Shown here in pieces: positions 1 through 64,000 of a stretch of 64,000 nt of DNA; position 1 is the stretch's first letter, and the number at the start of each line of letters is the position of its first letter. The position numbers and the translations under genes were made by a program. Under the pieces are notes generated by a model that saw only the letters and a program-made list of their open reading frames with translations, was not told the origin of the DNA and ran no database searches. The stretch is from Physcia stellaris. Its lineage: Eukaryota; Ascomycota; Lecanoromycetes; Caliciales; Physciaceae. The stretch covers positions 1-64,000 of the forward strand of contig JABSSW010000001.1 of the NCBI GenBank assembly GCA_018902385.1, written 5' to 3'.

Positions 1-95
1 TAACCTAACCCTAACCCTAACCCTAACCCTAACCCTAACCCTAACCCTAACCCTAACCCTAACCCTAACCCTAACCCTAACCCTAACCCTAACCC
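1..95. repeat. Telomere repeat tract
   Basis: About 16 head-to-tail copies of CCCTAA form the first 95 bases, with one imperfect unit (TAACC) at the very start. This is the C-rich strand of the TTAGGG repeat used by most filamentous fungi, so position 1 is at or very near a chromosome end. The array stops abruptly at CCTCCC, and a short GC-rich stretch (CCGGCCGGG) follows. Confidence 0.98.
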
Positions 96-179
96 TCCCA
101 GCGGTACCGGCCGGGTTAAGCCGTCTACCTGCGCCCTCCGGCTGCCAACTACCGAAAAACGAGTTCGTAAACTCGATTT

Positions 180-900
180 CACGTTGATCACGAATGATTG
201 ATGTGTTTATTCAAGTAATGTTATGCATTAACATTCATTAAAATTATTGAAACTTTGTTAATTTGTAAATAAACTTTATATTTTTGAACTTTTTGTCGTT
301 ATAAATTGTTGAGATTATTTTACGTTGAATTATACGCGTCATATTATGTATAAATGTTTGAAATTTTCGACAATAATACTAATTTCACATTTCGTTTATT
401 TTATTATTATAATTTGAAAAAACGATTAAAACATTTCGAAATTGTTAAACAAATTTAAAAATTTTATTGTTATTTTTCAATTATGTGTTAAATTTTCATT
501 TTGTGTTTGTTTTCGTTTCAAAATACGATTTCAAAAAAGAATTTGATTTTTTTATTTAACAAACAAATCAATATCGTTTGAAACGAACGTATTGTACAAT
601 TTCGAAACAACGTAATATGCAATCATTTTATTTCAATTTTGCAAAACAGACAATCGATTTGAAAAAACAAATAATGTTCAAAATATTTGATTTTTTCGCA
701 TAGTAATTTATTTCTTTTTCTTGACACGATTTAAACAAATTCGAAAAGTTCGATTTTGCATTTTTTGCATCGATGTTCGCTTCGCGCATTCGACGCATTA
801 TTTTCTTTATCAATTGTTCGATCATTCGTGTTTGCTTCACATCTTTGACTCATTTGATAGATTTGCTTTTAAACAATCAATCATTGATGTCGCGAGAAGT
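180..900. other. AT-rich subtelomeric block
   Basis: This stretch is strongly AT-rich, with long T and A runs and many short TTCGAA-like palindromes, unlike the balanced sequence from about 950 onward. No protein in it is believable: the short open frames are low-complexity. It may be a decayed repeat or a structural subtelomeric sequence. It lies directly inside the telomere. Confidence 0.7.
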
Positions 901-3900
901 ATCTGCGAATTCTGAGACGCGATGCTGCTATTTAGATCTGTGACTCGCACTCTCGTCAATATCGCACGACTGAGACACAACGTGTTTGTTCCATGATGTA
1001 CTTAATACTCGATTTCAGATATCAGATCTTACATCGCTGCCTCATCTCATGAAGAGAGATTCAGAAAATCGCAATCCTTCAGACATTCGATCGCACGCTT
1101 CTCAAGTCGACTCTACGTCGAACTGAAAGTCAATAGGTCATCGAACCTCGATTCGATTGTTCCTGCGATCTTCGCATCGGAACATGACTCAGCCTTGGAA
1201 TCTATCACGTTGAAGAAGCTTACACGAAAGCTTCATGAATACGCATCGTTGAGGGAGTTCCTGGACTCGTCCCACTGAAGTATTTCTTGATATCGGGATT
1301 TTCATCTCCGAAGGAGCTTCAGGATACATCTCTCGGAAGAACTCCTTAATATTAGGATCTACATCTATGAAGAAGCGCTAGGACTCATCGCCTACATGGA
1401 TATATATGGAAATTCGAGCGCGCAACTTGCGAAATTAGAGGCTTCGATGAAGGTACCATTGCAGGCTTCTGCACGTGGCTTTGGAACAAGGGTTCGTGAA
1501 GCTGAACCCGACTTACAGTGCGAACAAGGCGGAGTAGGTGGATTAGATTGATATGTCTGCTAGAAAGTAGATGGAGAATTGCTTTCGTTAGAGCTACACT
1601 ATTGTTCCTCAAGGAGATGAATCATTCTCAAGCAGCACGATCAAGGCAAAATGGTAATCACTTTAACAGCTCTGATTTCCAGCATGATGTTGGTCTTGCT
1701 TAAGATGGTGCCGCAAGCTTGCAGCTTTATTGAGTTGATTGCAGGGAACACCGAATCTTCTGATGTTGATAATGGGTTCGCATCTTGCCGAGCTTTCAGT
1801 GTCTTCCTGAGAGCTCTTCCCTCTGCCCCTTTTTGCACCTTTGAATCTTTGGGAATTTGTTGTTTCTTTATTGCACAGACGCCGCCAGCCTTCATGTCGA
1901 AGGGGGTTCAGTAAGTGTGAAGCTTGGAGTAGAGAGCTGATTTGCTAGGAGGATACGTTGCATGTGGTTCGTAAGGTATCCAGACAGATAGGATACTTTT
2001 GACACCGAATCTTCGATGGAGTATCGAACCACTGTCTGATTCGACATAGAGCTAAGGAGGAAAGAGCAGCGAATTTGTAAAGAAGATAGGAAAGTTCCTG
2101 CGGGATACCCAGAGGGATTAGAGGGCCTTGATACGGAATATTGGATGGTTTGATTCTGATTTGCTGATATATGAGCTTCCTGGTTCACGTTCTGTTCAAT
2201 GGCTTCTGTATGGTATTTTCCTTGGTGATCTACGCCGGAATCAGCGATAGTGGTGTAAAGGGCAGGGTTTCTGGTGTAAAGACAGGGCTTTCTGACCCGG
2301 GCGTAGAGAAACGAGAACGGATTCGTTGATCTGGCGGCTGAAGTCTGGTCTTCTTGCTCCTGGATCACGCTTTGCATGCGGGATGGTCCTGGGGGTTCTG
2401 CGCGTGGTGGGTTGGTTTAACCAAGTCATCAACGGAACAAGCTTCCTGTCAAAGTGGATCTGGGATGACCAAGGGGGATTTGAGACGGACAACTTTCTAG
2501 ATCATTGTGTTGGATTGAGTCGATCGCAAGCTTCCAAGCTCCGTCTTCCACAGATTCTATCTTTAAAGTTGATGACCAACGAATCGTTCTTTCACTCGAA
2601 GGAGATTTTTTCAGTGCTCTGATGATCAAAGCGGTACTGAGTCTAGTATGCTTTACTATCGTCACTTGGCTTCACCGAGGTAGAATGCTTTATTTATCAC
2701 TCGCGTATCCGACGAGAATGTCCCGAGGTGAGACTATAATAGTATATGATACTCAGAGAGAAGCTTCGGTGCTGTAGCCTAAGCAGCTGTTGTGCCTCGA
2801 GGTATGAACCAAAGTGCTAGGAGCAAGGTGGATGGGAAGGATGAATTGTAGAGTGCTGAAAACGACCGGCTTACAAGGTCTAGTTACACGCAAGGGAAGG
2901 AACCTCTCGGATGCCTGCCCGCCAATGACAGGCACGCCGGCGATACAGGCCCTTGGCGGCAGGAGCTCCCAGTCTGCCCTAGCCAAGGAGACGACAGCGT
3001 CCTGATGCCATTCAAACCATACACCTTAAACCAATATTGATCCCCAACCAGCAAATCCCAAATATACCTCGTATCCAAATAATACCCCTAATCGGAAGTC
3101 CAATTGACAAGCGGAGCGAACAACGCAAGGGCTGATGAATGGGAAGCGCCAGCGGGGTGGTGGGAGCTAACGAGGTGAAGGTGATGGTGACAAGCCCTGT
3201 GGAAGGCGTCATTGACGTCTGTGAGCCGGAGGTACCTAGGGGAGGCGGAGGTATCTAGGGGAGGCTTGCTGACGACGGCAAACTTCTGGGCAGCGGAAAC
3301 GATCGTGGTGGAGACTGCAGGTCTTACGGACAGCTTCAATGCTGGCGACGACCTCTGCGAAACGCTTTTTCGGCTCGGGGTTCCTTCGCTTTGCTGGTCT
3401 TGCTCGCTCGCGAAGTTTCATGTACTCTGGTAGTAAGATCCATATCCTGTCCATAATTCTTGACCAAATCAGTTTGGCTATCTGTGCCACAATGACTCCT
3501 GCAAAGTAAGAAGAACAGGCGACTGTCCCCAACACGGTGATAAGAAGCCTCTTGTAGGAGCGTTGTGGAAGCCTTCTCTTCGTCGCTATCCGCCTGATTT
3601 ATAACCCAGCCCGCGACGATACAACGCTGTTGATGCAAGAAATCAAAGCGACACTGTGGAAGATCGGGTAGCAAGATATTGCCATGAGTGTTGTGATAGC
3701 CTTTCTCTTGCGATATGACCCCCATGGATCGAGTCTCCCCTTGCCACCACTCAGCGTGGTGAGCAGTCCTGTAGCAACTCTTCACTTATCGCTATCTTAG
3801 CCTGCTTCTGAAAACCAGCACGTTGTCTTTGATATGGACGGATGAGTTCAGGGAAGGGTATGTTGGACCTAGAGTACAGCGTGTGTGACGAGGCCGCAAT

Positions 3901-4010
3901 GCTGTTACACTATCTGTATTAGCAACTTGAAAGGCATGGTCCTTTGAGCTACTTACAAAGGCTATCCTGGAAGTTACCTTAGATACTGTAAAGACGAGAA
4001 TTCAGAAGAA
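901..4010. other. Gene-free subtelomeric sequence
   Basis: I recognise no intact gene here. Short open frames exist on both strands but lack family motifs, good start contexts or consistent splice sites. Small local duplications are visible: a TGGTGTAAAG-containing unit of about 22 bases twice near 2250-2295, and a CTAGGGGAGGC unit twice near 3230-3265. The stretch is probably decayed subtelomeric DNA. Confidence 0.5.
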
Positions 4011-4391
4011 GTGGCCATACCCGCATCTCCCCTGCCTGGAACCAAATCCGAAGCCCGTGTAGTTGTGAACTCCTCCTCTTCCGATCCTGACATCATTGCA
4101 AGCGATCATGATGAAGAGCTTCCACCCTTATCCCCGTCGTCTATTTCTGTGGTTGTCGCTTCACCGAGAGCGACGGCCGCAGCGATTCTGCCTGCTCAGG
4201 AGCGGTTGACTCTATCTCACGCGTCCAGAAGGCCGACCGGGCGTATAAGAGCCAATTCCAACCACCAACGGAAGTCGAAATCGCAAGAGCGTGCAGGCGC
4301 AACGAAGGAGAAGGAGATCAGGACCAAGAGAGAGGCGACGGAAGCCTGGAAGGATGCGAAGCTGATGGCGCCGCGAAAGGAGGATGTATAG
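4011..4391 (+). pseudogene. Possible fragment of a Ser/Pro-rich, charged protein
   Basis: An open frame of about 126 residues has a Ser/Pro/Asp-rich first half and a Lys/Glu-rich, coil-like second half ending APRKEDV. The same frame continues after the stop with a coil-like QLEEEF segment, as a decayed coding sequence would. No family is recognised, and the first in-frame codon is not a clear start. It may be a relic of a longer subtelomeric gene or chance. Confidence 0.25.
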
Positions 4392-5144
4392 CAGTTGGAG
4401 GAGGAGTTTCGAATGCTGAGTTCCTCGCAATAGATTAGGTTAGCATAAATTTCCATGTAATGATAAGATCACTCACCCTGAATACCTCTTCGCCGACCAC
4501 CCATTCCTTGGCTCTCTTTATTTCAGCTTTACGAGTCTCACTGCGTGATAGCATCCAAACACACGCTGAACCGTGCCAGGAATATGCGTCTAGAGATCAG
4601 AGCACGACTAACAGCTCCAGCAAAAGGTCGAGGGAGGTGGATTGTCGATGGAGGTGCGTGAGGGCATAGACCAAGGGCGAAGACCGTAGTCGACGGAGTG
4701 CGCGCCCTGCGGGACGTGTTTCCGTCTTACCTCTTACCATCATGACGGCGGCAGGCGTGAATAGGTGCATAACGCGTACTGGGTAGTATGATTGACGGCG
4801 ACTTGTATGTGAAGATGGCTAAAGTGCACTGTGGAGTACTAAGTACTGTCCCGATGCGACTCGGATGACCGCGCTCGCAAGAACGTCGGTCCGAGCACAG
4901 GGTCCACTGGGGACTTACGAACCCGAGTGCCTCAGACCATCATTCAACAGGCAGAGTACTGTTCCAACACTTGATAAACGATGGCATCAGGGTGAGCAAG
5001 CAATATCCCTTACTATGCTTCTGCTAAACCTAGCCACTCCACAGCTCGAGTCCCTTGGATAGATGGGTCCGGCGTGTCTCCATCAGTCGTCTGCTCTGAT
5101 CCTTCTTCCACGTCTTTCCAATCATCTCCTCAAGTCCCAGACGT

Positions 5145-5264
5145 TACCATCCACTACCTACACGCTGCTCGATTTCCAACGGGTGCTTGATGGAGGGGAA
5201 AAGAGACCATCCTCTACCTACACGCTGTTCAGTACTCAACGATTGCTTGATGGAGGGGTTAAAG
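5145..5264. repeat. Two-copy 60-bp tandem repeat
   Basis: The phrase ACCATCCWCTACCTACACGC occurs at 5147 and again exactly 60 bases later. The rest of the unit (CTGNTC, CAACG, TGCTTGATGGAGGGG) also matches. The period is a multiple of three, so in one forward frame it reads as a 20-residue repeat (STYTL...LDGG). This could be the trace of a repeat-containing coding region, but no complete gene surrounds it. Confidence 0.75.
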
Positions 5265-5411
5265 ACGAGGATTCGGCAATGAGCGCAGTGTTGAGTGGCA
5301 CCTCTTGGAGTCTTACAAGATGCTGTTGGAGAAATCCTCTCCAGCAGGGGGGTACATAATACTTGCGGCTGCTTTGCTTTGCTGCGGCTGCTATGATGTG
5401 ACCCCTGCTGG

Positions 5412-5640
5412 CTACAAGGATTACCGGAGAAGAGAGAGCTTCTGCCGCCCATACTAGCCAGTCACAAGAGTTGTCGGAGAAGAGGGAGTTTCCGAGACCA
5501 TTGCTGCCTACCAGAGCTATTGATAAAGAGGAGGTCTCTGCCTTGCTGGTTACAAGAGCTATTGATGAAGGGGAGGTTTCTGCGACATTGCGGGCTACAA
5601 GAGTTATCTGGGAAGAGAAGGTTTCTGTGTCCCTTGTGGG
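5412..5640. repeat. Degenerate short tandem repeats (about 42-49 bp)
   Basis: About five diverged units begin with TACAAGAGYTATTGATRAAG-like sequence near 5413, 5462, 5509, 5551 and 5596. The last three read in a common forward frame as TRAID-EEVSA-type repeats of 14-15 residues, and the reverse strand also reads as a repeat. This may be a relic of a repeat-rich gene or a decayed minisatellite. Confidence 0.7.
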
Positions 5641-6718
5641 CTTCACAATGGGGAAGAAGGGGCTTCTAAGCTTGTACCTTGGTGTGGGCTACACAAGCAT
5701 ACACGTCTGAGGTAGTTTTTCCTCGGTGTTCTTGTTGCTGGGAAGAGCAGGGAGTTCAGGCAACTCTGCTTCGTCTCATTAGCTTGAGTCACTGCGCTCG
5801 GGTTGTGCGAGGAGTATTGAGTGCATCTTCGAAGCTTCGCTTCGCCATGATTACTGTGCCAGTGAAGCGTTTCCGGCGGGCCCAGTGCACGATTCTCTGC
5901 TTCTTTTTTCCGCATGCCTCTCGTCTCATGCCTCGATGGCCAATGCCTGCTTGTCTCTTACTTCCCTTGTAGAACGACTTGAGCTCTCTCAAGCTTGATG
6001 TGATCTCCCATTCTCCCATCGAAATTTCGAAGTAATCCCAACGGACTTCACTGTCTAGCGATGCTCAAGGCAGCAAGACCCTGTTGTCCATGAAGTTCAA
6101 AGTATATTGGCTTGCTTGACCTCGGCGATCGGCTCCGAAGTTCCAGCCCTTTTTTCTTGCTCGACTTCCCCACGACTCCTTCCTTACTCTACACTCAGCT
6201 GCAGCTCAACCAGAACCTCGAGTCATTGCGGAACGAATGGTTGCGATTCGGGGGCAGAGCATTGGGCCTGGGCAGTCTGTCTCTGTCTCTGCCACCGGTA
6301 GCCGGAATCACCGGTACTACTGAGGGTTTCTGCCTTTGGCCAGCGTCTCCGGATGTCAATCGACCGCAATGGCTCGAGGAACGTCCACATCGTATTCTCC
6401 ATTCAAGCCTACCTCAGATGTCAGCTTCCACCTGTCAGTAACAACCGAACCAGACAAAGCAGAACGAGAAAGCGTGGTGCGTCTCAGCCGTTGCATGCTC
6501 CCACCTCCACCCAACAGAGCGAGCTGACAGCTTCGGCAGCATCCACCTATGCAACGATCGGCATCTGCGACTCTCCTAGACTACATTTTTCCATCCCTAC
6601 ACGATAGAAAATGCTGACAGCTTTCGCAGAGCCTTCTACCCCAACCTACAATTCACCAATGGCTAATAGAAAGAGATGGGCAACCTCCGACACCACTACT
6701 GGACAAGCTGCATGTTCA

Positions 6719-7031
6719 TGAGATAGAGACTCGAATCTCTGGCTTTTGCTGGAGGGCTGAGAAGTCAACTGGCATCGCGAAGCTTCGGCCTGCTGTCGAC
6801 CTTGATGTTTGGCAGCCTGCAGGTATACGGGACAGAGACTCGAAACTCTGGCTTTGGCTGGAGGGCTGAGAAGTTCTACGACTTTGCAAAGCTCCGGCGT
6901 CGCTCCGTTATCTTCCTCGATGTTTCCACGCAATCGCCCTCGATGCTTGTCAGCCTGCAGGTACGGGATAGAGACTCGAAACTCTGGCTTTTGCTGGAGG
7001 GCTGAGAAGTCCTACGACTTTGCAAAGCTTC
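6719..7031. repeat. Three direct copies of a ~70-bp core
   Basis: A core starting GAYAGAGACTCGAA and running through CTCTGGCTTTTGCTGGAGGG to a TTTGCAAAGCTTC-like end appears at about 6721, 6831 and 6967, with spacings of about 110 and 136 bases. Copies two and three share nearly all of the core; copy one has diverged in its second half. The intervening sequence also shares GGCAGCCTGCAGGTA. No gene is visible in it. Confidence 0.8.
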
Positions 7032-8300
7032 AACGCCTCTACATTATGGTTCGCGATCATCCAACAACATCGTCATGGACATTCTGGGTATCGCGTCATT
7101 GAGGCTGATAGACATTAATATTCCCTGTCATGCTGGTGGAAGCTGCTGATCTCTGGCAGAGACTACCCTCGTCCGATCGTATCAGTACAGCCAACCGAAT
7201 TGTCCAGAGACATGATGCGCAGGAGATTCTCAGGCACTTGTTGGAAACTGCATTGACATCCATAGGACTTTCGGGCTTGACCCAGGATCCCACAAGATGA
7301 GTATTGCATTGAAACTCCCCCTGATTTTTTGTATCCGTTTCCACAAACCATCTCTGTACTTGGGAAGAAGATCTTTTCATGAGCTGATTGCAAACTTACC
7401 TTCAAGTATCCCTTCAATTAGTTCCTGACGAGCTTGGTCTCTTTCCCGGGATGACGCTGCCTCAGGGCTAACCTAACGCGCATCACCTTGTCCACTGTGC
7501 ACTTGTACTACTTGTGGTCCACAGTTTGGCAGTGAGGCAGTACCTGTACTGTGGCGGTCGACATAGGTGGTTTCTATTCAGCCATTGCAGGCGCTTGCTT
7601 ACACGTGACAGACGTATTTTCTCGAGCCTCAGTTGGGCAGTCTAGGATGCGAAGACCAATCCCAGACGAAGACATGGCTGGGAGAGGCGTAGAACTTCTT
7701 TCCTTGTCCTTTGTGGGCGCGCGATTGAACGCTACTAACTTCTACGCAGAAGCTGTGTTGCATTTCTTCTGCGATCGCCACCACCGTAGCCTACCCAAAC
7801 ACTGATCTGCAGGGTTGTTTCGCCATCATCGATAACGAGTGCCAGACACATATACTATACTTCAAAAGCTAAAGAACATCAGCAGAGGTGATTCACACAG
7901 GGAGATATGTTCGTCGGCCATACACCTCGATTCTGACGGGATATCTAGCGCCCCATCCCTTTGATTGTTGACATAGAGCAGAATGGGTGCACACAGAAGT
8001 ATCATCTACCACACTGATGATGCCTGCCATCTGCCATACCCTCAAAGCTGGATTTCGGTAAATTCCTGGAGTAATTTCGCCATGGTAGCCAACGCGTGCG
8101 CACCCTTGTCCTTGCCGCCAACGACAGCACCACTCTCTGGTTTTCTATTCCCCGTCTGGCTGTTTGGCTGACTGCGATGGCAATTCTACAATCCGTAGGC
8201 TTTTCACGCCGTCGAAGCTTACTAGCACACCGCTTTTGCATGTCCGTTCCCCTCTCAGACCCTTCCTTCTCTGATTAAACTGATTCTTCTGACTCTTTGA

Positions 8301-8670
8301 CCGAAGCTAAAGCTCATTCGCCTGATTGCTAGAACAATAACATACCCTGGGTGTGTGGGCCGTAATCTCTAGCAAGCAGTATGCTCACGGGGATTAGACC
8401 AAACTGTCAACGGCCAATCTGGAGCTGCCACTATGCCAAAACACACTCCACCTGTCTACTCCCCGCGCCTATTCGCCAGAGTCTCCTGCCGGACTGAAGT
8501 TTGTACGCTGAAGAATGACCATTGTGGCGTGAATGGATAGGAAAAGGAGAAACGAAAGATGTAGAAACCAGAAGCTCGGATGGGAGAGTCGCCTTCCAAA
8601 ATATAGGCGTGCCGAGCCTCAGCCACTGCAATTTCGTCTCATTTGCTTCAGCACCCTGATGCAGCCAGCC
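8301..8670 (-). repeat. Dispersed subtelomeric repeat, copy 1
   Basis: Read on the reverse strand, this begins with a CAGGGTGCTGAAGCAAATGA-like sequence and ends in TTGCTAGAACA...GCGAATGAGCTTTAGC. The same order of landmarks occurs at 11042-11371 (+), 12217-12586 (-) and 13239-13545 (+). Copies differ by substitutions and small indels. The family is unknown; a short non-autonomous element is one possibility. Confidence 0.75.
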
Positions 8671-11041
8671 GAGCTTTCTAGCGTATGTCGAACCACTCGT
8701 TGGCTTAGAGGACTTCCCTTCCCTCTTCATGTAGACCACTCATCTCCCATTTTTGGGCACTCTCCTACTGTTCCAGTTTGAATAGCTGCAGAATGTGTAC
8801 AACAGCGGCGAGCACCACCTCCTTTGAGTCACTCGCAGTAAATTTCATCTCTCTGTACTTGGGAAGTACTCAACGCAAGTATCTTCTATTCCGTGGAAAT
8901 TGACTTTAGCCACCCCGTGCCTTTCAGTATGCTATCGAAAATCAGATGTTTTCTACCATCCTAAGGTAGTGACCGTCTCTGGCGTCGTTTTTCCTGCGGC
9001 TGGTAAAGTCCACAATGGCCGGGAATTACATCACACCGACTGGGTCGCCGCTATCTGAATCTTTAAAGGAACGCAGTTCTGTGTTCAATACGACTTCATA
9101 CCAATTGCCCATGCAGCATTAGCGGTGAGAATGTAGATGCAATGCCTACGAAGACTTACCACTTCGGGAACAAAACTCCCCACTGGAGATTTGTATAGGC
9201 CGCTTTTCGCCATACACGCTCTCCACTAGCAGAAGAACTTGCATCCTGGCTGTACGTCTTGGGCGGTGCAGTGAAGTACTCGCTCTTCTTGGTATCTGGA
9301 AGTAAGTCATCTCATACTCAAGCAATCGCACCTAGCTAATCTTGTCGGTCGTAATCTCCTTATCCGGCATTGACCCAGCCATACCATTCGCGACGGAGTC
9401 GCCACCAGTGCCATAGCTCAGTGGACCCCTCATGACATATGTATTTGCGACTTTGGGTATACATTTGGTTGATGACCATATTCAGGGTGCAGGATCACAG
9501 AGTCTGGGTTTATCCATGGGATCTCCGCGCTTGGTTTATGACCAGAGCTTTGACTATGGCACAAAATCAACGAAGATTTGAAGCCAGCATAGTTCAAACG
9601 CCAACATTTTGAATCTTCCGCCACGCCATTAACCGTAAGTCCAGAAACCTCACCAGCTATGGTGGAATTATAGTTGACCTCAGCGATAACCTATGTCGAA
9701 ACACTCCTGGCGTGCGGAAGGATGGCGATGCCATGATTGTGGACAAAACTTAGCAGCCTGGTGGCTCAACTTGAAGCGTTCCATGGTCTGTGTGCACTTT
9801 ACACTAGACTACTGCGAGCTGCTGGGACAAGTAATCCTATGAACGAGGCGAAAAGTAGCTCGACATTGTGGAGACGGCACACGGCGAATCTGCTTTGGAA
9901 GGGCATGGCAAAAAAGATGAGGCGATGTCCTCAACCGGTTAAGATAGACATCGAGCTGACCTCGCGAGATAGAGCTGCCTACATTTATCGAAGCGCCACC
10001 CTGAGCCATAGTGTCAGCACCAACCCGATACTTCTCTTTGAGTATCTTGATTAGCCTATACCCTGGGCTGTTTACCGTTTTGAGAGCCTTCGTAGCGAGC
10101 TGATCGTCGAAAATGCGGAACACAGTAACGCATTTCCTCTAGGTCAACGTCGGGCTGTCTGGGTTCTCGAAGTCAATCTGATAACTTGCTAATTGACAGT
10201 ACAGTAACTCTGTTGCCATAAGCTGCGGCACCTACCGCTTACAGCTCGAAAAGCTCGGTGAGATTCCCAGTAGGCCATCTATGTATAGTTTGCATGTGGT
10301 TAAGAGACTTTACACAATACAAAGGGCTTGCGAAAGGAGGATGGTCTTTATCAAACGCCAGACATGGCACTATCGGAGCTGAAGTAAGCCTAGAGTCCGC
10401 CAGCAGTATATCCGGATGGCCTGCGACAAGTGCCTAAAGAAAATCGCCACTCCTTGCCAGGGCATGGAGTAGCCATACCGCTCAAGATTTGTCAAAGTTG
10501 CTTATACCTCAGTAGGTGCTGGTTCCGCTGTGCTATAGCAAGGTCTTAAGATGACCGACATTTGATTTCACGACTGGAGAGCCCCATCGGTGTAGGGATT
10601 GATTGCTTATTGTCCTGCCGAGGTTACATTAGTTGGAGAATAATGGTCCCAGGAGGTTTGCACTGACGTGAACAACCATGGGTATGTTTCGAAACGAGCA
10701 AAGGCCGAAGTCGAAGAACCCTTGCATGAGGAGAACTTACACGTAGATGTCTTATCCCCAGTCTCACCGCATGCCCTGCTTAGTGGGTGGGACGGACATC
10801 ACTCCAGGCTCTTCCACTTACTTCGCTGATAAGCATGGGACGACCTCCCCAGGGCATCCACTGGTGTATCTAAGACAGCCAGAAAGAGATGTTCTAGAAA
10901 GATGGGGAAGAGGAGAATCACCCGGAAACTGATCAAGTCGAAGACTCCGCAGAGATAGATCGGTATTATGGATAGACCAGTCCCCATTGTGAAGTCCATC
11001 CGCCGTTCCTCAGATGGAGCAAGTTTCCCTACAAAACTCGA
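8671..11041. other. Gene-free subtelomeric sequence
   Basis: Nothing in this interval is supported as a gene or RNA. Open frames are short, lie on both strands, and show neither domain motifs nor convincing splice patterns. Confidence 0.45.
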
Positions 11042-11371
11042 CTTGCTGGACCAGGGTGCTGAAGCAATGAGACGAAATTGCAGTGGCTGGGGCTTGGCAC
11101 GCCTATAGGCGACCTTCCCCTGGTTTCTGTATCCTTCGTCTCTTCTTTTCCCGCCCACCTACGCCTCGATGGTCGTTCTTCTGCGTATCAACTCCACTCC
11201 GGCAGAAGATTCTGTCGCATAGAGAGGGGGAGTTTGTTTCACAGTCAGTTTGGGCCGTTTTGGTTCACTGTGGGCTGCTGCTCTTGCTGGGAGACCACCG
11301 CCCAAACACTCATGTCCATGTTATCCTGTTCTAGCAGCAATGAGGCGAATGAGGCTTTAGCTTGGGGCCTG
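11042..11371 (+). repeat. Dispersed subtelomeric repeat, copy 2
   Basis: This copy runs from CTGGACCAGGGTGCTGAAGC to the GGCGAATGAGGCTTTAGC end. Shared inner landmarks include the phrases ATCCTTCGTCTCTTCTTTTC, CGATGGTCGTTCTTCTG, CTCCACTCCGGCAG and GGGGGAGTTTGTTTC. It is the copy whose two ends are easiest to define. Confidence 0.8.
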
Positions 11372-12216
11372 CTTTGGCCCAAATTGCGGGCGCCATAACA
11401 GTACCGATATACCGCGGATGTCCTATCTACTTCAAGAAGACTTGAAGCTACATTTCCTGAACCAAAGCTATAGAAGCTCATAGCATGAACCCTCACGGAC
11501 ATATTTTGGGAAACTGTCTCTTCGAATCGTTCAATCGGCCGGTTGACCTTTGGATGAAAAAGAAGCATAATCATCCCCTGTATATGTGGACTTGGTGACT
11601 TCAAGCTTCCGCGGCAGCCTATTGAAAGACTAGAAGTATTGCCAACATATGATTGAGTATTGTACTACTTCGGTGGTTAGGATCCGTTAGTGACGATGGA
11701 CACAGCCTGCTGAAGCCTTCTCGTTGCATTGCATCTGGCCGTGCAATACTTGAAAAGAGGCGAAACAGCTCAGGCAATTGTGGACAGCACCGCGCTTCTC
11801 CTGGATCCATCAATGGGCTCTCTGCTTCTGTGGCTCCGGACTGCGCACGCTGTCGCCTAAATGTCGTTTGCGGATGTGGGGCAACGGGTATGCAGAAGGT
11901 ACGAGCTATCCGTATATCCTATCGAAGCCACTCAGGAAAGCTTTCGAGGATGATGACCACATGATCGCACAGAATGGATTGACCATGGACCGAAGGCGCC
12001 ACCAAAACCATCGTGCCTTGCGTTTGGGTTACAGCTGCGATTTCAGACGGCCGGGACATCCAGTATCACACTAACTTGCTTCTCAGCATAAATAACACCA
12101 TGCGACGAAGGTATCCGAATACCTTGCCTGAATGCTCTTGCCGATCGGGGTCGATTCTTCAAATGCTGGTGGGACTGGTGTCTTGGCGGAAGATTCAATA
12201 AAAGCTCTTGCAAGAC

Positions 12217-12586
12217 GAGGCTAAAGCCTCGTTCGCCGGATTGCTAGAACTTAGATACTATGTATGAGTGCGTGGGCGGGCGTTCTAGCAAGCAGTATGC
12301 CGACCGGGATCAGAACACGCCAAGCTGGAGCTGTCACTATGTCGAAACAAACTCCCAAAACCCCAAGACTCAAGCCGCAGAAGGAAGAGTCCATAGGCGA
12401 CGCTGGCTCAAAAAGCATAGAGCAGCCCAGGGGAATGCCGAAAGGGAAAGATAGTCCGTGATCTCGGAAAGAAGAGACTAAAGATGGAGAAACCAGAAGC
12501 TCGGGGGGGAAGGTCGCCTCTATAGACGTGTCAAGCCTCAACCACTGCAAATTCGCCTTTGCTTCATCACCCCGGTCCAGCCAATC
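12217..12586 (-). repeat. Dispersed subtelomeric repeat, copy 3
   Basis: On the reverse strand this copy runs from TGGCTGGACCGGGGTGATGA-like sequence to GGCGAACGAGGCTTTAGC. It carries a variant middle, with CTTTCCCTTTCGGCATTCCC where other copies have different sequence. Its orientation alternates with the neighbouring copies. Confidence 0.75.
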
Positions 12587-12707
12587 GAATTCTTTTCTTG
12601 CTTCTGAGGCAAAGACATCAGCCGATGAGATTGTGGCTCTATCAAGAGGTGTCGTGGTCTATCTTGAGTGTTGTGCAGGCTCAGTAACCCATACACTGGC
12701 ATTCCAT

Positions 12708-12754
12708 GGTACTCGTTTTCGCATTACCTCAGCTAACCCCTGAAAACGAGTACC
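12708..12754. repeat. 13-bp perfect inverted repeat (hairpin)
   Basis: GGTACTCGTTTTC and its exact reverse complement GAAAACGAGTACC are separated by 21 bases, giving a potential stem-loop in otherwise featureless subtelomeric DNA. It could be the remnant ends of a very small inverted-repeat element or chance. Confidence 0.6.
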
Positions 12755-13238
12755 GAGCCAATGCATGGGATACGTCTTGAAGGTGGCTTTGGGCATACAG
12801 TACTGGTTATTCCGGCCAAGTATCCTTCTTGAAGAGCTCAATCTCGCTGTGAAACTTTGATTCAGATATACTCGTGTACGAAAGTCGTCACTGCCTCGCT
12901 GCGCAAGTAGTAACAGCTTTGGGTCTGGTCGTGCCGATGGCCACGTAAGGCTGGAAACAGTGGAGATTTATGAGCAATCTGGATACGTGGAGAAAGTCAC
13001 TCACAGTCCTGAGGATACAACGGCTTCTTTGCAAGACTTTGCCCTACTCGGACCGATCCATGTATCGCTCTGTCATCCAGACATTGGTATTTATAGTCCA
13101 AGGACCTTCACTGAATCCGGACCACTTGAACCGGACACATCAGATCGGAACCGAAGCGTAGTCTCTGCATAGTACCGGGAACCAAATCTAGTTGTATTTG
13201 CGTCGTCAGACTTTACTGATGTCATCTGGTGCGACTGG

Positions 13239-13545
13239 CTGGACCAGGGTGCTGAAGCAATGAGACGAAATTGTCGAGTTTCTGGTTTCTGCATCCTTCC
13301 TCTCTTCTTTTCCCATCCATCCACGCCTCAATGGTCGTTTTTCTGGGTATCAGCTCCACTCCGGCAGGATATTCTGTCGCATAGACTGGGGAGTTTGTTT
13401 CGGCATAGTGGCAGCTTCAGTTTGGCGCGTTCTGGTAATCTGGTCTCCGTGGGCATACTGCTTGCTAGAAACACCGCCCACACACCCATTGTATAGTATA
13501 CTGCTGTTCTAACAATCAGGCGAAGGAGGCTATAACCCCTCAGGC
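13239..13545 (+). repeat. Dispersed subtelomeric repeat, copy 4
   Basis: This copy begins GGCTGGACCAGGGTGCTGAA and ends near GGCGAAGGAGGCTATAAC. It lacks an approximately 45-base inner segment present in copy 2 just after the ACGAAATTG landmark. It is the fourth member of the 8.3-13.5 kb family. Confidence 0.8.
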
Positions 13546-13758
13546 TCGAATTCGGATGGGTGAACAAAGCCGACTCAACGAGAGAAGGCATGGATTTGCG
13601 ACGTGGGATCCGCAACTTGCAATTGCGAATAACTGGAGACAACCACAAGCCCTGGTTCGCTATTGCTCACCTCTATGGAAGTAGGGTCTGAAGTGCCGGG
13701 CCCTCACGAGACAGCTTAAGGGCTTACTTTTAGCACCGTTTCCCAGCTCCGTACTCCG

Positions 13759-14122
13759 TACTTCCTCCAATGCTATGTACAAAAACCCTTTGTTTTTGGG
13801 CCTGGCCGGCCTGTAGGCCTCCTGCATGAGCGAACAGCCAAGCAGAGTAGCTTTCAGAGCCTGGCTAATCCTTCTGCCTCTGCGACTGGGTGATGGAGCG
13901 AACGAAGAAAACCTCCAACGGAAGTCACGAACAAAGCCTCATGAACAGGTGAACAAGGCCGAAGGAGGTCAAAAACAGGAGTGGGTGAGCAGGACAAAAG
14001 AAGAGACGAAAGTCGGGGAATGGAAGAAATGGGGCATTGACCTCCCTTTCAAATGGGGGCCAGTCCCCCAAGCCCCTTTCAATTCTTCATTCATGCATAG
14101 AACACGTGTCCAGCCTGGACAA
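13759..14122 (+). repeat. ~360-bp dispersed repeat, copy A
   Basis: This sequence recurs in inverted orientation at 56478-56822. Landmarks in order are TACTTCCTCCAATGCTATGT, TTTTGGGCCTGGCCGGCCTG, CTCCTGCATGAGCG, AGCTTTCAGAGCCTGGCTA, AAAAGAAGAGA, GGGGCATTGACCTCC and CCAGCCTGGAC. The two copies are roughly 80-85 percent alike by eye. Part of the unit stays open in a shared frame (AFRAWL...LPLRLG), so it could descend from the end of a coding element, but no family is recognised. Confidence 0.8.
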
Positions 14123-14674
14123 TCTTCTATTTGGATAGATGGTCTCATGCTACAACCTCATGAATATTCGTAACCCCGGCGAGCACTCGAAAAGGTGTTG
14201 ACAGAGCGAACCTTTAGTCATGCTGCTATGCATGTTCACACACGTCGAACGCAATATTGATGCTCGGCGTAAGTCTACTAGACCGTGACTAGAATGCCCA
14301 ATAAGAAAGATAGACAGAGAACTGACCATCATTACCCACTATTCCACATACCTCTTAAACATCAAGGCAGTCTCACAGAGCCTTCCGACTTTCAATGCCA
14401 CTGTAAGTTGATTCAAAGGGTATTCAAATGCGAATAGATTCGCAAAAGCAGCCTCAAAGACATCGTCGCGACACAACGCATGACGGTCTTGCTTTACGTT
14501 GAGCGGAGAAACAGCATTCGCAACAAATGTGCTGAGGGCGGTGTAGGGGGATATTATGACAGGCGTCTACATTCACGAGAAATTACGTGCCGAATTGTCA
14601 CGCAAACGTCATACATAGTCGAGACCCGGTACGCTTCTTTCATTGCTAGCTGATGCAACCGAAAGACCAAGAAT
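14123..14674. other. Short intergenic stretch
   Basis: I see no feature here apart from the boundary between the repeat-rich subtelomere on the left and the gene block beginning at 14675. It would contain the 3' untranslated region of the leftward zinc-knuckle gene. Confidence 0.4.
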
Positions 14675-15655
14675 CTATCCCTGATACGGGTTATCTGGAC
14701 GTTCATGTGGGGGCATATACCTCCCATAAGAATTCCCTGGCAGATTGGGTCTGCCATTGTCATCAGCCGGGTTGTTGGCTGGAGACGTCGCGGCGCTGAC
14801 GGGCTCGGGAGGAATATCCTCTGCCTCCTCAACGCCCTCCATATTTTCAGTTCCGGCGGCTGCATTATTGCCGGAAGGGGGCCCAGTCCCATCGCCTTGG
14901 TTGTTGCCAGCACCAGGGTTTGCGGCGCCGGCGGCGATCTGATCATTTGCCTGATTTCCTGGTTGGGGCTGGCTAGACCCATCATTAAGTATTTGAATTT
15001 GCCCTTCGCGGGCCATTGTCTCCAGAGTCCGCCTGAACAGCTCTGCTATTTGAGGGTTGTTGATTGATATCTCCCCCCTTGTTCCTCCTTTCCCCTTCCC
15101 TGCCTGGCTCCCGCCAGCACCACCACGCTGACCACCTCGACCAGCACTCTGGCCACCCCCACCTCTCTGAGTGCCCGATTTGGACACTCGATGGCTACTG
15201 CCGAGGATGTTGCCGCCTCGGACTGCGGCCGTGACACCATTCCCGCCGCGTCCGCCGCCGTAGCCACCACCATAGCCTCCGTAACCCGCTGTATGATTAG
15301 GCAGGTAGTAGTAATTGTGGATATGCTGGGCACGCATTCCACCGGGGAAAGGGGAAGGGGGAACAAATTGCCTACCTCGGCCCCCTCCACGACCGCCACG
15401 AGACCGGGTGTTGCCACGGCCCCCACGACTTACTGTGCCCGCATTGTTGGCTGGCGGGCAGGCCTGGAGGGTTGGGTTGTGCCGGATGCCACATTGCGGG
15501 CAAGCCGGCCAGCAGTCACTGTCGCCGTGGTAGTGGTTCCCACATCGGGAGCACCTACCTCGCTTGACATTGCTGCCACCGGCAGCACCCCCCTCTAAAT
15601 TGTTATTTCCCCCTGGCGGGTTGGGGGGCATGCCTCCTGCTGCTGCGTTGGCCAT
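14675..15655 (-). CDS. CCHC zinc-knuckle, RGG-rich protein (unknown function)
   Basis: This 326-residue frame has a CX2CX4HX4C zinc knuckle at residues 35-48, followed at once by a second CX2CX3HX6C cluster (52-66). After these come long Gly/Arg-rich (RGG) tracts (about 78-190) and a Gly/Asn/Pro-rich tail ending near ERPDNPYQG. Zinc knuckles with RGG tracts usually bind RNA or single-stranded nucleic acid; that role is inferred. The chosen start is the first ATG, but splice-like signals upstream (15.66-16.0 kb) mean leader or N-terminal exons are possible. It lies divergent to the Ulp1-like gene and may be part of the same set as the chromodomain, AAA and Spo11-like genes. Low-complexity composition makes homology calls unreliable. 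Confidence 0.7.
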   Translation of the reverse strand: MANAAAGGMPPNPPGGNNNLEGGAAGGSNVKRGRCSRCGNHYHGDSDCWPACPQCGIRHNPTLQACPPANNAGTVSRGGRGNTRSRGGRGGGRGRQFVPPSPFPGGMRAQHIHNYYYLPNHTAGYGGYGGGYGGGRGGNGVTAAVRGGNILGSSHRVSKSGTQRGGGGQSAGRGGQRGGAGGSQAGKGKGGTRGEISINNPQIAELFRRTLETMAREGQIQILNDGSSQPQPGNQANDQIAAGAANPGAGNNQGDGTGPPSGNNAAAGTENMEGVEEAEDIPPEPVSAATSPANNPADDNGRPNLPGNSYGRYMPPHERPDNPYQG

Positions 15656-16872
15656 CCTGTTACCCTTGTATTAGCGGTGGAAGACATGGGCAAGTCATCG
15701 TAACGGTTGCGCTTGGTAGGGGACTTGCGAAGAAGGTTCGTGGACTTACGTACTTGATGTTTGACTGCGGGGACAAGTTAGCACACAGACATTCAAAACC
15801 ACGATGAAGAGGTAACATGGAGATTTCGCAGGCCGAAACAATCATGGGCAGATGGTCATTTGTGGCTTCAGACCATAAAAGCATAGGTGGAATGTCTCTT
15901 GCCTCGTCTAGCGGCAGTGATCAGAGAAGAGACTTACTCACAGAATTGGTAATTGACGTTGAAGATGTAGAATGTAGGTTGGTTACAGTTCTGCTAATAC
16001 AAGTCAGCATCAATATGCCACCCACGCGATTAAGGTACGTTCCTTGGTTATGTCAATTATGGTTGAAGGAGAGAAAGAGAGAGGGAAGTGTGGGCAGCAA
16101 ATATCATCGGTCTTATCTTGATGGCGCGCCACGCTAACCTCCTTCTCAGGAAGCTAGGCATCGGACAACACGGAGGAGAGATAGTGACGTCAATCTCACG
16201 GCTATTAATCCAGGACTTGGTAAGGTGAAGAGTCAGGGTTCCAAGAGACAGAAGAATCCGGAAGTAGGATTGGCATGAAGCAGGTATAGTTCAATTTATC
16301 TTTGATGTGCTATCTATGGTATGGATTCGGTAACAAAACATGAAGACTGGACGATGGCTCTGATCAAAGGGAGACTAAGCATTCTCTCTGCTCACTGATA
16401 GCTACTTTGCCATGTTCCAGATGCATTGGGATATTGCCCGCTATGATCATAACAAACACCAAATGTTAGAATCATCCCAAGTGCAAATGAAAGCTCGAAA
16501 AGGAAGCTCCCTCGAAGAATGTTGGAACCTCTAAGGGTAGATGCTCTGGCAAAGTTCTGTCTTCTGTACCTCAATCATTGGATGATTTCCCGTATTCTGT
16601 CTTCCTCTTAGGAGGAGCTCGTGAAAGAAAGCAGCTAGATCAACATCGGCTTCCTCAAGTACCAGGATATGAGCAACGGATAGGCACATGATTGATGGCA
16701 AAAGGCATCTGTCTGAAAGTCACATGATCCGGATAAGATCAGATATCGAGTGACGAGCAGAATGTCCCAATCAAGTCCGACGCGACGCGCTCTTCTCGCC
16801 ATGTTCCATCATATCCTCTCACTGTCGATGCCATTCAACATCTCGTGCAGTCTTTGATACAACCTAAGCACA
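15656..16872. promoter_or_regulatory. Divergent intergenic region with possible leader exons
   Basis: About 1.2 kb separates the leftward zinc-knuckle gene from the rightward Ulp1-like gene. On the reverse strand several intron-like segments are visible: GTAAGTCCACG...GCTAATACAAG just upstream of the zinc-knuckle ATG, and GTAAGTCTC at about 15936, preceded by an exon-like piece reading NCNQPTFYIFNVNYQFC. A pyrimidine-rich tract near 16050-16080 may mark the transcription start. I could not join these into one consistent frame, so they may be untranslated leader exons. Confidence 0.4.
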
Positions 16873-18455
16873 ATGGCAGAACCTAGCAAGTTGAGTAATC
16901 CCCTCCCTCTGCCCAGAGGTCGTAAGGAACTGGAGTCTGGACAAGAGCCAGAACTGCTGACTATCTGGAACAATGTCAATACCTGGTATGATACCGGGCG
17001 CAAGACAGAGAATGGTACGTAGTCTGGACACAAGCACCTCCCACTCTATCTGGCTGAGCATTTGACCTTGGGCCCCAGCGCTGAGCATGACTTTGGGCTT
17101 AAGTAGAAGCTGATCGCACGATAGGGCTTGATCACTTCGCTGGCCCAATTTTGCTGGGTCTCAAGGTCATTCGCAATAAACTGGTAGGAAGGCTCGAAAC
17201 CCCCCAAGAAGATGAAGTCGGACTACGGGACCTTCTCGCCAGTGCCGCTGCTCGGGTCGCCGCCGCTGCTAAGTGGCTTCTGGAGAAAGTGCCACACCTT
17301 GTCAAGGGATTTAAATCCTCTCTTGCTATGACGGTATTTGTCGGCCGGGCGGATCTTAAGAAGCTATTTCCACCCGAGAAGAATTGGGGTAAATCAAGCA
17401 AGGCCCAGCAAGTCACCTTGCCCAATGCAATCGAGCGACTTCACCACTGTTTGGGGATGTGGGAGTTGGTTAAGATCTTCATTGCGACGGATCCCGATCC
17501 AACTGTTATCAAGGCAGACGAGGTCAGGCGTGCTATAAGAAGCTTGGCCAGTCAGATCAAGGTTCAGCTTCCAGAATCCGGACTGGCGCAAAAGAGAGGT
17601 TTGTCCGGACAAGGAGCAACTCCACGGCGACCTCCTACTAGCTTCCTAGGCGCCCAGAAGACTGCGCCGACAGCCTTTCAAGGAGCTGGAAATCAAGGGA
17701 GGAATGAACCTGCCCCTCCGCAAATCACTGCTGACGAGATCATAACAAGGTTGACTGTAAGCCAAGCGCAGCAGGTGCAGTTTTACACTCGCTACAACCC
17801 AAAAATCAATCTCGTGCCATACCAAGGCCTGACGGGCAGCCCCGTTCAAGTCAGAAGCGTTGAACTGTCTACGCTGTTCAATAATGGATGGCTCGACGAC
17901 GCCATCATTGATGCATACCTCAAGCTGGTCTGCAACAAGGGAAATGGGCTGGAGGGAGAGGTAAATGTGCGACAGGGTTCACCTAAATGGCATGCTTGGT
18001 CGGTCTACTGGGATGGTTCCGAGGCAGGTGTAACATTGTCCTGGCCACCTAATGCCTACCCACAAGCAAAGGTGGAGGATATTGAGCATCATTTGATTCC
18101 ACGTCATGGAGAGAGCCATTGGACGTTGTTCCACCTGCACAAGGCTGGTACTGGCTGGAGGGTGGTCTTCTACTCGAGTTTGGATGGGTACCGAGATCAA
18201 GTGGATCAGCATTGGCCAGAGATCGCATCTACTTTGATGTCTATCTCTCAGGGCTGGCAGCCTGGCAATATTGAGCCGGAGAAACCAAAGGTCCAGCCCA
18301 TACAGGGCAACGACTCTGATTGCGGAGTCATCATACTCTGCATAGCACGCTGGATGGTCGAGAACTGGCCTCTCAATACCCTGAGGGCTGAAGACTGTCC
18401 AAAACTCCGTGATCGCATGATTGTGGAGATTGAGCGTTGGCAACTTCACTCATAA
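16873..18455 (+). CDS. Ulp1-type (C48) cysteine protease
   Basis: There are two exons, 16873-17014 and 17125-18455; the intron is GTACGT...ATAG. They give 490 residues starting at an ATG in good context (CACAATGGC). The C-terminal 200 residues match the Ulp1/SENP SUMO-protease fold: LFNNGWLDDAIIDAYL substrate-binding start, catalytic His in SHWTLFHL (about 379), Asp in YSSLDGY (401), Gln in PIQGNDSDCGV (441) and nucleophile Cys (447). All catalytic residues are present. Known family members cleave SUMO or related modifiers from proteins, mainly in the nucleus. The N-terminal 230 residues are not recognised. Ulp1-like proteases also travel inside several DNA transposon families, which matters here because of the unusual neighbours. 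It converges with the chromodomain gene. Confidence 0.85.
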
Positions 18456-18743
18456 CCTAGTGGACTTGTTGCATCGTCAATAGCCTGACGAGAGCTTTGA
18501 TGCAGTAACCATAGCCGGGCTGCTGGATAGTAGAGCATAATAAATCACGCAAGTGTATCTACCATTTCTGTCCTGTAAATCTGCCTATCACCTGTGATTC
18601 ATGTTCTCGCAAAACCGGCTACGACGATGTCCATCATGTAGTCACCTAGTGAGCATGCCAAACTCTGTAGAGAGCAGAAGGAAGTTTCATTGCTATAGAA
18701 CAGGTACAAGCAGATGCGCATGATTTAGCAATCACACATTCTC

Positions 18744-20655
18744 TTAAGCATTGCCCCTGCCTCTGCCCCTTCCTCTGCCTCGAGCTCGAGATCCGCCACG
18801 GCCACGACCACGACCACGACCACGACCTCTGCCACGAGATGAAGATGCGGCTAATGTCAACTCGTAATTACGGATTGCATCAGCATCAACATCGTCGGCT
18901 TCGACCCAGGAGGGCTCTGACCCTTCCTGTTCCCAGTCAATCTGATACCAGGTGACATTGTCATCGTCGACCTGTTTTCCGATAATGCCCTTGATGGCGA
19001 AGGATCCCGACGCATCAGATTGGGCTGGACTCTGGCTGCTGTCTACCGGGCTGTTGGTAGACGAGTCCTCATTGTCCCCAGTCAGGTTATTGACCGGGTC
19101 ATCATTGGAGCTCTGGTTATGAGCATCCAGCTGTAGTTGTTCTGCAAATTGCTCAGCAAGCTTTGCTTCACGTGCCTCTTGGTGGCGCTGCAATTTCTCC
19201 TGCCTCTTCCGCGCCCTGTTCGCTGCCTTTGTTCCTCCTAATGTCGGCCCAGAATTAGCAGATACTTAGTCAAAGATTGAACTTATCGACCAGTGCAATT
19301 ATCCCATGGTCTGGTGATGAGCGGTGCTAATTTTTACAATCCAACAACAGATCTACGATTACCCGACATGGGGCAGGATCAGAAGATGATGTTGTCTTCA
19401 TGCCGTCTTCATATGCTTTGTGCCAAACACGGGTAAGAGTATTGTCATATTGGGTGCATCGTTGGCCATGGGAGGCAAGATAGCACCACACCAGACCATG
19501 GATACTGTCATGAAGTAGAATGACCGATTCGAGTAGCAACTCGCAGGCAGTTGAGAGGGCATAACATACCTTTGACGGGCTTCGCCTTGATTGGGAGGCT
19601 GCTATGGCGGAACTCGGTCATTTTTCCCGACATCGACCTTGTCAATGGCCTCCCAGGCTCGGCAGGCATGCTGTCGCTCTCCCCATCTTCGCTGGCTGGA
19701 CGTGGCGGACGGATATTCTCGTGCCCAGAGAGCCTTAACCACTCAGCGGTCGCTAGATAACCAGTGAATCTCAAGGTGTGGCGGCCGCCTGCGAGCTCCA
19801 CGATGTTGCGACCAACGACGGCAGAGGCCTGGCTGCTCTGCGGACTCTCATTAGCCACGTTGCCCTCATTTGGGGTCTTTGTAAAGTAATTGCGGTATTT
19901 GAACCACCTGTCTGGCATAGCCAGCGTGACATTTTCGACACGACGGAGCATCGCCTTTGCATTTCTGATCTCGCGCTCTTCGTGCGCCCGGAAGTATATC
20001 GCCCAGTAGTCTCCCTCGCCTCGACCCTTTGTAGCGAACTTGCTCTTTGGCTTTGGGTCAAGGTGAATGTCCATGCTTCTGGACTGGTCGAAAAGGCGAA
20101 CGCTGACGAGATGCTCGTCGTCGGGAATAGTAAAGTGTTGGAGGATCTCGGGCGACGGGTCATGATGTACTGCTGCTTTCTCAAGCCTCAATGTCAACCC
20201 CTCGAAATTGCCTTCTCCGACAAGGGTGCATCGCTCCCCTGGCTTATCATCAGAGTACTCGAAGATGGTCTTGTAGCCAAGACCGTTCTGGTACTCTTTC
20301 GAGCCGCAGCGTTGAATTTTGGAGACTTCTAAAAGCGCCAGGCATTAGCTTGATGCATCCTCTGCAGACCGAAGCGACTAGCAGTAGCCACCAAACGACG
20401 CAGGCTGATGAGCTCAATGGAGTTTCGGTGCGCTTCCAGCAAGCAGTCGACAGATTACTTACCTGCAGTCCAGTCTCTATGCTTGTCGGCTACTGATGGC
20501 TGGCTCTTCGTGAGCCGTTTTAGGGCCTTGCTGCTCAGGCCTTCCTGTGGGAAGCGAACGCGGCCTTGGGCCCTTCTGCCATCGGTAGGCTTGTATGTAG
20601 TTGCAGGCGGATCCTGAGTCGCCTGGGTAGGGTGAGTCGTTTGGTTGTCCGACAT
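18744..20655 (-). CDS. Chromodomain protein with RG-rich tail
   Basis: Three exons on the reverse strand (20655-20463, 20328-19570, 19237-18744) join in phase to give 481 residues. The second intron is 332 nt and could hide a further exon. Residues about 397-445 resemble a chromodomain: FAIKGIIGKQ, an aromatic YQIDWEQ strand, then SWVEADDV and IRNYEL. The tail is almost pure Arg-Gly. The middle region (GLGYKTIFEY to YWAIYFRAHEEREI) is conserved-looking but unrecognised. Chromodomains bind methylated histone tails, so a chromatin role is inferred. The gene is divergent to the AAA ATPase gene, with only 317 bp between the start codons, which suggests shared control. Chromodomains are also found in integrases and transposon proteins that target heterochromatin. 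Confidence 0.75.
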
Positions 20656-20972
20656 TATGGAGTAGATGTAATAGATTGAGTAGTGCAGTAGATATAGTAT
20701 ATTGAGTAGAGGAAGAGAAGGATAGAGGAAGACGGAGATGGGAGAAAGAGATGATGGGATACATGTATCGTCCGGACGCGCCAGTGCCTAGCGCGACTTG
20801 CGGTGGAGTCGATGACAAATTGCTGCCAGATCGACGATAAGAGCAATGCGGTATCGAGCTATCCTCAGTCAGGCTTCTCTTGTTCAAAGTTGGTCCAATT
20901 TCATCAATACTTACTTCTACATATGCTGAACCTGCTTCTCGGTGACAGGAATCTAGCTACAAATCAACCAAG
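20656..20972. promoter_or_regulatory. Short bidirectional promoter region
   Basis: This 317-bp gap between the start codons of the leftward chromodomain gene and the rightward AAA ATPase gene must hold both promoters. It includes an AT- and purine-rich stretch near 20655-20750 (TAGATATAGTATATTGAG, then GGAAGAGAAGG) next to the chromodomain start. No specific factor site is claimed. Confidence 0.5.
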
Positions 20973-22662
20973 ATGACCGACTCCAACAAACGGTCGGCAG
21001 ATTCACCAGATGACTTGCCACCAGTCAAACGCAGAATGCGATCAGATACGCCTGCGGCTGCCAGCAAGCCTGAACAGCCTTCGTATGTTTCAGACCACTC
21101 CCGAATCCAGATATGGAGATGCTAATATATATCGTATACAGTAAATGGCAAGAGGTCAAGCCATTTCAGCTGCCAGAGGAACTAGACGCATTGCGTCCAA
21201 GCGACATCTTGGGTCTGCACGGCTTTTCCCGAGACATTTACAACCAAGACCTATTCGCTATTTTCGCTGCATCTCCAGCAACCCCTAGCATAATAGCGAT
21301 GCACAAGGCCTGGGCGAACTATCGCAAGCCAACAGTTGAGGAGCTGTGGACATCCAGGTACCCGGAGACTGGGAGTAGGAGGCAGACCATCCCGGGAGAG
21401 GTTCTGCGCAAGGTCAAGACGCTGGAAATTATCGCCGAGAAGGCGACCAACCAGCGCCTTGTCGAGGAAGTCGAGAGACTGCTCGTGGATCATCTGATGC
21501 TCATGTGTGTCAGCTGGAAGACTCTGGAAGTACCAGAAAAGAACTTCCCCAATTGTCAAGTGCGCTTTGGTGAATTGGTCAGCAAATACGGTGCAGCGCA
21601 ATCCTCGCGACAGCGCAGTGCCAAGGTAAGCCAGATCGCGCCAGAAATCAGGTCGAAGGTTGAAAGTCTACGTATCGATGCGAAGAGCGTCGTACAGCTG
21701 GAACAGATCTCGGGGAACCAGCAAGCCAAGAAGGCAATCGAGACCGCAATGTTCATTCCAACGGAGGTTCCACATTTAGCCATTCCTGGAGGCGGTGCCC
21801 ATGGGATACTCCTGCATGGGCCACCAGGAACTGGGAAGACTCTGCTTGCTATGGCCAGTGCAGCGCAAAGCGAGCATTGCCGCGTTTATAGTGCGAATAC
21901 TAGTGACTTGATCGACAGGTTTCAAGGCTCAAGTGAGCAGAACATCGCGGGTTTGTTTGCAATCGCAGCTGACGACGCACCGGCCGTTATCATCTTGGAT
22001 GAGGTTGAGGGGCTCTGCCGTTCCAGAAAATCTAATTCCTCTTCCGAAGGCAGTGAGCTCAGAATTACTAACACCTTCTTAGCATCAATGTCGAAATAAC
22101 GAGGAGTGGTAGTCATAGGTACCACTAATCTACCATGGATGCTCGACCAAGCTTTTGGACGTCGTTTCCGCAAGATACATGTCGGATTACCCAACGAGAG
22201 TGAGCTTATTGCGATAGTTCAGGGCTGCTTGAAGAAGTGTCGCCACAGGGTCAGCCGAGAGCATATGGAGCAACTGGCCAGGGAATGCAAAGGCTTCACT
22301 GGTGATGCTATCACTCAAGTGATTAACGCTGCATGGGAAGAGCTGATTTATGAGATCGCATCAGCAGATTACTTTCAGGCTGTAGGTTTGACTCCTAGTA
22401 ACCAGATTCTGTGCTAATAACATTCAAGGTGACGTTGGAGGGAGTTGAGATGTTCCGCCCTTGTGAATCCACGTCAAACGGATCATTCTGTAAGAAATTC
22501 TCAGACTTCAAGCAAGACGGCATGGCAAACAAGGTCATACCCAGTGAGCTTACCATCGAGCGGCTCTTAGAACATGCTGTACCATTCAAAACTGAGGTCG
22601 CTGCTTCAATTGAAGCCAACGATAAGCACGCCAGATGGGCAAGCAAGCAGTTCTATGACTGA
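20973..22662 (+). pseudogene. Meiotic-clade AAA ATPase (katanin/Vps4-like) with one in-frame stop
   Basis: Exons 20973-21082, 21142-22381 and 22429-22662 join in phase and would encode 527 residues. The AAA domain follows a long unrecognised N-terminal region. It has Walker A GPPGTGKT (263-270), Walker B VIILDEVEG (Asp323/Glu324), sensor 1 IGTTNLPW and the arginine-finger segment FGRRFRKIHVGLP. The layout resembles katanin, spastin and Vps4, which remodel proteins as hexamers. One TAA codon at 22097-22099 falls between Walker B and sensor 1. CAA to TAA at a CpA site is what repeat-induced point mutation would cause, so this is probably a mutated gene; an assembly error or read-through is possible. 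Everything downstream remains open and conserved-looking, so the damage seems recent. It lies divergent to the chromodomain gene and upstream of the Spo11-like gene. Confidence 0.8.
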
Positions 22663-24679
22663 TACCACAACCGGATCAGTTTGACGATTCTCCGCCTTGA
22701 AATAACCTTCATGGCATGCTCTCCTTAGGGTAGTGAGAATTCCAGTCCAACGCATGGCACAGTAGCCGTGCTGCGTTATGTTCAAGCAATATAGACAAAT
22801 TATAGCCCTTCACGTGCCACAGTCATTTCCAAGTTCGATGTGATCACATCTCTATGAATATGCCATGTCTGTCCTGTAATCTGTTTGGTTCGGTGTTTCT
22901 GACCTCGCCTAGCCCGATGGCCCCAACATTCCAAACCCTCATTATACCGAGCCCGTACTTACGATGAAATCGAGTCTTTACCTCTACTATTGGTGAAAGA
23001 TCGGTGCTTTCATGGAGCAGAGAAGGTCAAAGGCAAAAAAAAATAAAGGAGTTTTGGACGGCGGAGGTATCGAACCCCCGGGCTTTCGACTCGCCGCTTT
23101 ACCGAAGCATCACGAACGATTCTAATCACTACCTTACCTTCGGCCAACCGCCCGGGAGATGAAATTTTCTTTGCGCTCCCTTATTATCATCCATATTAGA
23201 TACTACATGGAAAGAGCCAGGGAATTATAGGCTGGCGACAGCCAAGGGCTGTAATTGTTGGAGTGAGCCTTGCCCTATGCTACAGTCCGTTGGTTAGCTA
23301 ACGAGATTACTTGGTATTTGACAAGATCTCTCAACTGCCATACGAAGACTAGGACCTGATGATAGACTTTGCGGTAGACTACATGAGGAACTTACTGGCA
23401 TACAAAGACAATTTAAAGTCCAGTCTACTACTTTCTATCAACATTGCATCAAGGAATTAAGATGGGGAATGCACATGGGTCAAACGTATTTCTTTCGCAC
23501 TAGAATTGACAGGTGTCGCTGCTCGACACGAGGTCAAAGTTTTGGAGTTTTGAACCCTGCAGCTTTCAAGCGCTTCGACCAGATTGATTGGACGGCAAAG
23601 CGCAGATGAGGCACAGTTGAAACTTTCTCGGCACTGCAGGGGTTGGGAAGGGCCTAAGCGGCGGATCTGGTTCTTTACCACCATACTTTCCAGGGTTTTC
23701 AAGTAGACTTTTGGTGGCTAGCTATAGACATAAGAGCGGGCTTTGTGGGCCTTCATTTCTTCTAGACATTATCGCTTCACAAGGCTGGGGGCGTGCTTCG
23801 ATACCTCAGCGAGAGATGGCGCCAGCTTACAGGCCGCTTTTTGGTTGGCCTTTGAAGCCTTCCCGCACAGGTGGGTTTAATCTTCACCAATGAGGCCAGG
23901 ATCGAGTCGGGTCTCGAGGAAAATCATGTTGCAAGGATTTTAGCCACAAATTGCGAACGGAGTCTGTTTCTACATACCTCAGCCCTCAAGGCTGATCCAT
24001 TTTGACGCGGAGGCTCTATGATATTGTCGCAACAAAGGAAGAAGCATTCCAGGTGTACTCATTGCATCATTAGTACAACTATCTCCTTTAGCACGAAAGC
24101 GCTGTTGCCAAGGTCCAAAAATTGATGGATCGTCTCAATGGAAGCGGTTAAGATACTCCCTGATGCGTTTGCGAGGCCAACGGTCCTCTTGCACCACGTA
24201 GGGGAGAGAGATGACTGCCTACCCCGTACAACGACACCCCTCAATAAGCGATAGCTTTCCATTGTATGACACCAGGAATAAATAATAATTGCAAGCTATT
24301 GCTCGCCTAGGGGGTCAATTGAGAGATTGGGGGACGATGTTCCCCGTCAATGCGAGGACGCGATGCCGGCAGGCCTCACCTCGTCGCTGCCCTTCATCGG
24401 ATCAAAGCGAGGACTCTACGCAGTCCGTCTTGAAGTAGATATATAAAGCCCAAGGGAGTATACGCTACAGCAATCTCTTCTCCACTACCCATATGCAACT
24501 GAATCTCTTCGTCCTCAAATTTCCTTATCGAGTGTACTAGGAGGGGCTTCGGTCTCGAACATACCCTAATCTTAGCGTCGGTTCGGCGCATCCCTACAAC
24601 GTTTGATTTTGTGTCCCAAGTTCTCTTTCCTTTTGCCAACACTCTCAACATATATTGCCATCAAGATCTGTTGACCATC
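22663..24679. other. Intergenic stretch between AAA and Spo11-like genes
   Basis: This 2.0-kb gap holds a tRNA-like sequence on the reverse strand (23056-23153) and otherwise nothing I can support. Short frames on both strands lack motifs. The last 100 bases (TTCTCTTTCCTTTTGCC) are pyrimidine-rich, as expected just before a fungal start codon. Confidence 0.5.
23056..23153 (-). tRNA. tRNA-like sequence, perhaps a degraded tRNA-Ser type
   Basis: On the reverse strand the ends GGGCGGT and GCCGTCC can pair as a 7-bp acceptor stem with G-U pairs. TGGCCGAAGGTAAGGT resembles an A box and D arm, and GGGGGTTCGATACCTCC is a good T arm with B box. At 98 nt it needs an intron or a long variable arm. I could not fold a proper anticodon arm (a candidate AGA lies in TTAGAAT without a paired stem), so a decayed tRNA or tRNA-derived relic is likely. 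No CCA is encoded. Confidence 0.45.
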
Positions 24680-26642
24680 ATGTCTTCCGAAGAATTCATT
24701 TCAATGGACTGGCGCTCGGCGCCTACAACTAGCGAAATCATCGAGCGGATAGAGAAACTGCTCTATCACCTGGACCAGAACGGCTCGGTGAGTCTGTGCC
24801 TCTCCAATACTACTGCGAAAGGCGCTCTGGTGTATCGCAGGGTCGATGGCAATAAAATGCTGCAGCGACGCATCAAGCAGGTAAGTGTACCCTTAGGTGT
24901 TTGTGTTTTGTGTATCTCTGTTGACTTAACGATGGTAGACTGTGCGCCGCGGGACTACTCCCTCCAATAGGGATTATTTCTATCAGCTTTATCAGCAGGC
25001 AAGAACACTCATGGAAATGCAATTGGAGCAGCAGGCTCTCAAATCTCGCTTTATCGCCTACAAAGATGTAAGTAGTACCCGTTCACACGGAACACCCTTA
25101 AACACCTTGGCAAATTGGAGGAGGCACATTTTATGAAGGATCATCCAATACCACAATGTTAGACTGTCAATGAAAAATCGTGTGTTGTGCATGAGCATCA
25201 AAGCCCAGTTTTCCGAGCGCCTGATGGGAGTATTTCGGACATTGGCTGCGCTGTCCTCTACTCTCAGACCGTAATATCGCGCATCGTTCGTGTGCTTGAT
25301 CACGGACTCACAACTTTGCAAGATTAATACTAATGGACGCAGGTCGAACCAAGTGTCGGCATGAAACTTGACAAGACAAAGCGCTTGACATTAGATCTGG
25401 CGCTAACAGTCAAGATCCACCCAATAGCATTGGGTATCAAGCGAGAAGTGAGCAGCCAGGTATCTGTCCCGGCAAACATCGAGATTGAATCTCGATGTAT
25501 TACTGATATCTTCCAATACAATGATCGCATAAAGCGATCAATACCAGAGGATGAGTATTCTCGGATGAATAAGTTGACCTTCGGCACGCGCCCGGTTCCG
25601 GAGGTCATAATTGATCTCAGGGTGACTAAACCTCATAAGAAAAGCAAGGTTGACGCCGTCCTTGTGACAGAGCATAGAAATCTTGACGAGGTCCTACTCA
25701 AAGATGGCGCAGCAGTAGAGCACGTCATCATTGTTATGACTGCGGGCTTCCCTGACTCCGGAACGAAAGAGTTCCTTCATCTTCTAGCAATGGACCAGGA
25801 ACTCGCCAAGGTCCCATTTATCTACTTTGGAGATCATGACATAGCTGGTTTCTCCATATTCCAGGTCCTCAAGTATGGTTCAAAGACTTCCGCTTGGGCG
25901 AATGCGATTTCCGTGTGCCCACAATTAAGGTACGCGGGTCCTACCAAAGCTGATTTTCTTAGTTCAGCGTCGCTTTTTCGCCCTAGCTGGCAGGTGGATT
26001 ACAAGACCCATCACCCTCACGCGACAGATGCACAGGTGACAGCTGCCGCCGATGTATGGCAGAAGAAGACCAAGCGAGCCATGAACGGTAAGCTTACAGC
26101 CCTCAAGAAGAAGGACCAGGACACAGTGAGAGGCTTCAGAAGTATTGGGTGGCTTGAAGATGAAAATCTCATCCGTCGCGAAATAAGGTTGATGGAGAAG
26201 GAAGCAAGCGTAAGTACACAGACCCAATGTTCACACGAAAGGTTCATACCCAATCTTCCCTTCTAAATCGTGCCCATCCACTCAACCGTCATTAACTCCG
26301 GAATAGGTTTTCCGTCTTGCGAATATGGCTCAAGCCGGAACAGCATACGTGCGACAATTTGTAGAAGCCAAAATTTCAGAGCTTTGCTCAACAAGGGTGG
26401 ATGTGCAGCAACCGCTAGCACGCCCTTTGTCTCCAATAACCCAGGTGTTCAGAGACGTGAGTAGCCAGGTTGAAACTCAACCATATCTCAATGCCGTCAT
26501 GAACCCAGGCATCGTATCCAACAATCAGGGCGATAGTCTTGAGGTCATGGAAGAAGTCGTAACCAACAGCCAGGGCGACAGTCTCGAGATCATGCCATCA
26601 GAAGTGGCCATGAAAGTGGCTCTATCAGTAAACATGATTTAG
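24680..26642 (+). CDS. Divergent Spo11 / topoisomerase VI subunit A-like protein
   Basis: Five exons (24680-24880, 24939-25067, 25163-25270, 25343-26209, 26307-26642), all phase 0, give 546 residues. NRDYFYQLYQQ (about 77-87) matches the catalytic-tyrosine motif of Spo11 (yeast RDIFY), placing the nucleophile at Tyr82. A TOPRIM domain follows: VLVTEHRN with Glu256, then a GFPDSGTKEFLHLL segment, IYFGDHDIAG with Asp310/Asp312 and the family-typical LKYGSKTSAWAN and LRYAGPT. Spo11 makes double-strand breaks through a covalent tyrosine-DNA link. This protein is about 150 residues longer than usual fungal Spo11, has an unrelated C-terminal tail with near-duplicate NNQGDSLEVM/NSQGDSLEIM units, and sits subtelomerically beside protease, chromodomain and AAA genes. 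It is therefore more likely a paralogue or element-borne enzyme than the meiotic gene itself. Confidence 0.85.
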
Positions 26643-27229
26643 TTAGCATTAGCAACAATCAGCTGACATAAGAACTGTGCGCACCAGGCCGTAAATCAGT
26701 GAGGAAAGTGATGTAGCCTATCCGAACCAAATGGGACCTGAAACACATATGATGTCCATCAGGAGTTTGCCCGTGTCTCAATTGTGGAAATCTGTAATAA
26801 ATACCAATAATATCCAAGGAATTTTGCCATTGATGACTCAGTTGACTTTCATATCGAAAGCTGTTCGATGTTGTGGATAGCATGGTACGAAAGTCGCTGT
26901 CGCGGCTGCCATGTGCCGCTCTTTTTTGCCTGTCTCAACGGACAAAAAGACTCTGCCACAATTCGCTCCTCTTTGTCCTGGTAATGAGCACAATGGGACG
27001 TCCTTGACATTGTCTTTTGCTTCCTTTCTACTTTTATTACCTCGCGGCTCCTTAATCTTCTTCTGCAAGAGATTTCTCAGACAACCACAATTAATCTCTA
27101 ATATACGAGTCTGGTACTCTTTCCTCTCCGGTTTGCTACTTCTATCATCTTGGGTCTGGTACTCACTTGTCTCCCATCAATCGAACAACTTGACTTTACT
27201 CTGTCACACTGAACAGGCAAACCAAAACA
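26643..27229. other. Intergenic stretch with probable promoter
   Basis: No gene is seen here. The second half (26,990-27,225) is rich in C/T tracts on the forward strand, the usual look of a fungal promoter and untranslated leader, and it precedes the small gene at 27230. Confidence 0.5.
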
Positions 27230-27526
27230 ATGGGATCCTCACACTCCAAGCAATCCCGGCGGCCAGCCCGCCCCAAAATCTCCGGCCCGATCAAAGTTTA
27301 CGACCGCGAAGCCCACCTCCCCCCACAGCGCCAGCACCGACCGGTTCCCTACCAAAAGCGACCTGCACTGCCCCCTCGCCCGCAAAAAATGTCGACATTC
27401 CCCCCTCGCCCGCCAAAAGCCGCGCACCTCGCCAAACCGCCGCAGCCTAAAAAGGCACCCAAGTTTTCCCAACCGGGTTCACGTCTGAGCAGGCCTTTTG
27501 ACCCGTTGGACATGCCGGCTTTTTGA
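27230..27526 (+). CDS. Small proline-rich basic protein with myristoylation signal
   Basis: A single exon of 98 residues starts at an ATG in strong context (CAAAACAATGG). The N-terminus MGSSHSKQS fits the N-myristoylation rule (Gly2, Ser6), with basic residues behind it that would help membrane binding. The body is Pro/Lys/Arg-rich with repeated PPRPxK units (LPPRPQKM, FPPRPPKA), resembling SH3-domain ligands. No family is recognised. The pyrimidine-rich leader supports expression. Function is unknown; a membrane-attached adaptor or effector is only a guess. Confidence 0.5.
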   Translation: MGSSHSKQSRRPARPKISGPIKVYDREAHLPPQRQHRPVPYQKRPALPPRPQKMSTFPPRPPKAAHLAKPPQPKKAPKFSQPGSRLSRPFDPLDMPAF

Positions 27527-28317
27527 CGGGTCGGTTGCTGTAGCAGGAGCATCGATTCACCAGACTTTTCGCGATGCTGGTCACTACTGATACCAGGTTC
27601 TTTGTGAGACAGACTTGGAAATAAGACACTCTTCAGACTAGGTAGACACTGTAGGCTATCTACTCTTGATAAAGCAATTGTAATTGTATATTGAAGCGCA
27701 AAACCATGTAATAGGAGATCTGCAGAATTCCGAGAAGTAGTGCTATGACGTAGAAAGAAATGACTGATTTGATAAATGGAAATGGGGAAAAATCCAGCAT
27801 CTAGGTTCAAACACATTAAATCGTTTGAAGCTGGAATTGCTCACTTGTATCATTTTTTGCTCTTTTAGCTTCTGCTTCTTCATATCACTTTCAGAAGATG
27901 AAGATCGCCAGAACTTCATCGTTTTGAAAAATATGAAGTCGTTCTATCATTCAGAAAGAATAGACGTTCTTTGTTTCGCAGTTATCGAGCTCAAAAGACA
28001 CGTGAACTTCGATAATGTGATCTTGTTCCCGAACATGGGAAATCGGAATTTTGTCACGTATCACTTTGAACATGAATCTCTTCTGTCTCAATAATCTCTT
28101 GGTCTGTGGAAGAAATTAGAGAAATATAGCGATTTCAGAACATACTTCCGTTGAAGCATTCGCTGAATGATTATATGTAGTAAATGAACATTTCGCATTA
28201 CAAGCAAAGCGTCTACGAAAAGCAGCCGAGTAATCATTTCTGTCCGTATCGCTGAAGAAGATGAGCATAATCTCGTTATCTCAAAGATAACCGCAGTCTG
28301 TCTCAAGGCTTGTACAG
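27527..28317. other. Intergenic stretch, no supported gene
   Basis: A forward frame at 27825-28094 starts with a hydrophobic MKLELLTCIIFCSF segment that could pass as a signal peptide, but the rest has no cysteine pattern or known motif. I do not count it as a gene. Confidence 0.35.
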
Positions 28318-28642
28318 TCAGAAACACTTCGTTTCACAGAACACGCATTTGCAGTTGCCATAAGCGTCGCACCATCCCCCAGTGGTCGGAATGTAGTAAG
28401 TGCCCATTTCTTCACATTGTGCGATGCACTCAATTCTGTCGGAGCATTTCGCTCGCTGTTTCAGCTCCGCAATGGCATGTTTCGGGCTCAGCTCTAAGCA
28501 TTTTGAGTCGCTGTCAGTGCCGATCCTCCGATATGAAGCTTGAAAACGTTGAGAAGATACCTGAGATTAGTGCTGGCATCGCCAGACAAATGGCCCACGA
28601 CGCAAGAGTCATTACGAGACCAAGACGAGAGAAGAGCTTCAT
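28318..28642 (-). CDS. Defensin-like (CS-alpha-beta) secreted peptide
   Basis: Two exons on the reverse strand (28642-28561 and 28493-28318; intron GTATCT...GCTTAG, 67 nt) join in phase to give 85 residues. The first exon is a clear signal peptide (MKLFSRLGLVMTLASWAICL). The mature part has the cysteine-stabilised alpha-beta spacing C-x5-C-x3-C-x14-C-x5-C-x-C, plus two further cysteines near the end (VFCETKCF), eight in all. Fungal, plant and animal defensins of this fold are disulphide-bonded and often act on microbial membranes or lipid II. An antimicrobial role is inferred from the fold only. An alternative acceptor 14 bases earlier breaks the frame, which supports the chosen one. Confidence 0.7.
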
Positions 28643-29572
28643 GTTGACGAAGAATGTCGCTGAAAATTTCGTGTTGAATTGAGGTGTGATCTTTCAGCTG
28701 CTGCAAAGGCGATGAAAAGATGAAACGATGAGAGATTGCTGACTTGAGGTCATTTCATCCATGCTTTATATCGACTTTCTGATCCGGAACACATGTTTAA
28801 GGTCTGTGCGGCAGCAAGATTCGCTACGAAATTTTCGTGGTGCAGTTTAGTGCAGAGCCTTTTCGTATGATTTGCATCATTGAACGCCTTGTCTGTGTCC
28901 TGAATACAAACTTTCCGAGACGAATGAGAAAAAGGTAAAGTCTATTTCCTCTTTTAGCAGTTAGCTTCCGACAGAGAGGAGTCTTGCGCAATAGATGGTG
29001 TCGTCGGAAGCAGAGATCGACAATGCAGCCTCTCAACCTATCTTTAGCGCCTAGAAATTGTTGCGATTCTCTCAATGATTGATTGCTCTCCGCACGTAGA
29101 AGGCGAAAGACGACAAGTGACTGGAAACTGGACAGCGCTAATGGCTCTGAAGGTTTCTGTATAGAGACTTTGGTGGTTGATCCGGCCAGCGAGCACCGCT
29201 CATGCAAGAAAACATCCACAAAGAGGGCTTTGCTGTGCAGTAGCATCGTCGAGTAGCTCTCTTACCTACGCGGTCGGGCTATGGAGTTGATCATGAAACG
29301 ATTCTTTAGAAGCGGATGAGCGAGAAACATGAAGTTTTGAAGAATGAGGAACAGAAAGGGGAAAACAACGGGCGGCCTTCCGCAATATAATGAAAGGTCC
29401 GAGCAATCATATTGCCCCTGGCCGTTGGGGATCCATGCGATTTCCCTGCATCAGCATCCCTGTTCAGCCGGCCGATCCAATATTCCTCCAAAACCTTATA
29501 ACTACTAATGCTCGATTTCGACGAGCCAGGTAATTAATTCGCATGTCGCTGTATTGATATTTTTAGTCATTC
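28643..29572. other. Intergenic stretch, no supported gene
   Basis: The longest frame (28824-29246, reverse strand) has no signal peptide, motif or splice support. The 3' end of the interval becomes AT-rich towards the inverted-repeat element at 29573. Confidence 0.4.
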
Positions 29573-29972
29573 ACCGAGGTGCATAATGCTAGAGAATCCT
29601 TGGCATCGAAAAATTTTAACTTTCTTTTTCTTTCGGCAGTTTCAGCTTTTGCTTAGCGATAATCCTGACATAACTCTGATAAATGCTGTCAAGTCGCACG
29701 ATTTTTCACTAAAAAAACGCTAAACTGAGTTTAAATTTTTGAACCAAATCCCTTCACGAGCTCATTATTTTCAATTAATTACAGCACACTCAATAATGAT
29801 TCAAATTTCATGAAATTAAATCATCGTATTATCAACAATGTAACATGTATTTGTACATTTTTCTGAAATTATACTATTGATTTTGAAAGTATGAAAAAGT
29901 TTTTATGTTCGCGAAGAAGAAAAAAATTAAAAATTTTCGATGTCAAAAATTCTCTAGCATTGTGCACCTCGG
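29573..29972. mobile_element. AT-rich element with ~50-bp terminal inverted repeats
   Basis: The left end CCGAGGTGCATAATGCTAGA and the reverse complement of the right end, CCGAGGTGCACAATGCTAGA, match closely for about 50 bases, through GAATCCTTGGCATCGAAAAA versus GAATTTTTGACATCGAAAAT. The element is about 400 bp, has a very AT-rich centre and codes for nothing. The right flank is TA and the left flank CA, so a TA target duplication with one mutation is possible, as in Tc1/mariner-type elements. Differences between the ends are mostly C-to-T or G-to-A, as repeat-induced point mutation would produce. Confidence 0.75.
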
Positions 29973-30336
29973 TATTGCTTGATTTACCAATGGCATCCCG
30001 TGCTATCGAAGAAGCAAACCCAAATGAAAACGCCGATAAAGTTCAGTTGAGCGCGTAATTCAGCGAAGATCATTTCTTCCGTGTCCACGACTTGTCTGAG
30101 TTAGTCATGGTCGTGCCTTCTTATACGGAGTAAAGCTTTTGAAAAGAAAAACATCTCATGTAACTGTCGCCACGTGATGTGAATTCGTCTAGACTAGACA
30201 TGGATGCTAACGCAAGATTCACGAAATGGAAAGAGCTAGCGAAGCAGGCTTCCAGATTATGTTCATCCTTTACACTTTACTTACACAGAAACATTCATGT
30301 CTCTAATACTCTTCGTGAGGTATGCCCTTGACAAGA
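29973..30336. other. Intergenic stretch downstream of TauD-like gene 1
   Basis: No gene or repeat is recognised. It would contain the 3' untranslated region of the leftward dioxygenase gene. Confidence 0.4.
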
Positions 30337-31583
30337 TCAATCGCTCGTGGAGAGACCCAAAGCTTGCCGCCGAGTGGGCGCATCTTCATTGAAGAATGGA
30401 ACTTCAGCCAAAGATGTGACCCTTGTACCATGCCGTGGCTGACTCCCCTCATAGTCCCAGCTCGCATTATGAATTGTAATCCTAAGATACCACTTGCTTT
30501 AGCACCCAAAAAGCCGCAATATCTACACAGGAGTAAACATACCTATTGTCCCACAAAGCACTCGTTCGAGGTGTCCACTTGAATCGCACCTGGATATCAA
30601 TGTTTTTCTCATATACATCGAATAGATAGCCGAGAAGCAGATCGCTCTCGTCTTTATCCAGACCCACAATGCTGTCTGTCATAGCTCGATTTACCCAGAG
30701 AGCTTTCCAGCCTGTCGCAGGATGAACCCTTACGAGTGGATGCGTTCGTTGGATGTATTTCGGGCCAGCAGTGGGTTCGTTACGATCAAGATACGCATGG
30801 GCTGACCTGTACACAGCTTTTTTACCGTCGATGATCTTGCGGAAGTCTGGCGATAACTTTTCGTATGCAGAGTAGCCACTTGCCCAAATAGTGTCACCCC
30901 CGATAGTAGGAACAGTATCATTATGCAGATGCGTCACTCCAGCTGGCTGCTTCTCATGTACCAAGTCTGTATGCCATCTCGACGCGCCGCCAGGTCGTCG
31001 GAAACTGGCCTTGGTCTCGGTCGCTTGGAGATCTGGCCAGATGACGGTCACACCTTCTACACCTGGGACTTGTGGTACTTGAGGCTTTTTGATCTGCTGT
31101 CAGCCACCGCTTCGAATAATAAAACGTTTCTGCCCTTACATGTACCTCAATCTCTCCATAGCAATCGCCAAGGGCCTTCTGCTGTTGTGGGGAAATGTCC
31201 TGATCCCTGAAGAAGACAACGCTCCTCTCTGCAATCAGTAACCCCAACTCATCCTTCTGCTGACCCGTCAAGTCCTTCAGTTGAAGCCCTACTATCTCGG
31301 TACCAATATGGGTTGTCAGGTCAATCACTTTCTCTGCCGCTGCGAAGAGCGAAGACTTTGATCGGTCAGCCCTCAGTCCCGGTTCCTGGTGCTCTCGGAA
31401 GCCATCCCTGATCTTCTCTACGTCTTGTAGATACAAAGGTCTTGCTGGACGATAAGGATACCCATCGGATAAATCTATTCCAGCCTTCTCGAGTCGTTTG
31501 CGACACTCTGGCGGTAAGCCTAGTGTATCTTTCTTTGGCTGAACAACATCTACGATCGTGGGTGAGATTGCCCCTGGTGCCAT
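30337..31583 (-). CDS. TauD-type Fe(II)/2-oxoglutarate dioxygenase 1
   Basis: Three exons on the reverse strand (31583-31140, 31084-30543, 30481-30337) join in phase to 376 residues. The TauD fold is shown by RSVVFFRDQDISPQQQKALG, the metal-binding HxD in ASRWHTDLVHE (His186/Asp188), the THPLVRVHPATGWKALWVN substrate/cosubstrate region and the distal histidine in NRITIHNASWDYEG (about 333), followed by RHGTRVTSLAE. Family members such as taurine dioxygenase and sulfonate dioxygenase oxidise a sulfonate to release sulfite, using O2 and 2-oxoglutarate. The substrate here is unknown. It is leftward, 293 bp from the flavin monooxygenase gene transcribed in the same direction, with a second TauD-like gene nearby. 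Confidence 0.9.
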
Positions 31584-31876
31584 AATCTTTGCCCTAAAGA
31601 ATTTGCTTTGGCAAACAAATGGTTCGTAGAGACACTATTTTCAATCGCACTACTGTCCTCAAGAAATGGTTCTTCTCCGGATTAGCAAGCAGCATATGCG
31701 GGGTTGATCACGCAATCCAAAGTTGCATCACCCACTCGATTATTGGTTATAGATAAGTGCAAAAAAGAGAAAGTCTTCGCTTGATTGTCATCTTCCTTTC
31801 AATTGCTGGTTCTTCCAATGGGTTGCAACTAATGCACTCAAGCTGTAGCGTTGTAGGGACAATGACGTCTATGTTC

Positions 31877-33555
31877 TCACCCTCGGCCAAAAATCGTCTT
31901 CAACCTCTCTAGCCTATCCACATTCGCAGCATGCCAAGCTTTGGTATGCCCGTGGATAGGATCTGCTCCAATCTTCGCGCCGTCACCATTGACCCACTGC
32001 AACAGGTCGTTGACGTATTCCACTTCCGTGTCCTTTGTGGAGTGGAAAGCCCTCCCCGTGCCTTTATTTTTGACCCTTTCTCGATACTCGGCTCTCATCT
32101 TTTCTTCACTTGGCAAAACCGCGCGCTTGGAGAGAACAGCAGCAGCAACCATGGCCTGGAACTCGAAAAATGTAAACGTGGCGTTATGGTAGGGCACACC
32201 GATGAAAAGCAATGTGGGGTCGGGAATGTAGAAGATATCTTTGTGAAGGTTGTGGATCTGTGTTCCGTTTGTGACAAGTACAGTGTCGTTGGCTTCATGG
32301 ACTTGAGTATCGTCGCTATGATAATCGGGGAGAAATGGAAGCGAGAAATGATAGCCTGTACAAACGACTATGCGGTGAATGTCATCAAGCACTAAGCCAT
32401 CGCGAAGAAAGATCCGCCCTGGAAGTGGTTTTAGTGCATCGTCCAGCTGTTCTACTGTTGGCCTGGGCCGCTCCTCGAAGTGGGAAATATCGCTGACACG
32501 CTTTGCGTTGGGTGGAAGCAGACTCGATGGGAGATCGTATGCGCCATCTCGAGAGGTTTGAAAGATAGTCTTCGCTTCAGGCCCAATTTCTCGAGCAATG
32601 TCTGTAGATGAGACACCGGACCCGATCAAAAGGACATTCTGCTTACAGGGCAACTATCAGCAACCCATTTTTGGGAAGGGCTCAAACCATGTAAGAGATC
32701 CTACGATGTATCTCACCTGACCCTTGAACGATCGCGGATTACGATAGCTTTTAGAGTGTTGTATTCGGTATGGCCACCCAGCTTTCCAAGATGCAAGGCC
32801 TGCTATATCCGGGACTCGTGTGGCATGGTAGTGGCCTGAGGCGATTATAATAGCGTCGAATTCCTAACCGCACTGTAAGCCTATATCATTGTGAGTTTGG
32901 TACTGGTTGACTCCACCCATGATCTCTCGACGAGATGCTCCAAGCCTTCAGCTGTCGAAATGGTCGAAGTGTGGACCCGCCATATTAAACCATCCTTTGA
33001 GATGCGCTCAACTCGCGTATTGTATAATGTCCGCTCATGTACTCCGGCTTTATTAGATGTCTCTTGTATATACTCATTTAGTACAGCGTGATTCACAAAG
33101 TCAGCTGTACCTGGCTTCCAAGGGTTCAGCGTCAATGCTAGGAGTCTCGTGGCTACATTATTTGAAAGACCCTCGTAGCACGGTCTGTCCTTTATACGAT
33201 TAGCAGCTATATGTTCACATAGATATGGGACCCCTGACCCGGGTGGCGCGTGTTGTAGCTTCTTTACTTCGTTCAATTCATACTGTGAGGTTCCGTTGCG
33301 AGTTTCGTCCCCTTGCTTAGTGCTCGGGTCAGCTTGCGAAGGTTTGTTCGCCGGATAGGTTGGGTCCGCGGCTGTCCGTGCGTCGTAAAGCCTTCTCACC
33401 GTTAAGTAAACGATAGAAATGTAGGTAGGGATCTCAAACCATATACCACCAGCCGCGTTATTCCTCTCAAATACGGTGATCTCTAAACCTCTGCGTCTAG
33501 CATGTGCCGCCGCCACCACACCGCTGACACCTGCACCTACCACTGCGACTCTCAT
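31877..33555 (-). CDS. Flavin-containing monooxygenase (FMO)
   Basis: Four exons on the reverse strand (33555-33440, 33391-32917, 32863-32717, 32638-31877) join in phase to 499 residues. The FAD fingerprint VVGAGVSGVVAAAHA lies at the N-terminus, the FMO-type segment HSKSYRNPRSFKGQ precedes the NADPH fingerprint VLLIGSGVSSTDIA, and FDAIIIASGHY is the typical ATG-like strand. The first intron is 48 nt and stop-free, but removing it restores the expected GGIWLYDAR. FMOs oxygenate nitrogen or sulfur atoms in small molecules. Between two TauD-type dioxygenases, this one may act on a sulfur- or nitrogen-containing nutrient or metabolite; that is inference. Confidence 0.9.
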
Positions 33556-34410
33556 GACAGCAGATACCGGCCTGAGTTGGTGATAAATACCGGCTATTTA
33601 CCTACCTTGAGTAGAGCGATGATCTCATCCTGCATCTCAGCCTATCTTGATCACGCAATCTCTCTGAAACAGCACGCAAACCGGTTGCCAGCTTGCAAAC
33701 GGACACAGTTGGTACCGGGCCGGAGTTGGGATATGGAACTGACAGCAAAGCATAATTTGAAATTCCTGGTGGCGCTGTTTGTTTTTCTTTCGGCAGTTCT
33801 GAGCCTGGCTTCAATCGGAGATAAAGAAGAATTATTGGTCGCTGGTATGGGACACATTTACCAGGGAACCACTATCGTACCATAGACAGTCATACTCTGG
33901 AGACTAAAACAAACTTCACGATGAGTAAGCAGAAACCTGACCAGATTCGCTCTAGGCTTAAAACGAAGGGTTTGCGTAACGAGGAAGTTGAGACCGTTGG
34001 ACACAAAAATGCTGGCCATAGACATTGTGACATTGATCGAGAAATGTCGTGAGCTTACATAACGGCTTGACAGGGTACCGTCGCAATAACTACTAGCGAT
34101 TGGTATGGCCGTTTTTACCGCATGATAGGAGTGCATATACATAAGACGTCAGACTGAGGATACTGAACCACGGCTTACCTATTCAGGAAGCGGGACTCTC
34201 TCCTGCCACTTCAATCGTCATCTCCCCACTCTCGGCCTCTTCCTGCAGAGCTGCATTCTGTAGATAGGGAGAGTCGACGTTGTTGCTTCGCAAAGACGTC
34301 ATCTTAGCGTGCAATTACGTCATCGCCTGCATGATGTATAAGTGCTGATGGGCCCTGCTCATTCTCTGATTGTACACTGTGGTGGTTATCCATTATAGAA
34401 ATCGAGAATT
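33556..34410. promoter_or_regulatory. Divergent promoter region, FMO and TauD-like gene 2
   Basis: This 855-bp interval separates the leftward FMO gene from the rightward TauD-like gene and probably holds both promoters. No specific regulator site could be identified with confidence. Open frames in it have no motifs. Confidence 0.4.
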
Positions 34411-35756
34411 ATGGGCTCAGTTGGTACTAGGACCGTTCTGCAACAGCCTACTATCAGCTATAAACCCGATTTCGACCAATATCAAGCCCGGACCAGATTC
34501 CGTCTCCAGACCGAGCCACTGCAAAAACAGACTTTGCCTGAAGGTTTCCCAGAGCAGCTGGTCTCTGACCTGGTCTGGGAAGGCGAGAATCTAGCCGAAA
34601 GCTACGACTGGACTTACGTACTTAATCCAGAGCAGATCAAAGAGTTGGAGGATGCATTGGAATACTTCAAAGGTGAGCCCGTCTGCCTAGGAAAAACAGG
34701 TAACTACTAAGCATCAATCAGCCTTGGGTAAGCCTTTGGGTCATATAAGTCAGGAAACATTTCCTTTGCCGACATTGCACGGTGCGCTTCGGGAGGTGTC
34801 TAAGGAGCTCCATTTCGGCCACGGATTCAAGGTTATTAGAGGTCTTCCAGTAGACAATCATTCTCGCGAAGATAATATCATCCTGTACACCGGCCTTTCT
34901 TCTCATATTGCACCTTTGCGGGCGCGTCAAGACAGCAAATATAATGGAGAACCTGCAGATGTTGTCTTGAACCATATCAAGGATCTCAGCGCTGGCCATG
35001 AAAAAGCCCATATTGGTGCACCAGCATACACAGCTGACAAGCAGGTTTTTCATACGGACATAGGAGACATTATCTCACTGTTCGCCCTTAGCACGGCGGC
35101 TGAAGGTGGAACCAGTAGGTTGGCAAGCACTTGGAGAGTTTATAATGAGCTCGCGGCTACCAGACCGGACCTGATTGAAACCTTATCGAAGGACTGGATT
35201 GCTGATAACTTTGGCAATGCTGCTCAGCCCTATACTGCTAAGCCTCTACTCTTCTTCCAGCCTTCGACCAACGATAGTCCAGAACGGGTCATTCTTCAGT
35301 ACGCGAGAAGAACATTCACGGGGTTTGGGGCGTTGCCACGTTCAAAGAATATTCCGGCTATTACTGAAGCTCAGGCAGAAGCTTTGGACGCAATACACTT
35401 TCTTGGCGAGCGATTCAATGTGGGTTTGGATTTCCGAAAGGGTGACATCCAGTATGTCAACAACTTAGCAGTTTTCCACGCTCGGGACGAATTCAAGGAC
35501 ACCCCAGATCGACAGTAAGCCTACTTATTCATTTCCTCTGTGCTACCTCGTTAGATCCTAAAGAGCTAACCGTTCTTACTACAGGCGCCATCTTGTCAGA
35601 CTCTGGCTTCGCGATCCCGAGAATGCCTGGGAAACGCCAGATTTATTGAAGGCTAAATGGGCTCAATTATATGATGGCATTAGTCCAGAGAGCCAAATGT
35701 TTCCATTAGAGCCTTATGTGAGGAGCTCAAGTAATGGTGCGGATAAGAAGGAATAG
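34411..35756 (+). CDS. TauD-type Fe(II)/2-oxoglutarate dioxygenase 2
   Basis: Three exons (34411-34672, 34722-35514, 35585-35756) give 408 residues. The metal ligands are HxD in KQVFHTDIGDI (His198/Asp200) and the distal histidine in NNLAVFHARDEF (about 340), followed by the arginine-rich RHLVRLWLRDP that closes the 2-oxoglutarate site. The N-terminal extension LPEGFPEQLVSDLVWEGENL is typical of the fungal TauD/clavaminate-synthase-like group. It is only distantly like the first TauD gene, so the pair is not a recent duplication. It is divergent to the FMO and in the same direction as the permease 630 bp downstream. Confidence 0.9.
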
Positions 35757-36386
35757 ACTCGCTTTGAGGTCACATAACCAATATGCTCACTTCTGCGACG
35801 AAATTAATTCTGGGCGATGACTGTTCTGAGTGTGAAATACGCATGCGAAGAACCTTTTCCACATGGGCTGATCCTTCCCGTCGTAGGTCAGCAAGTCATA
35901 TAACCCGAGATAACTAGATCGACTGATTATGTTTCATGAGTGGTGGCGGGCCAGTTCCACGACAGGTACTGCGATCTTTTCGGTACATCAAAGCACGTCT
36001 TACATCCTTTCATGCACTCGATGACCAAGATAATAGCCGATTGGCAATTGGCAAAAGCTGAACGCAACGTGAGAAATGGCGTTATTCGCCACACGGAGCA
36101 CGCGCACGGAATAGCAGTGCCACGGCATAGGTACCTCCCCAATTCATCGACTTGCAGATGGTGCAATCGCGTCGCAGCAAGATCCATCGCAATCGAAGTT
36201 ATCCTCGATGCAGAATCGAAATGAATTTCACCATCAAGCCATACGATCACATCAGGGATCCGCGGCTTGTCGAAAAAGCATTGGTGAATACTTTCTACAA
36301 TATGGTCTGCCCTCTGCTCTCAGACGTGAGCGGATTATCAGCTTTCTTGACTTAGAGTCCCGATATCTGCATAGCTATTGCCCGCT
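35757..36386. other. Intergenic stretch upstream of permease
   Basis: No gene is supported. It should contain the terminator of the dioxygenase and the promoter of the permease. Confidence 0.4.
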
Positions 36387-38469
36387 ATGGTGACCGTCCG
36401 CTGGAAACCCCGTGCATCTTCACCTTCACCAATAAGCGAAAACTCCAACGACGGTGAGACTGCCTTTCTCTCCACAGGTAGTCTCGAGTATGCCGTCGAG
36501 AAAGGGGGAAACAACAGCGGCCCCTCATATCAAGAGAGTTCCGGAGCTCCCGTCGAATCCCACTCGACTTTAGGCTACAATGTTGGATCTATTACGATTG
36601 TTTTCTTGAACCTGTCGAAGATGGTTGGCACGGGTGTATACTCAACGCCGGCCTCCATTCTAACAAACACCGGCAGCGTGGGTCTCTCGTTGATCTACTG
36701 GTTCATCGGCTTCCTAATGGCTGGCTCCTCCCTTTCAGTATACCTGGAGTTCGCATCTTATTTGTGAGTTATTTGTACTCTGGTTGCGTTCTCCCCATTT
36801 TGCCTGAATGTCTCGAACCGTCAGACACAGTGAGTACAGCGACTTATGGGAAGCCTGAAGGCTAACTTGGACATTTTTGATAGTCCCAACCGCTCGGGGA
36901 GCGAAGTCGTGTACCTAGAGCAAGCATATCCTCGACCGCGATATCTCTTTCCTGTGACCTTTGCCATTCAGACCGTACTTCTGTCGTTCAGCTCCTCCAA
37001 TGCTATTGTTCTAGCACAGTATCTTTTCCGCATCAACGGTCACTCCCCCACGGCGTGGGAACTCAAAGGCGTTGCCGTCGCCGGCTACACAGTCGCAGTA
37101 CTTCTTCTTGCTTTCCAGACGCGCTTCTCCTACCGTCTCTCCAACGCCATCGGCATCGTAAAGTTGATCACGTTGATCTTTGTTGCCATCACTGGGTTGG
37201 TTGTGTTAGGCGGGCACACCTCTGTAAAAAATCCTACAGCTAACTTCCACAACGCTTTTGACTCGACTACAAGCTCAGGATATGGGATCACGAATGCCCT
37301 TGTAAAGATCGTCTTCTCTTACGCAGGCTACGAGAACGCATTTAACGTCGTCAACGAAGTCAAGAACCCAGTCCGCTCGATACGAAACTCAGGGGCGATA
37401 TCACTTATCCTTGTTGCGGTGCTCTATATGCTTGCAAACATTGCATACTTTGCCGCCGTACCTAAAGAAGAGCTTAAAGCGTCGAAGCAGATCGCGGCGA
37501 GTTTATTCTTCGAGCGAGTCTTCAGAAAAGGAGGGGCAGTGAAGGGTCTAAATTTACTGATAGCCCTGAGCGCCTTTGGGAACCTTGTCGCCGTGCTTAT
37601 AGGTCAGAGCAGAGTGATTAGGGAATGCGGACGGTAAGCCTAGCCCACCTCTTACCCCTTTCCGATCAGTTGTTATCCTTTTCAACTGCGCTAATGCATC
37701 ACGCAGTCAAGGCACCCTCCCCTTCACATCATTCTGGGTCTCAACCCGCCCCTTCGGCACCCCCCTCGGCCCCTACTTTCTCAAATGGTCTCTCACAGTC
37801 CTCTTAATCCTCGCTCCACCTGCAGGCGACGCGTTCAACTTTGTCGTTGATCTGAACACCTACCCGCAAGCATTCTTCTATTTTCTCATGGCCCTTGGAC
37901 TGTATTTCGTACGGTATCGACGCAAGAAACTGGGTCTCCCACGGCTAGCGAGTGACAAGGATGGCTTCAGAGCTTGGGATGTGGCCGTGGTCTTCACAAT
38001 CGCGGTCAATTTCTACTTGCTGGTTATGCCCTGGTATCCACCGCCCGGGGGGGCAACGGGTGGCGATGTTAGTTTTTGGTATGCAACTTATGTCGTTGTG
38101 GGCATTGGGATGTGAGTCCAATCATTTCCAGCTTCAACTCGACCTTCTACACTCCAATGATCAGTATTTAATGTGCTTGAATACGTATGCTGACGAATGG
38201 GAAGTCTACTCGCCTGTGCGATCTACTATGCTCTTTGGGTCTGGATCTTACCCCGTTTGGGCAACTATAGGATCCGTCACGAAAAGCTCGTACTTCCGGG
38301 TGGAGAGGTAACGCATAGGTTGACCAAGGTCCCATTGGGTGTGCTAGAGACTTGGGACGAGCAACATGATGCTCAGGGTAAGAAGCTTGCCAGTGAGACC
38401 TCCAGTAATGATGAGAGCTCCATGAAGAGGGTAAATGTTGGGTTGAAAGGCGACAATATTGAGTTGTAG
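36387..38469 (+). CDS. Amino-acid permease, MUP1/LAT-like
   Basis: Four exons (36387-36763, 36884-37633, 37707-38111, 38205-38469) give 598 residues with about 12 membrane segments. The start of the membrane part, LGYNVGSITIVFLNLSKMVG followed by TGVYSTPASIL, and the VFSYAGYENAFNVVNEVKNP loop match the fungal APC-family high-affinity methionine permease group (Mup1-like). These carry methionine, cysteine or related amino acids across the plasma membrane with protons. The position next to two TauD-type dioxygenases and an FMO fits uptake of a sulfur-containing compound. The soluble N-terminal 60 residues and C-terminal tail are Ser-rich, as is usual for regulated permeases. Confidence 0.9.
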
Positions 38470-39672
38470 GAGGCGAGAAGCGACGCATAGCTTCCATTGG
38501 CTGAACGATTGGGCCAGAAATGTAGTAGATGTTGCAGGATACTATAGCCTATAGCTGCGGGAGGATAAGACCCTACCTTCGATCTGTGAACTCCAACCAT
38601 TGTTGAAGGAAGAGAAGTCTCCTACATCCGTACAGTTTCTATTAGCTTCATCAGCGAACCGTCTTGTTAGTAGGTATTTAACGCCAGACTGTTTCTGCTT
38701 CTAAAATCTGCCGTTTCTCTAGGCATACCTTCTAGGTTTTGAATCCGTAAATAACACAAGGATCTACTTTAACCCGATAAGCACCATTGAGAGCTATGAA
38801 TGTGAACAACCCGACTGAAAGTTCAACGTGTAAAGTAGGAAAGATAGTATTAAGGTAATCTCTACGACGAGCGCCTTAACCCTTACTTAGTTCTCATGAT
38901 GACCTAGACATGAGTCCAAAAATCTACTATGAGTATTTGGGCCAGAACTATACAGGAGCCCATAGTTCTAGATATCTGGGCTGCGCTGGAGATCAGACTG
39001 AGTAACGGGCTGAAAAGAGGTTTGAATCTCACGTGTGGTGCGATATCTTGTATCTTCCTTAGTACGGAGTACCTAGGTAGCCTGAAGTGCTTATGTGAGA
39101 TGCCAAGTCGTTCTGTCAGATATTCTTATAACAGCTCCGATTTTCTGTCTGTTTGAATACTTGCATTGAGCATTGCCGGCTGTTAATGGTGCTTCCATCT
39201 CCAGCACACCAGGTCTTAGGGTTATTGAGGAACAAACGTGTGAAGCACGGATAACTACATTAGTTATCCGAGATGAGCGCCAAGAGAGCGCTTAATGTTC
39301 TATGAGGGCACGATCGCTACCGACGATCAGCGGCGATCGTTATCATTGGCGCGTTTATCGCATGATCAAAAATAACACCCCGGATTAGGATCGAATCTAC
39401 GCGCGTCACGCGTATCCATTATGACGGCATGGAAATATCGGGTCACTCAACAAGTTTCTTACATTTCCTGGCCCCTCAACCTATAGAGACCTTTGTTAGA
39501 TATAGTCCGAGGTTGTACTTTTGCCATGCACACGGATAATTGTTTCCTAACGTAACAACTATTGCGACGTTCAGAGGATCGAGGGCGAGTTGCCCGAACC
39601 TCTCCACCATCATAAGTCTTCGTCAACCTTGCCCACCCTGGGAGTAAAACTTCTCTCTTTCCCTCAATCGAA
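38470..39672. other. Intergenic stretch with palindrome
   Basis: No gene is supported in this 1.2-kb interval. It holds the 10-bp-arm palindrome at 39248-39270 and a weak tRNA-like B box on the reverse strand near 39395. Neither is enough for an RNA gene call. Confidence 0.4.
39248..39270. repeat. Perfect short palindrome
   Basis: CGGATAACTA and TAGTTATCCG are exact reverse complements around the 3-base loop CAT. This could be a hairpin, a binding site for a dimeric protein or a tiny element relic. Confidence 0.6.
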
Positions 39673-41123
39673 ATGTCAAAACTCCTCGCGCTTCCAAACG
39701 AGGTTCTTGGTCGCATAGTAGAAGTAGCCAGGCCTCTAGACCTAGAGTCCTTCGCTTACACGAATAAATTGATCTTCGCCCTGGCAAAAAAGCCCTAAAA
39801 CGACATCTCAAAATGAAGAGATACTCTTCGGTATGCTTTGGTAATTTTGAGCGCGCTTATGACGATTTTAAAGGCTCTAGGCGGAACGACAGAAACAATC
39901 CTTTCCTACTACTCAGCAGTATCATCCAAGATCCCGAGATAGCTGAGGGACCTACAAAGTTGAGTTTGGGCAGTCTCATCGATTACGGCGATGGGGAGGA
40001 AGAAGATAACGATGGCGGCACCAGCGTGACGGACACGAAGGAGCCCAAGACTTTGATGAGGAAGCACTCCGCGGCGATACATGTTTTGGTCCAGGAATGT
40101 GATTTCATTCCCAAGGCCAAGCAAGAGTGGTGGTCAAATGCTATCATCCGCTCGTTAGACCCCGACGCAGCAATCGCTCTTCTGATCACTTTGCTTCCCA
40201 AACTTGAATTATTCGACACCGAAGACTGGTCTGATCCGGAGGGGATTGAGAACATCCACATCATCGTCAAGAGCATCATTGAGGCCAACCAGAATTTCGA
40301 GTCGCCTTCTCATGGTAAGGCGTTGGCACACCTCAAAGAATTCTACATGTACCATTCGGACACGGAAGGTGGCGAGGACATCGACGATTACGGGCCTTTC
40401 GCAATGCTACCTTCAATGCGAGTGCTGAGCGGTAGGAACATTGCCGGCGACGATGGTTTTATATGGGCACCAATCTGCATCAATGCATTATCAAACGTCA
40501 TCGAGATCAACTTTGAGTGGAGTGCCATAGATGCAGACACGTTCGACACAATGCTCTCCAGGATCCACGGTCTGAAGAAATTCACCTACAATTACGGAGG
40601 AGCCACAGTGAGTTATGCTTCATACGACCCCGCTGGATACGTCGAATCGCTCCGAAACCATGCCGCTGCTAGCTTAGAGCGGCTTGATATTACCGATGAC
40701 GGTATACTTATGGATGAAGATATACCAAGGCAATATGTAGGGTCTTTGAAGATGTTCAGTTCTTTAATTTCTATTCGATTGGAAGATGTGGCCTTTGAAA
40801 CAAGGGATGTGTCAGAAGATGTTCTGGCTCTGTCCGAAGGGGAGTTCTACAGGGAAGATTCGGATGCTGACTCCATCTTTCAAGAAAGACTCGATCGACT
40901 CGTCGACATTCTTCCTCCTTCTATCAAGTATGTGACACTGATACCAACCAATGGTAACGAAGGGGTACAGGAAATACTCGAGGGACTAGCAGAGGAGAAG
41001 GCGCAGACATTGCCGAATCTGCGGATAATCAAGTTTGAGGGTGAAGACCCGTTGGAGGATGAAATGAGGGCGGCCTTGAAAGGAGCCGGCATTACTCTAA
41101 AGAGCTGGAACATTGAAATCTAA
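39673..41123 (+). pseudogene. F-box protein with a frameshift
   Basis: From ATG 39673 the N-terminus LLALPNEVLGRIVEVARPLD followed by LESFAYTNKLI is a classical fungal F-box, which binds Skp1 in SCF ubiquitin ligases. The frame then hits a stop just after a run of six A's (39786-39791). One frame over, ALKRHLKMKRYSSV continues the expected F-box-family text and stays open to 41123 for about 440 residues, including leucine-rich LRNHAAASLERLDITDDG-type segments used for substrate choice. A single-base change in the A run, real or a sequencing error, explains this. No intron fits the break. Confidence 0.75.
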
Positions 41124-42037
41124 GACAGCTATCTGATCTTACAAGATCTGACTTGTGTCTTCTTTAGTGGTCGTGGAGACTGCACCATCTTTTAGCTTTT
41201 CGATCCTGACCTCGGATACAACTTCATTTCAAGATATATTCCGGAAGAAAGGATCCGAGGATTTCTTCGGCAACAAGCTCTGCGGAGCGATTCAGCCAGC
41301 TATCGAGAACTAATTACGTGAGCGCGCAATTACGGTATCGACGGTCTGCTTTCCTCTGGGCACATTGTTTCAAATATATTCTTACACCACACAAAAGCCA
41401 ATCGTAACATCCCCAAAAATGATCACAGAAGTGAAGCAACTGAGCGATTTCGAGCGGCTGCTCGGATAACCCGCCGGGATACCCCCAGTGATTTGGGGCA
41501 AAATCTACTTGCCTTTGAGCCTGAGACCGTACCAGACATGGAGCAGGTTCCGCGATCACATTCTCTCGACCCGTGGTCTCACGCCGCTCGTCCAAGGAAG
41601 TAACCTGTCAACTAGTTGCCAACCCTCCATCAAAGAAACCATAGCGGCCATTGATAGGTACGAGACCCAAAGCACGTCGACAGGATTTTGTCCGGCGCAC
41701 GGAGCGGAAAGTCCTGAGACCGACGTGGGCAATGCTGCTAGACGCTTCCAATAATAATAACTTTCGGTGTGAATAATTCGATGCTTCGAGAGACCACAGC
41801 TTTTTGCACCCAGGTGCATCCGAGCCTTTGCCATTCCTCTTCGCGATCAACGTATGATCCGCTAATTGACCCGTGTAGTTGATAGGTCGTGTTGAGTGCG
41901 AGAGCGCTACGCATGCATACGAGTAGCCGCCCTCCCGCCCCCTCTGTGAGTTCCCCCAAGCCCAGGACACAAGCCTCCACCTGTTCCCCCAATCATCCCA
42001 CACCATCCCGCACGCTCATCCAACATTGAACTGAAGA
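41124..42037. other. Intergenic stretch, no supported gene
   Basis: Competing short frames lie on both strands around 41.5-42.0 kb without motifs. A CT-rich segment at 41,930-42,030 probably belongs to the promoter and leader of the secreted-protein gene. Confidence 0.4.
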
Positions 42038-42598
42038 ATGTCAGCCCTTAAATTGCAATCCTTGCTTTACTGCTATATCTTCCTTCTCCTCCCTACCTTC
42101 ACCAGTCCCTATGTCTGTCATCCGGCGCTCGGCCGCCTCCCCACAGAACCCGACTGCCTCGCCCTGACTGACGCGCTCGCATACGCTTCCCAGCTTTATC
42201 CGTCGCCCAGAAGATGGGGTCGCCATCTCGTCAGCTCCGGAGAGACGGAAGAGCTACCAAGATGGTTCTGGATTGAATCACCACGTCCCACAACAACCTG
42301 CGCTGTTGTGGTTGATATTGGCAGACGGGATAGGTGGGTCGTTGACACGTTCCCGATGCTCGATGTCGCGAGAGCAGCGAGTGTGGTGTATCAGAGGTGC
42401 TTGGTTGGGAGAGGACAAGAAGGGTTGGAGTTCGTGAACGACGACGCGCATGCATATGTTAAGATGACTAGAATGAATGGGATGCCGTGGTTGAGACAGA
42501 GCGGAGATGGGATGAGGAGGGTGAAGCTCTTGGATGGAAGTTTCCTACTGGAAGGGCAGCCACGAGGGATGAACGTGTCGGGCATCAGTCGAATCTAA
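42038..42598 (+). CDS. Small secreted protein, function unknown
   Basis: A single exon of 186 residues begins with a signal peptide (LLYCYIFLLLPTFTSPYVC) and has about four cysteines in the mature part (YVCHP, PDCLAL, TTCAVVV, YQRCLVG). It contains the order cysteine - LVSSG/PRWFWIE - cysteine - DTFPMLDVARAASVVYQRC, reminiscent of a widespread group of uncharacterised fungal secreted proteins, but I cannot name it. No catalytic motif is seen. A role outside the cell is inferred from the signal peptide only. Confidence 0.65.
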   Translation: MSALKLQSLLYCYIFLLLPTFTSPYVCHPALGRLPTEPDCLALTDALAYASQLYPSPRRWGRHLVSSGETEELPRWFWIESPRPTTTCAVVVDIGRRDRWVVDTFPMLDVARAASVVYQRCLVGRGQEGLEFVNDDAHAYVKMTRMNGMPWLRQSGDGMRRVKLLDGSFLLEGQPRGMNVSGISRI

Positions 42599-43722
42599 AT
42601 CGTCAGTGTCGATGACTGGGTGCTTGGGACCTCTTGCTTACTGATCTTCCTACAATGGGAGATGTGAAATATGCTACTTATCGCCAGTATCAATTGTTCA
42701 TTCTTTACTTGATGCAAACATTGGCCAGAGCAATCACTGAATCGTGACTTACCCAGCTTGGCGAATCAGTCATGGGAGATACAATCTCACACACATAGTC
42801 TTTTTTTTCCGAGACTTCCACTCAATATAGTTGACGGCAATTATTTGTCGTCTCCGAGTAAGGCAATAAAAACATTAAATAGCATCGAGACCGCTAGAGA
42901 CAGGAAGAGTACATTGTTGTGTAATATTCCAAGTCGTTGTGAGAAGCTGCTTCTGAGTTGTGATGTATGAGAAGAGCATGAAGAGGTTCAAGAATCACCT
43001 CAAAGAAAAGTCTCGCGTAAGTTGAGAGCATGCAAGATGCAGCCCTGTTTGAGATCAGATCGTGGAGGTGTGAAGTCTTGCAGCACTTCGGCCGTCATTA
43101 ATGGCACATGATGAAATGCGGAGAGTCATTATGATCTTGTAGTCAGCGAAGCTGAAGAAAGATCCCAAGGAATCGGAATTGTCACACTTTACAGAATTGT
43201 CTTACCAGAGATGTCCAATGGCATCAGAGGGACACTGCAATGAAGTAGCCGGGAGAAGTGACGATCACACTTCAATTCCGTGATACGGAGATGACACAAC
43301 GGGTCGATGCTTCACTGGCTTTCTTCAGCAAAAACATAGTCTAAGCGATGTGAAGAAATCCTCATAAAGTCACTATACGTCGAATGAGTCACGCTTCACC
43401 ACTGCGAGTTACTTTACGATGTACGCTAAACGTCTCTACCCCGGCCAGCACAATTTTGCCAGTGGATTGACATACTTTCATCGCCCACCCTATGCAATCT
43501 TTATCACCAGTTATTATGATGGGTATGCGGGACTGCATGAGGTGCCGTAACACCCGGTAATTTGTTGTCCATCGCTTAGCGACGGCTTCCATTCATTAGA
43601 GCTGACTTTCGATCCGTGGCTGCCTGGGGCTGAACATATTCCTACAGTTATCAGACGGCGGCTAGCATATAAAGAGCGCCATCTCCAGACTTCTTCATGC
43701 TCTGCTTGTAGTATAATTGACC
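42599..43722. other. Intergenic stretch, no supported gene
   Basis: This 1.1-kb interval has only short motif-free frames. It includes the promoter of the S9 peptidase gene. Confidence 0.4.
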
Positions 43723-46215
43723 ATGGAGTCTGAGTACGCTCTGTCCGAAGCTTTCGCAGGTCGTATCGAAAAAGCATACTCTGGAACCGAAGTAGTCCCT
43801 ATATGGATAGGGGATGGCAACAAATTCTGGTACCGAAGAACAATACGCCCTTCTGAATCATGCTTTGTCTTCGTCGACCCAGAGCAGGGCATAAGGAGAC
43901 CAGCATTTGACCACGATCGGCTCGCCAAAGAGCTTAGCGATCGCAACATAGAAGCAAAAGCGCATACACTTCCCTTTACTTGGATTGATCCCAGCAACGA
44001 GAATGTTAAATTTCGCATTGGAGGTAGAAAGTTCCAATTCTCCCATGATTGCCGCTTGAGCGATTACGATGGGGATATCAATGAGGAGATTTTGAAGCCT
44101 TTGAGTCAAGAAAGAGTGTCTGAGCCTTTGAGTCAAGAAAGATTGTCTGAAGGATCCACTACCTCTACTGCAATCGACTTCGTCAACCTCACAGCACGAC
44201 CGGTCTCGCTAATCTGGATTGATTATGACGGAGAGCTGGTGACCTATGCAAAGGTCGAAGTTAGTCAACACAATCGGAGGCACAGTCATGTAGGACATGT
44301 CTGGCGAGTGGCCGATGCCGAGACAGGGATCATGATAGGGAGCTTCGTTGCTCAACTTCATGAGTCTGTCGTTATCATTGAAGATGATATGACAATTATC
44401 ACAAAACCAATGGACAACTGCACAAATAAGCAAAATATCAAGGAACGTGATTCTGACGACAACCTCAGCTCGGAACAGCCATCAAAAATTTTCGTGAAGG
44501 ACTACAATGTCTGGTATCGACAGACCGATCAAAAGGAAACGCAGCTTTCGACAAATGGGACCAAAGACAATGCCTTTGACGAATCAAAGATATATGAATC
44601 ACCAAATACGCCTTTCGTGGTTGTATATCAATACACGCCTCAAGAAGAGCACCTGATTTATCAAGTTGAGTCAAGCCCCAAAGACAGGGTTGAACCTCGC
44701 TTGCATCAATTTCAGTACCTGAAAGCCGGTGATAAAAACCGTTCCGACAGGCCGAGAATGTTTGATTTGACTAAAATGAGGGAAATTGAATTCTTGGATG
44801 CACGATTACAAAACCCTTTGGAGGTCAAGCACATAGGGTGGAGTCTTGACGGCAAAGAATACCGTTTCGGGTACAGTCAAGGCGATCAGATTGCTTACGT
44901 TATCGGTGTAAACACTAATGGTAATGTGCGGTACATTATCGAGGAGAAGAGCGATACCTTCATCGATTTCTATGACAAGGTTTATTGTGAGAAGGTCAAA
45001 GGTACCGAGGAATTAATTTGGGCTAGCGAGCGGGATGGCTGGAACCATCTTTACTTATTCGACCTAAAGCTAGGAAATTTGAAGAACAGATTAACTCAAG
45101 GGGAATGGGTCGTTCATAAGGTGGACAGAATCGAGGAGGATAACAGACGTATATGGATTACCGTGTTAGGTGTCATTAAAGGACAAGATCCCTACTACAA
45201 ACACTTGGCAAGGGTAAACCTCGATGGCTCAGAGTTCACGATCTTGACAAAAGGTGAAGGCACACATACCTGGAAATGGACTCGAGACCATACATATCTA
45301 ATCGATACCTGGTCTCGAGTGGATATGGCCCCCCAAACCGCCCTTCTAGACGCTGAAAATGGTCAAGCTATTCTCCAACTCGAAGAGAGTCCTAACTTAT
45401 ACCTTCTCCACAGTATTGGCTGGACACCTCCAATTCCTTTTTCTTCACCAGGACGAGATGACACTACTATGATCTATGGCATCATCATCATCCCTCCCAA
45501 CCTCGATCCCAACAAGAAGTACCCCATCCTCGAGGAAATCTACGCCGGGCCAACCAACTTCTCTGTTCCTAAAGCCTTCTCTACACACCCTGAGCTTTAC
45601 ACACTCGCTGCTCTCGGATTTGTGATTGTCCTCATAGATGGCATGGGTAAAAACTGGCGACACAAAGCGTTTCACGACGTGTGCTACAAGAACATCAAGG
45701 ATGCCGGCTTTCCAGATCGTATCGCATGGATGAAAGCTGCCGCGCGCATATATCCGTGGATGGATCTCAGTCGAGTGGGGATCTATGGATACTCAGCAGG
45801 CGGGCAGAATGCAATGGGGGCACTGCTGTGGCACGGGGATTTTTACAAGGCTGCGATGGCAGATTGTGGATGTCATGACCAGCGGATGAATATGCTGTGG
45901 TGGAGTGATCAATTTATGGGTCCATTAGCCGCGAACGAGGAGGCTTATAAAGCTAGCTCGAATGTTGTGAACGCGGGAAGGCTAAAGGGAAAGTTGATGC
46001 TAGTCGTTGGGGAGCTAGATAGGATTGTGGATCCGGCGAGTACGATGCAGGTTGTCAATGCACTGAATAAGGCGAAGAAACACCATGAGTTGGTGGTCGT
46101 GCCTGGTGGCGGCCATTGCGTTGGAACGACTGACTCGCATATCAGAGAGCGATGGAGGGACTTCTTCGTAAGGCATTTGATGGATGTGAACCCTCCAACA
46201 GCGAAGGAGGACTGA
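43723..46215 (+). CDS. S9 dipeptidyl-peptidase with embedded VHL-like domain
   Basis: An intronless gene of 830 residues starts at ATG 43723 (GACCATGG). The C-terminal alpha/beta hydrolase carries the full triad: Ser691 in GIYGYSAGGQ, Asp766 in VGELDRIVDP and His798 in GGGHCVG. The N-terminal part reads as a DPP-IV beta-propeller (WYRRTIRPSE...FVDPEQG; EFLDARLQNP; AYVIGV; DLKLGNLKNRLTQGEW). At about 150-220 lies IDFVNLTARPVSLIWIDYDG followed by RHSHVGHVWRVADAE, which matches the beta domain of VHL, the substrate-recognition part of a ubiquitin ligase. It is preceded by a short duplicated PLSQERVSE unit. No signal peptide is visible, so the enzyme may be intracellular. It probably removes dipeptides or cleaves short peptides. 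With OPT and PTR2 carriers nearby, peptide use is a sensible theme. Confidence 0.9.
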   Translation: MESEYALSEAFAGRIEKAYSGTEVVPIWIGDGNKFWYRRTIRPSESCFVFVDPEQGIRRPAFDHDRLAKELSDRNIEAKAHTLPFTWIDPSNENVKFRIGGRKFQFSHDCRLSDYDGDINEEILKPLSQERVSEPLSQERLSEGSTTSTAIDFVNLTARPVSLIWIDYDGELVTYAKVEVSQHNRRHSHVGHVWRVADAETGIMIGSFVAQLHESVVIIEDDMTIITKPMDNCTNKQNIKERDSDDNLSSEQPSKIFVKDYNVWYRQTDQKETQLSTNGTKDNAFDESKIYESPNTPFVVVYQYTPQEEHLIYQVESSPKDRVEPRLHQFQYLKAGDKNRSDRPRMFDLTKMREIEFLDARLQNPLEVKHIGWSLDGKEYRFGYSQGDQIAYVIGVNTNGNVRYIIEEKSDTFIDFYDKVYCEKVKGTEELIWASERDGWNHLYLFDLKLGNLKNRLTQGEWVVHKVDRIEEDNRRIWITVLGVIKGQDPYYKHLARVNLDGSEFTILTKGEGTHTWKWTRDHTYLIDTWSRVDMAPQTALLDAENGQAILQLEESPNLYLLHSIGWTPPIPFSSPGRDDTTMIYGIIIIPPNLDPNKKYPILEEIYAGPTNFSVPKAFSTHPELYTLAALGFVIVLIDGMGKNWRHKAFHDVCYKNIKDAGFPDRIAWMKAAARIYPWMDLSRVGIYGYSAGGQNAMGALLWHGDFYKAAMADCGCHDQRMNMLWWSDQFMGPLAANEEAYKASSNVVNAGRLKGKLMLVVGELDRIVDPASTMQVVNALNKAKKHHELVVVPGGGHCVGTTDSHIRERWRDFFVRHLMDVNPPTAKED

Positions 46216-47613
46216 GCACCTTAATACCTTTTCGACAGGTCGATTTTTGAGAACGTTCTCCAGGTAGCTCTCAGAACCAGAGGAGACCCTGTCTAGCCTG
46301 AGTCTTCCTCTAATTATACAGCTAGATTGATGTGCTTTGCATGCACAAATACCATAAAGTTAGCTGCTCTGGTTACAAATTTGTAAATATGAAGGTAGAG
46401 ACCAGGAGTACTGATAAATGAAGTGTATAACTACAACCTAGCATGTGCTGTAATTCAGAGCCGCTTCAAGTCACTAGGAGTTTCATACTTGTAGAGAAGC
46501 ACTATGGAACCATATTCTCTTAGCCACTGATGCGGGAAAAACGTCCGTGAAGCTCCCCTCATGACTATGCAAGGAATCTTGAATTGTCGTTACCGAACTA
46601 CCTGTCTCCCACACTGTTTCCATATCGTATACGTGCTTTCAAAAACTGATCGATGCATTTCATATACTAGATACGAATGAATTCATTGTCGGAGGCTGGT
46701 CTTAGCTTAGCTGGGGTCTGCTTATGGACGGACTATACCACCAATCAGGCTTTGTAGGCTTTCGACTTAATTGCGATTTTCTTGTCATCATTGAGCGATG
46801 CTAACGAACGTAAAAGTATAGCAGTACCTCCACAGCGTCACGTAACGCTCCACTTTCGTCCGCCAATTGGGCGTATGCCATGTTTGACCTCATAATTAAG
46901 TATGCAACCATGTGCAGAGTCCTGCTTACGGAGACCCGCACCAAAAGTCCTGATGTGCCAAGATGATTGAACTTTTAGGGTTAGAGGAGTAACAGCTGCC
47001 CCCGGCAGCGGGCCTTTGGCAGCTTAGGCATACCCCCACAATCTATTTAGATGCTTACTTCTGGCCCCTTTCATGACCCCCTGTTTTTAGCGCACATCAG
47101 GACTTTTGGTGCGGGTCTCCGTACAGACTCGCAGTCGCTTATCGGGATCGATCTTGGCATCCAGGAGCACGAAAAAGTGTTGCCGCTTTTGCGCCATGAT
47201 TCAACAAATGCAATGCATGGACATATGCAGTGCAACACATCATGAGACCTGGTGGTGACTTGACTCCCTCTCTCATTCGCGGCTGATCTGCGGCAGTGAG
47301 GGGTTTCATGTACCTCACGAAAACGTAAACAAATGAAGATACGGCATTGGTGGTGACCAAAATTCAACCACAGCAATGACTCAGGAGGGTGCAGCTCTTG
47401 CCAAGATGTCAATAAGACTTGACTGCCGCTTTACTTCCAAACTGCACTACTAAACCTTTCCGTCCATGTGCCTGCTCTAGCTCTACAGTGCACTAGACGA
47501 CCTCAAAATGGTTGGAACAGCTTACCTATATAAAGAAGACATGGACCCCATCTTGTTGTCGCAGAAAAGATATCGTTCACCACGTGGTATTGCTCGCCGA
47601 GGGAAAAGCAAAG
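46216..47613. other. Intergenic stretch containing a small TIR element
   Basis: Apart from the element at 46929-47121, no feature is supported. The last 150 bases are the likely promoter of the P450 gene; a TATATAAAG-like sequence occurs at 47525. Confidence 0.5.
46929..47121. mobile_element. 193-bp TIR element (MITE), TA target duplication
   Basis: The first 30 bases (CGGAGACCCGCACCAAAAGT then CCTGATGTGC) and the last 30 are perfect inverted repeats. TA immediately flanks both ends (46927-46928 and 47122-47123). The 133-bp centre codes for nothing. This is the structure of a non-autonomous Tc1/mariner-type element. Perfect ends suggest a young insertion. The ends do not match those of the element at 29573. 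Confidence 0.9.
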
Positions 47614-49756
47614 ATGTTTTCTTTCTTCTCGAATGATGTTCAAGATCACTTGATCAAAGGTGGCTTAGTCTTCCTATTGGTTATTGCTATCTCCTCAAAG
47701 TATATTTATCGCCTGACTTGGCACCCTCTTGCGAAATTCCCAGGACCAAAACTTGCTGCTGCTAGCAGCCTCTATGGGGCTTCTTTTGACTTGACAGGCA
47801 ACCCATCCTACATCAAGACATTCCCTGCTCTTCATGAAAGATATGGTGAGTGCTACTTCTTGTGTAACCACTGTCCAGCTTAATCGGATTAGGACCAATC
47901 ATCCGTGCTTGGCCAAATGAGTTGCACATTCGGGACCTAGAGGGCCATAGCCAGTCTGTCTTCACCCTTTCAACCCCGCCAAAGACTCTCTGACCAGAGT
48001 AGGATCTTCAAGACCGGGTCCAAGTTCGAAAAATGGGCTCCATTCTATGAGAACACGCCAATTGCAGGGAGCTTCGTCCTTGATCCGCGAGAAAACGCTC
48101 ACGCACGTCGGGCGATGCTGTCACCCAGCTTCACGCGCGAGAGCATTCGCCGCGCCGAGCCTCGAATAGCAAAGCACGTCACTCGCTTCCTGGACAAGCT
48201 CGGCCGCTATGCGCAAAGCGGCGAACCTGCAAATCTGTCAAAGGGATTCTTGTGCCTTACCAATGATGGTGTCATGGAGCAGATTTTCCAAAAGCCTTTT
48301 GGAGCGCTTGATGCTGAGGATTTCGACAGCGAGTTTACGGTACCGGTGCATGATTTCACGGCCATCACGCTGTGGCCGGAGTATTTCCCTAATCTCTTCA
48401 AGACGATATTCAAGCTGGTAGAGATGTTTCCCGACTGGGCGCTTGAACGGTGGCTTAAAGGTTTCGTAACTCAGAAGAAGTACCTGGAGGTGGGTGATTC
48501 CCTTTCTGCAGCCCCTTTGTCCCTGTCTGTTCTGAACCTCTCCTTCAAATAAGATGGTGGCATAAAGACAGCATCAAAAGTCCGCCGCGAACAATTGGGT
48601 CCTTCCACTTACTCTGCCTCCCGCCAGATGAGCCAAGATCGCATCGCATACCTCCAATCCGGGATCCCAGGACAAGATCGCCCAACAAGTGTCTTTGATA
48701 CCACGCTCCACCCCAACATCGAAAAAGGGCAATTCACCCCTCCAGTCAAACATCTAGCAGCAGATACCTTCGCATTCATCGTTGCCGGAACCGACACTAC
48801 CGCCACAGTGCTCACGACTGCTGTCTTCAACCTGTTGCACGGCCCAACTCATATGCTTGAACGGTTGAGGAGTGAGCTCAAGGAGGTGATATCTGATCGA
48901 GATACAACGGTGGATTGGTATACGTTGGAGAAATTGAATTATCTGGTATGTCGATGTGCTATCTAGCTTCTATGAGCCTATCAGCGAGCTGGCTGATCAT
49001 TTATTCTGAATGGAGTAGAGGGCGGTGATCAAGGAATCCCTCCGCCTCAGCTACGGCGTCCCCGGTCGCATCGCGCGCGAGGTCCCCAAGGGCGGCGCGG
49101 TCTTCTTTGGACAACATGTCCCGGCTGGTGTAAGTTTACTCATTCCCCTCTCGCTCCCCCACTTTTCCTCGATCTCCTCATCCACTAGGTCAGCTGCTAG
49201 AGGCGTAAAGTAGCATCCGTTTTCTCTAAATAACGTCTTTGAGCAGACTATAGTATCCTCAGGCATCTACATGCACAACATGAACCCCTCCGTATTCCCT
49301 TTCCCCCATGAATTTCGTCCTGAGCGCTGGCTGGACGGAGATCCGAGGCTGGATCAGTATATGTGCAGCTTTTCGAGGGGGACGAGAGCGTGTATCGGGA
49401 TGAAGTATGTAGCCCATTCATTTCCAAACCTCAACTCCCCCTCCACCCTCATACCTTTCTGCTGCTCCTTCGCCATTCGCGCAATCGCGTTGTCCCCCAT
49501 AGCCACTAATCTAGCCTTGCGTCCAACTGAGGCTGTCTGTCTATATTCGCATACGTTCTTGGTGAAGAGCATTGGAGATTAACATCCAAACGATAGTCTC
49601 GCCTACTGCGAACTCTATCTCACCCTCGCACATTTATTGCGTCGATACGAACTGCAGCTCTTCGAGACCACAGAAGACGATATGGACTGGAAGGATACGG
49701 TTGTGATCCTGAGGCGCGGATATCTTAGGGTCTTGGTGAAGGAAATGGAAAATTGA
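47614..49756 (+). pseudogene. Cytochrome P450 with one apparent frameshift
   Basis: Six exons are inferred (47614-47845, 47893-48493, 48572-48945, 49019-49129, 49247-49404, 49597-49756). The product has an N-terminal membrane anchor (GLVFLLVIAISSKYIY), a proline-rich hinge (KFPGPK), an I-helix AFIVAGTDTTATVL, a K-helix ESLR and a heme loop FSRGTRACIGM. All key P450 residues are there. It resembles the fungal P450s near trichodiene oxygenase (N-terminal WHPLAKFPGPKLAAAS; PNELHIRDL). Within exon two the frame breaks near 47985: it ends at CTCTGA, while one base over reads SDQSRIFKTGSKFEKWAPFY and continues normally. One extra base, real or an error, would explain it. It lies between the S9 peptidase and the OPT transporter. 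Confidence 0.8.
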
Positions 49757-50210
49757 GGTAGGCGCTAAGCTGGGGGGTGGGTGGTTGCGGAAAGTGTTTT
49801 TGAGCAGGGGGTGCAAAGAGATGAGGTGGGGTAGTCGAGAACAGGTGGAGAAGGTGAGAAGCAGTCGAATTGACTATTAGGGCAAAAGAGAGATCTCAGA
49901 ATTACCTTGAGGATGCGCGCGAACTCACTACTTGCGATACCAATCAAATGTCCTCTCATACCCTTGACCTACGATGTTCCACATGAACTTGGGGCCGGGA
50001 TAAGCTTGTTCTCATATGTTCTCTCACCGATCTTCTAGTAGTACGTAAAGTCTAGAATAGCTTGGCTAAACGGAGCGATCTTCGGAGCTGAACTGGAAGA
50101 ATGTGATCCGTGATACTCCGCGCCTCATAATACATGCAAGTCATCTATTCATGACTCCAATCCAAAGCTCTATGAGCTTCGAAGGAGAATCGTTATCTCT
50201 TCCAACTACA
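49757..50210. other. Intergenic stretch between convergent genes
   Basis: This contains the 3' ends of the rightward P450 and leftward OPT transporter genes. No gene or repeat is visible. Confidence 0.5.
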
Positions 50211-52847
50211 TCACCATACTGTAGGGCCATAGAATCTACCCGTAGCCGAGGGTGAAGGGTTCGGGGACTTGATTGCGGTGCCAAGGTTGTCCGCGTTGTT
50301 ATTAGCCACAGACACTCCCCACCAAGACGGCATACTAGTGTTGGTCAGATTCAAGGCGAGGATGATGAGGATCGTGCAAAGCGCCAAGCCAACATCCAGG
50401 CCTGCGGAGGTAATGTAGTTGAAGCGCATCCACCACCCACGATAGTTGTCCTTGATGTAGCGGTTGAATGTCCAGCCCACGATGCCCCAGGTGAGATAGT
50501 TCAATGGAGTCGCTGGAGGAATCTGACCGCTGCCGCCAAACCACAAAGCTGGCGAGGCGTACTTGATGTTTGACCGGGGCCAGATGCGTGCCATGATGTA
50601 GACAATGATTGGTGCCATGACCCCAGCAAGCCAGAACCACTGAAGGTTTGCGTAAATGCTGCCTGGAGAAAAGATCCTTTGCGGACCTATCAACCCCCAA
50701 ATGACTGAAGCATTGAAGAACACCCGACCATTGGGACAGTTGAATTTGTTCTTCTGGGCCCTGGTACAGATATCTTCAATATTGCCAAGAGCCCATTCTA
50801 AAACTCCGACCTGCACAATGCAAGCCCAGATTGTGGCAATCGTCTGGCCCATAAACATAGTTCGAGGAGGTATCTTCATGTATTGGCCCAATTTCAAGTC
50901 CTGGGCGAAATACAGTCCTTGAGCCATTGTAATGTAGCCGTATGTCTTGAATAGCATCATGGCAACGGGTCGACCAGGCTGGGCATACCCAGTGACGAAC
51001 TCTGTGAAGACGTTCAATCCTATTTGAATAGATGTCATACCTTGGATGAGGCCGATTGGAACAAACCATACCACGGCAATGATAATCGAGAGGAAGTAGC
51101 CCCACCAGTGCATATCTGTAGGATACCCGAGGCAGACGCCCAACCCCATGGCAAGCATCGCGACGAATAACCCCGCGTACCACCATTGAGGCACATCCTT
51201 ATACTTTTGCATCATACGCCAATGCACATCATCTTCATCGGACTTGATGAGGCGCATTCTACGCCAGAGATCCCGCCCGTGAAAGACGGCAGTCTGCACA
51301 AGCACTGATGCTATAGCAGCAAAAGACAGCCCGTAAGTCAGACCGAAAGTTGTCGATAAGAACAAAGGCGAATACGCTTGGTATTTCTTCAAATCCAAAG
51401 TATACTCTGGAGTAAGGATCTTGCTGACATTGTAGAGGTTTCCTGTGTTATCGTAGCTCTGGCTGTCCGACATCGGTAGATAGTCGGCATACCACGTGCC
51501 ACTGTAGTGGACTGGGATAGTCACAAGCCACCAGAATATGATAACTCCGATCATCGTATTTGCTATCGCATGCCAAGGAGGGATCAGAGGGCTGTACGCG
51601 TAGGCAGAAATCTGGGTCCAATCGAATGTTATTGGAAGTAGTGACACCCCAGTCCAGCCACCGAAAAGCTGGTTGACGACGACGTTGTTGGGGCGAATCC
51701 AGCAGGCAAAGGCGAAGACGCTGAGGAAGGGGGCGATGAAGCCTGGGAAGAAGTACCATGTGAAAGACGCGACTGTGACGATCAGGAAGTACTTATACCT
51801 TGAAATGGTCCAACCATTCGTTCGCGCAGGGTCAGTCTTGGACTGGTCATGTAGGCCGTGGAACAAAGCGGTGTTGATGAGAGTAGACGGCCAAATCATG
51901 GTAGCAGGCCAGACGAGCAACTTCCGAAAGACCCCAGCAAGCCCATATCCAGTCATCTGAGTCGAGAGACACAACAGAAGATTAAAACCCCAGCCGAAGT
52001 CCTGGCCATAGAAGCCTCTTTGGGCTGTGATAGTATCAGTGGCGTAGGCGACTCCACCAGCGACGTTGACGTTAGCCATGACAACAATCAAGGTATGCTC
52101 CTTGATATTGAACCTAATTGCACGGCCTGTATTAGCACAAAACCGCAGTAGGACGATGGAGTCATACCGGCCTGGATTGAGAGAGAAGGAGTGACCGAGT
52201 ACTGTAAATTTCCGAGAGGGCAGCGCATGGTACCAGGCCACTGCCAGAATATGCGTTAGCGATTTGAGAAAGAATCGAGTAGAGAGCAGAGGCATACCTC
52301 CCAACGGATAGGCAACCAGCTGCACTGTGAGGGACGTAATTACGATGGCGGGCTGTCGCAGGGCGAACAATGCATTGAGTCCTGAGGCGACAGTAGTCAA
52401 GAGCAGTCCTAAGGTCCATGCTCGAATGGTGTTGATAGGGAGATCTTCATCGTACTATTTGGTACTGGTCAGTAGCTGGACAGCAGTCGCGACTTATCCT
52501 AGTCATAAACTTACATTTTTCACTGCAGCACGAACTTCAGGGTATGGAGAGTTCTCAAGCAGTCCGTCGACCAAACCTATTTCCTGATGCGCATCGTGCT
52601 TTTCAGTAGCCTCCACGATGTCTTCCTTGAGCTCCTCAGGCAGGTTAGGGTCCCAATGATGCTTCTCCTTGATCTGCTTTAGTTGGGCGTTGGCCTCCAG
52701 CTCAGCCTCCTTCGTCACGTTTGCGCCGCTTGCTTGCGCAGTATTTTTCGTTTCACCGATACTGTCACTTGAGCCAGAGACAGGGCTTGTGGGCTCTGTG
52801 TCCGACTTGCTCTGGCCGAAGCCAAGCCGTTTCGTAAGGAATGACAT
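50211..52847 (-). CDS. OPT-family oligopeptide transporter
   Basis: Four exons on the reverse strand (52847-52515, 52454-52298, 52240-52168, 52113-50211) give 821 residues. A charged cytoplasmic N-terminus is followed by about 14 membrane segments. The OPT signatures NPG-FNIKEHTL (here NPGRFNIKEHTL, Arg where Pro is common) and LKLGQYMKIPPRTMF are present. The NPGRFNIKEH reading needs an acceptor at GCAATTAG; a nearer CAG acceptor breaks the frame. OPT carriers import tetra- and pentapeptides, glutathione or peptide-metal complexes with protons at the plasma membrane. With the S9 peptidase and PTR2 carrier in the window it suggests peptide scavenging. The start MSFLTKRL at 52847 is preferred over an ATG six codons upstream by similarity to family starts; both are possible. 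Confidence 0.92.
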
Positions 52848-55800
52848 TATGGCGATAGGGATCAAGGTTGGGAAAGATCAAGAGAAACTTGAGTTTTAAA
52901 TGGGCTTTGTGTTATCAAGACCAGCAACAGGGAAGCTCTGCGATTAGCGCATTCCAGGAAATGACAAGACCTCGGCCTTATCTTTCGATGTGAATCATCC
53001 ACGTGAATGAGGGTTTCCATATCCTAAGAAGCGTGTAACCTGCATCTCGGACGCACGACATACCGAGGTGATGTTGTAAACCAAGGAAGGAAGGGTATAT
53101 TATTCAACCAATCATATTCGGTACCTTAGGGGACATCAACATCTCCAGACTCTTGTACAACACTTCTACCCCTCATTTCAGACGTTCTTGATTGCAGATG
53201 GGGAATAAACCTGATGGGGACATTAAAGTACAGTGCATCGGTACAATGCGAGATAAGATAAGAACCTTCTTGAAGGGGATCCGCTGGAACGATTGGCTAA
53301 AGAACACCTCACGTAGCGAAGAGACTGATGCATTATCACCGAATAGGGAGATGCATGCATGTACAAGCATGACCGAGGAAAGCAGCATACGGAGTAGAGG
53401 AAATCGCTTCCAAATCGAGCATATCAGCTGCTCCGTTCAGATGGAGGTAACACCACAGGCCAGCGAAGTAGCAGCCAATTCCTGCCCAATATGTTCGTCG
53501 AGATTTGGACCGAGTCTGTGAGCTCGCCAGTTGCTGGTGCGCCCGATTACAATTGGGAATTCAAAGTGTTATTCTCCTTTAACAGACTTACATCCGACCG
53601 TAATTATACCATGCTATATGATGATTCGATAACTGTAGCTGGATCGTCCATGGTGGAAAAGAATCGATGGCTTAAAAGATCAGCAAAAAGCAAGGGGAAA
53701 TTTCCGCGCCAAGAAAGGGGGTCAATGTTTCACATAAAGTATTACGTCATTTAGTCTGAATCAAGGGTTACTCTAGGGTTCTGGTTGGTTTCCAATTTCC
53801 AATTTCCACACGAATTTGCCAGAGCCAAGAATAATTTGTATGTTCTAGAACCCTGTATGCGAAGTGATCGGAAATGTTTTGGTTTGCCGTGTGGTAACCT
53901 ACCTAACATTAGCTGCTGCTTTAGAGAAATCATTCGAAGCAGGAAGCAAGTTTTTCAGCGAATGTCAGCCCTGTGTTATCCTTATACTTGGACACAATAT
54001 GGGAAACATATGCATCGAATGACAGATCAGGAAATCGAAAATGGCGGCGTCGCAACAGATCAGATAAGTAAGGATAGGCTCTTCTCTATGTTTGCCCGGG
54101 TCGGAAATCAGGTACAATCTAGTACATGCATTGATCAAGAACCTACGGGGTTGATCTATCTCTTTATTATGGCCACGCCCGCCATTCGTACTATGGACAA
54201 ACAATTTGCATTCTGCGGGCGCCACAGAGAGTCCGGAAGGTTTTTCTCTATTAGAATCTGGCCCATTCATTCTTTTTAGTCTACTCAAATAGCAGGATAA
54301 TGTTTTCTCCAACCCATCTTACTTGATATCGGTGCAAGATTCGGAATCACTCGAGTTCCTGATCAAGATATTTACCAACCATCATTCTTGAACCACAGTG
54401 TACTTCATAAAGCCGACTCTGCTGTCTTCGTCGAAAACAACGTCAAAAGAAGTTGATCGCAATCCTACTTGCTGACCATCAACAAAAAGACAGGTAGCCG
54501 AAGGTCAGAACCCTCCTGCGCCACAAGCGTAGTCGGATTAGACATGTGGCATATCACACGAAAAGTAAAGAGACCATGGGCATCGATAACATCAAAAACG
54601 ACCTGAACAAAAATATCGAAGCTTCGTGATGAGATGCAGAATTGGAGTGATGAACGAAAGCTATTATGATTTAGATGGGATGGAAGAGAACATGGATATT
54701 TATTCGATGCTAAGAATTATCCTTCTACTTGAATATGAGGCTAAATGCATATGACCATCCTCTTCTGGTAGCATGAAGTACCAAAGTAAGGTATCTGCGA
54801 GTCTACTAATGCTTAATACAATCCTATAAACACAATATTCGAGACTAGTCTATTGAGTTTTATCTTACTCATCCTCTACATGAGTCTGGGTTCATATTAC
54901 GTTGGCCACCACTTTGACACCAATCCGATTTTAGTGCAGAAATACTCACCGTAAAGACTCATCGTTGACCATCTTCCTATCCTCAATACAGCGCTAGTCC
55001 ACGCATCCGCTGAGAATCCATACCTGTGATGGGCGACCACTGGGGCCGACTCTTTACGGAGCGGTCGCGATTGTTAAAGCATTGTGTAGGGGTCGAAGCG
55101 CTGGCGAGGTAGTGCCTAGGCGCAAACTACGTGACTAATTCATATACACACATCATGCTTCTACACAATAAAAGGCTAATCCACCGCTTTCCAAACCACA
55201 AAGTTTCAACAGAATTTTTACGCCAAAATTGTTAAAGCATGCCCTGTGCCAGGAACAAGGAATTCTCCACCAGAATTACTGCGCCTTTCGTCGAATCACC
55301 CTCACCACAACATCTTTCTTTGGCTCTCTTACCTTCCAAACCACCAAAATCAAGCACATGAAACATCCTCTATAATCATCATCAAGAAGTCCCTCGCCCG
55401 CATGCTTCTCACCTCCTCGGCTCTCACTTTCGAGGTGACAGCTATTCCTACATCCAACGATTTTCTTGCAAAGGGAATTGCGGACCCCGAGCCCCAGCCG
55501 TGCATCCCAAAATGAGCTTGTGAGAGGGGGACTGTGCCGCGTGAGGCAGTCCCGAATTTGGGGGAACGAAAATACCCACCGGACTGGAAGCACGCCGCAG
55601 TCCCGGATCTATAGGGTCGGACTTGGTCAGAGCTTGACTGGAAGCGCGAAGCCGAGCCGGAAACTTAAAAGGCTGACGAGCAGAGTGTAATTTTGTCTCT
55701 TTTCCCGCTCTACCAAGGCGGAGGCTAATTAGTAACGCGGTCCTGAACTATGTCTTGGAATACGGGAGAGGACGAGTGGGGATGCCGTCAGTGGAGGGGC

Positions 55801-57109
55801 CTTGTGGTTCGTTAGTTGGTTTGGTGGATTGATGCCTGTTGGGAAGGGGATAGGGTTTCGTGAAGCTGATGAAGTTCTTGAGACAATACGATCTAGCGAT
55901 GCACCGATAGCATGTGGAAGTTTCCATTCCGTTGTCTGGCACAATTAGGCGTCTAGATTGAATATCCCCCTGAATAGTGTCGTTTTTGAGCTAGGGTGTG
56001 TATTCCAAACGGCATAACGTTTGCTCTGCCATCCATGAGATCGTATGCATCGCACAAAGCGAATTGAGGCCTCACGAAAAACATGCAAAAACTGAATAAA
56101 TAGTTTTCTAGTCTTCTACATCCGAATCGCTAACATTGAGGAATTTTGCTCAGGTCCTGGTAATATCAAGGAATACGATGTACTCCCTAGCTTTCGCTCC
56201 GTTGACTAGGGCCCAATCCCTCCACGAAGCAAAGTGTCGAAGGCAATTTCTTCTACATGGTAAACGAGATAACCTCAGATCACTCGTATCAAGGAGAAGA
56301 GGTAGGAATTCGTATTAAATGCTGCGAATACAAACCGATGGCTATGTGTAGACATCTGACGAAAGCTCTTAATGAGGTGGTAGCAGAGTCTTGGGAAGGG
56401 TACGAAAACAGACGATCTAAAGGCGGTTTGAATACTACATTTTGGAAGTCTGCGGTAGGTGTTGCAGGCTCTATGTTCGTCCAGGCTAGACGTGGGTGCT
56501 AATGCAGGGATGACGAAATGAAAGGGGCTTGGAGGGGCTGGCCTCCTAGTTAAATAGGAGGTCAATGCCCCATTCCTTCCATTCCTCATCTTTCCTCTCT
56601 TCTTTTGCCCCGCCCACCCACTCCTTGGCCTCCTTCGGCGTTTTCACCTCCTTATGAGGCTTTGTTTTCTTCTTTTCGCTCCAGAACCCAGTCGCAGAGG
56701 CAGGGGGAGTAGCCAGGCTCTGAAAGCTGCTCTGCTGGGCTGTTTTCGCTCATGCAGGAGGCCTACAGGCCGGCCAGGCCCAAAACACCAAGGTTTTTGT
56801 ACATAGCAATGAAGGAAGTACGCAGCATTAGCCAGATGAGAAAGAAACTCATGAACACCACAAAGTTGATGATGCTATCCATTGACAAAAGGCTGAAAGT
56901 ATCACAGCAATGAGGTATAGAATAATTCGTCAAGAAGAAGAGTATTCAGATTGACAAAGCCATTTCCTAGCTAAGGGTTCAGTGGCTTATTGGCTCCCTC
57001 ACTTAACGTCTCCTGCGGTCTCAGTCCCTAATATCAGTCTTATCGTACAGCGTACTGGGCACTATCTCTTGGCTGCTGCCCACTCTCCGCTCTTCTCCAT
57101 ATTGGCACT
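52848..57109. other. Long gene-poor stretch
   Basis: In these 4.3 kb I support no gene. A forward frame from ATG 53198 (MGNKPDGDIKV, about 107 residues) and one at 53785-54279 lack motifs and splice support. The stretch contains repeat copy B at 56478-56822 and otherwise looks like unique, non-coding or decayed sequence. Confidence 0.45.
56478..56822 (-). repeat. ~345-bp dispersed repeat, copy B
   Basis: This is the inverted copy of the repeat at 13759-14122, with the same landmark order: GCTATGTACAAAAACC, GGGCCTGGCCGGCCTG, CTCCTGCATGAGCG, AGAGCCTGGCTA, GGGGCATTGACCTCC, CCCCTTTCA and AGCCTGGAC. Small insertions and deletions distinguish the two. No target duplication could be defined. The pair flanks the gene-rich part of the window in opposite orientations. 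Confidence 0.8.
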
Positions 57110-57572
57110 CTAGCAACTCTCGTTGGGATCGCCCCTATCCACAAGAACATCAATTAGCCTTAAAAGTCCCACACAGCGCCAAAATACCATCTTTCCATAG
57201 CGAGGAAATCAAAAAGAAAAAAAGGGAGATGGAAGAACAAAACTCACACAAAGCGCCAATTAGTATAGCTGCTATCCCCCCATTATGGCACCCGGTATAC
57301 TCCTTCAAAAACCCATCCGCAGCATCATGCTTCGTGATCGAGCGCGGACTGCCCGAGATATTGTCGAGGATAAAATGGAGGCATTTGCCCTTGTAGTTGA
57401 CATTGTGCACGTGCTCGCCTTTGCCCAGTCGGCCTTGGTTGGCGAAGTGCTTTGCGGTGAGCTGGATCTGGTTGACCATGCCGGCGTGGTCGTCGGGCCA
57501 GGGGGCTCCGCTTTGGTAGCAGGTTGCTGATGCGAGGGCGATGAAGCCGAGGGAGGTGAAGATGCTCTTCAT
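57110..57572 (-). CDS. Small secreted protein, four cysteines
   Basis: Two exons on the reverse strand (57572-57250 and 57134-57110) give 115 residues. The second exon codes only for the C-terminal GDPNESC, whose final cysteine completes a four-cysteine set (ATCYQSG, KGKCLHF, TGCHNGG, NESC). A signal peptide (MKSIFTSLGFIALASA) begins the protein. The reading needs the donor GTGTGA; using the neighbouring GTGAGT donor gives a different tail without the last cysteine, so the choice is an inference. The body recalls small fungal virulence- or killer-type secreted proteins (for example the KP4/Hce2 look) but the match is too weak to name. Confidence 0.65.
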
Positions 57573-58981
57573 TTTTGGTGGTTTGAATGGGTTTGTTGGG
57601 TTGAGATGAATGCTGGGACTGATTTTGTAGGGAGATTGTTGGTATAGATTCTGGTATTGAAGTTGTGGGAGTGGATCGAAGTCTGGTGGGAGACATTCTG
57701 TAGGGTCGTTGTGCTTCCTTATATATTTGACATCTTCAGCTGGGAATGCTAAGGGTGAGTCGTCCGGGTTTGCAGCTTTGCTCCCTGTTGCTGACGAGTA
57801 TTGCGATCATCATAGCCTTGATCGCATACGCAATCCGACTAACGATGGAGGATTCGATGTTTACGTATGGGTCTTCTTCAGAACTTGCCTGTGCCAATGA
57901 ATTGGATCGTTTCGTACTAGCAAGAGAGATAGATGCCGCCAGCCGCCAGCCAGCATCGAAGGATTGCACAGGGTCCATTGCACCAACCTCCAAATTTACT
58001 CGGGGATGCTAGAGAATCTTCACAGAAGCTGATATCTGCCCCATTGAGATTCGCTCCATATATCACGCTAAAAGGTTTTCTAATAAGATGTACTATCTCG
58101 AGTAGGACAAGCATTGCAAGGCAGATCCGACCTGAATACGGACCAGAAAAGGTCATCACAAATCTGGAGATTGGAAATCTAGAGACCGGTTGGCCTGAGG
58201 CTGAGGTCCTAGCTAAGCTCAAGGCCAATCGACAACGCGAAGGATTCTGCCTGATGATTTGAGCGCGGCTGAACACAGAGTAGACGCGTTTAGTGCTTAC
58301 TGCTAGGTGTTGGCGCTAAGCGAGCGCGGAGTGGCTTCGAGTGCTTGCGTCAGCTATACCTACGAAGCAGAGACTCTTATTAACGAGTGCGTAATTCTTT
58401 TGAAACAATACTTGGCAGCTGAGCGACTAATGTCTCTAGCGTTTCAGCAACGATCAGACTTTTCCTTCCTATGCACTGGTATTGGGCACCCCTATTTCAA
58501 TTTTGGGTCCAGGTAAGCCGAGGCCCGAAGCTGCCCCCAAAACACGCTCCGGGCTCTACTTAAGACTACGCTAGGGGAAGTCACCGGGCACTAATCTCTA
58601 GGCGGCTTCCAGGCGCTAGAAGAAAGGTGCCAACCCTTCACCAGTGTATGGGATAGCGTGCAAGTGGTCATAAAGCACTCCAAAGAGTAATCCCAGTCCT
58701 GGATCGTTCTCATCCTTCCAAAAGGCACGGTGGTGCTAGCGTCTGGGATTTGCGTCGTCATCAGTCCTCAGTTCCTCTTTCACTCGGGTCAACAGATCGA
58801 ACAAATTCACGGTGAAACATGCAGTCCAGATGATAGAGATATTCATTTGCTCGCCCGTCGCGTTGGCGACTCGCAAGACTAGATTTACGGAAAGATCTCC
58901 CCCCAAAAAAACGGCTTTATCTTCTTACATGGTCCAAGATAACAATTCCACCTGTGTAGACATGGATATCATTATAACAAT
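57573..58981. other. Intergenic stretch, no supported gene
   Basis: A forward frame at 57746-58012 has one membrane-like segment (LQLCSLLLTSIAIIIALIAY), and another overlapping forward frame runs to 58262. Neither shows a family motif, and both have equally long frames opposite, so no call is made. Confidence 0.35.
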
Positions 58982-60961
58982 TCAAGCATGCATCCCACCG
59001 TGGCTCTTCCTTCTTCCCTTGAAAGAGCTCTCCGGAATAAAATTCAGCTTATCCTCTTGCTTATCCAGACCACGATGAGCCGCCCAAAAGCCGCATCCAG
59101 CAACGAAAGCAAGGACGGCAATGGTGGTATAGTTCCAGGTAAGCAGAGGATCGGCTGATAATCCGACGAACGCTTCACTGATGGCGTAAGAGATAGCGCT
59201 CATGAACAAGAAGACGGCCGTAACCACAGAGCGCATATTCTTCGGTGCCTTGGTAAAGGCGTATTCCAACCCCGTGATGGAGGCGAAAATCTCAGAAAAG
59301 GCGATTAGGAGATATGGGATAGTTTGAACCCAGACGTTGATAGGTGCTGCAGTGCAAGTCTCCGCTGTAATTCCATCTGATGGGTAATCGCCGCATGAAC
59401 CGAGGTGGTAAATGTAGTATTGGGTGACGGCTGCTGCAACCATCGAGAAAGCTCCAAGAAAGAAACCCCAAGCAATTCTTTTCAGTGGAGTGAAACGGAT
59501 CCCAAGGCGTTCCAAACCCGGATACAAAAACAGATCGGTGATGGGAATAAAAATGACAAGGGCGATGGGATCTATGTTGTTAATCAGATCATTAGGCGCA
59601 CCATGGAGTTCCATCGTGGCGGCCTGGGAGATCAGATTTGTTGTCATCTGATTGTATGAAAGCCACCAAAGTGGGTACCATAAGAAGACGGTGCAGGCCT
59701 TCAGACCTCGGCGGACTTCATCGACCCAGACATCATCAAAAGTCATCCACGCTGGTCTGTTCTCTCCCAAGTGACTGGGTTTGACATTCTCCCAGAAATC
59801 ATCTGCTCGCAGATTCTTGACTCTACATCAAAGAGTCAGCATAGATTACTCACCGATTAGAAGAAAGGGTTATTTACGTTTTCACAGGATTGATGGACCA
59901 GCGCCCTTTCATGGCCAGACCCCACAATTTAAGTGCTTTTGCAAGAACCGAGCCGGTCGGCGGTCGTCTGGCGTATTTATTGCGCATCAAGTACATGACC
60001 AGGGGGCAGAATAGGAACATTATAGTAGGGAGGACAAAGGATAAATAGAAACCTTGGTATTTCTCCGCGTACACCATTCCAATCTGGCCAGCTAGTGCAC
60101 CGACGTTGATCATGAGATAGAAGTACATGTAGATGCGAGAAACGCTCATCGTCGGATCAACAATGGTCCTCTCGCCACTCTTCGTTACTTTGATGTACTG
60201 TTTCGGGTGGGAGTTCTCATACTGTTCGGCGATGAGCGGAGAGATATTTGGCTTGAAACCTCCTGTTCCGACGCCAAAAATGATTAGACCGAGGGAAAAA
60301 ACACCGATAGAACTATTAGGATGGGCGATGACTGATGGGATCGTAGCGATAATCAGTAAGATATGACCGACGATGGCAATCCCAATGGAGATCTGGATGG
60401 TCTTGAAACGACCCAAATACTGATCGGCCACATAAGCCCCTATTAGAGGCGTGCAATAGGCCCACATAGAATTGAAAGTCGACAAGCCGGTCGATGCGCG
60501 CTGACCTAGACCCAATGCGCCGGATTGTCCATCGGCACCTGACGCGCCAGTGGTGGACCCATCGGGCAAAGGGTTTTGGATGAAATTCACGACTGTCGCT
60601 CTGAATCAGTCTTCTGATTTCCCTCACAGCCAAGCGTCACCTTTCAGAAGAACTTACAGACTACGGTGGTGCCATAGTAGGCAAAGCGCTCACACAATTC
60701 TACAAAGGCAATCGTGAATGCGCTCCACGGGATACTTCCAGCCACCCGACGCAATGTCTCGACTTCTTCCGGTGTAGGGTACTCTTTGCCATCGTCACCG
60801 ACAACGTCGGAGGCGGACAGAGACGAGTCATCCGCTGGAGCGCTCAATTTCTTTTCCTGTTTCTCATTGAACTCTCCCGGAGCGGCGGGAACATCCTGGA
60901 GCTGAGGGGCATTGGCCTTGGAGACCTCTGCCAGGTCAAGAGCTTTTGGGCCACTGGTCAT
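58982..60961 (-). CDS. PTR2-family proton/oligopeptide transporter
   Basis: Three exons on the reverse strand (60961-60658, 60592-59878, 59822-58982) give 619 residues with about 12 membrane segments. Family signatures include FVELCERFAYYG at the first helix, GAYVADQYLGRFKTI, FGVGTGGFKPNISPLIAEQY and the PTR signature FYLMINVGALAG. A long loop (KGRWSINPVKTVKNL) follows the sixth helix, as in fungal Ptr2. Members import di- and tripeptides with protons at the plasma membrane. The acidic N-terminal 75 residues may be a regulatory tail. It complements the OPT carrier (longer peptides) and the S9 peptidase, which would yield dipeptides. Confidence 0.93.
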
Positions 60962-62011
60962 GGTACTAGATGCTGTTGAACGGTGAGGTGATGGTTCGAC
61001 GCGGGGAATACTTTAAGAGGGGTGGGGAGGATGAAGGTGTATAAATGGGCGGGATTGGAAGTCGACAGGGTAGTAGATTGGGGTAGCAGCATGGTCACTG
61101 TGAGGCCCGCACACCATCATCGCAACGGGCTTGATCGCCGTTGGCACTTTGAGCTCTGCTGTAGTGCGAAATGGAAGAAGAGAAATGAGAGGAGGAGAAA
61201 TGCCGAGGCGAGCAAGGGAGGGGGAGCGGCCGATCAATTCCAGCGGGACAGCCGAGTTAGCGTCGACAAAAAGGTTGGGACGAAGGTCTTGGCGTTGTGC
61301 TTCCCCTTCCTCGATTGCAACCCTCCAACGATCCATTGACTGAACAATATTTTGGGTGACAAATGATAACGCACAATAAGAAAGGCAATATCGTCAAGTA
61401 AGACATAATAGCTGCTGTTAAGATGGAGGTATGACAGTCCTTGCGTCTCCCGACTAAAGATATACTGAGAACCCAAGACGATAACCTATCATCCCGCCAA
61501 GGAATTGCGAAGGTTTTGACTACACTAATTTTTGCACTAAGGTAGTGCAGCCGAGGCCCCGTTGAGCACCGCTGGCACCTTCCCAATCGCGCAATTTGCT
61601 GCACGCACGGCTCATCGGATCAGCAGACAGTCATCGATACGAGATGTTTCGTGATTTTTCCTTATCAGTTTGATGGCTCGGATCGCTGGGTTTGCCCACT
61701 CGGACCACTCGGAGCATTTGAAGCAAAGGGAAGCTTCTAAATTAATCCCCTTCCACACCAGTCCTTTTGCTTTTCTGAACCCAATTTTTCCTTCCTAGCT
61801 CAACCGCCCCTCGTTAGGGGCAACTTCTTACGATCATCTCGATTGAGGCAGGTGGGCACTTGGCTCCGAAGTCATTAATTCACTGATTCATCAACTTCTA
61901 TCAACGCTATCATGGGCTCTGTCCACTCCACATCCACCACCTTCCTGTCCAGAGTTGGCACTCTCGCCTTCTCCATATACGATGACTCTTGCATCGCAGA
62001 TTCTTCACTGT
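60962..62011. other. Intergenic stretch upstream of PTR2
   Basis: No gene is supported. A CT/GA-rich segment around 61,150-61,230 lies in the PTR2 promoter region. A 40-codon frame from ATG 61911 has a good context but runs into the end of the neighbouring gene and shows no motif. Confidence 0.4.
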
Positions 62012-64000
62012 CTATGGAAGATGCTTGGTGTTGAAGAGTCGGTTGCCAGTGTCAATGTCCTTGGTACCTTTGTACTTGTTGGTCGACACACGGAGAGCCA
62101 CAAGACTCAATGCCCCTAGATCCTTAGGCACCTTGAGCAGACGCTCCTCATCAATGAATTCGTTCTGGATGACATTAGCCACTATGACAATGCGGATGGT
62201 AGGACTGAGAGCACGGATGTGTTCCAGGAACTCTATCATGGACGCGCCGGTGTTGATGACGGAGTCTACCAAGATGACAGTAACTCTCTCATCGAGATCA
62301 ATCTCCCCGATGTCTTTGGGGCTACTGGCATGCTTGAAGCTAGCAAGTGGAAATGCATCATTGACTCCGAGCGCCATGGGTTCGCCACCGCGCATGAGCG
62401 CCACAATGACTGTCTTGCTCTCATCGAGGAGTCGATATCCTAAGATGCTGTTGCCCTGGACATGATCCATGGCATAATGTTCCAGGCCAATGATGTCAGG
62501 CTCGGTGAGGAATTCTGTTGCGAGGTAGCGTCCTATGAGCCGATGGGACTCCCTCAGTTCCGGTCCGTTAATCTGTTTCTTACGGGTAGGCGTCATCAGA
62601 AGTTTGGTAGATGGTCGATCTGTCGCAAGACGAGTCTTCAAGGTGGTCCCTGTGATAGTAAAAGCGAATATGGACTCGAGGAACTCAGGCTCAGTAAATT
62701 TGACAAGTGGAAGCTGCTCCTCAGTGAGTCGAATCGTAGATTGGCTCGGTAGCAACACTTGACGTGCCCTTAGCCCCTGATCTATAGCACTCTCCAACTC
62801 ACTTTCCATAGACTTACTCCTGCTGCTTTGTTCGCCAACCACGACGATGGCCTCATTGGCGTTCTTCAGCATGCCTATGTCGAGAGGGCCATCACCAAAT
62901 GCAAAGACTCGCCTCTTATCAACATTCCGCAAATGAGCAATCAGGTCTCCCTTGACTGCACCTGTGACCACGTAACCATCCGCAACACGGTTTCCACCCA
63001 CAATTTTGACACTTTGGGAGAGACCTGCTCGAGCCAGAACTTTACCCCAGACACGGGTCATGCCGCTAGTAATGACGACAGCCCCAACATCTTTATGTCC
63101 TGCTGCAAGACGTAACAGAGTCAATATCTCCGGGTGCATAGTGATCTTGTCCGCAATCTCCTGACAGATCTGGTCATAGAGCTGGTCGGAGCCAAAGTCC
63201 TCAGAGAGTAGGGTAAGCTGACGGAAAGCCGTATATGAGTAGCCCAGGGTATCGAATAGCTCTTTAAACGGTACCTTCTGTGTTAACCATGGCTTATCAA
63301 TCAGCTCAGGCCGGTATTTAGACGTCAGGCGATCCCAGAACAGTCGACCTGCGTCGTCTGCTGCCAGTGTTTTGTCCGCATCCAGGGCCAGAATAGTTGT
63401 CTTGTTACCAGACTGGCCATACTCCAGAGCCTTCTTAAGAGCGTCCTCGGCTTTCTGCGAGTTGTGTTTCTCTGTGTGTTTAAGGAAGTCTCCCAGCAAA
63501 ATCACCGCTTGCTCCGATTGGCCCATGGGAGATTCCTGCTGTGAGCCTGGCTTTTCATCTCCTGGGCCAATAGTCGAGAAGAGGATACCATGCTCGAGAC
63601 AAAGTCGGCGTAGCATTGACACCTCTGCGTTCTGCCACTGGAGCAGACGTGCCTCAGAGATTTCTTGCCGCTCTTTGCTGAGGTCGCGGTTCCGGCGTTC
63701 AACTATCACCTTTGGATGACTCCACAGATAGATCATGTGCGTATAGACTGCCAGGTCCTTTTCAGTATGCACGTCGTCAGGACCCTTCTCCTCTGAGCGA
63801 TCTTCTTCCCAGAACATAAGATGCCCAGCAACAACGGCAGCCTTGTCATTTTTGCGGCACTCTTTCTCAACATCTTCGATGGCCTTTCCACGGTGATAAT
63901 ACTGAGCTCCACGTTCCATAGCTTTGAACCCCTTCAAGCCCCCGGGAGCATATTTATCTATTATAGCGGAACCATCGTAAAAGCGCCACGAGCCCTGTCC
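62012..64000 (-). CDS. Kinase-like/HAD/uracil phosphoribosyltransferase fusion (5' end outside window)
   Basis: An uninterrupted reverse-strand frame of at least 662 residues runs off the right edge; the codons up to 64000 stay open in the same frame (GQGSWRFYDGSAIIDKYAPG), so the start lies outside. Three parts are visible. The first is a nucleoside-kinase-like segment (AAVVAGHLMFWEEDRSEEKG...KVIVERRNRD) whose P-loop would be upstream. The second is a HAD phosphatase with LALDADKTLAADD, VVITSGM and FAFGDGPLDIGML. The third is a C-terminal phosphoribosyltransferase with the PRPP loop VILVDSVINTGAS and the Arg-containing VALMRGGEPMALG typical of uracil phosphoribosyltransferase. The fusion suggests pyrimidine salvage with an added phosphatase step. 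No intron is visible. Confidence 0.85.
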   Translation of the reverse strand, partial: GQGSWRFYDGSAIIDKYAPGGLKGFKAMERGAQYYHRGKAIEDVEKECRKNDKAAVVAGHLMFWEEDRSEEKGPDDVHTEKDLAVYTHMIYLWSHPKVIVERRNRDLSKERQEISEARLLQWQNAEVSMLRRLCLEHGILFSTIGPGDEKPGSQQESPMGQSEQAVILLGDFLKHTEKHNSQKAEDALKKALEYGQSGNKTTILALDADKTLAADDAGRLFWDRLTSKYRPELIDKPWLTQKVPFKELFDTLGYSYTAFRQLTLLSEDFGSDQLYDQICQEIADKITMHPEILTLLRLAAGHKDVGAVVITSGMTRVWGKVLARAGLSQSVKIVGGNRVADGYVVTGAVKGDLIAHLRNVDKRRVFAFGDGPLDIGMLKNANEAIVVVGEQSSRSKSMESELESAIDQGLRARQVLLPSQSTIRLTEEQLPLVKFTEPEFLESIFAFTITGTTLKTRLATDRPSTKLLMTPTRKKQINGPELRESHRLIGRYLATEFLTEPDIIGLEHYAMDHVQGNSILGYRLLDESKTVIVALMRGGEPMALGVNDAFPLASFKHASSPKDIGEIDLDERVTVILVDSVINTGASMIEFLEHIRALSPTIRIVIVANVIQNEFIDEERLLKVPKDLGALSLVALRVSTNKYKGTKDIDTGNRLFNTKHLP

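Follow-up and report, generated by a model that had tools for sequence, protein, structure and literature searches.

Five gene families, among them a divergent Spo11/Topo VI-A-like enzyme, recur together at three loci of the Physcia stellaris assembly

Five adjacent genes near a chromosome end of the lichen fungus Physcia stellaris code for a Spo11/Topo VI-A-like enzyme, an AAA ATPase, a Ulp1-type protease, a chromodomain protein and a zinc-knuckle protein. The five families recur at three loci and in part at a fourth, and the active-site residues of the Spo11-like family are kept. The genes quite probably form a functional unit. With a confidence just short of even, they are best explained as a subtelomeric multi-copy cassette built round a predicted-competent, non-meiotic Spo11-type enzyme that would break heterochromatic ends and drive end-to-end recombination. 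Such a cassette may be selfish or host-serving.

The window, that is the whole stretch of 64,000 nucleotides that was analysed (contig JABSSW010000001.1, positions 1 to 64,000, assembly GCA_018902385.1), is a telomere-capped contig end (C1) with a (CCCTAA) repeat visible in the sequence at 4..96 on the forward strand. An earlier note on this DNA had placed five adjacent genes just inside the chromosome end; the position was confirmed and the genes proved real, all lying inside 14675-26642. A subtelomeric repeat family was found by cross-contig comparison at 8301..13537, with copies near 8.3, 11.0, 12.2 and 13.2 kb, and it is also present at C17:0.1-1.1 kb and C24:7.4-7.7 kb. A gene for tRNA-Ser(AGA), interrupted by an intron of 8 nt (23055..23153, reverse strand), is located between the AAA and Spo11-like genes and is outside the recurring gene set.

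The Spo11-like gene (24680..26642, forward strand) comprises exons 24680-24880, 24939-25067, 25343-~26240 and 26307-26642, the last one being an addition to the earlier model (P0001). As in Spo11/Topo VI-A, the TOPRIM domain (TOP6A-Spo11, PF21180) was matched above the Pfam cut-off (E 2.4e-14), and the Tyr, Glu and D-x-D residues are aligned. Unlike in Spo11/Topo VI-A, the winged-helix domain TP6A_N (PF04406) found no Pfam match in the window gene, the enzyme has an extra N-terminal part besides the C-terminal exon, and the family is multi-copy and subtelomeric. Canonical SPO11 is one gene on contig C27, which is both the hit of PF04406 and the top hit of PF21180, and the Spo11-like clade lies far from it on a very long branch. 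The window gene is not the canonical meiotic SPO11, a role filled by the C27 gene; the earlier expectation of a clade separate from the meiotic gene, in a genome where the window gene is not the sole SPO11, was borne out.

The earlier note had taken Tyr82 as the catalytic residue. This was rejected, as Tyr occupies that column in just 2 of the 9 rows reaching it. The candidate catalytic tyrosine is Tyr108 (RFIAYKD), which is Tyr in 11 of the 12 rows reaching its column and aligns with RNIYYKD in the canonical SPO11 of the same fungus, an alignment that rests on MAFFT, the one obtained with hhalign spanning the TOPRIM part only. The RNIYYKD region was aligned by phmmer to VRDIFY of yeast Spo11, a motif ending at residue 135, and we take Tyr135 to be the catalytic tyrosine of that enzyme. 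The nearby Tyr80 is likewise invariant, in all 8 family rows reaching its column, but is not aligned to the canonical motif. The TOPRIM acids, Glu220 and the D-x-D pair Asp274/276, were kept in 16/16 rows and are intact. That the enzyme breaks DNA is somewhat more probable than not. The conservation of Tyr108 and of the TOPRIM acids favours the cassette explanation, as does the pooled pN/pS of 0.064/0.317 over five fragments compared with the window gene, in which no stops were found. It is weakened by the noncoding divergence of the C16 fragment (11/105), which is not above synonymous divergence, and by the lack of an identified Topo VI-B-like partner.

The TOPRIM similarity extends to JetD of Wadjet, a bacterial plasmid defence system (PF09983, 1.2e-06; PADLOC JetD, 2.9e-08). 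Unlike Wadjet, the five cassette genes are fungal and come without JetA, JetB and JetC partners, the window proteins matching other Pfam families or none and the PADLOC scan covering four of the five families. In addition, no cassette relatives were found in viral or prokaryotic contigs by two scans of each kind, and an origin from a virus or a prokaryotic contaminant was not borne out.

The type I AAA ATPase gene (20973..22662, forward strand; exons 20973-21082, 21142-22381 and 22429-22662) encodes an AAA domain above the Pfam cut-off (E 2.7e-27). Its core is p97/Vps4-like (best PDB matches p97, Cdc48 and Vps4), and it differs from these proteins by its own N-terminal region of ~200 aa without Pfam match. 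Walker A/B, sensor-1 and Arg-finger motifs are present in the C1, C17 and C72 copies, which favours the cassette explanation, and the C24 copy has all of them except RRF, replaced by SRF. The window reading frame is broken by an in-frame TAA at 22097-22099, which weakens that explanation. RIP was rejected as the origin of this stop codon, the composition not being RIP-like by the customary thresholds.

The Ulp1/SENP-type protease gene (16873..18455, forward strand; exons 16873-17014 and ~17125-18455, junction uncertain) was recognized by Pfam (Peptidase_C48, E 4.2e-06, above the cut-off) and by a family profile that matches the catalytic domain of SENP1 (1.5e-09). The earlier note had credited it with His, Asp, Gln and Cys. 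In an alignment of five rows, two of them near-identical, His, Gln and Cys stood in 5/5, whereas the SENP1 Asp column is Ser in 5/5, and the full His-Asp-Cys triad with oxyanion Gln is thus not present. The cassette protease also differs from Ulp1/SENP by a family-specific N-terminal part.

The chromodomain protein gene (18744..20655, reverse strand; exons 20655-20463, 20328-19570 and 19237-18744) encodes an N-terminal domain that is conserved and for which the predicted model was uninformative (mean pLDDT 30.3). The chromodomain that the earlier note had named passes the Pfam cut-off in the paralogue at C72 (7.1e-08) but stays below it in the window gene (E 0.11). The second intron contains a conserved 205-bp element (19299..19501). 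A role in cassette recognition was rejected for this element, which is dispersed, with at least 42 matches (best 40 of 357 candidates scored), and which swamped the search with cassette DNA (best 39 of 346 candidates scored). Finally, the zinc-knuckle/RGG protein (326 aa; 14675..15655, reverse strand) has homologues at C17:6129-6518 and C72:26179-27276 and no Pfam match above cut-off. Its Cys/His pattern was drawn up after viewing the three sequences; a search of 1818 ORFs (>=40 aa) found it in 3, one per complete cassette.

Besides canonical SPO11, the assembly contains six Spo11-like loci, the window's included, and all five families stand together at C1, C17 and C72, a neighbour co-occurrence that the earlier note had proposed to look for. 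In an all-against-all comparison (E<=1e-4) of the 1818 ORFs, taken from the cassette ends and C52 with C1 covered from 14 kb on, only repeats and no further protein family were common to the cassettes. Elsewhere in the genome, Ulp1/chromodomain relatives amount to a distant C22 match (2.8e-5) and a broken C7 fragment. All these observations favour the cassette explanation. It is weakened at the other loci: at C24 the Spo11-like and AAA genes are clear, but the Ulp1 piece is weak (E 0.001-0.002), the chromodomain piece is not significant (E 0.36-0.9) and no zinc knuckle was found, C52 has a solitary Spo11-like gene without partners within 290.5-309.9 kb, and C16, outside chromosome ends, has a broken one. 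Since the C52 gene is solitary and the C16 copy broken, the gene set is not obligatory.

The contig starts of C1, C72 and C24 are chromosome ends and that of C17 is the shared subtelomeric repeat. Four of the six Spo11-like loci are <=26 kb from a contig end (P ~0.010, taking 17% as an upper bound for the background), and they do not represent one fixed internal site; these positions also favour the cassette explanation. None of the three outcomes that the earlier note had named as refuting its idea was thus observed. The earlier note had proposed to look for many copies near telomeres; the copies were found there, but they are old and few in number, not recent and numerous, with segment identities of ~24-59% and a shuffled gene order. 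Subtelomeric exchange is common in fungi, and the repeats common to C1, C17 and C24 would fit a passive duplication of an old cluster whose genes co-travel by end exchange without working together. This is rather improbable, however, as just these five families were kept at three ends despite such divergence and rearrangement, and as the active site is conserved in the Spo11-like family.

No terminal repeats common to the cassettes were seen in a cross-comparison of four ends (C72 and C24 in part), and no transposase domain was found in 23 proteins scanned. The mobile element proposed by the earlier note is therefore not supported so far, and mobility is unproven. Chromodomain and Ulp1 modules are accessories in other elements, and a transposon class with definite ends unseen here, using the Spo11-type protein as transposase and the other four as accessories, could account for the shuffled recurrence of the set, the C16 gene outside chromosome ends and small gene fragments distributed as if by insertion. 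It is nonetheless improbable, slightly more so than passive duplication, given the lack of shared terminal repeats and copies that are few and old. Moreover, no element ends accompany the small fragments, and these are no specific signature of the cassette, an interior control region having two such pieces (C14). Starship elements are multi-gene and occur in Pezizomycotina, whereas the cassette is much smaller and no tyrosine-recombinase captain was found in the same 23 proteins, short ORFs not among them.

In the preferred reading of a recombining subtelomeric cassette, the chromodomain protein would bind chromatin with methylated histones and so hold the complex at chromosome ends, where the Spo11-type enzyme would make covalent double-strand breaks. 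The AAA ATPase may remodel or unload the complex, the protease may trim SUMO and the zinc-knuckle/RGG protein may bind single-stranded nucleic acid. If the break were repaired from another end, through gene conversion or break-induced replication, the cassette would be copied end to end, which would account for the several subtelomeric copies that are old and shuffled and lack terminal repeats. That the cassette spread by recombination in this manner is possible, at roughly one chance in three. A little less probable, and doubtful, is a new class of selfish chromosome-end element homing from end to end without transposase or terminal repeats, in which the chromodomain-aimed enzyme would break cassette-free subtelomeres and host repair would copy the cassette-bearing end.

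The set may also be a host system for chromosome ends, in which the cassette, with a second Spo11 dedicated to ends, would serve telomere or subtelomere recombination or meiotic end pairing, which we consider unlikely, at about one chance in four. Its role would be analogous to that of telomere-linked helicases, the genes of which are subtelomeric and multi-copy in fungi; the cassette resembles them as a protein-coding family repeated at chromosome ends and differs in having no helicase among its five genes and a DNA-cleaving family instead. The subtelomeric position, the coding constraint seen in pN/pS and the occurrence of the family in both Caliciales and Teloschistales speak for such a system, but an essential function is a poor fit to copies that diverge strongly and differ in gene order, to solitary or broken copies and to the interrupted AAA frame in one copy. 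Beyond P. stellaris, Spo11-like, Ulp1 and chromodomain relatives were found, and the Ulp1 and chromodomain relatives P0013 and P0014 lie on one 8,815-bp contig, which favours the cassette explanation; it is weakened by the finding of no AAA or zinc-knuckle relatives among the best 8000 candidates by shared words.

Specialists know Spo11 as the enzyme that makes meiotic breaks and as a Topo VI subunit. Here a Spo11-type family is accompanied by the four other proteins of the cassette in what looks like an undescribed system acting on chromosome ends, selfish or useful, and no published description of such a cassette was found in the open-access literature. A second, divergent, multi-copy and end-located Spo11-type family would mean either a new route of element spread or a new end-management in fungi, and both readings are directly testable because axenic cultures of P. 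stellaris from ascospores exist (PMC7513301).

Five genes stand together in the window, whose start bears a telomere array (4-96). They encode a zinc-knuckle protein (14675-15655, minus strand), an Ulp1-type protease (16873-18455, plus), a chromodomain protein (20655-18744, minus), an AAA ATPase (20973-22662, plus) and a Spo11-like protein (24680-26642, plus), the exons of which agree with the Physcia stellaris protein sequence G7Y79_00001g000050 (P0001). The family names given in the earlier note hold for TOPRIM, AAA and C48, all above the Pfam cut-off, but the chromodomain is sub-threshold in the window copy and exceeds the cut-off in the paralogue on contig C72. An in-frame TAA (22097-22099) occurs in the AAA frame; deposited model P0017 avoids it by splicing, at the cost of a stretch through which the C17 copy reads without interruption. 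A dispersed 205-bp repeat lies in the chromodomain-gene intron (19299-19501; at least 42 matches, with 40 of 357 candidates scored). A tRNA-Ser(AGA) gene interrupted by an 8-nt intron (23055-23153, minus; missed in bacterial mode) separates the AAA gene from the Spo11-like gene.

For P. stellaris (Caliciales, Lecanoromycetes), an assembly of 46.57 Mb in 184 scaffolds was published from an axenic ascospore culture (PMC7513301). The assembly analysed differs in size, with 43.97 Mb in 147 contigs. Protein searches of this genome showed that the protease, the chromodomain protein and the AAA ATPase have their best family-specific relatives on C17 and C72, next to Spo11-like genes, and all five families co-occur there as in the window. 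C17 carries the Ulp1 (3204-1498, minus), AAA (3777-5352, plus), zinc-knuckle (6129-6518, likely second exon 6670-7221, plus), chromodomain (10658-8909, minus) and Spo11-like (11279-12929, plus) genes. In the same way, C72 carries Ulp1 (14515-13823, N-terminal part up to about 15573, minus), AAA (20825-19406, minus, plus a fragment at 17535-17696), Spo11-like (22966-21565, minus), chromodomain (23743-24858, plus) and, found with the family profile only, zinc-knuckle (27276-26179, minus) genes.

C24 holds Spo11-like (14569-12694, minus) and AAA (23329-24358, plus) genes, a weak N-terminal Ulp1 piece (E 0.0021 in one search, 0.00082 in another) and a non-significant chromodomain piece (E 0.9 and 0.36); no zinc knuckle was found there. 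Two tandem paralogous ORFs, 32% identical and without Pfam match, lie between its two genes (18433-19443 and 21061-21921). No partner genes were found within the 19.4 kb read around the C52 Spo11-like gene, and the C16 piece holds a stop. At C17, C72 and, weakly, C24, the chromodomain gene stands head to head with the Spo11-like gene; in the window its head-to-head partner is the AAA gene. When 1818 ORFs of at least 40 aa from the five places (C1 from 14 kb onwards) were compared all against all at E<=1e-4, the cassettes had no further family in common, only repeats.

The window gene is not the only SPO11 of the genome. PF04406 matched the assembly once, at C27:94302, and not in the window gene, and PF21180 matched seven places (C27 best, then C1, C72, C17, C52, C24 and C16). 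The C27 gene is therefore the canonical SPO11, besides which there are six Spo11-like loci including that of the window, whose enzyme is by sequence a divergent Spo11/Topo VI-A relative without PF04406 match.

The canonical protein pairs with yeast Spo11 at VRDIFY, whose last residue, 135, is the catalytic tyrosine. Tyr82, formerly proposed for this role, is Tyr in 2 of 9 rows. In the multiple alignment, RFIAYKD of the Spo11-like family falls on RNIYYKD of canonical SPO11, making Tyr108 the candidate catalytic residue (Tyr in 11 of the 12 rows reaching the column; the exception, database protein P0006, has a gene model divergent there). This assignment rests on multiple alignment and motif because hhalign aligned the TOPRIM part only. 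Tyr80 is invariant (8/8 family rows), yet off the canonical position. The retention of the TOPRIM acidic residues was confirmed in 16/16 rows, with the numbering Glu220, Asp274 and Asp276. The protease family matches SENP1 (profile, 1.5e-09) and keeps the claimed His, Gln and Cys but not the Asp, replaced by Ser in 5/5 rows, two of them near-identical. The C1, C17, C72 and C24 copies all have the AAA motifs, C24 with SRF instead of RRF.

Four of the six Spo11-like loci are no more than 26 kb away from the end of their contig (P ~0.010, against a background in which such stretches make up 17% of the genome at most). C72 starts with telomere repeat, and the C24 start matches telomere-adjacent C72 sequence (27 bp, 96%). 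C17 starts with a repeat family also present telomere-side of the C1 cassette and at 7.4-7.7 kb of C24. The C52 locus is 42 kb from its contig end, of which the last 595 bases contain no telomere repeat and have a G+C of 0.26, as low as the C72 and C24 starts. Elsewhere in the window, the repeat at 29137-29475 recurs at C72:15681-16021 and partly at C72:29843-29917 (76-79% identity), and a MITE-like element of about 197 bp (46927-47123; inverted ends of about 32 bp) has 14 more genome matches of at least 184 bp.

Short chromosome-internal fragments of Spo11-like, zinc-knuckle and chromodomain genes, 80-91% identical where DNA aligns well, lie at C16:368413-368678, C46:145034-145177, C6:608401-608952, C10:331781-331918, C56:46910-47059, C60:167039-167466 and C7:655776-655928. 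Five ungapped Spo11-like ones (C16, C46, two on C6, C10) gave pS 0.317, pN 0.064 and no stops against the window gene, values to be read with caution given that noncoding divergence in the sole intron-bearing fragment (11/105) is below its own pS. Being 9-20% diverged from the window gene, they derive from other coding copies, which suggests turnover of such copies. When no outgroup is included, the tree unites C72, C24 and C52 (96) and places them with Caloplaca/Pyrenodesmia proteins (76), apart from C1, so that the paralogues seem to predate the divergence of the two orders or to have been transferred; with an outgroup, support is low (24-53 at most inner nodes).

For the Spo11-like protein, 11 matches were found in the database, namely P. 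stellaris itself, five named records of Teloschistales lichens, Wetmoreana among them, and five others. A joint Ulp1/chromodomain query gave five matches, among which P0013 (Ulp1) and P0014 (chromodomain) each lie on an 8,815-bp contig, presumably the same one. The joint AAA/zinc-knuckle query (best 8000 candidates by common words scored) found no relatives beyond P. stellaris, and thus all-five co-occurrence is shown in this genome alone. In the viral and prokaryotic contigs scanned, no relative turned up.

All parts of the cassette are members of known families or resemble them, but we know of no system with this five-family set. Searches of open-access literature brought up no prior description; PMC6652019 deals with algal Spo11 genes. 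With the reserve that this covers open-access literature only, the five-family system as a whole appears to be of a new kind. The protein families, the residues, the positions and the recurrence of the set are established. A host role for the cassette at chromosome ends is possible but doubtful, and a transposon that escaped notice or merely passive duplication of subtelomeric sequence is unlikely. As the best reading, we infer an active cassette whose products would form a complex and be targeted to chromosome ends, where the Spo11-type enzyme would make breaks while tethered to chromatin. The AAA and SUMO protease would control this breakage, and recombination between chromosome ends may then spread or maintain the cassette.
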